Below are positions 1 to 64,000 of a DNA stretch of 64,000 nt, piece after piece. The notes beneath the pieces are model-generated. The model had not been told where the DNA came from. It was given only the letters and a program-made list of their open reading frames with translations, and did not search any database. Position 1 is the first letter of the stretch. Each line of letters starts with the position of its first letter. The translations under genes were made by a program, and so were the position numbers. The DNA lies in NCBI GenBank assembly GCA_964019695.1, contig OZ026531.1:5899701-5963700 (forward strand), in the 5' to 3' direction. The stretch is from Loripinus fragilis. Taxonomy: Eukaryota > Mollusca > Bivalvia > Lucinida > Lucinidae.

Positions 1-235
1 AACTTATTGAGTGCTAGAACCAAACTACTCAGACAGGAAGAGCATGTGCAAACAATATAGTCCCAGATTAGAATGCTCCTAGTCAAGGACAATTTTGTTT
101 GCTTTCTTAAGCAAGTTTTTTTTTATTGATAAAAGGGATGGATTAGCCCAGATTGTGGTGTGGAAGATTACATTTTAGAAAAATCAGCACTTGACGAAAG
201 AGTTGAGTTAAGAATGATTTAATGATTGCTTTATC
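1..235. other. Intronic sequence, nothing recognised
   Basis: AT-rich sequence upstream of the first repeat. I see no exon-like stretch with splice sites and no repeat shared with the rest of the window. It is presumably intron of the spectraplakin gene. Confidence 0.5.
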
Positions 236-640
236 AGGCCTCCAGGTAAGAGTGTGTGATTAAAAATTAGATTTCTTAATTCTCAACCAAAACATGGGAG
301 CGCAGTGGCTCAGTGGTAGAGTGCTTGACTTGAGACAGAGGGGTCACGGATTCAAGCCTCAATGGCATCACTGTGTTGTGTCTTTGAGCAAGACACATTA
401 ATCCAAGCTTAGTACTGGTTCACCCAGGAAGAACTGTCCCTACATAACTGAAAGATAGTTGATAGGACGTAAAGAATCAAATCAAACAAACAAACAAATA
501 AATCAACCAAAACATATGTTGTGGGTACTCAAAAGAACCGTCTCATTGAGACGGTTCTTTTGAGCCCCCAAAACACATGTTTAAATGAAATGATAAGAAA
601 ATAATAACAAATTTATTTTGCACGTAATAAGATTTCTTTT
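236..640. mobile_element. Palindromic MITE (family A), interrupted by a SINE
   Basis: Family A is a ~180-bp fold-back element seen about fifteen times in the window. Its core is a hairpin reading AAAAGAACCGTCTCATTGAG followed by its complement. Flanks contain CAACCAAAACATATG on one side and an AT-rich arm ending near TTTTACGCTGAAAA on the other. In this copy the left arm (236-295) and the core (504-600) are separated by a SINE at 296-503. It encodes no protein, so it is non-autonomous. The superfamily is not identifiable from sequence alone. Confidence 0.75.
296..503 (+). mobile_element. tRNA-derived SINE
   Basis: The element starts GGGAGCGCAGTGGCTCAGTG, with an A-box-like TGGCTCAGTGGTAGAG and a B-box-like GATTCAAGCCTC about 40 bases later. 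A ~100-bp body follows (TTGAGCAAGACACATT, TACTGGTTCACCCAGG), then an AATCAAACAAACAAA tail. It lies inside a family A MITE with a target-site duplication of TCAACCAAAACAT on both sides. It is a Pol III retroposon and not a functional tRNA gene. Confidence 0.85.
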
Positions 641-945
641 GTATACATTGGAATCTCGTAAATTCAAAGTCCTCTAGGCAAGGGGTTTCATTTCAAATTA
701 TCAGTAGTTCGAATTATAGGGCGGTAGACATAAAAAATATATACCCTGGTACATCTAAATTGATCATTTTTTTTCTATCAAACATAAGTTTTAGGCAAAG
801 AATGTGTTATTATAGACAGTTATTTAAATATAGATCATGAATAGGTCATATTCTCTGAATTCAGTGTGTCCGTAACAAATTTCGAATTAGTGAGTTATTT
901 TGAAAAATCAACTTTCGAATGTTCGAGGTTTTACTGTAACCTTTG
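641..945. mobile_element. MITE (family E), ends 25 bp before exon 1
   Basis: The left end (GAATCTCGTAAATTC) and the right end (GTTCGAGGTTTTACTGTA) are imperfect inverted repeats of each other, of the TACAGTAAAACCTCGAA type common in mariner-like MITEs. A second copy lies at 38657-39256. The right end lies just upstream of the polypyrimidine tract of exon 1, so the acceptor region sits directly next to transposon sequence. Confidence 0.65.
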
Positions 946-970
946 GTTTATTTTTGTTTCTTTGTTACAG

Positions 971-1182
971 ATGTTCAATATGGATCTCAATGAGAAGAGA
1001 AATGCGGTTAAGGATATTATCAACAAGTGTAACAAGATGCTAAGGGAGACAACTAATGCACAGACTGATGAGATCAAAAGTCGTCTTGAGAGTATACAGT
1101 CTCAGGCTGATATAGTATGTCAGCTGAGTGCTGAACGTCTCCAGCAACTTGAAGCAGCGTTACCACTAGCAACTTCTTTCAG
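971..1182 (+). CDS. MACF1-like: Spectraplakin exon 1 of window (spectrin repeat)
   Basis: Acceptor TTTCTTTGTTACAG and donor CAG|GTATGT enclose 212 bases, read from phase 0. The exon encodes about 70 residues beginning MFNMDLNEKRNAVKDIINKC and ending ALPLATSF plus a split Arg/Ser codon. The sequence is all amphipathic helix (helices B and C of a spectrin repeat, with LQQLEAALPLA at the end of helix C). The ATG at the exon start is an internal Met and not a start codon, because a good acceptor precedes it. Its phase matches the next exon exactly. Confidence 0.85.
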
Positions 1183-1282
1183 GTATGTTGTTTCCTGAAA
1201 TTTGATATATGAGCTAGATTATACCATGCATATTTAGCGAAACATCTTTGTATTTCTATCTGTGCTTTTTCTATAGCATTTC

Positions 1283-1690
1283 AGCAAAGTTTGGTAGAAA
1301 ACATCATATCATATGACCTCGCATCTGGGAGTGAAATAACGCCATGCAATAAAATCTGTAAACCACTTGTGGTTTTTCGATTTTCGGAAAATATTATGAC
1401 ATCCTACTCTACGTTGCATACATAATGACAAAATTATAATGTTTCAATGCGAGAAATGAGAATTCAATTTAATCTGAATGTCATATGATAAATAGAATCT
1501 AACGTTTGTGCTCCTGTATTATTGAATTTATTAAACTCATTGCGAAAAAGAGATAAAATGCTCGGCAAGCTTCGCATTTTATCTTTTTTTTTCCCCAACT
1601 CGTTTAATAAATTCAATAAAACATGAGCACTCATGTAAGATTCTCTATTTATTTCACAGCAAATCGAGTGTGATAACTAAACATTATTAT
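1283..1690. mobile_element. Fold-back element (family C)
   Basis: A long imperfect palindrome centred near 1570: TGAATTTATTAAAC on one side and GTTTAATAAATTCA on the other, with ATAAAATGC and GCATTTTAT closer in. The outer arm contains GTGAAATAACGCCATGCA and AAACCACTTGTGGTTT. Related copies occur at 26645-26965 and 61250-61620. It is non-coding and non-autonomous. Confidence 0.6.
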
Positions 1691-2019
1691 ATACCTATAA
1701 TTGATATGACTTTAGAACTGTCTGTTTTCTGGCCATCTAATACAGAAAGCCGGATCAACAAACTGAAGTTTTCTGAATCCATATCACTATCCTTTAAAAC
1801 GAGGCTAACATTGGTTACCTGCTTTTGCAGCGACGTTACATAAAGTAAATTGCGAGCATGGAACCAGAGAAGGAAAACATGTTGACGTGACGTCAAGAAA
1901 CGTAACGTTATGGCAAACATTCTCGCAATTTTTCTTGATTAAAGACCAAAACAGGTTTTAAAATCAGAAAGAATTTCAGAAAAAAGGCATATAATAAACA
2001 TATTATCAAAATAGTAACT

Positions 2020-2165
2020 TGATCTGGCGTACAGTATCACGTCTCGTCGATGAGGCCATACCATTGGATCACCCTCGACGCTACCCGTCTTAGGTGATCC
2101 GATGGTATGACCTCATCCACTTGACGTGATACAGTACGCCAGATCAAGTTACTATTATGATAATG
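2020..2165. repeat. Long near-perfect hairpin (~145 bp)
   Basis: The left arm reads TAGTAACTTGATCTGGCGTA and continues through CATACCATTGGATCACC. The right arm repeats this in reverse complement, ending TACGCCAGATCAAGTTACTA. The loop is about 20 bases. The outer arms are almost identical, so this is a recent fold-back/MITE insertion in intron 1. Confidence 0.75.
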
Positions 2166-2249
2166 TGTATATAGGTCGCCATGTTGTAAACAACAGATCA
2201 ACACACCTTATAGAAGGGATGTAATAGATATAAAAAAATCTTGGACTTT

Positions 2250-2575
2250 ATTTGGATACTTTTTTCTGGTCTGCTGATTTTTTTTTTCCAAAAACTTTTT
2301 TAAAAAATTCTTACATGAACATGACCATAAGTGTCAAACTGATTGGAACCAGATCAGGACAAACTTTGTTTAACTACTTGCATGCTGGGCAATTTTCCAT
2401 GCTTTTGTTGCTTTTCAAAATTAAGCTTTTTAAAAAAATTCTTTTAGGAACACAATCAGTGTCAAACAGCTTGTATCCAGATCAGGACCGACATTCTTTC
2501 GGTCCTGATCTGTGTTCAAACTGTTTACAAAGGTTATCAGCAGACAACAAAAGTCACCTCTAGCATGTAAAGAAT
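2250..2575. mobile_element. Fold-back element (family B', GGACCGAC hairpin)
   Basis: Contains the inverted pair ATCAGGACCGAC / GTCGGTCCTGATCT flanked by CTTTTTTTAAAAAATTCTT-like arms and ending near CTAGCATGTAAAGAATTA. The same arrangement recurs around 36700-36865, 44480-44790 and 53900-54125. It is a non-coding dispersed repeat. Confidence 0.6.
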
Positions 2576-2591
2576 TAAAAATGTTCTTACT

Positions 2592-2998
2592 AGGCCAGAA
2601 TTTTTTATTAGTTGATTTACCGGATTTTTTTTCAGATTTAGGGTCGGGGGACGAAATAAATACATAAAAAAGCTCTGAAAATGACCAGTTAACTGGTCAA
2701 TTTCAGAGCTTTTAATTTTTCTAATATCTCCAGAAAAAACAGTACAACTAGTTAGGTAAACTAACAGTCTGTATTAAATCTTTAAATATTTTATCATTTT
2801 CCCTAAAAATCTGGACAGGCCAATTGCTTTTAACAGTGTCACTCTCAAAAATATATTATTTTTTTCAACGAAACAAATAATATTTAGAGTCGGCGGATAA
2901 AATATAAAAATAATTTTAGAAAAAAAAAAGATTCTACTTTACGAAAAACTACAGTAGAAGGGTTGGTAAATCAACTAATAAAAAAATTCTGGCCTTAT
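2592..2998. mobile_element. TIR element, ~405 bp
   Basis: Terminal inverted repeats of about 30 bases: GGCCAGAATTTTTTATTAGT at the left and its near-perfect complement ending TTCTGGCC at the right. A smaller hairpin (AAAAGCTCTGAAA...TTTCAGAGCTTTTA, 2669-2716) sits inside. There is no coding capacity. It ends about 30 bases before exon 2. Confidence 0.65.
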
Positions 2999-3029
2999 TT
3001 GGTGTTAATTAAGTACTGGTTTATTTCAG

Positions 3030-3144
3030 TGAAAGTCAAGCAGAGGTCCAGGGATGGCTTGATGAAATGGAGGCTGAGATAAAAGCCCAGGGTGCACCAG
3101 GAGAAAATCTAGAACAAGTCAAAAAGCAGTATGACACACTAAAG
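3030..3144 (+). CDS. MACF1-like: Spectraplakin exon 2 of window (spectrin repeat)
   Basis: Acceptor TTTATTTCAG and donor AAG|GTTAGT. The 115 bases complete the Arg/Ser split codon and then encode 38 residues, starting ESQAEVQGWLDEMEAEIKAQ. This is a classic helix A of a spectrin repeat (hydrophobic heptads, conserved Trp), followed by the A-B linker and the start of helix B (ENLEQVKKQYDTLK). It ends in phase 0. Confidence 0.9.
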
Positions 3145-3374
3145 GTTAGTAGTCGTATTTTTACAATGAAAAAGTTACACACATCAAAGGGAGCCTACTG
3201 TATCAAGCAATGATTCACTACAATTACATCCCTTTTCCAAATGGGAACCTCACTTAAGGGAAAGAATTTGCTCCTAGATAGAAAATGCCATTCTCTGAAC
3301 CTGGGATATAAATTCTTATCTTACCCTAGCGCTCCAGATAACTTCCGTACAGGCGTAAATTACGGGTCCGTTTT

Positions 3375-3650
3375 TCCCAAATATCATCATGGTATGGTAA
3401 AGTGGCATCATCATGTTATGGTAAAGTGACATCTTCATGTTATGATAAAATTATGGTAAAGTGGGATCATTATGTTATGGTAAAGTGGCATCATCATGTT
3501 AGGGTAAAGTGGTGTCATCATGTTATGGTAAAGTGGCATCATCATGTTATGGTAAAGTGATGTCATCATGTTATGGTAAAGTGACTTCATCATGCTACGG
3601 TAAAGTGGCATCATCATGTTATGGTAAAGTGACTTCCTCATGTTACGTTG
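3375..3650 (+). repeat. 24-bp minisatellite
   Basis: About eleven copies of a unit near GGCATCATCATGTTATGGTA plus AAGT, with point changes, in intron 2. The antisense strand is open through it (a repeated MMxPLYHN peptide), but this is a by-product of a 24-bp period divisible by three. Confidence 0.8.
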
Positions 3651-3979
3651 CATCTCAGCATATTCAGGAACTTCCAGGAGTTGTTTAAAAAATGCAGAAT
3701 TAAATGATGAGCAAGAAAAAGAATCCATTATTGGTGTTAGGATGGGATAGAAAAATCCATCCCTCGAGATCACTGTTTTGTCAGCACCTGGCAAGCCTCA
3801 TGATGTCAGAGATGATGATCCTTTAGATTGATTTTTCTTTCCAACCCTTACACACATGATAGATTCTTATGATCTTTATTTTCTGAGGAATCCCATTACA
3901 TGTCATAGCTTTATCCCTGCAATAAGTGGAAAAATATGATAGCTTATTTAAAGCCATTTATAATTTCTACCTTTTACAG

Positions 3980-4189
3980 CTTACTCAGCAAATCATAGAA
4001 GACCGCAAACCATTTATAGATGATCTCAATGCCACTGGCCTAGAGTTGATGGAACTGTGTGGTGATACGGATGCTGGTGAAATTCAGACTAAACTAGTCA
4101 GTGATAACGAGAGATTTGAGAAGTTGAAGCACCAGGCTAGGTCAAAGGTCAGAGAGTTGGCGGACATCAGACAAAACATGACACAAGAG
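3980..4189 (+). CDS. MACF1-like: Spectraplakin exon 3 of window (spectrin repeat)
   Basis: Acceptor CTACCTTTTACAG and donor GAG|GTATGA. The 210 bases (70 codons, phase 0 at both ends) start LTQQIIEDRKPFIDDLNATG and run to DIRQNMTQE. Helix B (IEDRKPFIDDLNATGLELMEL), a short loop (CGDTDAG) and helix C (NERFEKLKHQARSKVRELADI) are all visible. This repeat pattern is typical of the spectraplakin rod. Exon 2 supplies the preceding helix A, and exon 4 begins the next repeat. Confidence 0.9.
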
Positions 4190-4224
4190 GTATGATCTAT
4201 TTTTTAGAGGGGTGGGGGGTATCC

Positions 4225-4555
4225 GCTGCTTAGTACTGGTTAAACCCAGGACACCCATCCCAATATGGCTGAAAAAATTTTGAGCCGCGGCATGAGATTT
4301 CCAACAAGTTGACATTTTGACGTGTAGACTCTGACAAGCCTCTGCAGCCTTCTTATAAGCTTAGAAACTCCAAATTGTGTTCAGTCAGTAGCTTAACAAT
4401 CATAAAATACTCGAGCGACTAGCAAAGGCTCTGATCAGACTGGGCGTATGCGCAGGCTGATCTGAGGCTTTGCTGGTTGCACATTGTTGGAAATCTCATG
4501 CACTGGCTCAAATTGTCCACTGGGATGTAAAGAATCAAAGTAAACAAACAAACAA
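4225..4555 (+). mobile_element. SINE tail split by a fold-back element (family D)
   Basis: The 3' part of the tRNA-derived SINE (TTAGTACTGGTTAAACCCAG at 4230 and GGGATGTAAAGAATCAAA at 4523) is interrupted at 4283-4511 by a ~230-bp palindromic element. That element has ends GAGCCGCGGCATGAGATTTC and its complement, and a centre rich in CTGATCAGACTGG. A second copy of the fold-back is at 34938-35172. Confidence 0.65.
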
Positions 4556-4599
4556 AAGTATGATCTATTTTTGTGTTTCCTGAGAGTAAGCATAACCAG

Positions 4600-4770
4600 A
4601 CCTCCAGATAAGATGGAATAATTAAAAACAATATTTCAAATTTCTTAACCAAAACAGATGTTTTGGGTACTCTAAAGAAACGTCTTAATAAGACGGTTCT
4701 TTTGGGCACCCAAAACATATGTTTAAACTGAATGATATGAAAATAAATGAAACTTTATGCTCAAAATAGC
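4600..4770. mobile_element. Palindromic MITE (family A)
   Basis: Contains CTTAACCAAAACAGATG, the hairpin core AAGAAACGTCTTAATAAGAC GGTTCTTTT and the right arm ACATATGTTTAAACTGAATG. It is a diverged copy with the same layout as the family A element at 236-640. From 4771 to 5204 I see only AT-rich intron. Confidence 0.65.
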
Positions 4771-6990
4771 ATGTATCAATGCAGGACTGAAAAGGAGAAA
4801 TTGTGAGACAGGCCAAAACACAGCTTGTTTGAAAAATGAGTTATTCATGTAGTTGCAACATTTCATTTTTCCTCTTTATGATCGACCAGCCAGGCCCCAT
4901 GCTTAGTAAAAAAAATCTTCCTTGAGCTACTCAATTGAGCATGAAATTTATTCTTATAAGCTCATAAATATTAAAAATTGTTGGCATTTTAAAATTTATT
5001 AGCAGGATAAATACAACATCTGATTGTCTTTAAAAGTAAGAAAAAATCTTTACTTTTCTGCATTTCAGCTTTTAAGAGCAGTAGAAATATCATTCTCAGT
5101 TGAGTTGAGCATTAACAAAGTTTTATAAGCTTGGGGCCTGCTCTCTTTATCTTTGGTCAAGTGGGGGAAACACTTTTTTTTGCGATTTGCCTATTACATT
5201 TTAGGTTGCAGATTCTCTTGATAATCTCCTAGAAGATCTCTCTGGTCTGAACAGAGCTATTGTGAATGCCGACCCAATACCAGCTAATGCTGTCTGTATT
5301 TGTACATTATAGGTAGCAGATTCTCTTGACAACCTCCTAAAAGATCTCTTGGGTCTGAACAGAGCTATTGTGAATGCCGACCCAATACCAGCTAATGTTG
5401 TCTGTATTTGTACATTATAGGTAGCAGATTCTCTTGACAACCTCCTAGAAGATCTCTCGGGTCTGAACAGAGCTATTGTGAATGCCGACCCAATACCAGC
5501 TAATGCTGTCTGTATTTGTACATTATAGGTAGCAGATTCTCTTGACAACCTCCTAGAAGATCTCTCGGGTCTGAACAGAGCTATTGTGAATGCCGACCCA
5601 ATACCAGCTAATGTCTGTATTTGTACATTATAGGTAGCAGATTCTCTTGACAACCTCCTAGAAGATCTCTCGGGTCTGAACAGAGCTATTGTGAATGCCG
5701 ACCCAATACCAGCTAATGCTGTCTGTATTTGTACATTATAGGTAGCAGATTCTCTTGACAACCTCCTAGAAGATCTCTCGGGTCTGAACAGAGCTATTGT
5801 GAATGCCGACCCAATACCAGCTAATGTCTGTATTTGTACATTTTAGGTAGCAGATTCTCTTGACAACCTCCTAGAAGATCTGTCTGGTCTGAACCGAGCT
5901 ATTGTGAATGCCGACCCAATACCAGCTAATGTCTGTATTTGTACATTTTAGGTAGCAGATTCTCTTGACAACCTCCTAGAAGATCTGTCTGGTCTGAACA
6001 GAGCTATTGTGAATGCCTACCCAATACCAGCTAATGTCTGTATTTGTACATTTTAGGTAGCAGATTCTCTTGACAACCTCCTAGAAGATCTCTCTGGTCT
6101 AAACAGAGCTATTGTGAATGCCGACCCAATACCAGCTAATGTTGTCTGTATTTGTACATTATAGGTAGCCGATTCTCTTGACAACCTCCTAGAAGATCTC
6201 TCTGGTCTAAACAGAGCTATTGTGAATGCCGACCCAATACCAGCTAATGTTGTCTGTATTTATACATTTTAGGTAGCAGATTCTCTTGACAACCTCCTAG
6301 AAGATCTCTCTGGTCTGAACAGAGCTATTGTGAATGCCGACCCAATACCAGCTAATGCTGTCTGTATTTGTACATTATAGGTAGCAGATTCTCTTGACAA
6401 CCTCCTAGAGGATCTGTCTGGTCTGAACAGAGCTATTGTGAATGCCTACCCAATACCAGCTAATGTCTGTATTTGTACATTATAGGTAGCAGATTCTCTT
6501 GACAACCTCCTAGAAGATCTCTCTGGTCTGAACAGAGCTATTGTGAATGCCTACCCAATACCAGCTAATGTCTGTATTTGTACATTATAGGTAGCAGATT
6601 CTCTTGACAACCTCCTAGAAGATCTCTCTGGTCTGAACAGAGCTATTGTGAATGCCGACCCAATACCAGCTAATGTTGTCTGTATTTGTACATTATAGGT
6701 AGCAGATTCTCTTGACAACCTCCTAGAAGATCTCTCTGGTCTGAACAGAGCTATTGTGAATGCCTACCCAATACCAGCTAATGTCTGTATTTGTACATTT
6801 TAGGTAGCAGATTCTCTTGACAACCTCCTAGAAGATCTCTCTGGTCTGAACAGAGCTATTGTGAATGCCGACCCAATACCAGCTAATGTTGTCTGTATTT
6901 GTACATTATAGGTAGCAGACTCTCTTGACAACCTCCTAGAAGATCTCTCTGGTCTGAACAGAGCTATTGTGAATGCCTACCCAATACCAG

Positions 6991-9900
6991 CTAATGACTG
7001 TATTTGTACATTTTAGGTAGCAGATTCTCTTGACAACCTCCTAGAAGATCTCTCTGGTCTGAACAGAGCTATTGTGAATGCCGACCCAATACCAGCTAAT
7101 GCTGTCTGTATTTGTACATTATAGGTAGCAGATTCTCTTGACAACCTCCTAGAAGATCTCTCTGGTCTGAACAGAGCTATTGTGAATGCCTACACAATAC
7201 CAGCTAATGTCTGTATTTGTACATTTTAGGTAGCAGATTCTCTTGACAACCTCCTAGAAGATCTCTCTGGTTTGAACAGAGCTATTGTGAATGCCAACCC
7301 AATACCAGCTAATGTTGTCTGTATTTGTACATTAAAGGTAGCAGATTCTCTTGACAACCTCCTAGAAGATCTCTCTGGTCTGAACAGAGCTATTGTGAAT
7401 GCCGACCCAATACCAGCTAATGTTGTCTGTATTTATACATTATAGGTAGCCGATTCTCTTGACAACCTCCTAGAAGATCTCTCTGGTCTGAACAGAGCTA
7501 TTGTGAATGCTGACCCAATACCAGCTAATGTTGTCTGTATTTATACATTATAGGTAGCCGATTCTCTTGACAACCTCCTAGAAGATCTCTCTGGTCTGAA
7601 CAGAGCTATTGTGAATGCTGACCCAATACCAGCTAATGTTGTCTGTATTTATACATTATAGGTAGCCGATTCTCTTGACAACCTCCTAGAAGATCTCTCT
7701 GGTCTAAACAGAGCTATTGTGAATGCCGACCCAATACCAGCTAATGTTGTCTGTATTTGTACATTTTAGGTAGCAGATTCTCTTGACAACCTCCTAGAAG
7801 ATCTCTCTGGTCTGAACAGAGCTATTGTGAATGCCGACCCAATACCAGCTAATGCTGTCTGTATTTGTACATTATAGGTAGCCGATTCTCTTGACAACCT
7901 CCTAGAAGATCTCTCTGGTCTGAACAGAGCTATTGTGAATGCTGACCCAATACCAGCTAATGTTATCTGTATTTATACATTATAGGTAGCAGATTCTCTT
8001 GACAACCTCCTAGAAGATCTCTCTGGTCTGAACCGAGCTATTGTGAATGCTGACCCAATACCAGCTAATGCTGTCTGTATTTGTACATTATAGGTAGCAG
8101 ATTCTCTTGATAATCTCCTAGAAGATCTCTCTGGTCTGAACAGAGCTATTGTGAATGCTGACCCAATACAAGCTAATGCTGTCTGTATTTGTACATTATA
8201 GGTAGCAGATTCTCTTGACAACCTCCTAGAAGATCTCTCTGGTCTAAACAGAGCTATTGTGAATGCTGACCCAATACCAGCTAATGTTGTCTGTATTTAT
8301 ACATTTTAGGTAGCCGATTCTCTTGACAACCTCCTAGAAGATCTCTCTGGTCTGAACCGAGCTATTGTGAATGCCGACCCAATACCAGCTAATGTTGTCT
8401 GTATTTATACATTTTAGGTAGCAGATTCTCTTGACAACCTCCTAGAAGATCTCTCTGGTCTGAACAGAGCTATTGTGAATGCCGACCCAATACCAGCTAA
8501 TGCTGTCTGTATTTATACATTTTAGGTAGCAGATTCTCTTGACAACCTCCTAGAAGATCTCTCTGGTCTGAACAGAGCTATTGTGAATGCTGACCCAATA
8601 CCAGCTAATGTTGTCTGTATTTATACATTTTAGGTAGCAGATTCTCTTGACAACCTCCTAGAAGATCTCTCTGGTCTGAACAGAGCTATTGTGAATGCGG
8701 ACCCAATACCAGCTAATGCTGTCTGTATTTGTACATTATAGGTAGCCGATTCTCTTGACAACCTCCTAGAAGATCTCTCTGGTCTGAACAGAGCTATTGT
8801 GAATGCCTACCCAATACCAGCTAATGACTGTATTTGTACATTTTAGGTAGCAGATTCTCTTGACAACCTCCTAGAAGATCTCTCTGGTCTGAACAGAGCT
8901 ATTGTGAATGCCGACCCAATACCAGCTAATGCTGTCTGTATTTGTACATTATAGGTAGCAGATTCTCTTGACAACCTCCTAGAAGATCTCTCTGGTCTGA
9001 ACAGAGCTATTGTGAATGCCTACACAATACCAGCTAATGTCTGTATTTGTACATTTTAGGTAGCAGATTCTCTTGACAACCTCCTAGAAGATCTCTCTGG
9101 TTTGAACAGAGCTATTGTGAATGCCAACCCAATACCAGCTAATGTTGTCTGTATTTGTACATTAAAGGTAGCAGATTCTCTTGACAACCTCCTAGAAGAT
9201 CTCTCTGGTCTGAACAGAGCTATTGTGAATGCCGACCCAATACCAGCTAATGTTGTCTGTATTTATACATTATAGGTAGCAGATTCTCTTGACAACCTCC
9301 TAGAAGATCTGTCTGGTCTCAACAGAGCTATTGTGAATGCCGACCCAATACAAGCTAATGCTGTCTGTATTTGTACATTATAGGTAGCCGATTCTCTTGA
9401 CAACCTCCTAGAAGATCTCTCTGGTCTGAACAGAGCTATTGTGAATGCTGACCCAATACCAGCTAATGTTGTCTGTATTTATACATTATAGGTAGCCGAT
9501 TCTCTTGACAACCTCCTAGAAGATCTCTCTGGTCTGAACAGAGCTATTGTGAATGCTGACCCAATACCAGCTAATGTTGTCTGTATTTATACATTATAGG
9601 TAGCCGATTCTCTTGACAACCTCCTAGAAGATCTCTCTGGTCTAAACAGAGCTATTGTGAATGCCGACCCAATACCAGCTAATGTTGTCTGTATTTGTAC
9701 ATTTTAGGTAGCAGATTCTCTTGACAACCTCCTAGAAGATCTCTCTGGTCTGAACAGAGCTATTGTGAATGCCGACCCAATACCAGCTAATGCTGTCTGT
9801 ATTTGTACATTATAGGTAGCCGATTCTCTTGACAACCTCCTAGAAGATCTCTCTGGTCTGAACAGAGCTATTGTGAATGCTGACCCAATACCAGCTAATG

Positions 9901-12530
9901 TTATCTGTATTTATACATTATAGGTAGCAGATTCTCTTGACAACCTCCTAGAAGATCTCTCTGGTCTGAACCGAGCTATTGTGAATGCTGACCCAATACC
10001 AGCTAATGCTGTCTGTATTTGTACATTATAGGTAGCAGATTCTCTTGATAATCTCCTAGAAGATCTCTCTGGTCTGAACAGAGCTATTGTGAATGCTGAC
10101 CCAATACAAGCTAATGCTGTCTGTATTTGTACATTATAGGTAGCAGATTCTCTTGACAACCTCCTAGAAGATCTCTCTGGTCTAAACAGAGCTATTGTGA
10201 ATGCTGACCCAATACCAGCTAATGTTGTCTGTATTTATACATTTTAGGTAGCCGATTCTCTTGACAACCTCCTAGAAGATCTCTCTGGTCTGAACCGAGC
10301 TATTGTGAATGCCGACCCAATACCAGCTAATGTTGTCTGTATTTATACATTTTAGGTAGCAGATTCTCTTGACAACCTCCTAGAAGATCTCTCTGGTCTG
10401 AACAGAGCTATTGTGAATGCTGACCCAATACCAGCTAATGCTGTCTGTATTTATACATTTTAGGTAGCAGATTCTCTTGACAACCTCCTAGAAGATCTCT
10501 CTGGTCTGAACAGAGCTATTGTGAATGCTGACCCAATACCAGCTAATGTTGTCTGTATTTATACATTTTAGGTAGCAGATTCTCTTGACAACCTCCTAGA
10601 AGATCTCTCTGGTCTGAACAGAGCTATTGTGAATGCGGACCCAATACCAGCTAATGCTGTCTGTATTTGTACATTATAGGTAGCCGATTCTCTTGACAAC
10701 CTCCTAGAAGATCTCTCTGGTCTGAACAGAGCTATTGTGAATGCCTACCCAATACCAGCTAATGACTGTATTTGTACATTTTAGGTAGCAGATTCTCTTG
10801 ACAACCTCCTAGAAGATCTCTCTGGTCTGAACAGAGCTATTGTGAATGCCGACCCAATACCAGCTAATGCTGTCTGTATTTGTACATTATAGGTAGCAGA
10901 TTCTCTTGACAACCTCCTAGAAGATCTCTCTGGTCTGAACAGAGCTATTGTGAATGCCTACACAATACCAGCTAATGTCTGTATTTGTACATTTTAGGTA
11001 GCAGATTCTCTTGACAACCTCCTAGAAGATCTCTCTGGTTTGAACAGAGCTATTGTGAATGCCAACCCAATACCAGCTAATGTTGTCTGTATTTGTACAT
11101 TAAAGGTAGCAGATTCTCTTGACAACCTCCTAGAAGATCTCTCTGGTCTGAACAGAGCTATTGTGAATGCCGACCCAATACCAGCTAATGTTGTCTGTAT
11201 TTATACATTATAGGTAGCCGATTCTCTTGACAACCTCCTAGAAGATCTCTCTGGTCTGAACAGAGCTATTGTGAATGCTGACCCAATACCAGCTAATGTT
11301 GTCTGTATTTATACATTATAGGTAGCCGATTCTCTTGACAACCTCCTAGAAGATCTCTCTGGTCTGAACAGAGCTATTGTGAATGCTGACCCAATACCAG
11401 CTAATGTTGTCTGTATTTATACATTATAGGTAGCCGATTCTCTTGACAACCTCCTAGAAGATCTCTCTGGTCTAAACAGAGCTATTGTGAATGCCGACCC
11501 AATACCAGCTAATGTTGTCTGTATTTGTACATTTTAGGTAGCAGATTCTCTTGACAACCTCCTAGAAGATCTCTCTGGTCTGAACAGAGCTATTGTGAAT
11601 GCCGACCCAATACCAGCTAATGCTGTCTGTATTTGTACATTATAGGTAGCCGATTCTCTTGACAACCTCCTAGAAGATCTCTCTGGTCTGAACAGAGCTA
11701 TTGTGAATGCTGACCCAATACCAGCTAATGTTATCTGTATTTATACATTATAGGTAGCAGATTCTCTTGACAACCTCCTAGAAGATCTCTCTGGTCTGAA
11801 CCGAGCTATTGTGAATGCTGACCCAATACCAGCTAATGCTGTCTGTATTTGTACATTATAGGTAGCAGATTCTCTTGATAATCTCCTAGAAGATCTCTCT
11901 GGTCTGAACAGAGCTATTGTGAATGCTGACCCAATACAAGCTAATGCTGTCTGTATTTGTACATTATAGGTAGCAGATTCTCTTGACAACCTCCTAGAAG
12001 ATCTCTCTGGTCTAAACAGAGCTATTGTGAATGCTGACCCAATACCAGCTAATGTTGTCTGTATTTATACATTTTAGGTAGCCGATTCTCTTGACAACCT
12101 CCTAGAAGATCTCTCTGGTCTGAACCGAGCTATTGTGAATGCCGACCCAATACCAGCTAATGTTGTCTGTATTTATACATTTTAGGTAGCAGATTCTCTT
12201 GACAACCTCCTAGAAGATCTCTCTGGTCTGAACAGAGCTATTGTGAATGCCGACCCAATACCAGCTAATGCTGTCTGTATTTATACATTTTAGGTAGCAG
12301 ATTCTCTTGACAACCTCCTAGAAGATCTCTCTGGTCTGAACAGAGCTATTGTGAATGCTGACCCAATACCAGCTAATGTTGTCTGTATTTATACATTTTA
12401 GGTAGCAGATTCTCTTGACAACCTCCTAGAAGATCTCTCTGGTCTGAACAGAGCTATTGTGAATGCGGACCCAATACCAGCTAATGCTGTCTGTATTTGT
12501 ACATTATAGGTAGCCGATTCTCTTGACAAC
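6991..12530 (+). repeat. Higher-order repeat: three ~1.83-1.94-kb blocks inside the array
   Basis: Rare unit variants recur in the same order at fixed spacing. CTAATGACTG occurs at 6991, 8821 and 10759, and the GAATGCGGAC variant at about 8693, 10631 and 12461. Spacings are 1,830 or 1,938 bases, which differ by exactly one 108-bp unit. The extra unit is near 9270-9377 in the middle block. The blocks are nearly identical, so this is a recent amplification of 17-18-unit segments. Confidence 0.85.
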
Positions 12531-15239
12531 CTCCTAGAAGATCTCTCTGGTCTGAACAGAGCTATTGTGAATGCTGACCCAATACCAGCTAATGTTGTCT
12601 GTATTTATACATTATAGGTAGCCGATTCTCTTGACAACCTCCTAGAAGATCTCTCTGGTCTCAACAGAGCTATTGTGAATGCCGACCCAATACCAGCTAA
12701 TGTTGTCTGTATTTATACATTTTAGGTAGCCGATTCTCTTGACAACCTCCTAGAAGATCTCTCTGGTCTGAACAGAGCTATTGTGAATGCCGACCCAATA
12801 CCAGCTAATGTTGTCTGTATTTGTACATTTTAGGTAGCAGATTCTCTTGACAACCTCCTAGAAGATCTCTCTGGTCTGAACAGAGCTATTGTGAATGCCG
12901 ACCCAATACCAGCTAATGTTGTCTGTATTTATACATTTTAGGTAGCAGATTCTCTTGACAACCTCCTAGAAGATCTCTCTGGTCTGAACCGAGCTATTGT
13001 GAATGCCGACCCAATACCAGCTAATGTTGTCTGTATTTATACATTTTAGGTAGCAGATTCTCTTGACAACCTCCTAGAAGATCTCTTTGGTCTGAACAGA
13101 GCTATTGTGAATGCCTACCCAATACCAGCTAATGTCTGTATTTGTACATTTTAGGTAGCAGATTCTCTTGACAACCTCCTAGAAGATCTCTCTGGTCTGA
13201 ACAGAGCTATTGTGAATTCCGACCCAATACCAGCTAATGTTGTCTGTATTTGTACATTTTAGGTAGCAGATTCTCTTGACAACCTCCTAGAAGATCTCTC
13301 TGGTCTAAACCGAGCTATTGTGAATGCCTACCCAATACCAGCTAATGTCTGTATTTGTACATTTTAGGTAGCAGATTCTCTTGACAACCTCCTAGAAGAT
13401 CTCTCTGGTCTGAACAGAGCTATTGTGAATTCCGACCCAATACCAGCTAATGTTGTCTGTATTTGTACATTATAGGTAGCCGATTCTCTTGACAACCTCC
13501 TAGAAGATCTCTCTGGTCTGAACAGAGCTATTGTGAATGCCGACCCAATACCAGCTAATGTTGTCTGTATTTATACATTTTAGGTAGCAGATTCTCTTGA
13601 CAACCTCCTAGAAGATCTCTCTGGTCTGAACAGAGCTATTGTGAATGCCTACCCAATACCAGCTAATGTCTGTATTTGTACATTTTAGGTAGCAGATTCT
13701 CTTGACAACCTCCTAGAAGATCTCTCTGGTCTGAACAGAGCTATTGTGAATGCCGACCCAATACCAGCTAATGTCTGTATTTGTACATTTTAGGTAGCCG
13801 ATTCTCTTGACAACCTCCTAGAAGATCTCTCTGGTCTGAACAGAGCTATTGTGAATGCCGACCCAATACCAGCTAATGTTGTCTGTATTTATACATTTTA
13901 GGTAGCAGATTCTCTTGACAACCTCCTAGAAGATCTCTCTGGTCTGAACAGAGCTATTGTGAATGCCTACCCAATACCAGCTAATGTTGTCTGTATTTGT
14001 ACATTATAGGTAGCCGATTCTCTTGACAACCTCCTAGAAGATCTCTCGGGTCTGAACAGAGCTATTGTGAATGCCTACCCAATACCAGCTAATGTTGTCT
14101 GTATTTGTACATTATAGGTAGCAGATTCTCTTGACAACCTCCTAAAAGATCTCTCGGGTCTGAACAGAGCTATTGTGAATGCCTACCCAATACCAGCTAA
14201 TGTTGTCTGTATTTGTACATTTTAGGTAGCAGATTCTCTTGACAACCTCCTAGAAGATCTCTCTGGTCTGAACAGAGCTATTGTGAATGCTGACCCAATA
14301 CCAGCTAATGTTGTCTGTATTTATACATTATAGGTAGCCGATTCTCTTGACAACCTCCTAGAAGATCTCTCTGGTCTGAACAGAGCTATTGTGAATGCAG
14401 ACCCAATACCAGCTAATGTTGTCTGTATTTATACATTTTAGGTAGCCGATTCTCTTGACAACCTCCTAGAAGATCTCTCTGGTCTAAACAGAGCTATTGT
14501 GAATGCCTACCCAATACCAGCTAATGTTGTCTGTATTTGTACATTATAGGTAGCAGATTCTCTTGACAACCTCCTAAAAGATCTCTCGGGTCTGAACAGA
14601 GCTATTGTGAATGCCTACCCAATACCAGCTAATGTTGTCTGTATTTGTACATTTTAGGTAGCAGATTCTCTTGACAACCTCCTAGAAGATCTCTCTGGTC
14701 TGAACAGAGCTATTGTGAATGCCGACCCAATACCAGCTAATGTTGTCTGTATTTATACATTATAGGTAGCCGATTCTCTTGACAACCTCCTAGAAGATCT
14801 CTCTGGTCTCAACAGAGCTATTGTGAATGCTGACCCAATACCAGCTAATGCTGTCTGTATTTGTACATTATAGGTAGCAGATTCTCTTGACAACCTCCTA
14901 GAAGATCTCTCTGGTCTGAACAGAGCTATTGTGAATGCTGACCCAATACCAGCTAATGTTGTCTGTATTTGTACATTATAGGTAGCAGATTCTCTTGACA
15001 ATCTCCTAGAAGATCTCTCTGGTCTAAACAGAGCTATTGTGAATGCTGACCCAATACCAGCTAATGTTGTCTGTATTTGTACATTATAGGTAGCAGATTC
15101 TCTTGACAACCTCCTAGAAGATCTCTCTGGTCTGAACAGAGCTATTGTGAATGCCGACCCAATACCAGCTAATGTTGTCTGTATTTGTACATTATAGGTA
15201 GCAGATTCTCTTGACAATCTCCTAGAAGATCTCTCTGGT

Positions 15240-18200
15240 CTGAACAGAGCTATTGTGAATGCCGACCCAATACTAGCTAATGTAGTCTGTATTTGTACAT
15301 TATAGGTAGCAGATTCTCTTGACAACCTCCTAGAAGATCTCTCTGGTCTGAACAGAGCTATTGTGAATGCCGACCCAATACCAGCTAATGTTGTCTGTAT
15401 TTGTACATTATAGGTAGCAGATTCTCTTGACAACCTCCTAGAAGATCTCTCTGGTCTGAACAGAGCTATTGTGAATGCCGACCCAATACCAGCTAATGTT
15501 GTTTGTATTTGTACATTATAGGTAGCAGATTCTCTTGACAACCTCCTAGAAGATCTCTCTGGTCTGAACAGAGCTATTGTGAATGCTGACCCAATACCAG
15601 CCAATGTTGTCTGTATTTGTATATTATAGGTAGCAGATTCTCTTGACAACCTCCTAGAAGATCTCTCTGGTCTGAACAGAGCTATTGTGAATGCCGACCC
15701 AATACCAGCTAATGTTGTCTGTATTTGTACATTATAGGTAGCAGATTCTCTTGACAACCTCCTAGAAGATCTCTCTGGTCTAAACAGAGCTATTGTGAAT
15801 GCCGACCCAATACCAGCTAATGTTGTTTGTATTTGTACATTATAGGTAGCAGATTCTCTTGACAACCTCCTAGAAGATCTCTCTGGTCTCAACAGAGCTA
15901 TTGTGAATGCTGACCCAATACCAGCTAATGCTGTCTGTATTTGTACATTATAGGTAGCAGATTCTCTTGACAATCTCCTAGAAGATCTCTCTGGCCTCAA
16001 CAGAGCTATTGTGAATGCTGACCCAATACCAGCTAATGCTGTCTGTATTTGTACATTATAGGTAGCAGATTCTCTTGACAACCTCCTAGAAGATCTCTCT
16101 GGTCTGAACAGAGCTATTGTGAATGCCGACCCAATACCAGCTAATGTTGTCTGTATTTGTACATTATAGGTAGCAGATTCTCTTGACAATCTCCTAGAAG
16201 ATCTCTCTGGTCTCAACAGAGCTATTGTGAATGCTGACCCAATACCAGCTAATGCTGTCTGTATTTGTACATTATAGGTAGCAGATTCTCTTGACAACCT
16301 CCTAGAAGATCTCTCTGGTCTGAACAGAGCTATTGTGAATGCCGACCCAATACCAGCTAATGTCTGTATTTGTACATTATAGGTAGCAGATTCTCTTGAC
16401 AACCTCCTAGAAGATCTCTCTGGTCTAAACAGAGCTATTGTGAATGCTGACCCAATACCAGCTAATGCTGTCTGTATTTGTACATTATAGGTAGCAGATT
16501 CTCTTGACAACCTCCTAGAAGATCTCTCTGGTCTCAACAGAGCTATTGTGAATGCCGACCCAATACTAGCTAATGTTGTCTGTATTTGTACATTATAGGT
16601 AGCAGATTCTCTTGACAACCTCCTAGAAGATCTCTCTGGTCTCAACAGAGCTATTGTGAATGCCGACCCAATACCAGCCAATGTTGTCTGTATTTATACA
16701 TTATAGGTAGCAGATTCTCTTGACAACCTCCTAGAAGATCTCTCTGGTCTAAACAGAGCTATTGTGAATGCCGACCCAATACCAGCTAATGTTGTCTGTA
16801 TTTGTACATTATAGGTAGCAGATTCTCTTGACAACCTCCTAGAAGATCTCTCTGGTCTGAACAGAGCTATTGTGAATGCCGACCCAATACTAGCTAGTGT
16901 TGTCTGCATTTGTACATTATAGGTAGCAGATTCTCTTGACAACCTCCTAGAAGATCTCTCTGGTCTAAACAGAGCTATTGTGAATGCTGACCCAATACCA
17001 GCTAATGTTGTCTGTATTTGTACATTATAGGTAGCAGATTCTCTTGACAATCTCCTAGAAGATCTCTCTGGTCTCAACAGAGCTATTGTGAATGCCGACC
17101 CAATACCAGCCAATGTTGTCTGTATTTATACATTATAGGTAGCAGATTCTCTTGATAACCTCCTAGAAGATCTCTCTGGTCTCAACAGAGCTATTGTGAA
17201 TGCCGACCCAATACCAGATAATGTTGTCTGTATTTGTACATTATAGGTAGCAGATTCTCTTGACAACCTCCTAGAAGATCTGTCTGGTCTCAACAGAGCT
17301 ATTGTGAATGCTGACCCAATACCAGCTAATGCTGTCTGTATTTGTACATTTTAGGTAGCAGATTCTCTTGATAACCTCCTAGAAGATCTCTCTGGTCTGA
17401 ACAGATCTATTGTGAATGCCGACCCAATACCAGCTAATGTTGTCTGTATTTGTACATTATAGGTAGCAGATTCTCTTGACAACCTCCTAGAAGATCTGTC
17501 TGGTCTCAACAGAGCTATTGTGAATGCCGACCCAATACTAGCTAGTGTTGTCTGTATTTGTACATTATAGGTAGCAGATTCTCTTGACAACCTCCTAGAA
17601 GATCTCTCTGGTCTGAACAGAGCTATTGTGAATGCTGACCCAATACCAGCTAATGTCTGTATTTGTACATTTTAGGTAGCAGATTCTCTTGACAACCTCC
17701 TAGAAGATCTCTCTGGTCTGAACAGAGCTATTGTGAATGCCGACCCAATACCAGCTAATGTTGTTTGTATTTGTACATTATAGGTAGCAGATTCTCTTGA
17801 CAATCTCCTAGAAGATCTCTCTGGTCTGAACAGAGCTATTGTGAATGCCGACCCAATACCAGCTAATGTCTGTATTTGTACATTATAGGTAGCAGATTCT
17901 CTTGACAACCTCCTAGAAGATCTCTCTGGTCTGAACAGAGCTATTGTGAATGCTGACCCAATACCAGCCAATGTTGTCTGTATTTGTATATTATAGGTAG
18001 CAGATTCTCTTGACAACCTCCTAGAAGATCTCTCTGGTCTGAACAGAGCTATTGTGAATGCCGACCCAATACCAGCTAATGTTGTCTGTATTTGTACATT
18101 ATAGGTAGCAGATTCTCTTGACAACCTCCTAGAAGATCTCTCTGGTCTAAACAGAGCTATTGTGAATGCCGACCCAATACCAGCTAATGTTGTTTGTATT

Positions 18201-20000
18201 TGTACATTATAGGTAGCAGATTCTCTTGACAACCTCCTAGAAGATCTCTCTGGTCTCAACAGAGCTATTGTGAATGCTGACCCAATACCAGCTAATGCTG
18301 TCTGTATTTGTACATTATAGGTAGCAGATTCTCTTGACAATCTCCTAGAAGATCTCTCTGGTCTCAACAGAGCTATTGTGAATGCTGACCCAATACCAGC
18401 TAATGCTGTCTGTATTTGTACATTATAGGTAGCAGATTCTCTTGACAACCTCCTAGAAGATCTCTCTGGTCTGAACAGAGCTATTGTGAATGCCGACCCA
18501 ATACCAGCTAATGTTGTCTGTATTTGTACATTATAGGTAGCAGATTCTCTTGACAATCTCCTAGAAGATCTCTCTGGTCTCAACAGAGCTATTGTGAATG
18601 CTGACCCAATACCAGCTAATGCTGTCTGTATTTGTACATTATAGGTAGCAGATTCTCTTGACAACCTCCTAGAAGATCTCTCTGGTCTGAACAGAGCTAT
18701 TGTGAATGCCGACCCAATACCAGCTAATGTCTGTATTTGTACATTATAGGTAGCAGATTCTCTTGACAACCTCCTAGAAGATCTCTCTGGTCTAAACAGA
18801 GCTATTGTGAATGCTGACCCAATACCAGCTAATGCTGTCTGTATTTGTACATTATAGGTAGCAGATTCTCTTGACAACCTCCTAGAAGATCTCTCTGGTC
18901 TCAACAGAGCTATTGTGAATGCCGACCCAATACTAGCTAATGTTGTCTGTATTTGTACATTATAGGTAGCAGATTCTCTTGACAACCTCCTAGAAGATCT
19001 CTCTGGTCTCAACAGAGCTATTGTGAATGCCGACCCAATACTAGCTAGTGTTGTCTGTATTTGTACATTATAGGTAGCAGATTCTCTTGACAACCTCCTA
19101 GAAGATCTCTCTGGTCTAAACAGAGCTATTGTGAATGCCGACCCAATACCAGCTAATGTTGTCTGTATTTGTACATTATAGGTAGCAGATTCTCTTGACA
19201 ACCTCCTAGAAGATCTCTCTGGTCTGAACAGAGCTATTGTGTATGCCGACCCAATACCAGCTAATGTTGTCTGTATTTGTACATTTTAGGTAGCAGATTC
19301 TCTTGACAACCTCCTAGAAGATCTCTCTGGTCTCAACAGAGCTATTGTGTATGCCGACCCAATACCAGCTAATGTTGTCTGTATTTGTACATTTTAGGTA
19401 GCAGATTCTCTTGACAACCTCCTAGAAGATCTCTCTGGTCTGAACAGAGCTATTGTGAATGCTGACCCAATACCAGCTAATGTTGTCTGTATTTGTACAT
19501 TATAGGTAGCAGATTCTCTTGACAATCTCCTAGAAGATCTCTCTGGTCTCAACAGAGCTATTGTGAATGCCGACCCAATACCAGCCAATGTTGTCTGTAT
19601 TTATACATTATAGGTAGCAGATTCTCTTGATAACCTCCTAGAAGATCTCTCTGGTCTCAACAGAGCTATTGTGAATGCCGACCCAATACCAGCTAATGTT
19701 GTCTGTATTTGTACATTATAGGTAGCAGATTCTCTTGACAACCTCCTAGAAGATCTGTCTGGTCTCAACAGAGCTATTGTGAATGCCGACCCAATACTAG
19801 CTAGTGTTGTCTGTATTTGTACATTATAGGTAGCAGATTCTCTTGACAACCTCCTAGAAGATCTCTCTGGTCTGAACAGAGCTATTGTGAATGCTGACCC
19901 AATACCAGTTAATGTCTGTATTTGTACATTTTAGGTAGCAGATTCTCTTGACAACCTCCTAGAAGATCTCTCTGGTCTGAACAGAGCTATTGTGAATGCT
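15240..20000 (+). repeat. Two-copy ~2.4-kb segmental duplication inside the array
   Basis: The marker CCAATGTTGTCTGTATTTGT with the rare TATATTATAG acceptor occurs at 15601 and again at 17968 (shift 2,367). The marker CCAATG...TTTATACATT occurs at 17110 and 19585 (shift 2,475, one 108-bp unit more). Variant order between these markers is the same in both copies. Block borders are approximate. Confidence 0.75.
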
Positions 20001-23000
20001 GACCCAATACCAGCTAATGTTGTCTGTATTTGTACATTATAGGTAGCAGATTCTCTTGACAACCTCCTAGAAGATCTCTCTGGTCTGAACAGAGCTATTG
20101 TGAATGCCGACCCAATGCCAGCTAATGTCTGTATTTGTACATTATAGGTAGCAGATTCTCTTGACAACCTCCTAGAAGATCTCTCTGGTCTGAACAGAGC
20201 TATTGTGAATGCTGACCCAATACCAGCTAATGTTGTCTGTATTTGTACATTATAGGTAGCAGATTCTCTTGACAATCTCCTAGAAGATCTCTCTGGTCTA
20301 AACAGAGCTATTGTGAATGCTGACCCAATACCAGCTAATGTTGTCTGTATTTGTACATTATAGGTAGCAGATTCTCTTGACAACCTCCTAGAAGATCTCT
20401 CTGGTCTGAACAGAGCTATTGTGAATGCCGACCCAATACCAGCTAATGTTGTCTGTATTTGTACATTATAGGTAGCAGATTCTCTTGACAATCTCCTAGA
20501 TGATCTCTCTGGTCTGAACAGAGCTATTGTGAATGCCGACCCAATACCAGCTAATGTTGTCTGTATTTGTACATTATAGGTAGCAGATTCTCTTGACAAC
20601 CTCCTAGAAGATCTCTCTGGTCTGAACAGAGCTATTGTGAATGCCGACCCAATACCAGCTAATGTTGTCTGTATTTGTACATTATAGGGAGCAGATTCTC
20701 TTGACAACCTCCTAGAAGATCTCTCTGGTCTGAACAGAGCTATTGTGAATGCTGACCCAATACCAGCTAATGTTGTCTGTATTTGTACATTATAGGTAGC
20801 AGATTCTCTTGACAACCTCCTAGAAGATCTCTCTGGTCTGAACAGAGCTATTGTGAATGTTGGCCCAATACCAGCTAATGTCTGTATTTGTACTTTATAG
20901 GTGGCAGATTCTCTTGACAACCTCCTAGAAGATCTCTCTGGTCTGAACAGAGCTATTGTGAATGTTGGCCCAATACCAGCTAATGTCTGTTTTTGTACAT
21001 TTTAGGTAGCAGATTCTCTTGACAACCTCCTAGAAGATCTCTCTGGTCTCAACAGAGCTATTGTGAATGCTGACCCAATACCAGCTAATGTTGTCTGTAT
21101 TTGTACATTATAGGTAGCAGATTCTCTTGACAACCTCCTAGAAGATCTCTCTGGTCTGAACAGAGCTATTGTGAATGTTGGCCCAATACCAGCTCATGTC
21201 TGTATTTGTACATTATAGGTGGCAGATTCTCTTGACAACCTCCTAGAAGATCTCTCTGGTCTGAACAGAGCTATTGTGAATGTTGGCCCAATACCAGCTA
21301 ATGTCTGTATTTGTACATTTTAGGTAGCAGATTCTCTTGACAACCTCCTAGAAGATCTCTCTGGTCTGAACAGAGCTATTGTGAATGCTGACCCAATACC
21401 AGCTAATGCTGTCTGTATTTTTACATTTTAGGTAGCAGATTCTCTTGACAACCTCCTAGAAGATCTCTCTGGTCTGAACAGAGCTATTGTGAATGCTGAC
21501 CCAATACCAGCTAATGTTGTCTGTATTTGTACATTTTAGGTAGCAGATTCTCTTGACAACCTCCTAGAAGATCTCTCTGGTCTGAACAGAGCTATTGTGA
21601 ATGTTGACCCAATACCAGCTAATGTTGTCTGTATTTGTACATTATAGGTAGCAGATTCTCTTGACAACCTCCTAGAAGATCTCTCTGGTCTAAACAGAGC
21701 TATTGTGAATGCTGATCCAATACCAGCTAATGTTGTCTGTATTTGTACATTATAGGTAGCAGATTCTCTTGACAACCTCCTAGAAGATCTCTCTGGTCTG
21801 AACAGAGCTATTGTGAATGCCGACCCAATACCAGCTAATGTTGTCTGTATTTGTACATTATAGGTAGCAGATTCTCTTGACAACCTCCTAGAAGATCTCT
21901 CTGGTCTGAACAGAGCTATTGTGAATGCAGACCCAATACCAGCTAGTGTTGTCTGTATTTGTACATTATAGGTAGCAGATTCTCTTGACAATCTCCTAGA
22001 AGATCTCTCTGGTCTGAACAGAGCTATTGTGAATGCCGACCCAATACCAGCTAATGTTGTCTGTATTTGTACATTATAGGTAGCAGATTCTCTTGACAAC
22101 CTCCTAGAAGATCTCTCTGGTCTGAACAGAGCTATTGTGAATGCTGACCCAATACCAGCTAATGTTGTCTGTATTTGTACATTATAGGTAGCAGATTCTC
22201 TTGACAACCTCCTAGAAGATCTCTCTGGTCTCAATAGAGCTATTGTGAATGCTGACCCAATACCAGCTAATGTTGTCTGTATTTGTACATTTTAGGTAGC
22301 AGATTCTCTTGACAACCTCCTAGAAGATCTCTCTGGTCTGAACAGAGCTATTGTGAATGTTGGCCCAATACCAGCTAATGTCTGTATTTGTACATTTTAG
22401 GTAGCAGATTCTCTTGACAACCTCCTAGAAGATCTCTCTGGTCTCAACAGAGCTATTGTGAATGCTGACCCAATACCAGCTAATGTCTGTATTTGTACAT
22501 TATAGGTAGCAGATTCTCTTGACAACCTCCTAGAAGATCTCTCTGGTCTGAACAGAGCTATTGTGAATGTTGGCCCAATACCAGCTAATGTCTGTATTTG
22601 TACATTTTAGGTAGCAGATTCTCTTGACAACCTCCTAGAAGATCTCTCTGGTCTGAACAGAGCTATTGTGAATGTTGGCCCAATACCAGCTAATGTCTGT
22701 ATTTGTACATTATAGGTGGCAGATTCTCTTGACAACCTCCTAGAAGATCTCTCTGGTCTGAACAGAGCTATTGTGAATGTTGGCCCAATACCAGCTAATG
22801 TCTGTATTTGTACATTTTAGGTAGCAGATTCTCTTGACAACCTCCTAGAAGATCTCTCTGGTCTGAACAGAGCTATTGTGAATGCTGACCCAATACCAGC
22901 TAATGCTGTCTGTATTTGTACATTTTAGGTAGCAGATTCTCTTGACAACCTCCTAGAAGATCTCTCTGGTCTGAACAGAGCTATTGTGAATGCTGACCCA

Positions 23001-23786
23001 ATACCAGCTAATGTCTGTATTTGTACATTTTAGGTAGCAGATTCTCTTGACAACCTCCTAGAAGATCTCTCTGGTCTGAACAGAGCTATTGTGAATGCTG
23101 ACCCAATACCAGCTAATGCTGTCTGTATTTGTACATTTTAGGTAGCAGATTCTCTTGACAACCTCCTAGAAGATCTCTCTGGTCTGAACAGAGCTATTGT
23201 GAATGCTGATCCAATACCAGCTAATGTCTGTATTTGTACATTATAGGTAGCAGATTCTCTTGACAACCTCCTAGAAGATCTCTCTGGTCTGAACAGAGCT
23301 ATTGTGAATGCCGACCCAATACCAGCTAATGCTGTCTGTATTTGTACATTATAGGTAGCAGATTCTCTTGACAACCTCCTAGAAGATCTCTCTGGTCTGA
23401 ACAGAGCTATTGTGAATGCTGACCCAATACCAGCTAATGTTGTCTGTATTTGTACATTATAGGTAGCAGATTCTCTTGACAACCTCCTAGAAGATCTCTC
23501 TGGTCTGAACAGAGCTATTGTGAATGCTGACCCAATACCAGCTAATGTTGTCTGTATTTGTACATTATAGGTAGCAGATTCTCTTGACAACCTCCTAGAA
23601 GATCTCTCTGGTCTCAATAGAGCTATTGTGAATGCCGACCCAATACCAGCTAATGTTGTCTGTATTTGTACATTATAGGTAGCAGATTCTCTTGACAATC
23701 TCCTAGAAGATCTCTCTGGTCTAAACAGAGCTATTGTGAATGCCAACCCAATACCAGCTAATGCTGTCTGTATTTGTACATTATAG

Positions 23787-23906
23787 GTAGCAGATTCTCT
23801 TGACAACCTCCTAGAAGATCTCTCTGGTCTCAATAGAGCTATTGTGAATGCCGACCCAATACCAGCTAGTCCTGATAAACTCAAGGATGATCTTGAAGAA
23901 AACAAG
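23787..23906 (+). CDS. MACF1-like: Spectraplakin exon 4 of window (spectrin repeat)
   Basis: The only complete version of the exon whose start is repeated in the upstream array. Acceptor ACATTATAG and donor AAG|GTAGGC. The 120 bases (40 codons, phase 0 both ends) read VADSLDNLLEDLSGLNRAI, then VNADPIPASPDKLKDDLEENK. This is helix A of a spectrin repeat, the linker (PIPASPDKL) and the beginning of helix B. It is in frame with exon 3 (…MTQE) and exon 5 (IIQEEL…). All earlier units would run into TAG if spliced here and not re-spliced, so this acceptor must be reached for full-length protein. Confidence 0.9.
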
Positions 23907-24722
23907 GTAGGCTAGTAATAGAAAGTGTCAAGCATTTGTCCCAAACTTTTAGTGTCCTATCATGCTTTGCATTCGATAAATGTGAGAAATCTCAATGTAT
24001 GTGTTTTTCCACCCTTAAAGCCTACTGGAGCAGACAATAAATTTGTATTTTTATGCCTCCTGGTTTGAGAGAAGATTGGGGTCACATTATATTTGGTCTG
24101 TGTGTGAACATGCTAAAAAGTTAAATTGCATATATTTTGGGCATGTAATGTTTCACAAACACATCTTTGAGCTGACTTCCATATTTCATGAATTAAGAAA
24201 CTTTCACTTGTGAAGAGCCATATAAAAATTTGGAGCTGAAGATGCTGATAAATTAAAACAAAAACTAAAATGGAATATCTGTTTGGCATTAATGGTTAAG
24301 GCAGATTTTTTAATTTAAACTTATGATATAAGCAACAGAAATGATTTGGAAAGTTTTTGCCAGCAGCCCCTTGTAGTGAACAGTAGACCAATCAAATACA
24401 ATAAAAGCATGAGTGGAGAGTTCTATTTGGCAGATGGATTACATAGGTCACTGAGGAAGAGAGAGCTGGTTGCTTTACTTTAATCATGTCTTGCTGTCGT
24501 GTGGCAGTTAGTGTTCTCAGTCTCTTCCTTGCTTCCTCGCAGTGCTGTCTGTAGTCTGGAATTGTTGGAAGAGATAGCGGGTTTCATTATTTTAATCCTG
24601 TCTTGCTGTCATGTGGCTGTTAGTGTTCTGTGTCGCTTCCTCGCGGTACTTTGGGTTGGATTGTAGTCTGTGACTATGACATTATCTGGTCATACTCACT
24701 CGCTATATTGACTCTATTCTAG
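23907..24722. other. Intron 4, dispersed repeat remnant
   Basis: AT-rich intron. Positions about 24440-24700 hold an inverted relative of a dispersed repeat also seen at 32860-33020 and 45110-45270 (shared AGAGAGCTG, GCTTTACTTTAA, TCTTGCTGTC). No exon-like segment was found. Confidence 0.4.
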
Positions 24723-24822
24723 ATTATTCAAGAAGAGTTAGAGAGACAGAGACCACATATACAGAGAGCTGTAGAGATGGCTAAGCATGTAATAGCACAA
24801 GGAGGAGAAGACCCGGTAGAAG
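24723..24822 (+). CDS. MACF1-like: Spectraplakin exon 5 of window (spectrin repeat)
   Basis: Acceptor GACTCTATTCTAG and donor AAG|GTATTT. The 100 bases start IIQEELERQRPHIQRAVEMA and end GGEDPVE plus one base of a split Val codon completed by exon 6. It provides helix B of the repeat begun in exon 4. Residue pattern and phase both fit. No alternative frame is open with these splice sites. Confidence 0.85.
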
Positions 24823-24976
24823 GTATTTTTTTTTATCCTATTAACGTGTTATGCACTAATGGATCCTTCCTACAAGTTTGATACATAAACTTGGGATGGT
24901 CCATTGTATATTATTGAGAGGTCATAGGTTGTAATTTTCAATAAATATTGTATTTCCTTCTGAAGTTCCATTTTGT

Positions 24977-25046
24977 CTTTAGCAAACAGTGAAGACCTTG
25001 AACAGTGATGCGGCATTTCATCTGGGTCCTCACTGTTTGCAAAAGT
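24977..25046. repeat. Hairpin repeat (family B, GCAAACAGTGAAGACC)
   Basis: AGCAAACAGTGAAGACCTTG and the reverse complement GGGTCCTCACTGTTTGC flank an inner GATGCGGCATTTCATC. The same ~70-bp hairpin, with variable inner sequence, appears at 25502-25573, 31377-31446, 32178-32252, 36336-36394, 37027-37091, 39866-39935, 46494-46564 and 54766-54836. It is a very common non-coding dispersed hairpin in this genome. Confidence 0.7.
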
Positions 25047-25139
25047 TCCTATTTCGGGGATTTTGGTCTAAAAAGGGGCAAATCATTAACCCTTTGTATA
25101 CTAATGAATTCTTCCATCTGATTTGATACAATGAGTCTA

Positions 25140-25315
25140 CATTGGTTGAGATAATCAAAAATTTTCAGCGTAAAATTGTAAATATTTCCTTACCCATAAT
25201 TTTTAGCATATGTTTTGGGTGCTCTCATTGAGACGGTTCTTTTGAGTTTTTGGTTGAAAAATAAGAAAATTATTTTCTGGTATGCATTCTTAACTAAAGT
25301 CCTGAGTCTAGGATG
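25140..25315. mobile_element. Palindromic MITE (family A), inverted orientation, core half deleted
   Basis: TTTTCAGCGTAAAATTGTAA at the left, CATATGTTTTGGGTGCTC in the middle joined directly to CTCATTGAGACGGTTCTTTT, and an arm TAAGAAAATTATTTTCTGG at the right. Part of the central hairpin is missing. The tail of a SINE (CCGCTGCTTAGAACTTGTTC) follows at 25363-25450. Confidence 0.6.
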
Positions 25316-25589
25316 ATTTATTGTATGTATCAAGAGTCACAGGTTATAATTTTTATCCGCTGCTTAGAACTTGTTCAAATCAGGAAGACCCCATCTTGAC
25401 ATGACTGATAAAATGTTGACTGGGACGTAAAGCATCAAAACAAACAAACAGGTTATAATTTCGAAATTAAAAATGTACTTCAGTCCTTAAAGATTATCAT
25501 AGTAAACAGTTCAGACACTGTTAAAGTACACCACATTCTGCGACATTTCTTTCATATGGGTCTCACTGTTTGCCAAAGAACCCATTTAG

Positions 25590-25925
25590 GGGTTCTCACA
25601 TTTTCTGGGATTGTAACAGCAATTTTCTGGGATTGTAATAGCAATTTCTGGGTTTATAACAGCAATTTTCTAGGATTATAACAGTAATTTCTGGGATTAT
25701 AACAGTAATTTCCTGGGATTGTAACAGCAAGTTGCTGGGATTCTAACAGCAATTTTCTGGGATTGTTACAGTAATTCCCTGAGATTGTAGCAACATTTTT
25801 CTGGGAATGTAACAGCAATTTTCTGGGATTGTAACAGCAATTTCTGGGAATTATTAGTAATTTTCTGGGATTATAACAGCAATTTGCTAGGATTGTAAAA
25901 AAAAATTCTGGTATTGTAGCAGCAA
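25590..25925 (+). repeat. ~22-bp minisatellite
   Basis: About fourteen degenerate copies of TTTCTGGGATTGTAACAGCA AT in intron 5. There is no conserved reading frame. Confidence 0.75.
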
Positions 25926-26134
25926 AATTGAACTAATCAATTGTTTTTAAACATGTTGTATGCTCAATCTTGAAAGAATTAGTAAAATGTTACGTAGTTG
26001 AGCTTACCTATTTGATTTCTTTCTCAAATTCTCAGTTTGTTGATTTAGCATATATGTTATAGTTATTCTTTGGGCCAATTTCTCTGAAGCTTTCTATAAA
26101 AGCTTGAAATGACACAAGAGATTTGGGTACTTAT

Positions 26135-26255
26135 AGGCGGAGTCTGGGCAAATGAGCTTGTCAGAATCTGTAATAGCTCAGCGGAGTCGGGCAAATGAGC
26201 TTGTCAGAATCTGTAATAGCTCAGCGGAGTCGGGCAAATGAGCTTGTCAGAGCCT
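26135..26255 (+). repeat. ~43-bp tandem repeat, three copies
   Basis: CGGAGTC(T)GGGCAAATGAGC, TTGTCAGAATCTGTAATAGC and TCAG repeated three times with very few differences, so recently duplicated. Confidence 0.8.
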
Positions 26256-26327
26256 GAAGTGCTAACACACACACCATGGCAGATAATGAAAGTTCAAATC
26301 CAGCCTCACTGGATAGTTGTGCACATA

Positions 26328-26402
26328 GGTCCAGACAGTTCTTTTGAGTACCCACAACATATGTTTTGGTTGAGAAATAAGAAAAGTAATTTTTCTACCT
26401 AT
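26328..26402. mobile_element. Family A MITE half that forms the end of intron 5
   Basis: GTTCTTTTGAGTACCCACAA, CATATGTTTTGGTTGAGAAA and TAAGAAAAGTAATTTTTC match the right half of the family A element (compare 34040-34095). They run straight into CTACCTATAG, the acceptor of exon 6. The polypyrimidine stretch used by this exon therefore appears to come from the transposon. Confidence 0.65.
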
Positions 26403-26404
26403 AG

Positions 26405-26637
26405 TTGAGGACATCAGGAGTAAAATTTTGGAGTTGAACGGCCTGTCTAGTCAGATTAACGATGGTGCCCAGGCCAGAGCTAGCGCATTGGTAGAGGCCC
26501 TCGGAGTTTCAGAGAAGTTTTACGATCTTTGCGGGGACGTGATGTCAAACCTGAGGGACCTCAAGGACAACATATTTTCTCAGGAACCTCCCGGAGTTGA
26601 TGCACAGACCATTAAGGAACAACAGAAAGAGTTAAAG
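26405..26637 (+). CDS. MACF1-like: Spectraplakin exon 6 of window (spectrin repeat)
   Basis: Acceptor TTTCTACCTATAG and donor AAG|GTAAAT, 233 bases. It completes the split Val, then encodes EDIRSKILELNGLSSQINDG through helix C of one repeat (ARASALVEALGVSEKFYD). The next helix A and linker follow (LCGDVMSNLRDLKDNIFSQ, EPPGVDAQTIKEQQKELK). It ends in phase 0 and joins directly to exon 7 (DLRKELGNARL) to give a continuous helix B. Confidence 0.9.
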
Positions 26638-26644
26638 GTAAATA

Positions 26645-26965
26645 GAGAGGATCTTAAATGAGTGCTCATATTTAATTGAATTTATTAAAAGAGTTGAGAA
26701 AAATAGCCTTGCTAAGCATTTTATCTCTTTTTCACAGCAAGTTCAATAAATTCAATAATACTCCAGCACGAATATTAGATTCTATTTATCATAAGATTAA
26801 AATTATTTTGAAAACAAGTTTTGGGCATTAAAACATTAGGGTTTTGCCATATGCATGACATTAAAAGTGTCATTTCATAACGTTTCTTGAAAATCTGTAA
26901 ACCACTATTGGTTTATCGATTTTAATGCATGGCGTTATTTCACTCCCAGATGCAACGTCATATGA
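26645..26965. mobile_element. Fold-back element (family C)
   Basis: Shares AATTGAATTTATTAAA, GCATTTTATCTCTTTT, TAAACCACTATTGGTTT and GCGTTATTTCACTCCCAGAT with the element at 1283-1690, in similar order. It begins within ten bases of the exon 6 donor. Positions 26966-27420 show no feature apart from a short stretch shared with the dispersed repeat at 32860 (GAGTATGATCAGGAAATACC). Confidence 0.55.
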
Positions 26966-27423
26966 TAATAATTTAAATATGAGCAAGCTCTTGAAATTTT
27001 ATTACTTATAAGTTATTGCATCGTTGAGCAACTATGGCTCAGACAAAAATTGTGAGTATGATCAGGAAATACCACAATCACAAACTGCAGACAATTCCAT
27101 GGCACGGCAAGGTCAGATGTGCAGTCTTGTCTGAGCCTTGGCTGCTTGCATACATAGGTAAAAGTTTTCAGGATTTTTCCTGAATTCAGGATTTGAGGCT
27201 GACTTTCCATAGGTTATCTAAGGACATTGAACCATTTAAACTTGAAAATATTTATATTATATATGCATATTGCAAAGTTTTAAAGTTGAACTTCTAAAGT
27301 TTAGGATTTCGGAAACTTTCACCAATGTATACATGACATAAGGAAGTGGTTGAAGACAGACAAAACAAATAGGCCTTTAGGCCTTCTAAATAGGGATGCA
27401 TGCACAGGTTTATATATACACAA

Positions 27424-27534
27424 ATTTTCAGCGTAAAATTGTGAATATTTTCTTACCCATAATTTTTAGTAGATATTTTGGGTGCTCAAAAGAACCGTCT
27501 CATTGAGATGGTTCTTTTGAGTACCCACAACATA
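27424..27534. mobile_element. Family A MITE, left part (right part at 30020-30080)
   Basis: TTCAGCGTAAAATTGTGAAT, then the hairpin AAAAGAACCGTCTCATTGAG and GTACCCACAACATA. The element stops at 27534 and resumes at 30020 with TATGTTTTGGTTTAGAAATA. It was therefore the target into which the 2.5-kb TIR element was inserted. Confidence 0.7.
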
Positions 27535-30019
27535 CACTGAACCGAAGTTATAAGTAGCCACCATACAATTTTTATACCCCCCGCAAACTTTGTTTGTAGG
27601 GGGTTTACTGTTTTCACGTTGTCCGTCCGTCCGTGCGTCCGTGTGTCCGTGCGTCCGTCCGTCCGTAACGCTTTGTTTCCTTAATAACTCGAAGAGTCAT
27701 TGCTGGATTTTCATCAAACCTTGCAAACATGTTCATATATGCAAGACAAATACTTTAGACAAAAAAGTAATGGCTAGGGGCCAATTCTATTAGAATTATT
27801 TCCCTTTGTAGTTCTAAATGGCTTTTAATATAGTGCTTTTTCCTTAATAACTCGAAGAGTCATTGCTGGATTTTCATCAAACCTTGCAAACATGTTCATA
27901 TATGCAAGACAAATACTTGAGACAAAAAAGTAAGGGCTAGGGGCCAATTCTATTAGAGTTATTTCCTTTTGTAGTTCTAAATGGCTTTTAATATAGTGCT
28001 TTGTGCTTATGCTATTATAGGCCATATACGGGCCAATCAACTCCTACCACAGCTTTCGATGGAACAATTTGATACTTTTCCTATACAATGTAGACACATT
28101 GAACATATGCATGAAGGAGTTTAGTTCAGAAAAGATAATTTTTGACAAAATGACAGCTGTGAGAACTTAGACAATTTTTCCCTAATAAGGTGTTTGTATA
28201 TGTATAGACAGTGCCTTTATGGGCCGATCAACTCCTACCACAGCTTTTTATGGAGCAATTTGATACTTTGCCTATACAATGTAGACACATTTAACATATG
28301 CATGAAGAAGTTTGGTTTAGAAAAAATATTTTTTGACAAAATGACAGCTGTGAGAACTTAGACAATTCTCCCTAATAAGGCTTTTGTATATGCATAGATG
28401 GTGCCTTCATGGGCCGATCAACTCCTACCACAGCTTTTGATGGAACAATTTGAGACTTTGCCTATACAATTTAAACACATTGAACATATGCATGAAGGAG
28501 TTTTGTTCAGAAAAAATAATTTTTGACGAAATGACAGCTGTGAGAACTTAGACAATTTTTCCCTTATTAGGCTTTTGTTTATGCATAGATGGTGCCTTCA
28601 TGGGCTGATCAACTCCTACTACAGCTTTTGATGGAACAATTTGATACTTTGCCGATACAATGCAGACACATTGAACATATGCATGAAGGAGTTTGGTTCA
28701 CAAAAAATAATTTTGACAAAATGACAACTGTGAGAACTTAGACAATTATTCCCTTATATGGCTTTTGTATATGCATGGATGGTGCCTTTATGGGCCAATC
28801 AACTCCTACTACAGCTTTTGATGGAGCAATTTGATACTTTGCGGATACAATGTAGACACATTGAACATATGCATGAAGGAGTTTATAATTTTTGTTTGCA
28901 CAGATTCTACTGAAATCTTCTTATCAAAACTAAGGTCTTCTTGTTCGAACTATAACTTGCCAAGTTTTTTTCACTGACTCTTACTGTGCGGGGGGTATCT
29001 AATAAGCATTGCTTATTGACTTTTTTCATTGCTCCTGTTCAGAAAGTAAAAATCGTTCGCACAAAAAATTCTATAAGAAGGTCCAAGGCTTTGTTGAGAC
29101 TTTGTCTGGTAGACATTGCACAGACGAGGTCCGAGTAAAGGTACCATCATTTCAAAAAGTCACACACTTTTTAGTGTGATATTAACTATTCATCAGATAT
29201 GTTATCCATTTATATTTTAATTAGTTTGAAGATGTTTATAGCAGCTGTGATATAAGATGAAAAGAATCAAAGGTTTTTTTGCCAATTGAACACTCCATTT
29301 CTCTTCTACGTTAACATGAAGACAGCTAGGGTCAACTACTTAATCAAAGGATTTTTAGCTTTACTATGCAGTTTGCATACAACTTTGCATTGCTCTGTAC
29401 GCTTTATTATCTGCGGCACAGTAGTGCAATTTTCAGGGGTTCTTTATTATGAATTGGTGTCACTGTTCTGCTTAAAAATTAAAAGAAATCTTTACTAAAT
29501 GCCATTTATATGACCTTTAAAGTTTCACATTAAAAGCGGAAGTGGATACCAAATTAGTGAAAAATATCATTAGAAAATGGGCTCATCATGTTGCATGGTG
29601 TTTTGTCAAACATATTAACGTAAAATAAAACATATACAATGATTTTAGTATGTGCAGCTGACGATTTCCAAAAATTTCGGAAAATTTGGAAAATTATCAA
29701 TTTATAAAAATTCATAAAAAATCTGTCATAAGCAAAATGTCAAGTGTTTGATGCTTTTCAAGTCGACTAGGCAGGTTTGCAATCACCTGTACTTGAATTT
29801 GATAAAAACTGCACTCAAAACGCTGATTTTCTTCAAAAATTTGATTTTTGCATTTTTGAACCCAAAAATCGTGAAGTGATAGAAAACTCTTCCAAAACAC
29901 CACTTAACTTTAGTTCATTACAATACACATACTTGGGCAAACATTCATTTCAATATCACTAGGGCTTAGTCAGAAAAAAAAGAAATTGAAAAGTGGCTAC
30001 TTAGAACTTCGGTTCAGTG
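27535..30019. mobile_element. 2.5-kb TIR element with TA target duplication (mariner-like ends), non-autonomous
   Basis: The ends are 27-bp inverted repeats with one mismatch, starting CACTGAACCGAAGTT and continuing TAAGTAGCCAC, each flanked by TA. This suits a Tc1/mariner-type insertion into the family A MITE. No transposase is readable inside. The interior contains the Pearl-like element (27570-29012) and about 1 kb of AT-rich sequence with no recognised gene. Assignment to Tc1/mariner is inferred from the TA duplication only. Confidence 0.75.
27570..29012 (+). mobile_element. Pearl-like bivalve element with microsatellite and core tandem repeats
   Basis: It opens with CCCCCCGCAAAC-like sequence (ACCCCCCGCAAACTTTG), followed by a GTCCGTCCGTCC/GTGCGTCC microsatellite (27630-27665). 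Two ~178-bp copies follow (27670-28010), then five ~190-bp units starting GGGCCRATCAACTCCTAC at 28030, 28221, 28411, 28602 and 28792. It ends near TGTGCGGGGGGTATC and CATTGCTTATTG. A microsatellite next to a short array of core repeats is the hallmark of bivalve Pearl elements, now grouped with Helitron-related elements. It has no coding capacity. Confidence 0.6.
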
Positions 30020-30495
30020 TATGTTTTGGTTTAGAAATAAGAAAATTATTTTTCTCTTACGCACTCTTAAATAAAGTCCTGCATGCATGTATGTTCAAGA
30101 AGTTGTTTATACATATGGAATAAGTACCAAAATCGCATGACCTGGCCCGAGGTTATAAAGCTTTTTCCGTGCTCAACTCAGCTGTGCACGAAATTTTTCC
30201 TGCTCATAAATGTTAAAATGCCAGCAACTGTTGGCATTTTAACATTTATTACCATGATAAATACAACATTTGAGGGACTTAAAGCATGAAACTTTTTCAT
30301 TTGTCGGTATTTTAGTTTTTATTAGCAGTTGAAATTTAGTGCTCAGTTGAGTTGAGCCCCAAATTTTTTTATAGCCTCGGGTCCAGGTCCATTCATTGTC
30401 TGACTTTAGTTTACACATCAGGATAAAAAAGCAAGATTTATGAATGTGTTAATTTTTCAACCATATTATATGTTGTTGCTCACAAGGTGGAAATT

Positions 30496-30660
30496 ATAGT
30501 GGCTCAGAGGTATATTGCTTGACTTGAGATTGAGAGGTTGCAGGTACAAGCCTCACCATGTCCTTGAGTACGTCACTGTATCCTCTGCTTTGTACTAATT
30601 CAAACCAGGAAGACCCCTCCCGACATGACTGGGATGTAAAATCAAAACAAACAAAACATA
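30496..30660 (+). mobile_element. tRNA-derived SINE, diverged
   Basis: AGTGGCTCAGAGGTATATTG (A-box region), AGGTACAAGCCTCACC (B-box region), TTTGTACTAATTCAAACCAG body and AAATCAAAACAAACAAAAC tail. It is shorter and more diverged than the copies at 31656 and 60893. Confidence 0.7.
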
Positions 30661-30706
30661 ATTTTAATATAAAAAAATGCTCATATGAATCCATGCTTTT
30701 TTATAG

Positions 30707-30931
30707 GATTTGAGAAAAGAGCTTGGAAATGCTCGACTCTCATTGGATGATTGCAGACAAAAAGGAGAACAACTGGGTAACCTTTGCGGGGATCCCGGCC
30801 TCATTGAAATACGTAAACAGCTGGAAGATATTCACCATCTGGCCGACGATGTACATGACATAGCGAGAGACAGGGAAGAGGACCTCAAGTCGGCACTCGG
30901 TCATGCAGAAAAGTTTCAACAACTACAAGAG
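30707..30931 (+). CDS. MACF1-like: Spectraplakin exon 7 of window (spectrin repeat)
   Basis: Acceptor GCTTTTTTATAG and donor GAG|GTATGT. The 225 bases (75 codons, phase 0) start DLRKELGNARLSLDDCRQKG and continue with a loop LCGDPGLI. A long helix C follows (IRKQLEDIHHLADDVHDIA, REEDLKSALGHAEKFQQLQE). This closes the repeat started in exon 6. The loop NLCGDPG parallels ELCGDTD in exon 3. Confidence 0.9.
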
Positions 30932-31047
30932 GTATGTTTGTAACCCTTTGAGTACTTAATGAATTGGGTCTAGTACGGATGCTGAATATGGCCCAGGCCT
31001 ATGGGTCCACAATGGACCCTCAATCTAACTGAAATTTGGATCCTACA

Positions 31048-31230
31048 GGCCTTTAATTATGAGAGCGTACCAAAATAATAATTTTCTTATTTTTCAACCA
31101 AAACATATGTTGTGGGTGCTCAAAAGAACCGTCTCAATGAGACGGCTCTTTTGAGTACCCAAAACATATCTTAAAACAGATGGGTAGTAAATATTTACAC
31201 TTTTACACTCAAAAATTTTGTTTATCTACA
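31048..31230. mobile_element. Palindromic MITE (family A)
   Basis: A complete copy: AGGCCTTTAATTATGAGAG at the left, CAACCAAAACATATGTTGTG, the core AAAAGAACCGTCTCAATGAG and a right arm ending TTTACACTCAAAAATTTTG. Positions 31231-31376 are plain intron. Confidence 0.75.
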
Positions 31231-31655
31231 CATATGATCATATCAAATACTTAACGAATAATTTCATCTGGTTAAATGCAGTTAATCTGGGGAAGTTCAT
31301 TGTACATATCAAGGGGTCACAGATTAGACTTTCCTAATTTTATACATACTTTAGTCCTTGAGGATTAATTTAATCTTAGCAAACAGTGCAGACCCTGATG
31401 AAATGCTGCATTATGCGGCATTTCATTTGGTATTCACTGTTTACCAAAATACCAGTTTTTGGAGTTTCTGGTACACAAAGTGTTAAGCAATATCAGGGAA
31501 AGAAACTTTGCATAAATGATTTGCCCTAATGGCGACTTCTCTTAAAGAGTATACTAATATGTATAAACCTTCTCTTTACTGCACAGCATGATAAATAAGC
31601 AAATTTTGATACATTTATAGGTAGTTAGCTTTTCTTTAACAATTTCCCTCATACA

Positions 31656-31851
31656 GGGAGCACAGTGGCTCAGTGGTAGATGCTTGACTCGAGACCGAGG
31701 GGCTGCGGGTTCGAGCCTCACTGGCATCACTGTGTTGTGTCCTTGAGCAAGACACATTTATCCTTGCTTAGTACTGGTTCAACCCAGGATGACATGTCTC
31801 GACATAACTGAAAAATTGTTGACCGGGAAGTAAAGAATCAAATCAAACAAA
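31656..31851 (+). mobile_element. tRNA-derived SINE with target-site duplication
   Basis: GGGAGCACAGTGGCTCAGTG start, B-box GGTTCGAGCCTC (exact consensus), body TTAGTACTGGTTCAACCCAG and AATCAAACAAAA tail. It is flanked by AATTTCCCTCATAC on the left and AATTTCCCTCTTAC on the right, a 14-base target duplication with one mismatch. Confidence 0.9.
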
Positions 31852-32025
31852 ATTTCCCTCTTACAAAAGTAGCAATCCATTGGAACAATCATAAATCCAT
31901 TTGAGTCAAAAAAATTCAAACTGCAATTGTCAGAGTTATTGCTAAATATTGACAATAGAAAGTTGACTTATAGTTTTATAGACTATGAGTTATGCAATAA
32001 TTCATGATTGAAACTGCTATTTCAG

Positions 32026-32113
32026 GCTATTGACTCCTGGCTTCCAGCCTCAGAACACAAGTTGGCCAGTATGACACCCCTCTCTGCCAACCCAGATATG
32101 CTGCAGGATCAAA
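32026..32113 (+). pseudogene. MACF1-like: Decayed tandem copy of exon 8
   Basis: It copies the first 88 bases of exon 8, including the acceptor (CTGCTATTTCAG), with four or fewer differences (SWLPASEHKLASMTPLSAN against SMRPLSAN). After GATCAAA the homology stops. The codons IEELK and the donor are replaced by GTATCATCTGCC and a family B hairpin (32178-32252). Using it with exon 8 would duplicate a helix, and no good donor is seen. I read it as a dead duplicate, though a weak GTATCA donor leaves alternative splicing possible. Confidence 0.7.
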
Positions 32114-32335
32114 GTATCATCTGCCAAAGTCGTCTGCTGCATCGTGCTGCTATCATCACGGGCGAATTTCAGCATATAGGCAAACAGTGTGGACTTTGAT
32201 CAGACTGCTCCTAGAGGAGCAGTCTGATCTGGGTCCACACTGTTGGCTACAGAGGTGTTTTTTAAAAGAACTAGTTGACATTTTGTCATAATTAGCAGTG
32301 GAAGAGTTAATACTTGATTAAAACTGTTATTTCAG

Positions 32336-32437
32336 GCTATTGACTCATGGCTTCCAGCCTCAGAACACAAGTTGGCTAGTATGAGACCCCTCTCTGCCAA
32401 CCCAGATATGCTGCAGGATCAAATTGAAGAATTGAAG
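32336..32437 (+). CDS. MACF1-like: Spectraplakin exon 8 of window (spectrin repeat)
   Basis: Acceptor CTGTTATTTCAG and donor AAG|GTAACA. The 102 bases (34 codons, phase 0) start AIDSWLPASEHKLASMRPLS and end ANPDMLQDQIEELK. This is helix A with its Trp, the linker RPLSANPDML and the start of helix B, the same architecture as exons 2 and 4. A truncated copy lies 310 bases upstream. Confidence 0.9.
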
Positions 32438-32544
32438 GTAACAATACCAATATTTTTTCATGCCATTCAGGACAATTGTTGTCTGCTCTCTCATCTACTT
32501 ATGTAGGTGTGAAGTTGAAAACTGACATCATTGATGTGCAAGCC

Positions 32545-32760
32545 AGTACTGTAAATTCGGAAATTTTTGCGAGGGTTTTATTTTCGTGAAACTTCGCATA
32601 TGCGAAGTTTCATGAAAATTAAACCCTTGCGAAAATAGCAAAATCACTCTGTGGTTTACTAATACAGGTAAATCATGCCTTAGTCGCAAAATTTGAATGT
32701 CGCAAATATGTCTTTTAAGGCTATTCGCGAAAATTTCGAAATTTACAATAAATATAAAGT
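32545..32760. mobile_element. Fold-back element, ~215 bp
   Basis: TTCGGAAATTTTTGCGAGGG at one end pairs with TTCGCGAAAATTTCGAAATT at the other. Inside is a tight hairpin TGAAACTTCGCATATGCGAA GTTTCA. It is non-coding. Positions 32761-33762 hold a dispersed repeat relative (32860-33020) and otherwise featureless intron. Confidence 0.6.
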
Positions 32761-33762
32761 TCAGCTGACTTCACCATTCACATATTTTTTAAGTAGTGGT
32801 GTCTGACGTGTAAGATTTTGCTATACTTGTCACAAGAAAATCATGAAATAAAAACAAAAGCAAGTGAGTATGATCAGGAAATACTACCATAATCACACAC
32901 TAAAGACCAACCCATGGCACAGTGAGGAAGAGCCACAGAACACTGACTGTCACAAGACATCAGGAAGACGAAGTAAAGCACCTAGCTCTCTCTTCACATC
33001 AAGATGATTGCAAAGCTGCAATGACACAAAGTACTGAATAACAAAGCACAGAGCAAACACAGAGCCCCCACAAACAATGGTAGCAACAATAAACAATAAA
33101 TCAACAACAGCAGAACCACCACCTTAGAACAGACAGCTGCCTAAGTCACTGGGCAGTAGCCTAAACCTCTGGGGGCTCAAATGCATTTTAATGGTACCAA
33201 ATCTTTGTCCTAGATTCTGTTGTTGTTAAAACACAAAGATTGTTTAGCTCACATGGAGGTTTCCTAGCTATTGCAATATATCATCACAGAGAAACAATCT
33301 AATCAAATTACCACACTATGATGATACAAAGAAATCTAGAAAAGGGCTCATGACTCACAGATAGTCCGAGCTAAAGAAAACCTTAAGTAGAGCCGTGGTG
33401 GGCCCAGCCAAAGACAGGCATTTCAGGACTGTCATTGAGTCTGAGGCCTGACCCATGGTCATGAAATTAATGAGGAAATCATAGCTATAAACCATGATTT
33501 GGCTTTTACAACAAGACATGTAGACTGTCGCATGATCTCCATGTTATATCAACTTTTATAACTTTTGATTATCTTTTTGAATTGATCACTAAAATTAGGT
33601 TTTCCAACAATTCTTTTGAATTTATTAAACTTAATCACTATAAATGCTGGCTCTGATATGCTCTGTTGCAAAAGAGTTTTTTAAGCCATCGTTGTCTTTT
33701 AAAAGCACATTTTGTTTCGTTTTCAGTCAAATTATCGTTAACTGTACTTTTTTAATTGACAG

Positions 33763-33930
33763 AATTTCAAATCACAAGTGCATCCCCACGTATCTGAAGT
33801 TCAGCAGTTCAACCAAGAGCTAGCCGCCTTAAAGAACATGTCACCAGTAGCTTCAGAACCACTTCACAGACCCGTCGAAGAAGTCAACGCTAAATGGGCG
33901 GAAATGATACAGTCTATTAGTGATAGAGAG
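33763..33930 (+). CDS. MACF1-like: Spectraplakin exon 9 of window (spectrin repeat)
   Basis: Acceptor TTTTTTAATTGACAG and donor GAG|GTAATT. The 168 bases (56 codons, phase 0) start NFKSQVHPHVSEVQQFNQEL. Helix B, a loop (MSPVASEPLHRPVEE) and helix C with NAKWAEMIQSISDRE are visible. It completes the repeat begun in exon 8. The Trp in helix C matches the KW/RW position of typical repeats. Confidence 0.9.
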
Positions 33931-33949
33931 GTAATTATTATAGCTCAAA

Positions 33950-34125
33950 ATAAGCAAACATTTGAGGGTAAAATTTTGAATATTTTCTTACCCATCAGTT
34001 TAAATATATGTTTTGGGTGCTCAAAAGAACCGTCTCAGTGAGACAGTTCTTTTGAGTACCCACAACATATGTTTTGGTTGAGAAATAAGAAAATAAAGTT
34101 TTAATTACTCCTATATGGGGGCATG
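33950..34125. mobile_element. Palindromic MITE (family A), 20 bp after the exon 9 donor
   Basis: A full copy with core AAAAGAACCGTCTCAGTGAG and arms TTTTGAATATTTTCTTACCC and GAGAAATAAGAAAATAAAG. A second, more diverged copy follows at 34165-34310 (AAAAGAACCATCTTATTGAG). Confidence 0.75.
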
Positions 34126-34310
34126 ATTATTATATATAGGGCTCATGATAAAGAGTTGTTTTTGTGGAATATTTATTTTATTTCTCAACCAAAGATATGT
34201 TTTAGGAGCTCAAAAGAACCATCTTATTGAGACAGTTCTTTTGAGTTCCCAAGATATGGTTTGAAGACATAAGATTTGATTGAGGGATAAGTAAATAAAT
34301 AAAAGTTTGG

Positions 34311-34937
34311 TTCTTTTGTAGGCATGGTTGATAAGTTAGTGTTTAAATATATTGAAAATTGGATTAATTTCAGGTTTTAAGTTTGCCTTGCAGATATTCA
34401 TTTGCACATTTGATTATGGAAAAGAAGGGACAATCACAAAATTATCTCCCTTACTCTGCAAGAAAACATTGTTTCCTCTGTTTTCAAATTGAAGGTGGTC
34501 CACTAAGATGGTCCACACACAAAAACAGATACAAGATGGCATATGCTAGCAAAAGCACAGATCAACCTGCACATCTCAAAGCCTCATCAGTGAAAGACTG
34601 ACTAGGAAAGACTGATCAGGCTGAACAGATGCACATGCTGATATGTGATTTTGCTGGCTTTGAATGCTTTTTTCTGTGGTCCAGCTCAATTTCATTTTTA
34701 AGGAAAAAGATCTTTTCACCTACATCCTATGTATTTTTGAATATTTAGAAGTCTTTCTGTATTTTTCTAATTGTTTTCTAATATGTGAGGGTTGTTCAAA
34801 AGATGTTTTCTTTCACTGCTTTGGTAAATGGCAACTGTGTACTAATTATCTTCTTTTCTTGGTTTAGGGCATGGTATAAATTCTCTTAATGTGTATTCTC
34901 ATGTGGGTGCAATGTGTTTTTGTGGTCAACTTTTATT
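34311..34937. other. Intron 9, no gene seen
   Basis: AT-rich with only short chance reading frames that lack splice sites and any familiar motif. Confidence 0.5.
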
Positions 34938-35172
34938 TGAGCCGTGACATGTGATTTCCAACAATGTGGTATTTTACATGTGTAGACTCAGACGAGCCTG
35001 TGCAGCCTCCTTTTCACCTTAGAAACTCCAAATGATGTTCTGTCAGTAGCTTAATAGTCATATAATATGCAAGCGACTAGCAAAGGCTCTGATCAGACTT
35101 CACATATGCGCAGGCTGATCTGAGGCTTTGCTGGTGGCACATACCACATTGTTGGAAATCTCATGTCACGGC
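34938..35172. mobile_element. Fold-back element (family D), intact copy
   Basis: Ends GAGCCGTGACATGTGATTTC and GAAATCTCATGTCACGGC form inverted repeats. The body includes GAAACTCCAAATGATGTTCT and GCGACTAGCAAAGGCTCTGA, shared with the copy at 4283-4511. Confidence 0.75.
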
Positions 35173-35316
35173 ACATTTTGAATTTTTTCACAAAAATTGT
35201 TTGGATGGTTGATGTCTTATATGACCAAGTGCTGATGTGCAGCCTGTTTATGGCCTTTGTAAACAGCAGATAGCAATTATGTTTGAAATGTGAGTGATGC
35301 CTGGAAATTGCAGTTT

Positions 35317-36015
35317 GCTATGGTATGATGCTTACATCATCTTCATGGGCGGATCCAGAGGGGGGGGGGGGGGGGCAGGGGGTGTCAGTGATGCCTGGAA
35401 AATTGGGCATCACTCATACTTCAGTTGAGACTTCAAGATCATGTGCGGATCCAGAAAGCTTTGTCAGAGGGGGTCAAACACCGACGTTTTTTTCTAGCGA
35501 CCTTTTTATGGGAAGTGGGTAATCATTGCAAAACCATACCAGACGTCCCTGAATGTGGCTTCTGATCAGGGTTTTCACTGCTTGCATACATAATGTACTT
35601 TCAGAATTTGAATGAAGTCTAAACTTACCACCAAACAGCCCTTAAATTCGAAATGGACTGGTCCAATTCATAATAATGGGAAATTCCATTCGGCTTTAAT
35701 AGGTTAAGACGGAATAAGATCATAGATTTCCTTCATTCTTACCGTTGCTGTTTTGATATCCTTTTTTTTTACATGTGGGATGGAGAGAGGATCGAAATGC
35801 CACTAAAAGTGGGCCATCATCAGCCTGCCAGCGAAACGCCATTGAAATGGCCCACCATTGAATGCTGGCTTGGTAGCTTTGTGAATTGTAGGGGATCTGG
35901 ATCAATATTACTAGGAAACCCTATATTTTTGTGATTTTTCAAGGGGAGGGGGGTCTGAACCCCCTGTCCCCTCCTCTGGATCCACCCATAAAGATGATGT
36001 AAGCATCATAACATA
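35317..36015. mobile_element. ~700-bp TIR element with poly-G ends (family F)
   Basis: The left end TATGATGCTTACATCATCTT continues CATGGGCGGATCCAGAGGGG (a G tract of about 18). The right end is its complement: CCTCTGGATCCACCC, then AAGATGATGTAAGCATCATA. An internal fragment, GTGCGGATCCAGAAAGC at 35441, suggests a nested second copy. The interior shares TATTTTTGTGATTTT and GCCAGCGAAACGCCAT with the element at 52083-52430. It is non-autonomous. Confidence 0.65.
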
Positions 36016-36519
36016 TATAATAGCAAAATACAGTCACCACATCATGCACTGGGTCATTTGTTCATATATGACAACACCCATACAAACTCATTTTATATGA
36101 AAAATTTCAAAAGAAAGGTTGACCACTAAAATATATAATGTGTTGCACCCCGTGATTCTGTAGCGTTATAATTGATACTAAAACTTAATATTGATAGCAT
36201 GTTAACTTTGTGAACAAATTTATGAATATACCGAAACACAAAAAGAAAATTTAACATAATGACATGCTAGCTAACTTAATGAATTCATTTTCTGAATCTA
36301 TTTTATTGTATTTTGTACTGAAAAACAGGTAGATTGGCAAACAGTGAAGACCCAGATGAAAGGCCAATCAGGGTCTACACTGCTTGCTAAGATACAAATA
36401 ATATTTCAGGACAGAATACATCATAATTTTTGGAATCTCTGTCCTATAAACCCTTTAGATATGCAATGGACAATCTCACCCCTATTGTATGGGAAAATCC
36501 ATCAATCAAAACAAAGTGG

Positions 36520-36685
36520 CTCATTTGGTAGAGTTTTTGACTTTGGAATGGAGCGCTGCTAGTTCAACACTCACCAGAGGCAATGTGTTGTGTCCTTGAG
36601 CAAGACTGCTTTGTACTGGTTCAACCCAAGAAGACCTGTCCCGAAATGACTGAAAAATTGTTGACATGGACGAAAAGTTACAGCA
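36520..36685 (+). mobile_element. tRNA-derived SINE, diverged
   Basis: AAGTGGCTCATTTGGTAGAG (A-box), CTAGTTCAACACTCACC (B-box, mutated), TTGTGTCCTTGAGCAAGA and TGTACTGGTTCAACCCAAGA body. The T/A-rich tail is degraded. A family B' hairpin (TCAGGCCTGATCTGG) follows at 36700-36865. Confidence 0.65.
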
Positions 36686-37904
36686 CAAATTCCATCAGTA
36701 CTTTTTTGTCATCTGCAGGATTCAAAATGAACTTTTGAAAAAAATTCTTCAGGGATACAAACAGGGTGTCAAACATTTTGGATCCAGGTCAGGCCGGAAA
36801 AAAACCCTTCAGGCCTGATCTGGGTCCAAACTGTATGCGCTCCCTAGCATGCAAAGAGTTAATCAATCTGGCTTTCATGTTACTAAAATTAACTTCTTGA
36901 ACTACTGGCTATTTCTAGAAACAAGTAGTAAGTATAGCCTACTTGGTTTTAATCTTAACCCTTTTCCCGTCATTTTCAGCTTTTGTCGTCTGCTCCTCGT
37001 CTGCTTATGTTCTTAGGTAGGCTATATTGCAAACAATATGGACCCAGATCATGCTTCCAGCAGTCTGATCAGGCTTCGTATTGTTTGCATCCATGAAAAA
37101 ATCTAGTCTGAAGTGCCCTTGAATATATGCAGCAGATGTAAAAAGCAGAAAACATTTTCAGGCGGGCTAAGGGTTTATCTCAAACTTAATCCTAACTTTA
37201 TAGAATTATCTCTAGTTTTTGAATAAAATGACACCCCACTCTTTCAAATACTAAACAGAGTGTGCCCTTCAGAGTTATAAATGCAAGCCTTGAGCTGCCT
37301 CCAAGCCTAGTGATAGTGTCTGCTTTTGGACAAGGAGGTTGTGGGTTTGATACCTAAGATTAGCTACAGCTGCTCTTTTGCTTAATGCCAGTCAGAATTT
37401 CAGAAAGCAGATTTAAAGCTAGGGTCATGTCTCCTCACAACCTTATAAAATTAATGAAGTTATTGATGGGTTGTTTTAAAAAGGAGTGATACAGGTATAC
37501 AAGTGATACAGTTCTAGTTTACTGCCTTAGCACCTTGTTTATAGTCTTAAAGGTTTGCTGAATAAATTTCCCTTTAGGGTTTTTTTGTATACAAGGGTTA
37601 ATAGACATGCAAGTTTTGCCAAATAATCTCTGTGTGTTTGAACTTTTACTTCTCTCTTGCAAATTACACACACAATAGGAAAGACCTGTGTCTATATAAA
37701 CTACAGTAGTGACTAACTACTATTTTAACTGAACACTTCTTTTTTATCCAAAAAATCCACAATATAATAAAAAGTTACGTAAGTGTATATTCTTGCAAGA
37801 CATTTATTAATATATTGATTAGAAAAGTGATGATAACTTTGATGGATCTTAACTTCTTTTACACCACTTCTTTTAATATCAACATCATTTGAGCCTCGTT
37901 GTGA

Positions 37905-37995
37905 GAAAATCTGATTTTGTTGCATGCAAATAACAAAGGTGCAGACCAGCCTGTACATTAGTACAGTCTGGTCTGCACCTTTGTTATTCACTCCA
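37905..37995. repeat. Near-perfect hairpin
   Basis: ATAACAAAGGTGCAGACCAG and its exact complement ending TTTGTTAT, with a short CTGTACATTAGTACAG centre. A degenerate relative (GTGCAGGCTGGTCTATGCC) lies at 40757. The stretch 36866-37904 contains no gene that I can support. Confidence 0.7.
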
Positions 37996-38384
37996 TGATA
38001 TTAATATCTAAACTTGCTATATGCAAAAAGACCAATCACGAAGATCTATCGATCACGATGAGGCCAAATTATGTGCTCCAACATGGGCTGGTTATCATTT
38101 TCAGTCCAAAGATATTTCTGACACCGCAATATGTCAAGATAAGAAATTAATTAAGGTGACAAATGAGGATAATTTTTGTGTCATTTTGCACCAAAATATC
38201 TTAACAAAAACATGTTGGGTGTGCCCAAAAGAACCATCTGAATCAAAAGAACCCTCCCATTATAGCACTCAAAACAAATGTAATAGATAAGAAAATATTC
38301 TAAAATTTACGCTAAAAAGATATGCTTAAACTGGTTGCTAAGAAAATAATTCAAATTTTATGCTCATTTTTGTCTATCCTGACC

Positions 38385-38575
38385 AGGCCTTTAGTTAAGA
38401 GTGCGTAACAGAAAAATAATTTTCTAATTTCTCAACCAAAACATATGTTGTGGGTACTCAAAAGAACCGTCTTCATGAGACAGTTCTTTTGAGCACCCAA
38501 AACATATGCTAGAAATTATGGGTAAGAAAATATTTACAATTTTACGCTGAAAATTTTTGCTTACCGTATCTAAAC
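38385..38575. mobile_element. Palindromic MITE (family A), full length
   Basis: The best-preserved full copy: AGGCCTTTAGTTAAGAGTGC, AACCAAAACATATGTTGTGG, core AAAAGAACCGTCTTCATGAG and right arm AATTTTACGCTGAAAATTTT. A degenerate copy precedes it at 38150-38315 (CCAAAAGAACCATCTGAATC). Confidence 0.8.
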
Positions 38576-38656
38576 CTGTGCTGACTGAGGGTATCCACAC
38601 TTGATGAGTTCCTTTTTGGTGCAAAAGCAAATAAAATTGTCTTCAGATAATACTCA

Positions 38657-39256
38657 CATACCGTAGAATCTCGTAAATTCTAAGTTATGGAGGCCAGAGG
38701 TTTCGTTTGGAATTATCAGTAGCTTGAAGTATAGAGGGAGGTATACATGAAAAAAAAAGAGTATTGATCAGATTTGTTTCTGTCAAACATAAGTTTTGGG
38801 CGCTTAAAAGAAATGTCTCAAGGAGACCTTTCTATTAAGCACCTAAATCATGTTAGCTTAATTGTACAATTTTATGAGTGTATTTACAAATATTCCCTCT
38901 TGTAGGTGGGACGAGTTGAAGACGAGTTTCCCCCTACAAGACGGAATATTTGTATATTCACAAGTATTTGTACAATAAAATACTTGTATCATGACCAATA
39001 TAACATCACCTTTCAATTTATTCATCAGATATTCAAGTCAATTATAAGCTCCACCTTTGACACCGTCTTGTGGAAATTAATGAACAGCATAGATCAAAGG
39101 AAAGGCGGCAAAGTCATGATACAAAATGTAATTATAGACATTCATTTAAATATATCATGAATAGGCCCTATTCCCTGAGTTCAGTGTGTCCCTAATTTAT
39201 TTCGAATAAGCAAGTATTTCGAAAGAAATTGACATTTGAATTTTCGAGGTTTTACA
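38657..39256. mobile_element. MITE (family E) with nested insertions
   Basis: The left end TACCGTAGAATCTCGTAAAT and right end TTTCGAGGTTTTACAATA are imperfect inverted repeats. Shared sequence with 641-945 includes AATTATCAGTAG and TCAGTGTGTCCCTAA. The middle is expanded by a family A-like hairpin (38775-38850) and a second hairpin, CCTCTTGTAGG...CCTACAAGACGG (38895-38945). Confidence 0.6.
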
Positions 39257-39259
39257 ATA

Positions 39260-39785
39260 TTAAACTAAACGTAGGTAGATAATTCTATTCTTTTTTATAT
39301 ACATACCTTGAATAACTCTTCGACTTCTTCAAATGCTTTTTCATATACTTTTTTTATGGATACGTGGAATTTTCCCTAAACTAAACCATAATTCTATTCT
39401 TTTTCATATGCATACCTTGAATAACTCTTTGACTTATTCAAATGACTTATTCTGGATACCTGGAATTTATATAAACTAAGCCTAGGCAGATTCTTATTCT
39501 TTATACATGTACCTTCAATCAATAACTATTATTCAAAGAGGTTTTTTTTCTGGATCCAAGGAATTTTCCCTAATCTAAGCTTAGATAATTCTAGTCTTAT
39601 TCTATATACCTTTAATTAATAACTGTTTCTCAAAGTGGCTTTTTTCTTGATATGTTGAATTTGACCTTAAATCTAACCTAAGTAGATATCTGTATTCTTT
39701 TTCTATTTACTTTAAATAACTTCAAAGAGGCCTTTTCAGGATTCATGGAATTTTACCTCAAACTTAACCTCTAGAGGTAGCTACT
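39260..39785 (+). repeat. ~105-bp degenerate tandem repeat, about five units
   Basis: Recurring blocks of AATTCTATTCTTTTT, ATACCTTGAATAACTCTT, CAAAGAGG or CAAATGCTT, and GGAATTTTCCCTAAACTAA. There is no continuous frame. Confidence 0.6.
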
Positions 39786-40248
39786 TCTTATTTTTAAATG
39801 GGACAGCAACATTGAAAGCAAGTGAACTAGAAAGGCAAGCCCTAAGGACTCCTTAATTTGTTCTTTGGCAAACAGTGAAGACCAAGATGAAATGTTGATA
39901 AAACGGCATTTTATCAGGGTCAACACTGTTTGGTATGACAAAAACAATCTTCAATAAAAGAAATGCATTTTTATGAGGAAATAACCTGTTACCCCTCAGT
40001 ATATATAATGGACTGCACCAAGTTTATTGCATCAAACCAAAAAGAAGAATCCATTAGGGCATAAAGGGTTTAGCGACACTAACTTCCTGTTGAATAATAG
40101 TTTCAGCTGTCTCTTATTAAGAGACTTCGAAGACGTGGACTGTCACCCGTATGTTATAATTCGCACACCCTCTGAAACTCACTCTGGGAAAACTAGCATT
40201 ATCAAACAGTCTTGCATAGCAACAAATTAATTGTAATTGTTTAGAAGG

Positions 40249-40461
40249 GTACAGTAAAACCTGTCTTAAGCGGCCACTCAAAAATGGGCAAAACAAAGAT
40301 CCTAATGACAAATGGTAGCTTAATGAAGGTCGAAAGTATTGTAGAATACTCCCTTTGGAGCATTCTGCAATACTTTTGACCTTCATTATGTGATAACCGG
40401 TTTTGAAAACCAATTTTTGATCTTCCTTTTAGTGGCCGCTTAAGACCGGTTTTACTGTACT
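40249..40461. mobile_element. Tc1/mariner-type MITE
   Basis: Inverted ends TACAGTAAAACCTGTCTTAA and its complement ending GGTTTTACTGTA, flanked by GTAC/TA. The arms also share GCGGCCACT. A palindromic interior (AGGTCGAAAGTATTGTAGAA) is typical of a fold-back MITE. The TACAGTAAAACC terminus is widespread in animal MITEs. Confidence 0.75.
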
Positions 40462-41117
40462 GTTTTTTGAGGAATCATATTTTCATCTTACCTAACCTAC
40501 CATTTGACCTGAATGTTTTTCAACATAATGCTGGTTTCCCCGCAGTGAGTCCCCAAGATCCCTTAGACAGCTTAATGTTGATTTATTTCTGGCAGAAATT
40601 GAGTTATTATGCAATATTAGTTGGGCCGCTAAAGCGAGAAAACCCGTCTTAGGGGTTTCAGATCAGATCATACCAAAACCAGCCTGCTCAGCTAAAGAGA
40701 CTAGCTAGTATAGTGAAATTTTGCTTAGAATAATGATCAAATTAAAAAGGCGTGGAAGTGCAGGCTGGTCTATGCCTTTGTTGTTCACAAGACAGGTTTT
40801 CTCACGTCTTGGCCCAGATTGTACTTTCCATTTTCAGTTTTGTTTGATTGCCTTCATGATATTTGAAGGATAAGAAAAGTTGAAAGTTGAACTTTTCTTG
40901 TTACTTTCTGTAAAAATACAATTTGAAAGTTTATACTATGTTCAATTTAGATTGCTTGCCATATTTTTTACGCAAACAGCCTATGTTTTATCACTGATTC
41001 CCCAAGACACATGTTGCAGTAGCGTGGTACATTGTATACTGTTCTGTTGATAGATTCTTTGATGGTTTGGTCTAAAACCTCCCACACATGGCTGTGGTAC
41101 AAAAAAGTAGTTCCTAA

Positions 41118-41325
41118 CCCTTAAAGTGCCAATCACGACTGCAGCAGACAACAAATTTTGTGACATTTTTCCCAATTTTCGACAAAAATAAGGTATGATA
41201 TTACATGAGAATCATCTGCCAGCAGGCGATTCTTATGAAATATCATGCCTTATTGGTTATTCTTGAAAAATCGGCAAAATTTGAAATTGTCGTCTGCTGC
41301 AAATTATAGGTGGTGCTTTAAGGGC
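41118..41325. mobile_element. Fold-back element
   Basis: GCAGCAGACAACAAATTTTG at the left, with its complement ATTTGAAATTGTCGTCTGCT at the right, and inner arms TAAGGTATGATATTACATGA / TCTTATGAAATATCATGCCT. A related fragment (GCAGCAGATGACAAATTTTG) is at 52564. Confidence 0.65.
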
Positions 41326-41839
41326 TAACATAGTGGTATTTATCAGTTGTATTAGTAATGTAAAAAATAGTAAGTGAGTATGACTATGTTATTTATGCAA
41401 CAGTATATGAATTTGATGTAGGGCAATTTTAATACCAAAAAGGAAACATGTGACGTGTCAAAGGTGAGCTTTGGTTCCCTGCTTTGTTAACAGGTAATTG
41501 GGACAATGTCACAATGCAGGTGACGTTGTGACAACAGTAAACATTAGACCCACAGTAGAAGTCTTGTTTACAATTTTTTTACTTGGCATAGCACAGCAAG
41601 GGCTTGTTGACCAGAGTCCCCTTTGAATATATTAGATAAATTAGTTACGTTATTTGTGTATAATTTTCTGTTAGGTTGCTGGACACTTAGGTTTGGTGAG
41701 TATGTGCGCTAGAGCATGTGAAACTGTGCAGATTTGTATCATCCTCCAGTTATGTGTGAAATAATTCTATATTCTGAGTTTTATATTATTTGTGGTTACT
41801 ATTAAGTTGCGTATATTCTAACAGTTTTGTGCTAAGTTA

Positions 41840-42300
41840 TTATTTTCATGAGTAGGAAACTTCATAAACAGAGCAGCCACTCTGAAAAGGAATTCTTATG
41901 AGGTTCCGGTTCTGTATATGGATGCTGAAAAAAATTGCCTAAAAACTTTAAGTTTTCCATTTGTTGCTTTTATGGTGTAAAATAGTGAAAAGATGAGAGA
42001 ATGTAGTGCTCTGCTCTGGTCTTTTAACTTCTTATCTCAGCTGATGCAAGCTGCCAATTGTGTACGGTTTTATCTCCTTTTTGTTGTGAGGAAAACAAAG
42101 CAAATTGTGTACGGTTTTGTCTGCATCCTTTTTGTCTTGAGGTACATGAAGGTTGTTTATCTCATGACAAAAATGATTGAGAGAAAGCCGTACACAATTT
42201 GCAGCTCACATTATTTTTTTTAGATTTTTATGTGATTTTTCATCCTCCATACACAGAGCCAGGGACTCTGTTTATGAAGTTTCCTACCCGTGATTTTGTA
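41840..42300. mobile_element. ~460-bp fold-back element
   Basis: The left end GTAGGAAACTTCATAAACAG and right end CTGTTTATGAAGTTTCCTAC are inverted repeats. An inner pair GCAAATTGTGTACGGTTTTG / GCCGTACACAATTTGC lies at 42100-42205. No protein is supported. From 42301 to 43740 I see AT-rich intron with no gene. Confidence 0.65.
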
Positions 42301-43744
42301 CTGTCAACAACAAATCAGCGTGTGTCTTATTATTTTTTGTTTGTTTGTGTGATAGTGTGAATATGAGTTTTTGCACTGTTTTTGCAAATTCTTTCCTGCT
42401 GTGAAAAAAAATGAATTACTTGCTAAGCTCATATTGATCTGACATTGTAGTGTAGTTGCTAAAGAAACAAGATATCCAATAGATATTTTCTGCACCATGC
42501 CCAGAATGTCACTCAAAAGTCACTTGGCAGCTGCTGGTTTGGCACAAAATAAAACATTTTCATTGCTTTTTGAAGGAAAAATGTTACTAGTGCATTAGAA
42601 CAAGGATAGCCATCTTCAAAATGCTAATTTAGGGAGGTATATCGTAAGATTTCTGGCTTGAAATAGTGTCAACGTAAAATTAAATTTCCGACAGTACAAA
42701 ATACCACTTCAAATGAAATTGTTGAATACACTTATGGTACTATAAACATTATGCAACCAGCTACGGCTCAGACAAGCCTGCAGATTCTTCACATAAAGCC
42801 ACATTTTTCAACACCCAAAACATTAGATATTTGTCAGCTTTACAAGAGGTGGAATGGAACAAAGAAGTTAACTCTGTGTGATTAAAAAGTTCATATACCA
42901 GACAATTATTTTTTGACCACAACAAAATCAAATACATTGTAGTACAGATAGCTTTATATTTTTGGATTTTGATTGTTCAAAATTTAACTATAAAAAATAT
43001 TGATTCCTCAAATAGCATTTTCTGAATTTCATTCTTGCAATATTTTATTCAGTTTATGTTAAATGATCCAAATGAAAGCATGCAAGTTGTATATTAGGTT
43101 ATTTGAATAAGTTAAATTTGATTGGCGTATCTTGGTATGATACATGATGTATTTTGAGGGCTAAAGCTTTTGTGATGAGTATTTTTATATCGAATATTCA
43201 TTGCTGTTTTTTGACATGCAACACGAGGGCCCTGTGAGGATAAAATAACAATCGAAATATCAATCCAATCATTATTATAAGCGTGTGTAATGATAACATT
43301 TATTCAGTGGATTGATATTGCTAATGTCCCAAACCAGATGGGTAACTAGGGGGTCAAGACCCACTGGCAACCCCTCATAAAAAAGCTGGAAATCAGACTT
43401 GATTTTCAGATAATTAGAAAAAGAAAATCAAATTGAGTGTAACTCTCCTAGTTTTAAACCATATACAAAGACTATATAGGTTCTTGAAATTTTGGAGAAG
43501 CAAAATGTTTGTGGCAGTAAATATATATAAAAAAACATGGAAATTACAAAAAGAATCCAGAAAAAGATTTTCTTTTTCTAATAATAATTTATTTATGTTT
43601 GTCCTTGCAGAGCTCATTGATTTGAAAGAGGTGTGTGGTGATCTTGTATTATGCTAAACATATGCCAGTTTTACTAATGAAATTGTTTGTTTGAAACAAA
43701 CTTGAAAAAGTTCATCAACATAAACATCATGTCAAATTTTGAAC

Positions 43745-44090
43745 CCTTCGTGTCATCACAAAGTCATTACCCAAGCACATTTTTGTGAACAAAAGCATCT
43801 CACAAAGTCATACCCAAGCACATTTTTGTGTGTGAACAAAAGCATCTCACAGTCATACCCAAGCACATTTTTGTGAACAAAAGCATCTTACAAAGTCTTA
43901 CCCAAGCACATTTTTGTGAACAAAAGCATCTCACAGTCATACCCAAGCACATTTTTGTGAACAAAAGCATCTCAGTCATACCCAAGCACATTTTTGTGAA
44001 CAAAAGCATCTCAGTCATACCCAAGCACATTTTTGTGAACAAAAGCATCTCAGTCATACCCAAGCACATTTTTGTGAACAAAAACACCGG
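43745..44090 (+). repeat. ~40-bp minisatellite, eight copies
   Basis: Unit: CACAAAGTCATACCCAAGCA followed by CATTTTTGTGAACAAAAGCA and TCT, shortening to CATCTCAGTCATACCC in the last copies. Both strands appear open here, but only because some unit lengths are multiples of three. Confidence 0.85.
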
Positions 44091-44479
44091 CAAAATGATC
44101 AGTCTCGACTGCAACATTTTCCAGTGTAACGTCATGCAAACAACACAAGGCTCGTTTTAAGTATTTTTAAGTAAACAGCACATGAACCTCAAGATTTGAA
44201 CATGGATTTTAGTTCATTTGACATTGACTTCAAACAGCTATGTCCTAGGTATTTATGCAAGAATAATCATTTGATGTTGGATTCATTGATTATTCTCTGC
44301 ATTTTGTTATCCATATGTGTGAAAGAGAATGACTGACTATCTAACGTTTAGTTCAGCTAGAGGCTGAGAATATATGCTCCAGCCCAGAGGGGGAGAACAG
44401 GGGTAGGCATTTTTGTGGGTGTGTGATGTTGCTCATATATGTAATGTTAGTGTTAGAATACTTCTGATGGGAATCTAGT

Positions 44480-44900
44480 TAACTCTTTCCTTGCTAACGG
44501 TGCCTTATGTCGTCTGCTGATAGCCTTCAAAAAACAGCTTGAACCAAGATCAGGACCGACGGATGTCGGTCCTGATCTTGATCCAAGCCGTTTGACACTC
44601 TAGCAGTGTTCCTGAAAGAATTTTTTGAAAACATTAATTTTGAAACTAGTCAACAGACGAGAACAAGTGCATGAAAAAAATACCGAGCATTCAAAGAATC
44701 AAAAAAGTCAGCAGAATGACAACAAAAATGAACAAACGAAAAAATTTAAAAAAAAATACCAAGCATGCAAAGAGCTAAGTAGGTATGCCTTAGTGGTATA
44801 CCATAGGGCTCCTGATATTTTTTTTTAAAAAAAGTTAATTTTGGAAAAAGTCAGCAGATGACAACAAAAGTATGAAAAAATTACCCAGCATGAAAGGAGT
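44480..44900. mobile_element. Fold-back elements (family B'), two partial copies
   Basis: ATCAGGACCGACGG and GTCGGTCCTGATCTTG form the central hairpin at 44540-44585. Arms AACTCTTTCCTTGCTA and TGCAAAGAGCTAAGTAG are shared with 53900-54125. A second right arm (GTCAGCAGATGACAACAAAA) follows at 44850-44900. Confidence 0.6.
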
Positions 44901-45724
44901 TAAGTAGATGTTATAGCTCGGGTATGCCTTAGTGGTGTGGGTGCATGAAGCTGAAAGACTAGTCATATTCGAATTCCATGATCTGGATTTAGAAAACAAA
45001 TCCACTCAAGTATCGACTCAGTAGTAGTAGCCTAGTTTCATTCTTGATTTTCAGTTATTGTCATACCCAACCAGTGCATTACTAAAAAATACTGTGTGTC
45101 CAGTGAAAAATAAGTGAGTATGATCAGGAAATACCACAATCCAGCCTGTGGCACCATGAGAAAGAGCAACAGAACACTAACAGAAACAAGACACCAGGAA
45201 GACAATTAAAGTAAAGCAGCTCTCTCTTCTTCGTCAAGATGATATACAAGAGTCTGATCAGTCTGATCAGCCTTATCATCAACCCTTTCAGAGCCGAGTC
45301 TGCTGTGCATTCAGTAGGACACCAAGGGCACATGGTTTCTTACAGTGCTATAAAATTTATATCTGTTTAAATGATTCTTGTAGTTGATATATACATGTAC
45401 CTGACTTGTTTTAGCATTTTAGAGTCTGTTTATAGTCCACACTTCTAGCTTTCAGAAAAATTTAATCACATCTTACTTTTATTTCTGTCAGTAGTACCAT
45501 TTTTCTGAAGTTTTGGGCATTTGCAAAGGATGCTGATTATTAAGTATTTATTAGTGTCTCTATATATTATATGATTTACATATCTCTGGTATTATTAACA
45601 GATTTATAACACGGCATTATTCTGTAAAGCTCTGACTTCACAGTTTACCACTTTTCCCCACCATTTTATTTTGTAACCTGTTTTCACGATGTTACAGTGT
45701 CACATCAAAATGAGAGAAAATGTA

Positions 45725-45850
45725 CCATAAGTTTATTTTCAACCCAAACATATGTTTTGGATTCTCATAAGAGATGGCTCTTTTGAGCACCCAAAGCATA
45801 TACTTTGATGAATAAGAAAAACAACAAAATTTTGTACTCAAAAATTACTC
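45725..45850. mobile_element. Palindromic MITE (family A), diverged
   Basis: CAACCCAAACATATGTTTTG, a shortened core (CTCATAAGAGATGGCTCTTT) and ATACTTTGATGAATAAGAAA. A dispersed repeat relative occurs upstream at 45110-45270. From 45851 to 46490 nothing else was recognised. Confidence 0.55.
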
Positions 45851-46673
45851 TTTAAATGGACCTTAGTAATATAATGATATATTTTCTCTTATTTGAGTCT
45901 CACATATACATATACTTATGATAATGTCCATAGTTTTATAAGCATATATGGCAGTCTCTTTATCTTATTTATTATTCTAAAATAGATATTTAAGAAATAA
46001 TTATCTTGAACGTAAATTGAAACAAAAAAAGAAATACTTTGATCAAATTTAAAAGCTAATAATAGATTGACAGTTTTGTGAAATAGGAAGTTTTACATCC
46101 ATTGATTAAACAGTGATGGATAAATTTCTAAATATGTTTGGTCAGGTATAATGAACAAATAAATGGCAAGCCATGTCACACACTATTAACAGTCAAACTG
46201 AGTTTTGGCGTACATAATATGCATTCCTGTTTCTTCACAAAAACTGAAATAATCAAAAGAAACAAATCTCATTATAAGCTTCCTTTTTCTGATAGTGTAC
46301 TAAATAAGATGACAATGCAAAGAGAAACAAAATGTGCTACCATTTTAATATGTATATCTTTAAACTGTCAAGAAATTGAGGAAATACCTAAAATATTCTA
46401 GAATGGGATTTAAGTCCGCTACTTTCTCAGTTGTAATACGTTTACAGTGAAAGTTCTAAAATTTCGTAACACTAACTTCTTGCCAAAATCGGTGTAAACA
46501 AACAGTGCAGACCCAGATCAGACTGCTTGTGAAGCAGTCTGATCCGGGTCTTCCCTGTTTGCTATTCTGACAAGCCTTTTGTGGATTACAGCTCTGATAA
46601 CCAACGTTTTATTTGAAATAGAAATAGAAGTGTTCAAAATTTTAGAACATTTACAGTAATTTTTGTTTTTCAG

Positions 46674-46829
46674 GCGCAGTTACACGAGATGCAAGTGAAA
46701 GTGGGTGACCTTGAGAAAGGTATGGAGGACGTGATTCACTCTCTGGAGAGAGCCATGACGGAACTGAACCTAATGGATATAGCTTCTGGAGACCCCAAGT
46801 GTCTGGAAACTCTGATGAAGAAACTGAAT
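46674..46829 (+). CDS. MACF1-like: Spectraplakin exon 10 of window (spectrin repeat)
   Basis: Acceptor TTTTTGTTTTTCAG and donor AAT|GTAAAT. The 156 bases (52 codons, phase 0) start AQLHEMQVKVGDLEKGMEDV and end CLETLMKKLN. Helix A lacks the usual Trp. The linker (LMDIASGDPKCLE) and start of helix B follow. It comes after a 12.7-kb intron, the longest array-free intron in the window. Confidence 0.85.
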
Positions 46830-47300
46830 GTAAATTTCTTTTTATACATGTATATTGCACTTTTGATGCAGTTTTGGTGAATTTTTGTTAACTTTGGGGG
46901 AAAATACTTTATGTGCTGTTTAAACAGCGGAGGCTAAGACATTGCCAGAGCCTTTACTGCTTGCATATACAAAGTATCAGCTGGCTTCTGATCTGAATAT
47001 GCATTGTTTTCAAAAGAAGATATATAGCTCTGTTTTACAAAGCTGGCAACAGCTGGCAGTAGATGCAACATAATATATTATCACTGCTTTTTTAAGGAGA
47101 GATTATTTACATTTGGGGAGTCAGAAATCACGTTTTACGGCTCCACTTATGTGTTGCTGTAAAAGTAAATCTTAGACCGTGTGTTTGACCATATACATCT
47201 CCAAATGGAAATTTTGATTTACAGTTACCCAAAGAACATGTCTCATAAACTTTTTTGATTATATAAATTTAGAAAAAAATAAACTTTTTTGTTCTTGTAG

Positions 47301-47495
47301 CTTTTACAGTCAGATGTGAAGGGACAGGAGAGGGCATCACGAAGACTAAATAAAGCAGTAGATGACCTTGTGGCTGATCAAGGACAAGAGATTCCCGAGC
47401 TAAAAGATACACAAGATGAGATGAATGAAATGCTGCGGAGAGTTCAAGCTGATGCTAAAGACAAGGAGGCCAAGATGCAAGAGAAACTTAGACAG
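47301..47495 (+). CDS. MACF1-like: Spectraplakin exon 11 of window (spectrin repeat)
   Basis: Acceptor TTTTTTGTTCTTGTAG and donor CAG|GTACAT. The 195 bases (65 codons, phase 0) start LLQSDVKGQERASRRLNKAV, followed by helix C (LKDTQDEMNEMLRRVQADA) up to MQEKLRQ. A second in-frame acceptor-like CAG lies nine bases inside (TTTTACAG), which would drop LLQ. I chose the first because the preceding helix continues better and its pyrimidine tract is longer. Confidence 0.85.
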
Positions 47496-47524
47496 GTACA
47501 TATACCATAGGTCAATATAGACAA

Positions 47525-47700
47525 AAATGTTGAACGTAAAATTGTGAATTTTTTCTTATCCATTAGTTTTAACTTTTGTTTTGGGTGCTCAAAAGAACCG
47601 TCTCATTGAGAGGGTTCTTTTGAGTACCCACAACATATGTTGCGGTTGAGAAATAAGAAAAATGATTTTCAATTGCACACTCTTATCTGGAGGTCTGACA
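47525..47700. mobile_element. Palindromic MITE (family A), 30 bp after the exon 11 donor
   Basis: TTGAACGTAAAATTGTGAAT, core AAAAGAACCGTCTCATTGAG with a mismatch, and GAGAAATAAGAAAAATGATT, ending near TCTGGAGGTCTGA. Confidence 0.75.
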
Positions 47701-48290
47701 TGCCTAAATGGTTCCGCTCCGCCGAACAAGATGGCCACCAGACCTCTCTTAAAACGACATCGCCTGAACCACAAGTCCAAATTTAAAATAATTTCACAGA
47801 AATGGTCCTCATAATGCCTCTGCCAAAATTGCAGAAACGGTTCCACTCCGCAAAACAAGACGACGCCAGACCTCTAGATGAGAAACATCTTAAAAAGACA
47901 TCTCTTGAACCACTGGTACAAATTCAAAAATTATTTCACAGAAATGTTCCTCATAATGCTCTCTGCGGAAATTGCCTCAATGGTTCCCCTCTGCCAAACA
48001 AGATGGCCGCCAGAGCTCTAGATTAGAAATATCTTTAAATAATTTAACACAAACGTTTCTTATAAGGCCCTCTGGCAAAATTGCCTAATGGGTTGCGCTC
48101 TGCTGAACAAAACGGCTACCAGAGCTAAAAAAAGAACTCTTTTACACAACATCTGATCCATTGGTCCAGATTCAAAATCATTATAAAAGAAAGTTATTAA
48201 TTGATCAAATCTACAGTACTCCATGTTCCTTATATTGCTCAAATGATTCCACTATGCTTAACAAAATGGGCTAAGAATTCAGGTGGGCGT
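47701..48290 (+). repeat. ~140-bp degenerate tandem repeat, about four units
   Basis: Units share GGTTCCGCTCCGCCGAACAA / GGTTCCACTCCGCAAAACAA, GATGGCC, CCAGACCTCTAGAT, TCTTGAACCACTGGT and ATTTCACAGAAATG. This type of dispersed, internally repeated DNA is non-coding here. Confidence 0.6.
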
Positions 48291-48349
48291 TCCAGGGCCA
48301 CGATGGCACTCTTGTTATTATTTATTATCAGCCCAAACTTTAGCAGAGC

Positions 48350-48545
48350 CCAGTGGCTCAGTTGGCAGAGCATTAGGTTGGGATCGAAGGGTTGCTAGTT
48401 TGGGACTCACTGCTGGTGGAGCCACTATGTTGTGCCCTTGAACAAGATATTTTATCTGCTGCTTAGTTCTGGTTCAACACAGGAAGAACCGTCTGGACAT
48501 GTCTGACATTTTTTTGACTGGGATGTAAATATTCAAAACAAACAA
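48350..48545 (+). mobile_element. tRNA-derived SINE, diverged subfamily
   Basis: CCCAGTGGCTCAGTTGGCAG (A-box), GTTGCTAGTTTGGGACTCA (altered B-box), CCCTTGAACAAGATATTTT, TAGTTCTGGTTCAACACAGG body and ATTCAAAACAAACAAAA tail. Confidence 0.7.
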
Positions 48546-48651
48546 AATTCAACTCCATCTGATGTGTTTTGTGCGGACATTATCATCAATGATGTCATTT
48601 GACTATGTATATCAAGATTTTGAATGTTAAAGAGATTGAAATGTTTTACAG

Positions 48652-48780
48652 GTCAAGAAATTAGTTGGTGATATGGATGACATGTTACAGTGGATTAATG
48701 ATCTGAGAACAGAGCTGAAATCTGACACACCTTTCGGTGCCTTACCAGACACAGCAAAGGAACAGTTTGAAAAATTCCAG
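48652..48780 (+). CDS. MACF1-like: Spectraplakin exon 12 of window (spectrin repeat)
   Basis: Acceptor GAAATGTTTTACAG and donor CAG|GTAGGA. The 129 bases (43 codons, phase 0) start VKKLVGDMDDMLQWINDLRT, helix A with its Trp. The linker (ELKSDTPFGALPDTA) and helix B start (KEQFEKFQ) follow. It is in frame with KLRQ of exon 11 and KRHQD of exon 13. Confidence 0.9.
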
Positions 48781-49629
48781 GTAGGAGAATTGTTGTAATT
48801 CTTTGACCAAATATGAGCATTACTACCAGGGTTCAAGCTGGAAAATTAGGGAGAAGTGACAGTCAGATAGGAGAAGTTACAGCGCAAAATTACAGCATTT
48901 TCTGTCAGTTTAGAAGCAAATTAGCCATTACACATACTATTGCCATTAAATGGACGTAGAAATACGATGCAGTTGTTGTAGATTGTCACCAAAGCTTGCA
49001 CTTGTGTTGTGACTGAATGAAAATGAGTCACCCTAAAAAAAAATCTAGGGAGACTTCCACTTCTCCCTGGGTCCCATTAAGGGCGAAATTTCGGCCCCTA
49101 GGGCAACTATTTCGCCCTAGTAACCCCCTAGCTTATTCCCTGACTACTAGCCAAGAAATTAAATAGTTTTTATCACATAATCTGGTAGTGATATAAAGCC
49201 ATGTATAAAACTTGATAAACCACTAGTGGTTTACATATTTAGTAATGTTACATAATGACTCCCATAATTATGTTACATAGTACATATATTTACATTTTCT
49301 ATGTAAGCCTTTAATGAATCTTGAGATTTTTGTAACCGTTCATAACCTCATGAAATACATAAATTTGATTGACACCTGCCAAGTTCACTTGCCCATGCAA
49401 TACACTTCGAACACCGAATTCTTTCGCCAGAAGTGACACTGTTGTTGTGATTGACAGCTAGCTGCACCAGATTCGCATTTGCAAAACAAACCTCTTGTTT
49501 ACTTCATTGGCAGTCCGAGTTCACATTGGCTATTCCATTTTTCCGTTTAACACGCCAACAAAACGGTTAATATGATTACATATTAAAAACAAAACAGTTT
49601 TGTTTCCTAAAGCAGTCCAGGGAATGTAA
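48781..49629. other. Intron 12, no gene seen
   Basis: Contains a loosely repetitive stretch (TAGGGAGAAGTGACAG at 48847 and CTAGGGAGACTTCCACTTCT at 49043) and a palindromic TTCGGCCCCTAGGGC region at 49090. No exon or ORF is supported. Confidence 0.4.
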
Positions 49630-50823
49630 GCTAATGCACGAAGCCGGGTTCGTGTTGGCGAGGGTTTCAGCAAAGAGTTTGTGGTGAAGGTCGGGGTCCA
49701 TCAGGGATCCGTACTCAGTCCCTTACTCTTCATCATTGTGCTGGAGGCCTTGTCACGTGAGTTTCCGGCTGGTGTTCCCTGGGAGGACCTATATGCAGAT
49801 GATCTTGTCATCATTGCTGACTCCCTAGAGGAATGTGTCAGGAGGCTCTTGATATGGAAAGAAGCCATGGAGAAGAAGGGATTGAGGGTGAATGCAGGAA
49901 AGACAAAAGTCATGATCTGTGGTACAGGCCTGGACCTCTTGCAGAGTTCAGGCCAATACCCATGCGCTGTCTGTCGTACAGGAGTGGGCAACAACAGCAT
50001 CTACTGCAATGGCTGTAAACTTTGGGTGCATAAGAAATGCAGTGGGCTACAAAGACTGACACCAAATCCTGATTATAGGTGTGCACGGTGCATGGGAAAT
50101 GCTCGCCCTATTGACGGCAGACCACAGAGTGAAGTCCAGGTTGGACCTGATAAGCTTGAGGTGGTAGCTTCCTTCTGCTACCTAGGTGACATGCTTTCTG
50201 CTGGTGGAGGCTGTGAAATGGCGGTCACTACTCGTGTGAAAACCGCCTGGAAGAAGTTCAGGGAGCTACTACCAGTTCTCACATCCCGCCACCTCTCTTA
50301 CAAGACCCGTGGCCATGTGTACAGCTCTTGCGTGCGGAGCGCCATGCTCCATGCCAGTGAAACTTGGCCACTTACCAAGACGAACCTGCAGCGCTTGCAA
50401 CGCAATGATAGGGCCATGATCAGACAGATCTGCAGTATCAAGCCAGAGGATGTGGCCAGGGTAAGGTCAAGCGAGCTACTGGCAAAGCTTCAGCTTGAGG
50501 ACCTCAAACTCATTTTGAGAGAGAGAAGGCTTCGCTGGTTTGGGCATGTGGCGCGTTCGAGTGGTGCAATCAGAACAGCATATGATATGCAGATTGACGG
50601 CAAGCGGGGGGCAGGGAGGCCCAAGCAAACATGGAAGAAACTGACAGAGAAAGACTGCCGTGAGTGGAAGCTCACCACAGTTGACCCTCAAGAAAGGAGC
50701 ACCTGGAGATCAGGTGTGAGATCTGCTATGCGTGCAGCTAGCCAGTTACCTGGAAAGGGGCCCACTGATGTGGATGATGCACCTGCACTTTAATCAAAAA
50801 TCCGATTATGATGATGATGATAA
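49630..50823 (+). mobile_element. 5'-truncated non-LTR retrotransposon (LINE), C-terminal reverse transcriptase ORF
   Basis: An open frame runs from 49630 to 50793. The 370-residue part from 49681 has GVHQGSVLSPLLF (RT block), catalytic YADD at residues 38-41, and NAGKTKVM. A C4HC3 PHD-like finger follows (C95, C98, C109, C112, H117, C120, C134, C137), and then the YLGDML and RRLRWFGHVARS motifs common after the RT domain. The N-terminal endonuclease and first RT blocks are missing, so it is a dead-on-arrival copy. The 3' end is a short (GAT)n tail, as in RTE-like elements, but the clade is not certain. Reverse transcriptase would have served only its own mobility. Confidence 0.9.
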
Positions 50824-51084
50824 ATTATAACTAATTTCTATATATTGGATATTTATAATAAAATGTAAATATAAGTAAAAAGGGCTTCACTTACTTTGCG
50901 AGAGGCCCGACGTATTCATGATTGCATGAACAAACCAAAAATTGAATTCATTTCTTAAAAAGACAAAGTCGTTACATTTTCTCTCCCCAAAAATGCTACT
51001 TATCATTGAATTCATTGCAAAAAACAACAACAATTGCATGCTTAGCAAGCCTCCGATTTTTATCCTTCTGTCAATCTTTTTCAG

Positions 51085-51255
51085 AAAAGACATCAGGATT
51101 TACACAATCGTGAAGAACCACTGAAAGCGTTGTTGGATAAAGGACAGGAGATAGTTGATGTCTGCCGCCCAGAAGATGTAGGGCAGATCTCGGACAGACT
51201 TAGAAAACTGAAAGAGCGATGGAATGATACGAAGGACAGAGCACAGAAAAGAAAG
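51085..51255 (+). CDS. MACF1-like: Spectraplakin exon 13 of window (spectrin repeat)
   Basis: Acceptor TCTTTTTCAG and donor AAG|GTATTG. The 171 bases (57 codons, phase 0) start KRHQDLHNREEPLKALLDKG. The loop VCRPEDVGQI and helix C (SDRLRKLKERWNDTKDRAQK) with the conserved RW are visible. It completes the repeat begun in exon 12. Confidence 0.9.
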
Positions 51256-51284
51256 GTATTGTACAACATAGATCAGAGAAGCCA

Positions 51285-51465
51285 AATATTTTAGAGTGAA
51301 ATTGTAAATATTTTCTTATCCATCAGCTTAAAGATGTGTTTAGTGTACTTAAAAGAACTGTCTAATGGAGACCGTTCTTTTGAGTATGCACAACATATGT
51401 TTTAGTTAAGAAATAAGAAAACTATTTTTTTTTTAATTACACACTCCTATCTAGAGGCATGGTAC
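51285..51465. mobile_element. Palindromic MITE (family A), 30 bp after the exon 13 donor
   Basis: GAGTGAAATTGTAAATATTT, core TAAAAGAACTGTCTAATGGA and GTTAAGAAATAAGAAAACTA, ending near CTATCTAGAGGCATGG. It is a more diverged copy. Confidence 0.65.
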
Positions 51466-51909
51466 AATAGATTTGAACATGGCCAGTAATTCTTATTCAC
51501 ATTTTTTACTTGCTAGCATCATCTGCTTATAATCTAGGTAAACAGTTAGGACCCAGATGCAAAAAAGTGAACAACTTATATACATGTACTAGCCTAGTTT
51601 GAGCGCTAACCATAGTATTACAGACTATATTTGCTGTTGAAACCATCTTCTCTGCTTGTCTGACAGTCTTCACCCCCCTTTAAATGAAAAACCAATCACA
51701 GCAATGGATACAAAACATACAGGTTTAAGGCATGACAACTTTTAATCTAGTCAAACCAGACATGCACAGTGAAATCACAACAGATGTGACATGGTTAAAA
51801 CCAGAGCGAGTTTCAGTTGACTATGGTCCAACTAGAAAGACAAAACTATAGCCTAGATGGTACACTATCAAGTCCACTGTTGAAAACCTTATTACCTTTA
51901 TCTTTCTAG

Positions 51910-52065
51910 GATAAAATGGATGAGCATCTCCACAATATTGATGTATTTCATGGCACTCTTAAAACATTTACTGACTGGTTGAACAACACAGAAATAACGA
52001 TGAGAGGTTTCAAGTACCCCAGCAAGATAGTTTACAGGGTGATTAAACAAATGGAAGATCATAAT
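51910..52065 (+). CDS. MACF1-like: Spectraplakin exon 14 of window (spectrin repeat)
   Basis: Acceptor ACCTTTATCTTTCTAG and donor AAT|GTAAGT (near-consensus). The 156 bases (52 codons, phase 0) start DKMDEHLHNIDVFHGTLKTF. Helix A contains DWLNNTE, followed by the linker (MRGFKYPSKIVYRV) and helix B start (IKQMEDHN). It is joined in frame to exon 15. Confidence 0.9.
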
Positions 52066-52082
52066 GTAAGTACTATTGCCAT

Positions 52083-52430
52083 TCATGTGCGGATCCAGAG
52101 GGGGGGTGGTGGGGACAGGGGGTCCGGAGCCCCCCCCCCCCCCCCCCTGAAAAATTGCAAAAATATAGGGTTCCTTACCAATACTGGTCCGGATCCCCTT
52201 AAAATCACAAAAACTACCAAGCCAGCATTCAATGTTGGGCCAACATCGGCCCGCCAGCGAAACGCCATTTTAACAGCGTTTTGCTGGCGGGCTGATGATG
52301 ACTCGCTTATAGTGTAATTTGGATCTTTCCTCCCCTCATCAAACTTAAAACAAAAAGAAAAAAAAACATTGTCACAGTTGGACCCCCTTTGACAAAACTT
52401 TCTGGATCCGCGCATGCCATTCATGACTGT
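52083..52430. mobile_element. ~340-bp MITE (family F) with target-site duplication
   Basis: Ends ATGTGCGGATCCAGAGGG and TTTCTGGATCCGCGCAT are inverted repeats, and GCCATTCATG is found on both sides (left 52079-52088, right about 52417-52428). Overlap of duplication and terminus leaves a true duplication of roughly 7-10 bases, compatible with a hAT-like insertion. A C tract of about 20 and CCAGCGAAACGCCAT are shared with 35317-36015. It sits 15 bases after the exon 14 donor. Confidence 0.7.
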
Positions 52431-52585
52431 AACTGTCAATTTTTGTGAAATCTTTCTTGATATAAGAATTTTTATTCAAAGGTAAAATTTCAGATATCCA
52501 GTGTGCAAGAATACCGGGTGAAGCATTTTCGTGGTTTTGAGGTTAACACAATAATCATGACTGCAGCAGATGACAAATTTTGTTG

Positions 52586-52672
52586 TACTGTCCTGCCAGC
52601 CAAGAGTGACAGTGACGTCATGTTTTGTTTACATAGTTATCACTGTCACTCTTGGCTGGCACGACAGTACCT
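52586..52672. repeat. Hairpin of ~87 bp
   Basis: TACTGTCCTGCCAGCCAAGA GTGACAGTG and its complement CACTGTCACTCTTGGCTGGC, ending GACAGTA, with a ~25-base loop. Confidence 0.7.
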
Positions 52673-53006
52673 AACTTGATTTTATGGGAAAATAATCATA
52701 TCCATCATCATCATCCTCCTCTTGTTTTTTATAAGTGTGCAGAGGCATCATCCACAATAAGGCTTGACATTTCTTAAAGAAAGGACAAACTTTTAAAGTG
52801 CCGTCAGCTGTAGATTTTTGGTGGCACTTATAAAATGCTTAGTGAGGATTTTATTGACCAGAAAATGACATCTGCTTATCATATCTGCTGCATATATTCA
52901 AATGCACTTCAGACTAATTTGTCATGGAAGCAAACACTATGAACCCTGATCAGAGGGCTCCAATACAGGCCACCATATTACATAAAGCAGAAGAAAATGC
53001 AAATGA

Positions 53007-53712
53007 CATATCATCATCATAATCAGATTTTGATTAACGGCATCATCCACATCAGTGGGCCCCCTTCCAGGTAACTGGCTAGCTGCACGCATAGCAGATC
53101 TCACACCTGATCTCCAGGTGTTCCTTTCTTGAGGGTCAACTGTAGTGAGCTTCCACTCACGGCAGTCTTTCTCTGTCAGTTTCTTCAATGTTAGCTTGGG
53201 CCTCACTGCCCCCTGCCTGCCATCAATCTGTATATCACATGCTGTTCTGGCTGCACCACTAGAATGCTCCACATGCCCAAACCAGCGAAGCCTTCTCTCT
53301 CTCAAAATGAGGTTGAGTCCTCAAGCTTTGCCAGTAGCTCGCTTGACCTTACCATGGCCATATCCTCTGGCTTGATACTGCAGACCTGTCTGATCATGGC
53401 CCTATCATTGCACTGCAGGTTCGTCTTGGTTAGTGGCCAAGTTTCACTGGCATGGAACTTGGCGCTCCGCATGCAAGAGCTGTTTACATGGCCACGGGTC
53501 TTGTAAGAGAGGTGGCGGGATGTGAGAACTGGTAGTAGCACCCTGAACTTCTTCCAGGCTGTTTTCACACGAGTTATATTGACCTTTATTTCACAACCTC
53601 CACAAGCAGAAACATCTTACCCAGGTAGCAGAAGGGAGCTACCACCTCCAGCTTATCAGGTCCGACCTGGACTTCACTCTGCGGTCTGCCATCAATAGGG
53701 CGAGCATTTCCC
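53007..53712 (-). mobile_element. LINE fragment, same family as 49630-50823, frameshifted
   Basis: On the minus strand, two frames together cover the C-terminal half of the LINE ORF: VLTSRHLSYKTRGHVNSSC in one and RRLRWFGHVEHSSGAARTA in the other. They are separated by small deletions near 53303. The 3' (ATC)n/(GAT)n tail lies at 53007-53020. There is no YADD segment, so it is more truncated and older than the plus-strand copy. Confidence 0.85.
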
Positions 53713-53899
53713 CGCCGAATTAATTGCCGAGAAAAGCGGGAAATGGTTAAGCTCATAATAGATTTTACTTTCTTACAGACCTTTCATTTTGCATAATATT
53801 TGTTGTGATCGGTCTTTGAATTTGTTGCTCATCCATAAACTTTTTTCTTAATTTACATCTTTTGAACTACTGGTCCACAGTTGTCAAATTTTTGATTGC

Positions 53900-54125
53900 T
53901 TTAACTCTTTCCTTGCTAGTGGCAATTTTTGACATCTGCTGATAACTTTTGCAAACAGTTTGGACCCAGATCAGGACCGACAAAATGTCGGTCCTGATCT
54001 GGATCCAAACTGCTTGACACTCTGATAGTGTTCCTGAAATGTTTTTGGGAAAAAAATGATTTTGAAAAAAAGTCAGGAGATGACAACAAAAGCATGCAAA
54101 ATTACCCAGCATGCAAATAGTTAGG
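53900..54125. mobile_element. Fold-back element (family B')
   Basis: AACTCTTTCCTTGCTAGTGG and GCATGCAAATAGTTAGG are the ends. The centre is a hairpin AGATCAGGACCGACAAAATG / TCGGTCCTGATCTGGATCCA. It ends 70 bases before exon 15. Confidence 0.65.
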
Positions 54126-54194
54126 TTCATTTTATGTCTCTACTTGTAGTTTCTTCTTAAACTAAACAAAATCAATTTCATCTTTAATTTCCAG

Positions 54195-54401
54195 CAACTG
54201 AAGGCAGAACTAGATGCACAGATAGAGAAAATGCATACATTAGACCGTACCGGCACGTACCTGAAATATTTCGGTCGGAAACAAGACACAATCTATATCA
54301 AGAATCTCCTAGTGGGTATTAGACTGCGTTGGAAGAAACTAGTCAGACGAACAGATGAGAGAGGAAGACTTTTCAAACATGCTTATAAGGAAGATAAAAG
54401 A
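54195..54401 (+). CDS. MACF1-like: Spectraplakin exon 15 of window (diagnostic spectrin repeat)
   Basis: Acceptor TCTTTAATTTCCAG and donor AGA|GTATGT. The 207 bases (69 codons, phase 0) start QLKAELDAQIEKMHTLDRTG. The segment TYLKYFGRKQDTIYIKNLL, then IRLRWKKLVRRTDERGRLFK, closely resembles the MACF1/dystonin rod sequence I know (YFSQKQD..LIKNLL..V..RW.KV..R..ERGR). This is the strongest single piece of evidence for the gene identity. Confidence 0.95.
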
Positions 54402-54455
54402 GTATGTTTTATTCATGTTTTACTATTTTATTGAAAAAAAAGTAGATAAAAAATA

Positions 54456-54655
54456 GGGAGCGCAGTGGCTCAGTGGTAGAGTGTTTGACTTGAGACTGAG
54501 GGGCCTCGGGTTTGAGCCTCACTAGCATCACTGCCTTTTGTCCTTGAGCAAGACACTTTAATCCTAGCTTAGTATTGGTTCAACCCAGGAAGACCTGTCC
54601 CTACATAACTGAAAGATTGTTGATGGGACGTAAAAAATCAAATTCAAACAAACAT
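54456..54655 (+). mobile_element. tRNA-derived SINE
   Basis: GGGAGCGCAGTGGCTCAGTG, A-box TGGCTCAGTGGTAGAG, B-box GGTTTGAGCCTC, body AGTATTGGTTCAACCCAGGA and tail AATTCAAACAAACA. It starts 54 bases after the exon 15 donor, in the gene's own orientation. Confidence 0.9.
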
Positions 54656-54836
54656 ATTATTAAAAAAAAATGATGTACAGTAAATGTTCTAAAAGTTTGA
54701 ACATTTTTCTCTTTCTGTTCTAAAATAAGATGTTATTGGGTTGGAAATCACAAAACGCTTGTCAGAAAAGCAAACAGGAAATACCCTGATCAGACTGCTT
54801 CTTCAGAAGCAGTCTGATCTGGGTCTGTCATGTTTG

Positions 54837-55166
54837 TCTTGGCTTTTGTGGCAGGCAACTAAGGTTTGATTTTAGAGAATTCACTGTACTCTGTTAGATC
54901 TGATAAGTGCACTGTGCCCATAACTTTTACAAACTTCTATACGCTCATTTGAAAACAATGTAGATCCAAACTTTTTTCATTCATATATTAAAAATTAATA
55001 TTACCACTCAGTTGACATGCTATCAGAAGTTTATATACTCAGTGTGCCAACACCCAAATTGCAAATTTCAGTATGAATTACACTAATTCTATGAAATTAT
55101 ACATGCCTGCATAATCTTTATCATTCAATCTGTGCAATCCGTAGTTCACATGTAACAAAATTAGTA
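54837..55166. other. Intron 15 proximal part, nothing recognised
   Basis: AT-rich sequence. A stretch at about 55105-55140 (CTTTATCATTCAATCTGTGC) loosely matches one just outside the right end of the following element (60305-60330) in direct orientation. Confidence 0.4.
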
Positions 55167-56412
55167 GGCCACTGGCTGGATATGGTTTACCTCCCCCCCA
55201 GGGGAAATTTTGTAGACCATATTTTTCGTGTAGCCCAATGTCTTGCGAGGATTTTGCAGCATGTTAGCCCTCTGACAATGGCAGCGTTAAGCTGAAACAG
55301 CCTGTTACATACATTACCCTACAAAATATTTGATAATTAAAATTCCTTTTAAGACTTCAGAAAAGTGCATAAGAAAAGGTAAGATTTCCAAATTGGTTAT
55401 ATATTCTAAGTAAGCTATTACTGGGTTACAAATATATACCATTAAAAGCAAATATAGTCACCCCCAATGTAGTCTATGTTACATTTTAACATTGAACCCC
55501 CTTTTAAATGACAAATGAGTCTAATTTAGTTTGTTTTCAATTTTATTGAAACCAGTTTGTGTTCAATAATTTGGTATTATATCAAAGAACTTTTATTTAC
55601 CACTCCAAAACTGCAAGCATTATGTTTCTATTATAAATACTTTTTGAGTTATTAGATGTTGAACATGGTAGCCCCATATTACACAAAAATGTCAAATGAA
55701 ATTCTCTAGGCCTTGCGCTGGCTATAGACCCCCTCTACCCCAGGGGGAATTTGCTACACTATGATTTCCTGATACAACATTATATAAGCCTCAAAATAAA
55801 ATATGTTAGCCCTCTGAGAGTGGCAGCATTTGCGTGTAACATTACGTTATGTACGTTACTTGCAAAATATCATTTATTTTCTAGGCCACTGGCTAGATAT
55901 GGTTTACCTCCCTCCCACAGGGGGAATATTGTAGACTATTCTTTTCATAAAGCCCACTGTCTTACAAGAATTTTGCAATATGTTAGCGCTCTGGCAATGG
56001 CAGCGTTTATCTGTAACAGCATGCTATATACGTTACCCCTCAATACTTCTGATAATTCAATTAAATTTTAAGACTTCAGAAAAGTGCAAAAAGTAAAGTT
56101 TAATTTCCAAATTAATTATATCATCAAAGTCAGCTATTACTGCCCCACATAAATGGAAAATTGAAAACAAATATGGCCGCCCCCAGTGTAACCTACATTA
56201 CATTTTTTTCATTAAACCCTATATTTATGATAAATGAATCAAACATAGTCTCTCCTATATTTTTTCGAAATGAAAATATGGTTATAAATTTAATATAATA
56301 GTTAAGGTCGTTCATTTACCTTTTAACAGCTGCAAACATTATGTTTCTATCTTATATACTTTTTGAGGTATTGAATATTGAACATAGTAACCCCATAGCG
56401 GAAAATGTCTCA
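55167..56412. repeat. Direct repeats at the left end of the transposon
   Basis: Copies of the terminal sequence at 55167, 55708 and 55884. Units at 55167-55707 and 55884-56412 also share downstream sequence (GTTAGC.CTCTG.CAATGGCAG, ATTATGTTTCTAT, ACTTTTTGAG). The 716-bp offset and intervening 176-bp unit indicate a tandem duplication or nested insertions of the left terminus. No such repetition exists at the right end. Confidence 0.7.
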
Positions 56413-56561
56413 TGTATTTTTGGTGCTCCTTTGCCGGGGAAATTATTCAATACACCCTTCTGGTTTTCTATACAGCTTATTAATCCACATCAGATTCATC
56501 TTGATATACTTCATCAACCATATTTGTCATCTCAAAATCCTCCTCCTCCTCCTCTTCATCA

Positions 56562-57776
56562 CTATCCTGATCTGCACAAAATGTCGATTAGTTGTTCAGG
56601 GATGACTAAGTTTCCCTTCACCCAGTCATGATCAATTTCTTCCCCACTAATTTTCCACCCACTTTTGTCCAGATCTGGGAGGCATGGCTTGTTTACATGG
56701 GAGTTTATCCATACAAAGACTTGATAATTCACTCTGTGTATGTGCATTTCAAGGGCAGAACGGCAGGGTGGTAGTAAGCTCATGTCCATGCCATTTGAAA
56801 TGTTAAGTGTATTTGTATGGCTTTGGTACTTTTTAAGAAACATGTCATACGGCAATTTGTTCACATTTGTGTAAGTTGCACCACCATAAATAGCACATGT
56901 GAGGGCTTCCATGTCACTAAAAAGTGCCTCAGAGCAGTTTTTCTCTTGTCCTACCCTTCTTAGAATTTGTATGAATTGGGGGCTTTTCTCTATTTGTTTT
57001 ATAGGGACAAGCTTTCCGCGACAGACAAAGGCACTGGTAGTGTCACATCCTGTAAAACAGTGTATGGCTGGTAAGACTGTGCAGATTTTGTCCCCTATAT
57101 TCTGAACGATGTTGTTGATATTCAGAAGGCGTCTTTTGTTGCCCACACCAGTGTCAAACAAAACTGTTAAGTGTATATCTTTGCAATATCGTGCAAGCAG
57201 TACTAACACATCTGTGTCGGGTGACCTTACAATTATAGTACTTTCATCAGGCGGTGATGTTCTGATATCAAGGCAGTGTAGTATAATCCTTGTATCTGCT
57301 TCCTCCTGAGAAGAAAATAAAGTTTCTTCTGGATATTTTGATACAGTCTTGCCATCTTCACAGGTAAGACGGAACACCTCTTCACCAATGACAAAGTATA
57401 GGTTTCTATTTACAAGTCTAGTAGCATACTTATCAGTTGTCCATTGGTCCAGAAGCAGGCTAATGAGTTGTGTCTTGTTTTTGTCATTGCTCATAAAGCT
57501 CTTCCAGTCATTTGGCGTCTTACTCTTTGCACCAGGCAACAGATGTGTTGGTGCTGTGCCTCTGCGTGAACGTTCGTAAGACTTTATAGATAGCTGCTTA
57601 TATGTATCAGTGACAAAATCAACACGCTCTGCCATTGGTAACTGGTTGAAAACAGACTCTGCTAGCTCCTCGAAGGTGCCAGGAATAGCTGTAAAGCTCT
57701 GTAGTATGGCATTACGATCAATGACATGTACTGCATTAGAAGGCCGATCGATTGTTGGTTCAATGTTTGATTCCAA
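56562..57776 (-). CDS. Transposon ORF 3, ~404 aa, XPG/FEN-like nuclease-type C-terminal part
   Basis: In the same frame as ORF 2 and separated from it only by a TAG; the first codon shown is TTG, so it has no start of its own. Counting from 57776, EEADTR (159-163 region), SPDTDVLVL (185-193) and FTGCDTTSAF (241-250) form an ordered set of acidic motifs. The spacing resembles the XPG-I/FEN1 metal-dependent nuclease fold (E.AD, S.D.D, then G.D). ALTCAIYGG and LPYDMFLKKY follow, as in the rest of this family. Nuclease activity is inferred from motifs only. The tail is short and ends just before the left repeats. Confidence 0.65.
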   Translation of the reverse strand: MESNIEPTIDRPSNAVHVIDRNAILQSFTAIPGTFEELAESVFNQLPMAERVDFVTDTYKQLSIKSYERSRRGTAPTHLLPGAKSKTPNDWKSFMSNDKNKTQLISLLLDQWTTDKYATRLVNRNLYFVIGEEVFRLTCEDGKTVSKYPEETLFSSQEEADTRIILHCLDIRTSPPDESTIIVRSPDTDVLVLLARYCKDIHLTVLFDTGVGNKRRLLNINNIVQNIGDKICTVLPAIHCFTGCDTTSAFVCRGKLVPIKQIEKSPQFIQILRRVGQEKNCSEALFSDMEALTCAIYGGATYTNVNKLPYDMFLKKYQSHTNTLNISNGMDMSLLPPCRSALEMHIHRVNYQVFVWINSHVNKPCLPDLDKSGWKISGEEIDHDWVKGNLVIPEQLIDILCRSG

Positions 57777-57794
57777 GAAATGCAGAAGGTTTGA

Positions 57795-58817
57795 CTAGTC
57801 AGTTTTGGTGGGCATGCCATCAGCAGTTGCCAGCGACCATGGAACAGGTCCCAGAGGAAACGACAACGTCAACTCGAGGTCAACATTAAGTTCAATTGAA
57901 AGAAGGACAAGCTGACCAAAAACGTTTCTTTTAGCTCTGATCTGGCTGTACTTGTTTTGTGAGCTGGTCAATTTCTTTTTGACCTCAATAGCGGCAAAAG
58001 TCTTCAGCTTGTTGCGCTTGATCGGATTGTGAAAGCCAACAGACTTATCAACTAAACGTGTGCTGATGAAGTCTTCCATAGCCTTCCTGCCAATGTCTTG
58101 AGCCTCAATCAGATCCTTAGCTATGTCAGGCTTGGCAGGTACACCCGAAGACAAACAGTAGAGTTCATTGTCTTCGACACTAGAACTAAAAGGGTTGGTG
58201 AAACCAGAAGTCGCTTCAAGTACTCGTTTCACATCATGTTCACTACTTTGCATCTGAGCAGGTCGCAAGTCTTTGTGACTGGATATTTCGTCAGAACTCA
58301 TTTCAGTGCGTTGAAGGGTTGCTTCAACATATTTAGCTCTGATGTGTGGAGTAATACACCATCTGTAGTATGCAGCATAGTTCCTGCTGAAGCCTATAAT
58401 GCCTCCTTGTGACTTGGCATGACGATTTATTGTTTGCTCGATAGTTATATCAACAGCATTTCTTGAGAAAGGAACTGATGACCGTGACACACTAAACCCA
58501 TTTTGTTCCAAGAGTTCTTTGCATCCAGGGTGTATTTCAGGTAAATTCAAAAATGTAATCAGATACACAGGTATATTGCGTGCGTAGTTTGTATGATGGT
58601 ACGCAAAATACATAGGGCACAAGGCATACAGAGCTGCAATATGCAATTCTAGGTTATTTTCCTTTGTAGCTCTGATCAGTGTCAAGACCATCTGAATGAT
58701 TTCCATATACCTTGCCCAGAACTGAGCAGTTTTGCCATGACTGCCTTTCAGAACCTCTGATCTGAATGCATGGTACTTTTCAAAATATTTTTTGAAGTCT
58801 TCAGATTGTTCTACCAT
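57795..58817 (-). CDS. Transposon ORF 2, 340 aa, middle part of the same protein
   Basis: Residues 30-90 (TAQFWARYMEI, LHIAALYALCPMYFAYHHTN, YARNIPVYL) and 121-153 (IEQTINRHAKSQGGIIGF, YYRW) follow the order known for this uncharacterised family (fW..Y, lH...l, dh.NYarw.pvYl, iEQ..Nr..K..GGi.g, rW). ORF 2 ends at a single TAG at 57795. After it the same frame stays open through ORF 3, so the TAG is best read as one nonsense mutation. Function within transposition is unknown. I would expect it to be part of the transposase. Confidence 0.7.
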   Translation of the reverse strand: MVEQSEDFKKYFEKYHAFRSEVLKGSHGKTAQFWARYMEIIQMVLTLIRATKENNLELHIAALYALCPMYFAYHHTNYARNIPVYLITFLNLPEIHPGCKELLEQNGFSVSRSSVPFSRNAVDITIEQTINRHAKSQGGIIGFSRNYAAYYRWCITPHIRAKYVEATLQRTEMSSDEISSHKDLRPAQMQSSEHDVKRVLEATSGFTNPFSSSVEDNELYCLSSGVPAKPDIAKDLIEAQDIGRKAMEDFISTRLVDKSVGFHNPIKRNKLKTFAAIEVKKKLTSSQNKYSQIRAKRNVFGQLVLLSIELNVDLELTLSFPLGPVPWSLATADGMPTKTD

Positions 58818-60169
58818 GTCCAGTGCCTCTTTAGATGGATTGCTATAAGATCTCTAAGAAAACTGAATGTCTCATTTGACACACAATCCTCACGCGAGTG
58901 CCCCTCTTCCAACCGTGTTTGAATATCTTTAAATGAGTACTCTACTTTACTTGTCTGAACATCAAAAGTAGGGTCGACCTTTGCCTTAGCATAACAGGGT
59001 CTTATCTGAACCTCAATGGGCGTTACAGATCTGTCCCGTGATCTTGGAGTCGTGTCTGCTTCAGCCACAGCTGTAGTTATTTCTGGGGCACTAATCCCTT
59101 GTATAACAATTCCATGTGTCGAATGTGTCGTTCCAGACCCTGGTGGTGTTTCCTTGTCGACATCAAAATTATCATAGCACAAATGAATGACAGCGTTATT
59201 GTCCCTAGAGATATTTCTGGGTAAAACTGATTCTGATGATGTTACAGATTTACACATGGCTGTTTCCAGCTCCAGAGTTCTGGAATACGACTGCCCATGA
59301 CCATAACGATTTAAAATCGTTATAACCTCAGGGCTGCCTGTTAGATGCCATACAGCCATTGGTAGTGTAACATGTTTTGGCATTACCCAGTCGCCATTTG
59401 TTGTGGCATAGCAGAGGTCTTCAACAAAAGACAGTGCATAACGCGGAGTTTTCAAGCTTGCATGTTTAACAGGCTTCCCAGTAATGACAAAGATAAGGAA
59501 TGTCAATAAAATCTCTGGAGGTCGTCTCTCAACTGAAAGTAACCAGGCAGCAGAGGGGGGCCAAGGCATAGGTTCACTCTCTATTTTGCCTTCCATGATA
59601 TGGCGTCTTATGATAGCTGCACTTTCTATGAGGCGCTTCTCATCTGAGTCTGCCAATTCAAATGCAGCCTCAACAGCCTCTCCTTCTACATCTGCAGCAT
59701 ATACTAGTTCTGCTTTCTTACGAGGTTGCCAGAAAGCCAGCCTCTTTCCAAAATGCTTACAAAGTTTGTCATTCAACTTATAAGTTTTGTAATTGTCATT
59801 GTAGAATTTTGGATAGTTTTCTAACATGTATGTTAGATATCTTTCTCGAATCATGGACAATCTTTCTATGTTACCGCCAAATATTATATGCTCTTCTATG
59901 TACTTACTGATGTATTTAAATGCAGCATTATGCGCTGATTGTGACTGTGATGATTCACTATCTGTGTGTGTAACGTGCCTTTTGCCGATATCTTGAGTGT
60001 AATTTCTTCGGCAATAGTTGTGATACCATGCCTCTCTGGCTTGCAAGTCCTGCCCGCGTACTTTGCAAAGTATTTTCTCATCACCCTTTGTCTCAGCAGC
60101 AGTTTTGATAGATTCTTCCGCTGTTGGGGTAACACATCTGACCACTCTCAGAAGGCTAACATGTTTCAT
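58811..60169 (-). CDS. Transposon ORF 1, 452 aa, N-terminal part of a large conserved transposon protein
   Basis: Starts at an ATG just inside the right TIR, with an in-frame TAG two codons upstream, so no longer start is possible without splicing. Residues 41-57 (DLQAREAWYHNYCRRNY) match a motif I know from a large family of uncharacterised invertebrate and fish proteins, where a Cys/His cluster suggests metal binding. Near the C-terminus are PEITTAVAEAD and a TRLEEGHSREDC segment. It stops at TAG (58811) in an ATGGTAG overlap with ORF 2, which lies in another frame. Either a frameshift has split one gene, or the overlap is used for re-initiation. Confidence 0.7.
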   Translation of the reverse strand: MKHVSLLRVVRCVTPTAEESIKTAAETKGDEKILCKVRGQDLQAREAWYHNYCRRNYTQDIGKRHVTHTDSESSQSQSAHNAAFKYISKYIEEHIIFGGNIERLSMIRERYLTYMLENYPKFYNDNYKTYKLNDKLCKHFGKRLAFWQPRKKAELVYAADVEGEAVEAAFELADSDEKRLIESAAIIRRHIMEGKIESEPMPWPPSAAWLLSVERRPPEILLTFLIFVITGKPVKHASLKTPRYALSFVEDLCYATTNGDWVMPKHVTLPMAVWHLTGSPEVITILNRYGHGQSYSRTLELETAMCKSVTSSESVLPRNISRDNNAVIHLCYDNFDVDKETPPGSGTTHSTHGIVIQGISAPEITTAVAEADTTPRSRDRSVTPIEVQIRPCYAKAKVDPTFDVQTSKVEYSFKDIQTRLEEGHSREDCVSNETFSFLRDLIAIHLKRHWTW

Positions 60170-60365
60170 TTTGTGGCTAATATAATGTAGTATCAGAAAA
60201 TCATAGTGTACAAAATTCCCCCTTGGGGGGGGGAAGGAGGTCTATAGCCAGCTCAAGGCCTATAGGTATTCTCACGGCAACGCCCATTTAGTTCTCACAT
60301 AACTTTTATCATTCAACTTATACAATGCCTGTATTCACCATAAATTATGTTATCGGTTTTTTCAG

Positions 60366-60476
60366 TTTTATGATGCTTGGAAGTCCTTGTGCGATTGGCT
60401 TGACAGCAGTTCCGACATGTTGGCCAAATTCGTCAATCCAAGTTACGCCTCCAAACAGGATATTGAGGATTTAAAG
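60366..60476 (+). CDS. MACF1-like: Spectraplakin exon 16 of window (spectrin repeat)
   Basis: Acceptor TCGGTTTTTTCAG and donor AAG|GTTAGT. The 111 bases (37 codons, phase 0) start FYDAWKSLCDWLDSSSDMLA, then the linker (NPSYASKQDIEDLK). It continues directly from exon 15 as in MACF1/dystonin, where the equivalent helix A reads F.EAW..L.DWLE. This is the last exon I can support. The following exon (helix B) must lie beyond 64000. Confidence 0.9.
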
Positions 60477-60585
60477 GTTAGTTTCTTATCTTGTACAGCT
60501 TTCAAATACTCTTTTTATACTCTTGTATCTTAACAATTAATGCCTATTGGGATCTCTCTTGCTTAGCCATTTCATCAGTGATGAT

Positions 60586-60785
60586 CACATGGAAGAAACT
60601 GACAGAGAGAGACTGCCCTGAGTGGAAGCTCACGACAGTTGAACCTCAAAAAAGGAGCACCTGGAGATCAGGTGTGAGATCTGCTATATGTGCAGCTAGC
60701 CTGGAAAAGGGCCCACTGATGTGGATGATGCCCCTGCACCTGCACGTTAATCAAAAATCCCATTATGATGATGATGATGATCTTC
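60586..60785 (+). mobile_element. LINE 3' end fragment
   Basis: CATGGAAGAAACTGACAGAG through TGGATGATGCCCCTGCAC, then the (GAT)n tail, match the last 200 bases of the LINE at 49630-50823. This very short 5'-truncated insertion lies 110 bases after the exon 16 donor. Confidence 0.85.
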
Positions 60786-60836
60786 ATGGGTAGAATAGCA
60801 TCATAATATGGAATGACCAAAGATCTTATAACATCC

Positions 60837-61235
60837 AGGCCTTTAGTTAAGAATGCATACCAAAAAAATCACTTTTCTTATTTCCCAACAAGGGGAGCGC
60901 AGTGGCTCAGTGGTAGAGTGCTTGACTCGAGACCGAGGGGCCGAAGGTTCGAGTCTCACCGGCATCACTGCGTTGTGATCCTTGAGCAAGACACATTTAT
61001 CCTAGCTTAGTACTGGTCAACCCAGGAATCCCAGTCCCTGTTTAACTGAAAGATTGTTGATTGGACATAAAGAATCAAATTAAACAAATTATTTCCCAAC
61101 CAAAACATATGTTGTGGGTACTCAAAAGAACCGTCTCAATGAGATGGTTTTTTTGAGTACCCAAAACATATGTTAAAACTGATGGATAAGAAAATATTTA
61201 CAATTTTATGCTCAAAAATTTTGTTTATCATATGA
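60837..61235. mobile_element. Palindromic MITE (family A), interrupted by a SINE
   Basis: AGGCCTTTAGTTAAGAATGC at the left, then a SINE, then ACCAAAACATATGTTGTGGG, the core AAAAGAACCGTCTCAATGAG and the right arm TTTATGCTCAAAAATTTTG. Confidence 0.75.
60893..61088 (+). mobile_element. tRNA-derived SINE with target-site duplication
   Basis: GGGAGCGCAGTGGCTCAGTG, A-box TGGCTCAGTGGTAGAG, B-box GGTTCGAGTCTC, body TTAGTACTGGTCAACCCAGG and tail AATCAAATTAAACAAA. TTATTTCCCAAC occurs on both sides, inside the family A MITE. Confidence 0.9.
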
Positions 61236-61249
61236 CATTACTGTTATTC

Positions 61250-61620
61250 AGTGGATAACGTCATGTCATAAATAGTGTTATGACCACAGGTTACATAACA
61301 TTTTCGGCGGGAAAAAGTAATGTCATGCCGACGTCCCTTACAAACTTTGAAGGCAATAAATCGCATTTTGAAGGTCATATGATAAACAGAATCTACACGA
61401 GTGATCATTTCATTTGAAATTTATTAAACTCACCAAAGGCTCGTTTAATAAATTTCATATGAAATGATCACTCTTGTAAGATCCTCTATTCATCTAATCT
61501 TATGAACAACAGAATCACACCCTTAAAGCGGAAAGTAGCCACAGCCACTGGGAGGCAGGGGGCTTTATAAAGAGGATCTTACATGAGTGCTCCAGTATTT
61601 GATTCTACTTTATATAGGCT
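61250..61620. mobile_element. Fold-back element (family C)
   Basis: Inverted pair GATCATTTCATTTGAAATTT ATTAAAC and GTTTAATAAATTTCATATGA. Outer arms contain GTCATATGATAAACAGAATC and AGATCCTCTATTCATC. Related to 1283-1690. Confidence 0.55.
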
Positions 61621-62008
61621 ACAGACTGAGCTGAAATTTCCCTCTAAAAATCGACGTCGTTTTACTCAAAGGTATAACATGACGAAAATTATATTTTCTT
61701 AACGGACAATATGTGCCCTCTTCAATTCTGCCGTTGAAGAGTTAAAAACTTTGTGCAAACGATTGGTGGAGGCTCAAGTATACTAAACAAAAAAGAAATG
61801 CTTCTTGAGAAATATTTTCACTCTTGCACATAGAACACTCTGCATGTTGCATACTTGTTTATGTTATAAGCATAATTATTACCAATCATACATATTAGCA
61901 TGCTCAAGCATACTTTGAAGAACTATACTTACCAAAATTATGAACGCTGCATTTTCTAATTGAATGTGCTGTGCGCATAGTACACTGCATTTTGCCATTT
62001 TTGAATTT

Positions 62009-62142
62009 GTTAGTTTTGTTTGTTTGATTTGATTCTTTACGTCCCATCAACAATCTTTCAGTAAAACAGGGACAGGTCTTCCTGGGTTGAACCAGTACTA
62101 AGCTAGGATAAATGTGTCTTGCTCAAGGACCACAACACAGTG
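62009..62142 (-). mobile_element. tRNA-derived SINE, 5'-truncated, reverse orientation
   Basis: Reading the minus strand: CACTGTGTTGTGGTCC-like start, TTGAGCAAGACACATTTATC, TTAGTACTGGTTCAACCCAG, GGGACGTAAAGAATCAAATC and AAACAAACAAAAC tail. The tRNA-related head is missing. Positions 61621-62008 show nothing else. Confidence 0.75.
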
Positions 62143-62599
62143 TCCCCATGAATTTGATAGGTTCATATTAATATCATGTAATAATTTTAGTGGAAAAAGT
62201 CTAATTACACTCACTTGACTTACCAATAGCTGAAAAAGTAATGTATAGTATTTTTTGCATAGTATATAGCATATTTGGAGAATTGTATCCATGCCATTTT
62301 ACAGGACCTACTCTTTATCTAAATTGGTAAAATAACAGAAATATCCCTCTTGAATCAATTTCGCTTTACTTCAATGTATAACATTACAAAATTGTCATTT
62401 TATTTAAGAAACATGCCTATATTACACATTTCCTCCGCTGAATGGTTTGATACAATCTGCATGTGCTTGCTGAAGTCTGAAGTATGCTGAACAACACAAA
62501 TAATGCTTCTACTTTAAAATTTTGATTTTATGTGTGTCATTTTGTGAAGGTTTGGCAAATTATGTCAATGTTTTTGCGCTGTTTTTTTATAGTCTGGTA

Positions 62600-63345
62600 T
62601 ATTATAATCAGTCCCATCCGTCAGTCCATGCGTCTGTCTGTCGGTCCATCTGAACGTCTGTCAGCCGTTTAATTGCTTGAAACGCTAACTCCTCGATATA
62701 TTTGGCATATACTGTTCATATTTGGCACAGTAATTGATTCTTGTGTATAGATGACACCACAGTTTCCGATTATCGCTTTGACCTTGATTTCAAAGGTCAA
62801 GGTCAAATATACTTTACATTAGTTTATGGTTAGGTCAGCGTAAATTTCTCTCATTTTCCTCCGATGGTGTTAATATTTGGCACAATGGTATTTTATATTG
62901 TGTGAGTTTCAGGGCACCGATATGATCCTGGAGTCAAAGATCAAGGTCAAAGGGTGGTGTGATGCTATAGTGAACTATTCCACATTTTTAGGAAATTTTG
63001 GTTATCTCCCCTTCAAACTCTTCAAAATTTTGAGCTTTCAAATGGTCTAGTCAAGGTGTCATTCAAGTACATGTGGAGGGATTTTTTTTATATTTAATAT
63101 ACCTAAAACTTATTCTACCGCTTGTAAACCTCTCCTTTAGAATTTGGCCAAAGGTGTTCATATTTTGCACAATGATTGCCTATGGTTTCCATTTGCCAAT
63201 TTGACTGTGGGATGTAAGGTCAAGGACCAACTACTCTTACATCTTATGACGGACTTTATTCATATTTGACACAATGTGTGTCATGAGGTGTGTAGAGCAC
63301 AATGAACATGTGTTCTCATAATCAGATGGTATATTTTGACGCTAC
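62600..63345 (+). repeat. Dispersed repeat with GTCCGTC-type microsatellite start
   Basis: CCCATCCGTCAGTCCATGCG and GTCTGTCTGTCGGTCC open the block. Three diverged ~200-bp units with CATATTTGGCACA(A)TG, GACCTTGA..TCAAAGGTCAAG and TTAGTTTATGG-like pieces follow. The layout (microsatellite then core repeats) is like the Pearl-like element at 27570, but the core sequence differs. It is non-coding. Confidence 0.5.
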
Positions 63346-63350
63346 AGGGA

Positions 63351-64000
63351 GTTAATAATCTAAAAAAGGGACACAAGCAAATCAGAATTCAAAATTCAAA
63401 TAAAAGAAAACATGAATGTGATTATCCATTTTGGAAATTTGGTGTTGACACTTGGTGAGGATAATTTTATCTCTTGTGTTGGATATTTTGATCCAGGCAA
63501 ATTACAATTATTGATGGATTTGCTTAACCCAATGTTGTCTCCTGAACAGGATGGACAGACAAACACTGATACCCATTATGCCTGTAATTCCTGTGTTCGA
63601 CTGTAACGTGTCTAATTAATGTTTATTATATAAAAAGTAATAAAATGCAAGGAAAATATTTATTTAATATAATATAAATAATATAATATATATTTGAAAA
63701 AAGAATGTTTTCACACGAGAAAATGTGAAAATATATAAAAGGTTGTATTTTACATGTGAAAATATAGAGTATTATTTGATTACCTCTGTTTCACCGTTGA
63801 CTTTCCTCAACCCACTTCGGATTTTCAAACGCTATAAGCGGTTAAAAGCACAAAAAATGTGAATATTATTTGCTTAACTGCATCGTAGGGTGCCTTTTGG
63901 TAATAAAATTGTCAAGATATGCTGAATTTTTTACTTTCTTAACCCCCAGCTCCAAGGACAGTGGTCTCAGATTTGGAAGACCACACTGTTTTGCACTACT
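63351..64000. other. Intron 16, no gene seen
   Basis: AT-rich, with a TAATATAATATAAATAATAT stretch at 63665. A short frame at 63412-63606 has no splice sites or known motif and is probably chance. Confidence 0.4.

What the first reader, a model, noticed from the sequence alone, without database searches (positions are those of the whole stretch)
5205..23786. 18.6-kb array made from a splice acceptor plus the start of a spectraplakin exon
About 173 tandem units of 105/108 bp each carry a 3' splice site and 27-28 codons of exon 4 of a conserved cytoskeletal gene. Only the last unit is a complete exon. A satellite that starts exactly at an exon's acceptor and sits inside an essential gene is unusual. 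It creates about 173 competing acceptors that, if used alone, hit an in-frame TAG.
Basis: partly seen in the sequence, partly recalled or inferred. Interest (0 to 1): 0.85.

Follow-up and report, generated by a model that had tools for sequence, protein, structure and literature searches.

The report
Satellite built from an exon's beginning
Inside one intron of a mollusc cytoskeleton gene sit 173 tandem copies of the front part of the next exon, each with its own splice acceptor but no good donor, so only the last and complete copy is expected to be used; it is a striking natural test of how cells choose a splice site.

Summary
Positions 5205-23786 hold 173 contiguous units (139 of 108 bp, 34 of 105 bp): the first 84 nt of a spectraplakin exon plus 21-24 nt ending in AG. 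The 174th copy (23787-23906) is the complete exon with a donor. All 174 acceptors keep AG; 170 of 173 decoys hold an in-frame TAG. Block structure argues against a simple assembly artefact; copy number is untested.

Most likely mechanism (inferred, no RNA data): the array grew by tandem duplication across a 3' splice site and is removed within a 19.6-kb intron, because only the last acceptor is followed by a good donor (exon definition). Two additions: (1) variation among decoys is biased to synonymous changes (20 of 37; about 10 expected), a coding signature in units that read into a stop; (2) another exon of the gene has one truncated upstream copy of the same design, perhaps the first step. 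Genome-wide searches did not complete or unscored. Closest known cases: the dual-specific splice-site array of polyubiquitin and intron gain by tandem duplication.

The parts
3980..4189 (+). exon 3 (window numbering), 70 codons, donor GAG|GTATGA
   Evidence: aligns to MACF1 relatives
4190..23786 (+). intron 3, 19,597 nt, of which 18,582 nt are the array
5205..23786 (+). 173 decoy units of 108 or 105 bp (172 of them GT...AG), each an exon head of 84 nt and an acceptor tail
5205..5312 (+). unit 1, next to the presumably original intron end (pyrimidine-rich, no yTnAy match); differs from the consensus at 3 exon sites, all synonymous
7230..7337 (+). unit 20, one of 3 decoys without an in-frame stop of their own (the others start at 9060 and 10998)
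6921..12574 (+). higher-order blocks; exact repeat of 1,886 bp at 6921-8806 and 10689-12574
23571..23678 (+). unit 172, identical to the functional exon over its first 81 nt
23787..23906 (+). exon 4, the functional 174th copy, 120 nt, phase 0-0, donor AAG|GTAGGC
24723..24822 (+). exon 5
31998..32113 (+). single truncated upstream copy of exon 8: 28 nt of intron end with AG plus the first 88 nt of the exon, without the exon end and donor
32336..32437 (+). complete exon 8 with donor AAG|GTAACA

Best explanation
A tandem duplication once joined the end of intron 3 (branch point, pyrimidine tract, AG) to the first 84 nt of exon 4. That left a truncated copy upstream of the intact exon. Because a truncated copy has an acceptor but no good donor, it is invisible under exon definition and nearly neutral, so unequal exchange and gene conversion could amplify it to 173 copies. 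In the pre-mRNA the whole array is removed as part of intron 3, from the exon-3 donor to the last acceptor, the only one with a real donor close behind it (120 nt). Shown: anatomy, frame, stops, lack of good donors, block duplications, exchange among units. Inferred: exon definition, the splicing outcome and near-neutrality.
For: 174 of 174 acceptors keep AG. A yTnAy branch-point-like motif lies 23 or 26 nt upstream of the acceptor in 162 of 174 copies (motif recalled). 170 of 173 units hold an in-frame TAG, so decoy use is unproductive. Exact block repeats of 679-1,886 bp at offsets of 1,938, 3,768 and 2,367 bp and neighbour similarity well above shuffled order (mean difference 4.20 against 4.97, sd 0.11) fit unequal exchange. 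64 exon-head haplotypes from 37 distinct mutations, and all four combinations at 5 of 36 pairs of common biallelic sites (7 of 231 of all such pairs), fit exchange or recurrent mutation. The same kind of duplication exists once more, in two copies, at exon 8 (the only other one among 14 exon stretches tested, some with rough ends). RNA folding gives no sign of a special structure (z -0.02 to 0.95, 4 of 4 segments folded).
Against: No RNA data exist here. Intron-definition splicing would favour early decoys, and unit 1 keeps a pyrimidine-rich acceptor. A passive, neutral array does not predict the synonymous excess (20 of 37 against about 10 expected). A simulation with selection on the last copy alone did not reproduce it (S fraction 0.264-0.289; without any selection 0.262-0.272).
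Confidence: 0.62

Rival explanations
1. Self-clearing array. Nearly every boundary is AG|GT, so each unit, or a run of units, is itself a GT...AG stretch. If exon 3 is joined to a decoy, the junction remakes a donor (GAG|GTAGCA) and later rounds of splicing remove the remaining units until the last exon, as with dual-specific splice sites or recursive splicing.
For: AG|GT at 173 of 174 boundaries; 172 of 173 units are GT...AG. Dual-specific sites can work with weaker motifs than single sites, and introns inside human tandem repeats are enriched for them (PMC10809524: abstract, passages and Discussion read).
Against: The donor half is weak: TAG|GTAGCA -1.25, TAG|GTAGCC -0.91, remade GAG|GTAGCA -0.66 or GAG|GTAGCC -0.32; of 1,985 GT sites in 4200-5180 and 24000-60000, 14.1% score at least -1.25 and 10.8% at least -0.66. 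No unit has a good downstream donor of the kind that recursive exons have (passages of PMC8605326). GT at the exon start also follows from a Val codon, which Sinanodonta shares, while Biomphalaria has Ala there.
Confidence: 0.1
2. The decoys act: they bind U2AF/U2 and slow or block splicing of intron 3, or they are used and give truncated, mostly decay-prone transcripts, so the array tunes spectraplakin output and copy-number alleles differ in it.
For: Acceptor signals with a branch-point-like motif in 162 of 174 copies; stops in 170 of 173 decoys. Decoy exons that promote intron retention are known (PMC12017769, passages read).
Against: In the OGT example the decoy's weak 5' splice sites matter; these units have no donor near the strength of this gene's own, though OGT's weak sites were not scored here for comparison. 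No expression data.
Confidence: 0.18
3. Assembly artefact: the array length, or part of its copies, was created or multiplied during assembly.
For: Long exact block repeats (up to 1,886 bp) could partly be mis-joins or merged haplotypes.
Against: 98 distinct unit types among 174, regional alleles with limited ranges, substitutions and a single class of 3-bp indel, continuous flanking exons.
Confidence: 0.08

Closest known systems
Dual-specific splice site (AGGT) array of the polyubiquitin gene UBC, and VCX3A (PMC10809524)
   Same: Head-to-tail units, a multiple of 3 long, bounded by AG|GT, inside one gene; the authors suggest that such expansions are tolerated because splicing can remove them.
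   Different: UBC units are complete coding modules that may be kept. Here each unit is an incomplete exon plus an intron end, and 170 of 173 hold a stop. 173 decoy units against 9 in human UBC. Donor half weak; use as a donor not shown.
[quoted passage not shown] potato RdRp case, PMC4974935, passages read)
   Same: The duplicated segment spans an intron end and an exon start and inherits branch site, pyrimidine tract and acceptor.
   Different: On the simplest reading no new intron and no inserted exon: the existing intron grew by 18.6 kb. The potato case is a single duplication.
Recursive splicing at ratchet points (PMC8605326, passages read)
   Same: Juxtaposed AG|GT inside a long intron.
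   Different: Weak donor half, no recursive exon with a good downstream donor, spacing of 105-108 nt.
Decoy exons that promote intron retention (OGT; PMC12017769, passages read)
   Same: Extra 3' splice sites inside an intron, expected to be spliced rarely.
   Different: OGT's decoy has weak donors that matter; here no site scores near the gene's own donors, and copies are numerous and tandem.
Satellite-like arrays of bivalves, e.g. carried by Helentrons in oyster (PMC7492417; start of the abstract seen in a search listing only)
   Same: Tandem monomers in a mollusc genome.
   Different: This monomer is the local exon itself; no dispersed copy in the window (the genome-wide search gave no result).

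Membership tests
Dual-specific splice-site array (UBC type) | AG|GT at the boundary of each tandem unit | tested here: met
   173 of 174 boundaries AGGT, 1 AGGG
Dual-specific splice-site array (UBC type) | sites used both as 5' and as 3' splice sites | not testable with these tools
   no RNA data; the commonest donor half, TAG|GTAGCA, scores a weak -1.25
Dual-specific splice-site array (UBC type) | a retained unit stays in frame and codes | tested here: not met
   unit lengths are multiples of 3, but 170 of 173 contain an in-frame TAG
Recursive splicing ratchet point | juxtaposed acceptor and good donor | tested here: not met
   AG|GT present, donor part GTAGCA weak on a matrix recalled from memory
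Recursive splicing ratchet point | recursive exon with a downstream donor | tested here: not met
   no donor-like site above 0.21 in the array
Tandem genomic duplication across a 3' splice site | copies include intron end and exon start with their signals | tested here: met
   173 units and the exon-8 copy
Tandem genomic duplication across a 3' splice site | creates a new intron | tested here: inconclusive
   the simplest reading is a longer old intron; splicing itself not observed
Decoy exon | intronic acceptor plus weak donor that promotes intron retention | tested here: inconclusive
   acceptor yes; no donor near the gene's own, but known decoys have weak donors too and were not scored; retention not observable
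Dispersed satellite DNA | copies at other loci | tested here: inconclusive
   none elsewhere in the window; the genome search had candidates that were not scored, later calls not answered
Spectraplakin (MACF1/dystonin) gene | sequence kinship to named members and spectrin repeats | tested here: met
   actin-binding and GAR parts were not looked for

The most novel reading that the evidence does not exclude
The decoys are a reserve of exon heads under coding constraint. Array and functional exon exchange sequence, so that the gene can replace the head of exon 4 with any of 173 stored versions. The AG|GT boundaries let splicing clear whatever lies between, which makes expansion and contraction by whole units invisible in the protein. 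Such a splice-neutral, self-clearing exon bank would be a new kind of intragenic satellite.
Probability: 0.12. Interest if true: 0.88.

Novelty: new variant of a known kind. Interest (0 to 1): 0.66.

Why it matters
173 nearly identical acceptors stand before one real one that differs mainly in having the rest of the exon and a donor behind it. That is a natural experiment on exon definition, first-come acceptor choice and the limit of decoy tolerance. It also suggests a route by which a coding gene can grow a satellite without harm, with a possible one-copy early stage at another exon of the same gene. The synonymous excess in units that read into a stop needs an explanation, and population data could supply one.

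Tried and rejected
RNA structure hiding the decoy acceptors: not supported, 4 of 4 folded segments look like shuffles.

Unit donors that would make decoys cassette exons (for example AAT|GTCTGT, -1.93, and CAT|GTCTGT, -1.76, 1 copy): judged unlikely.

Conserved AG as a sign of selection on acceptors: not claimed, because 64 of 108 columns are invariant.

Unit lengths in multiples of 3 as a sign of selection: not claimed, one 3-bp indel class explains them.

Synonymous excess as an effect of another frame: rejected. The other two forward frames give 9 and 9 of 37; reverse frames give 8, 9 and 18 (P 0.0026 for the last, whose wobble falls on the same columns).

Simulations (parameters chosen by hand, illustrative only; 6, 8 and 12 repeats per setting). 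Selection on the last copy alone: S fraction 0.264-0.289. In one search, where every run selects on the last copy: blocks only 0.291, blocks plus conversion 0.275, 3'-end growth 0.311 and 0.264, with conversion 0.228, conversion out of the functional exon 0.270, selection on every unit 0.506. In one search: growth from a functional exon swapped among alleles 0.608-0.664 (but the alleles were made synonymous by construction), the same without swapping 0.280. Observed 0.541. None fits in full: the every-unit run gives too many common non-synonymous variants (9.8 against 4 observed) and too few haplotypes (31 against 64); the allelic runs give too few mutations (about 12 S and 7 N against 20 and 17) and 39-43 haplotypes; several others have far too little variety. 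The data do not decide.

Relatives: a second protein search with 784 joined residues gave 2 proteins, both already found.

Literature listings seen: 8 of 8; 15 of 49; 12 of 51; 7 of 7; 4 of 4; 10 of 240; 8 of 159; none found. Four papers were opened, none read whole.
Full report
What is there. The window holds part of a spectraplakin gene on the plus strand. Joined exons match MACF1 of the snail Biomphalaria glabrata at 54% identity over the whole 402-residue query, and two partial proteins of the freshwater mussel Sinanodonta woodiana at 65% (55% of the query) and 76% (44%). Pfam gives spectrin repeats (E 1.4e-26). Against solved structures the best of 5 weak hits was dystrophin (E 0.0071). 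The assembly has 1.99 Gb in 685 contigs and the window is C20:5899701-5963700. I infer a mollusc, probably a bivalve; no tool named the species.

The array. From 5205 to 23786 there are 173 units without interruption, 139 of 108 bp and 34 of 105 bp; 172 of 173 are GT...AG. Each has 84 nt matching the start of exon 4 (28 codons), then 21 or 24 nt ending in AG. The 174th copy continues into the complete exon 23787-23906 (120 nt, phase 0-0) and its donor AAG|GTAGGC. AG is kept at 174 of 174 acceptors, AG|GT at 173 of 174 boundaries, and a yTnAy motif lies 23 or 26 nt before the acceptor in 162 of 174. 170 of 173 decoys contain exactly one in-frame stop, the TAG of the acceptor itself; units 20, 37 and 55 have none and run into the stop of the next unit. 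The array makes up 18,582 of the 19,597 nt of intron 3. The real acceptor now lies inside the array: its branch-point-like motif and tail belong to unit 173.

Real or artefact. 98 of 174 unit sequences are distinct (the last was cut at 90 nt). Variants have regional ranges. Blocks of about 17-18 units repeat three times (roughly units 18-35, 35-52, 52-68) and of about 21-22 units twice (roughly 96-115, 117-136), with exact stretches of 679-1,886 bp. Neighbouring units are more alike than in shuffled order (mean difference 4.20 against 4.97, sd 0.11). 64 exon-head haplotypes from 37 distinct mutations, and all four combinations at 7 of 231 biallelic pairs (5 of 36 common ones), point to exchange among units, though recurrent mutation can contribute. 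These are the marks of unequal exchange and conversion. The exact copy number remains untested.

Splicing logic. The best donor-like site in the array scores 0.21 (3 copies); the five real donors scored are 1.57, 3.15, 4.43, 4.62 and 5.8 (simple matrix from memory). So each decoy is an acceptor without a good donor, and under exon definition only the last copy is an exon. This is the mechanism I commit to (0.62). It is inferred: no RNA was seen. Skipping exon 4 altogether would keep the frame, since exon 4 is 120 nt and exons 3 and 5 meet in phase 0; that would lose 40 residues.

Coding signature. In the 81 exon columns compared there are 37 distinct mutations among the 173 decoys: 20 synonymous, against 9.7-11.4 expected for transition bias 1-4 and CpG factor 1 or 10 (P at most 0.00075 in 4,000 draws each; for the 13 variants in 7 or more units, 9 synonymous, P up to 0.0045). 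Variants in 5 or more units are 10 of 14 synonymous, singletons 4 of 10. The contrast of common and rare is itself not significant (Fisher P 0.17). Mean heterozygosity is 0.018, 0.014 and 0.068 at codon positions 1, 2, 3, and 0.047 in the acceptor tail. The other two forward frames give counts near expectation; of the reverse frames only the one with the same wobble columns is raised. So the units carry the mark of selection on the protein although each reads into a stop.

Where the signature may come from. Selection on the last copy alone does not give it in simulation (0.264-0.289). Either the units were repeatedly copied from functional alleles rich in synonymous variants (0.61-0.66, where the alleles were synonymous by construction), or the units themselves are constrained (0.506). 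Neither simulation fits all measures (see Tried and rejected). I favour the first, because bivalves are very polymorphic (recalled), because unit 172 is identical to the functional exon over 81 nt, and because the change at position 48 occurs only in units 159 and 172 besides the functional exon. Non-synonymous variants in the NADPIP stretch (D to Y in 18 units, A to V in 9) suggest that many units are relaxed.

A second instance. Exon 8 (32336-32437) has a truncated copy at 31998-32113: 28 nt of intron end with AG plus the first 88 nt of the exon, 109 of 116 identical, without the last 14 nt and the donor. Of 14 exon stretches compared with the window (some with rough ends), 2 have further copies: exon 4 and exon 8. 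This looks like the first step of the same process and makes it less of a freak event.

A lead. The intron position therefore seems shared; why the model breaks there is unknown.

Comparison. The nearest published thing I found is the polyubiquitin gene UBC, a tandem array of AG|GT sites that bound each unit. The boundary rule is met here; use as a donor was not testable, and the coding-unit rule is not met. The potato intron-gain case shows the same kind of duplication, spanning an acceptor, once (passages). Recursive splicing fails two tested features. Decoy exons remain undecided. Among the titles and abstract starts listed by searches (several lists capped) none describes an array like this, and 52 and 53 found no paper; the library lacks most subscription journals.

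Limits. Genome-wide copies, haplotigs and other arrays could not be checked: one search was answered without scoring and the others did not complete.

Noticed in passing
31998-32437: Truncated upstream copy of exon 8 with its acceptor and without its donor; the same design as the array units, in one copy.
   Followed up: yes
P0003 and P0004 (Sinanodonta woodiana proteins): Two partial gene models with consecutive numbers meet exactly at the exon 3/exon 4 junction where the array sits here.
   Followed up: partly
5204-23911, minus strand: The array is open on the reverse strand for long stretches (up to 646 codons, 14756-16693), a by-product of the repeat; not taken as a gene.
   Followed up: partly
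49630-50790: Plus-strand open frame with reverse transcriptase (E 5.8e-13) and PHD-finger matches, among the exons of the gene: probably remains of a retroelement.
   Followed up: partly
56565-60241, minus strand: Three adjoining long open frames (410, 352, 476 codons) without any Pfam match at 0.01; possibly a mobile element.
   Followed up: partly
28030-28884 and 25600-25925: Further tandem arrays (190-bp unit, 4.5 copies; 22/43-bp unit) between exons of the same gene; none of the 14 exon stretches matches them.
   Followed up: partly
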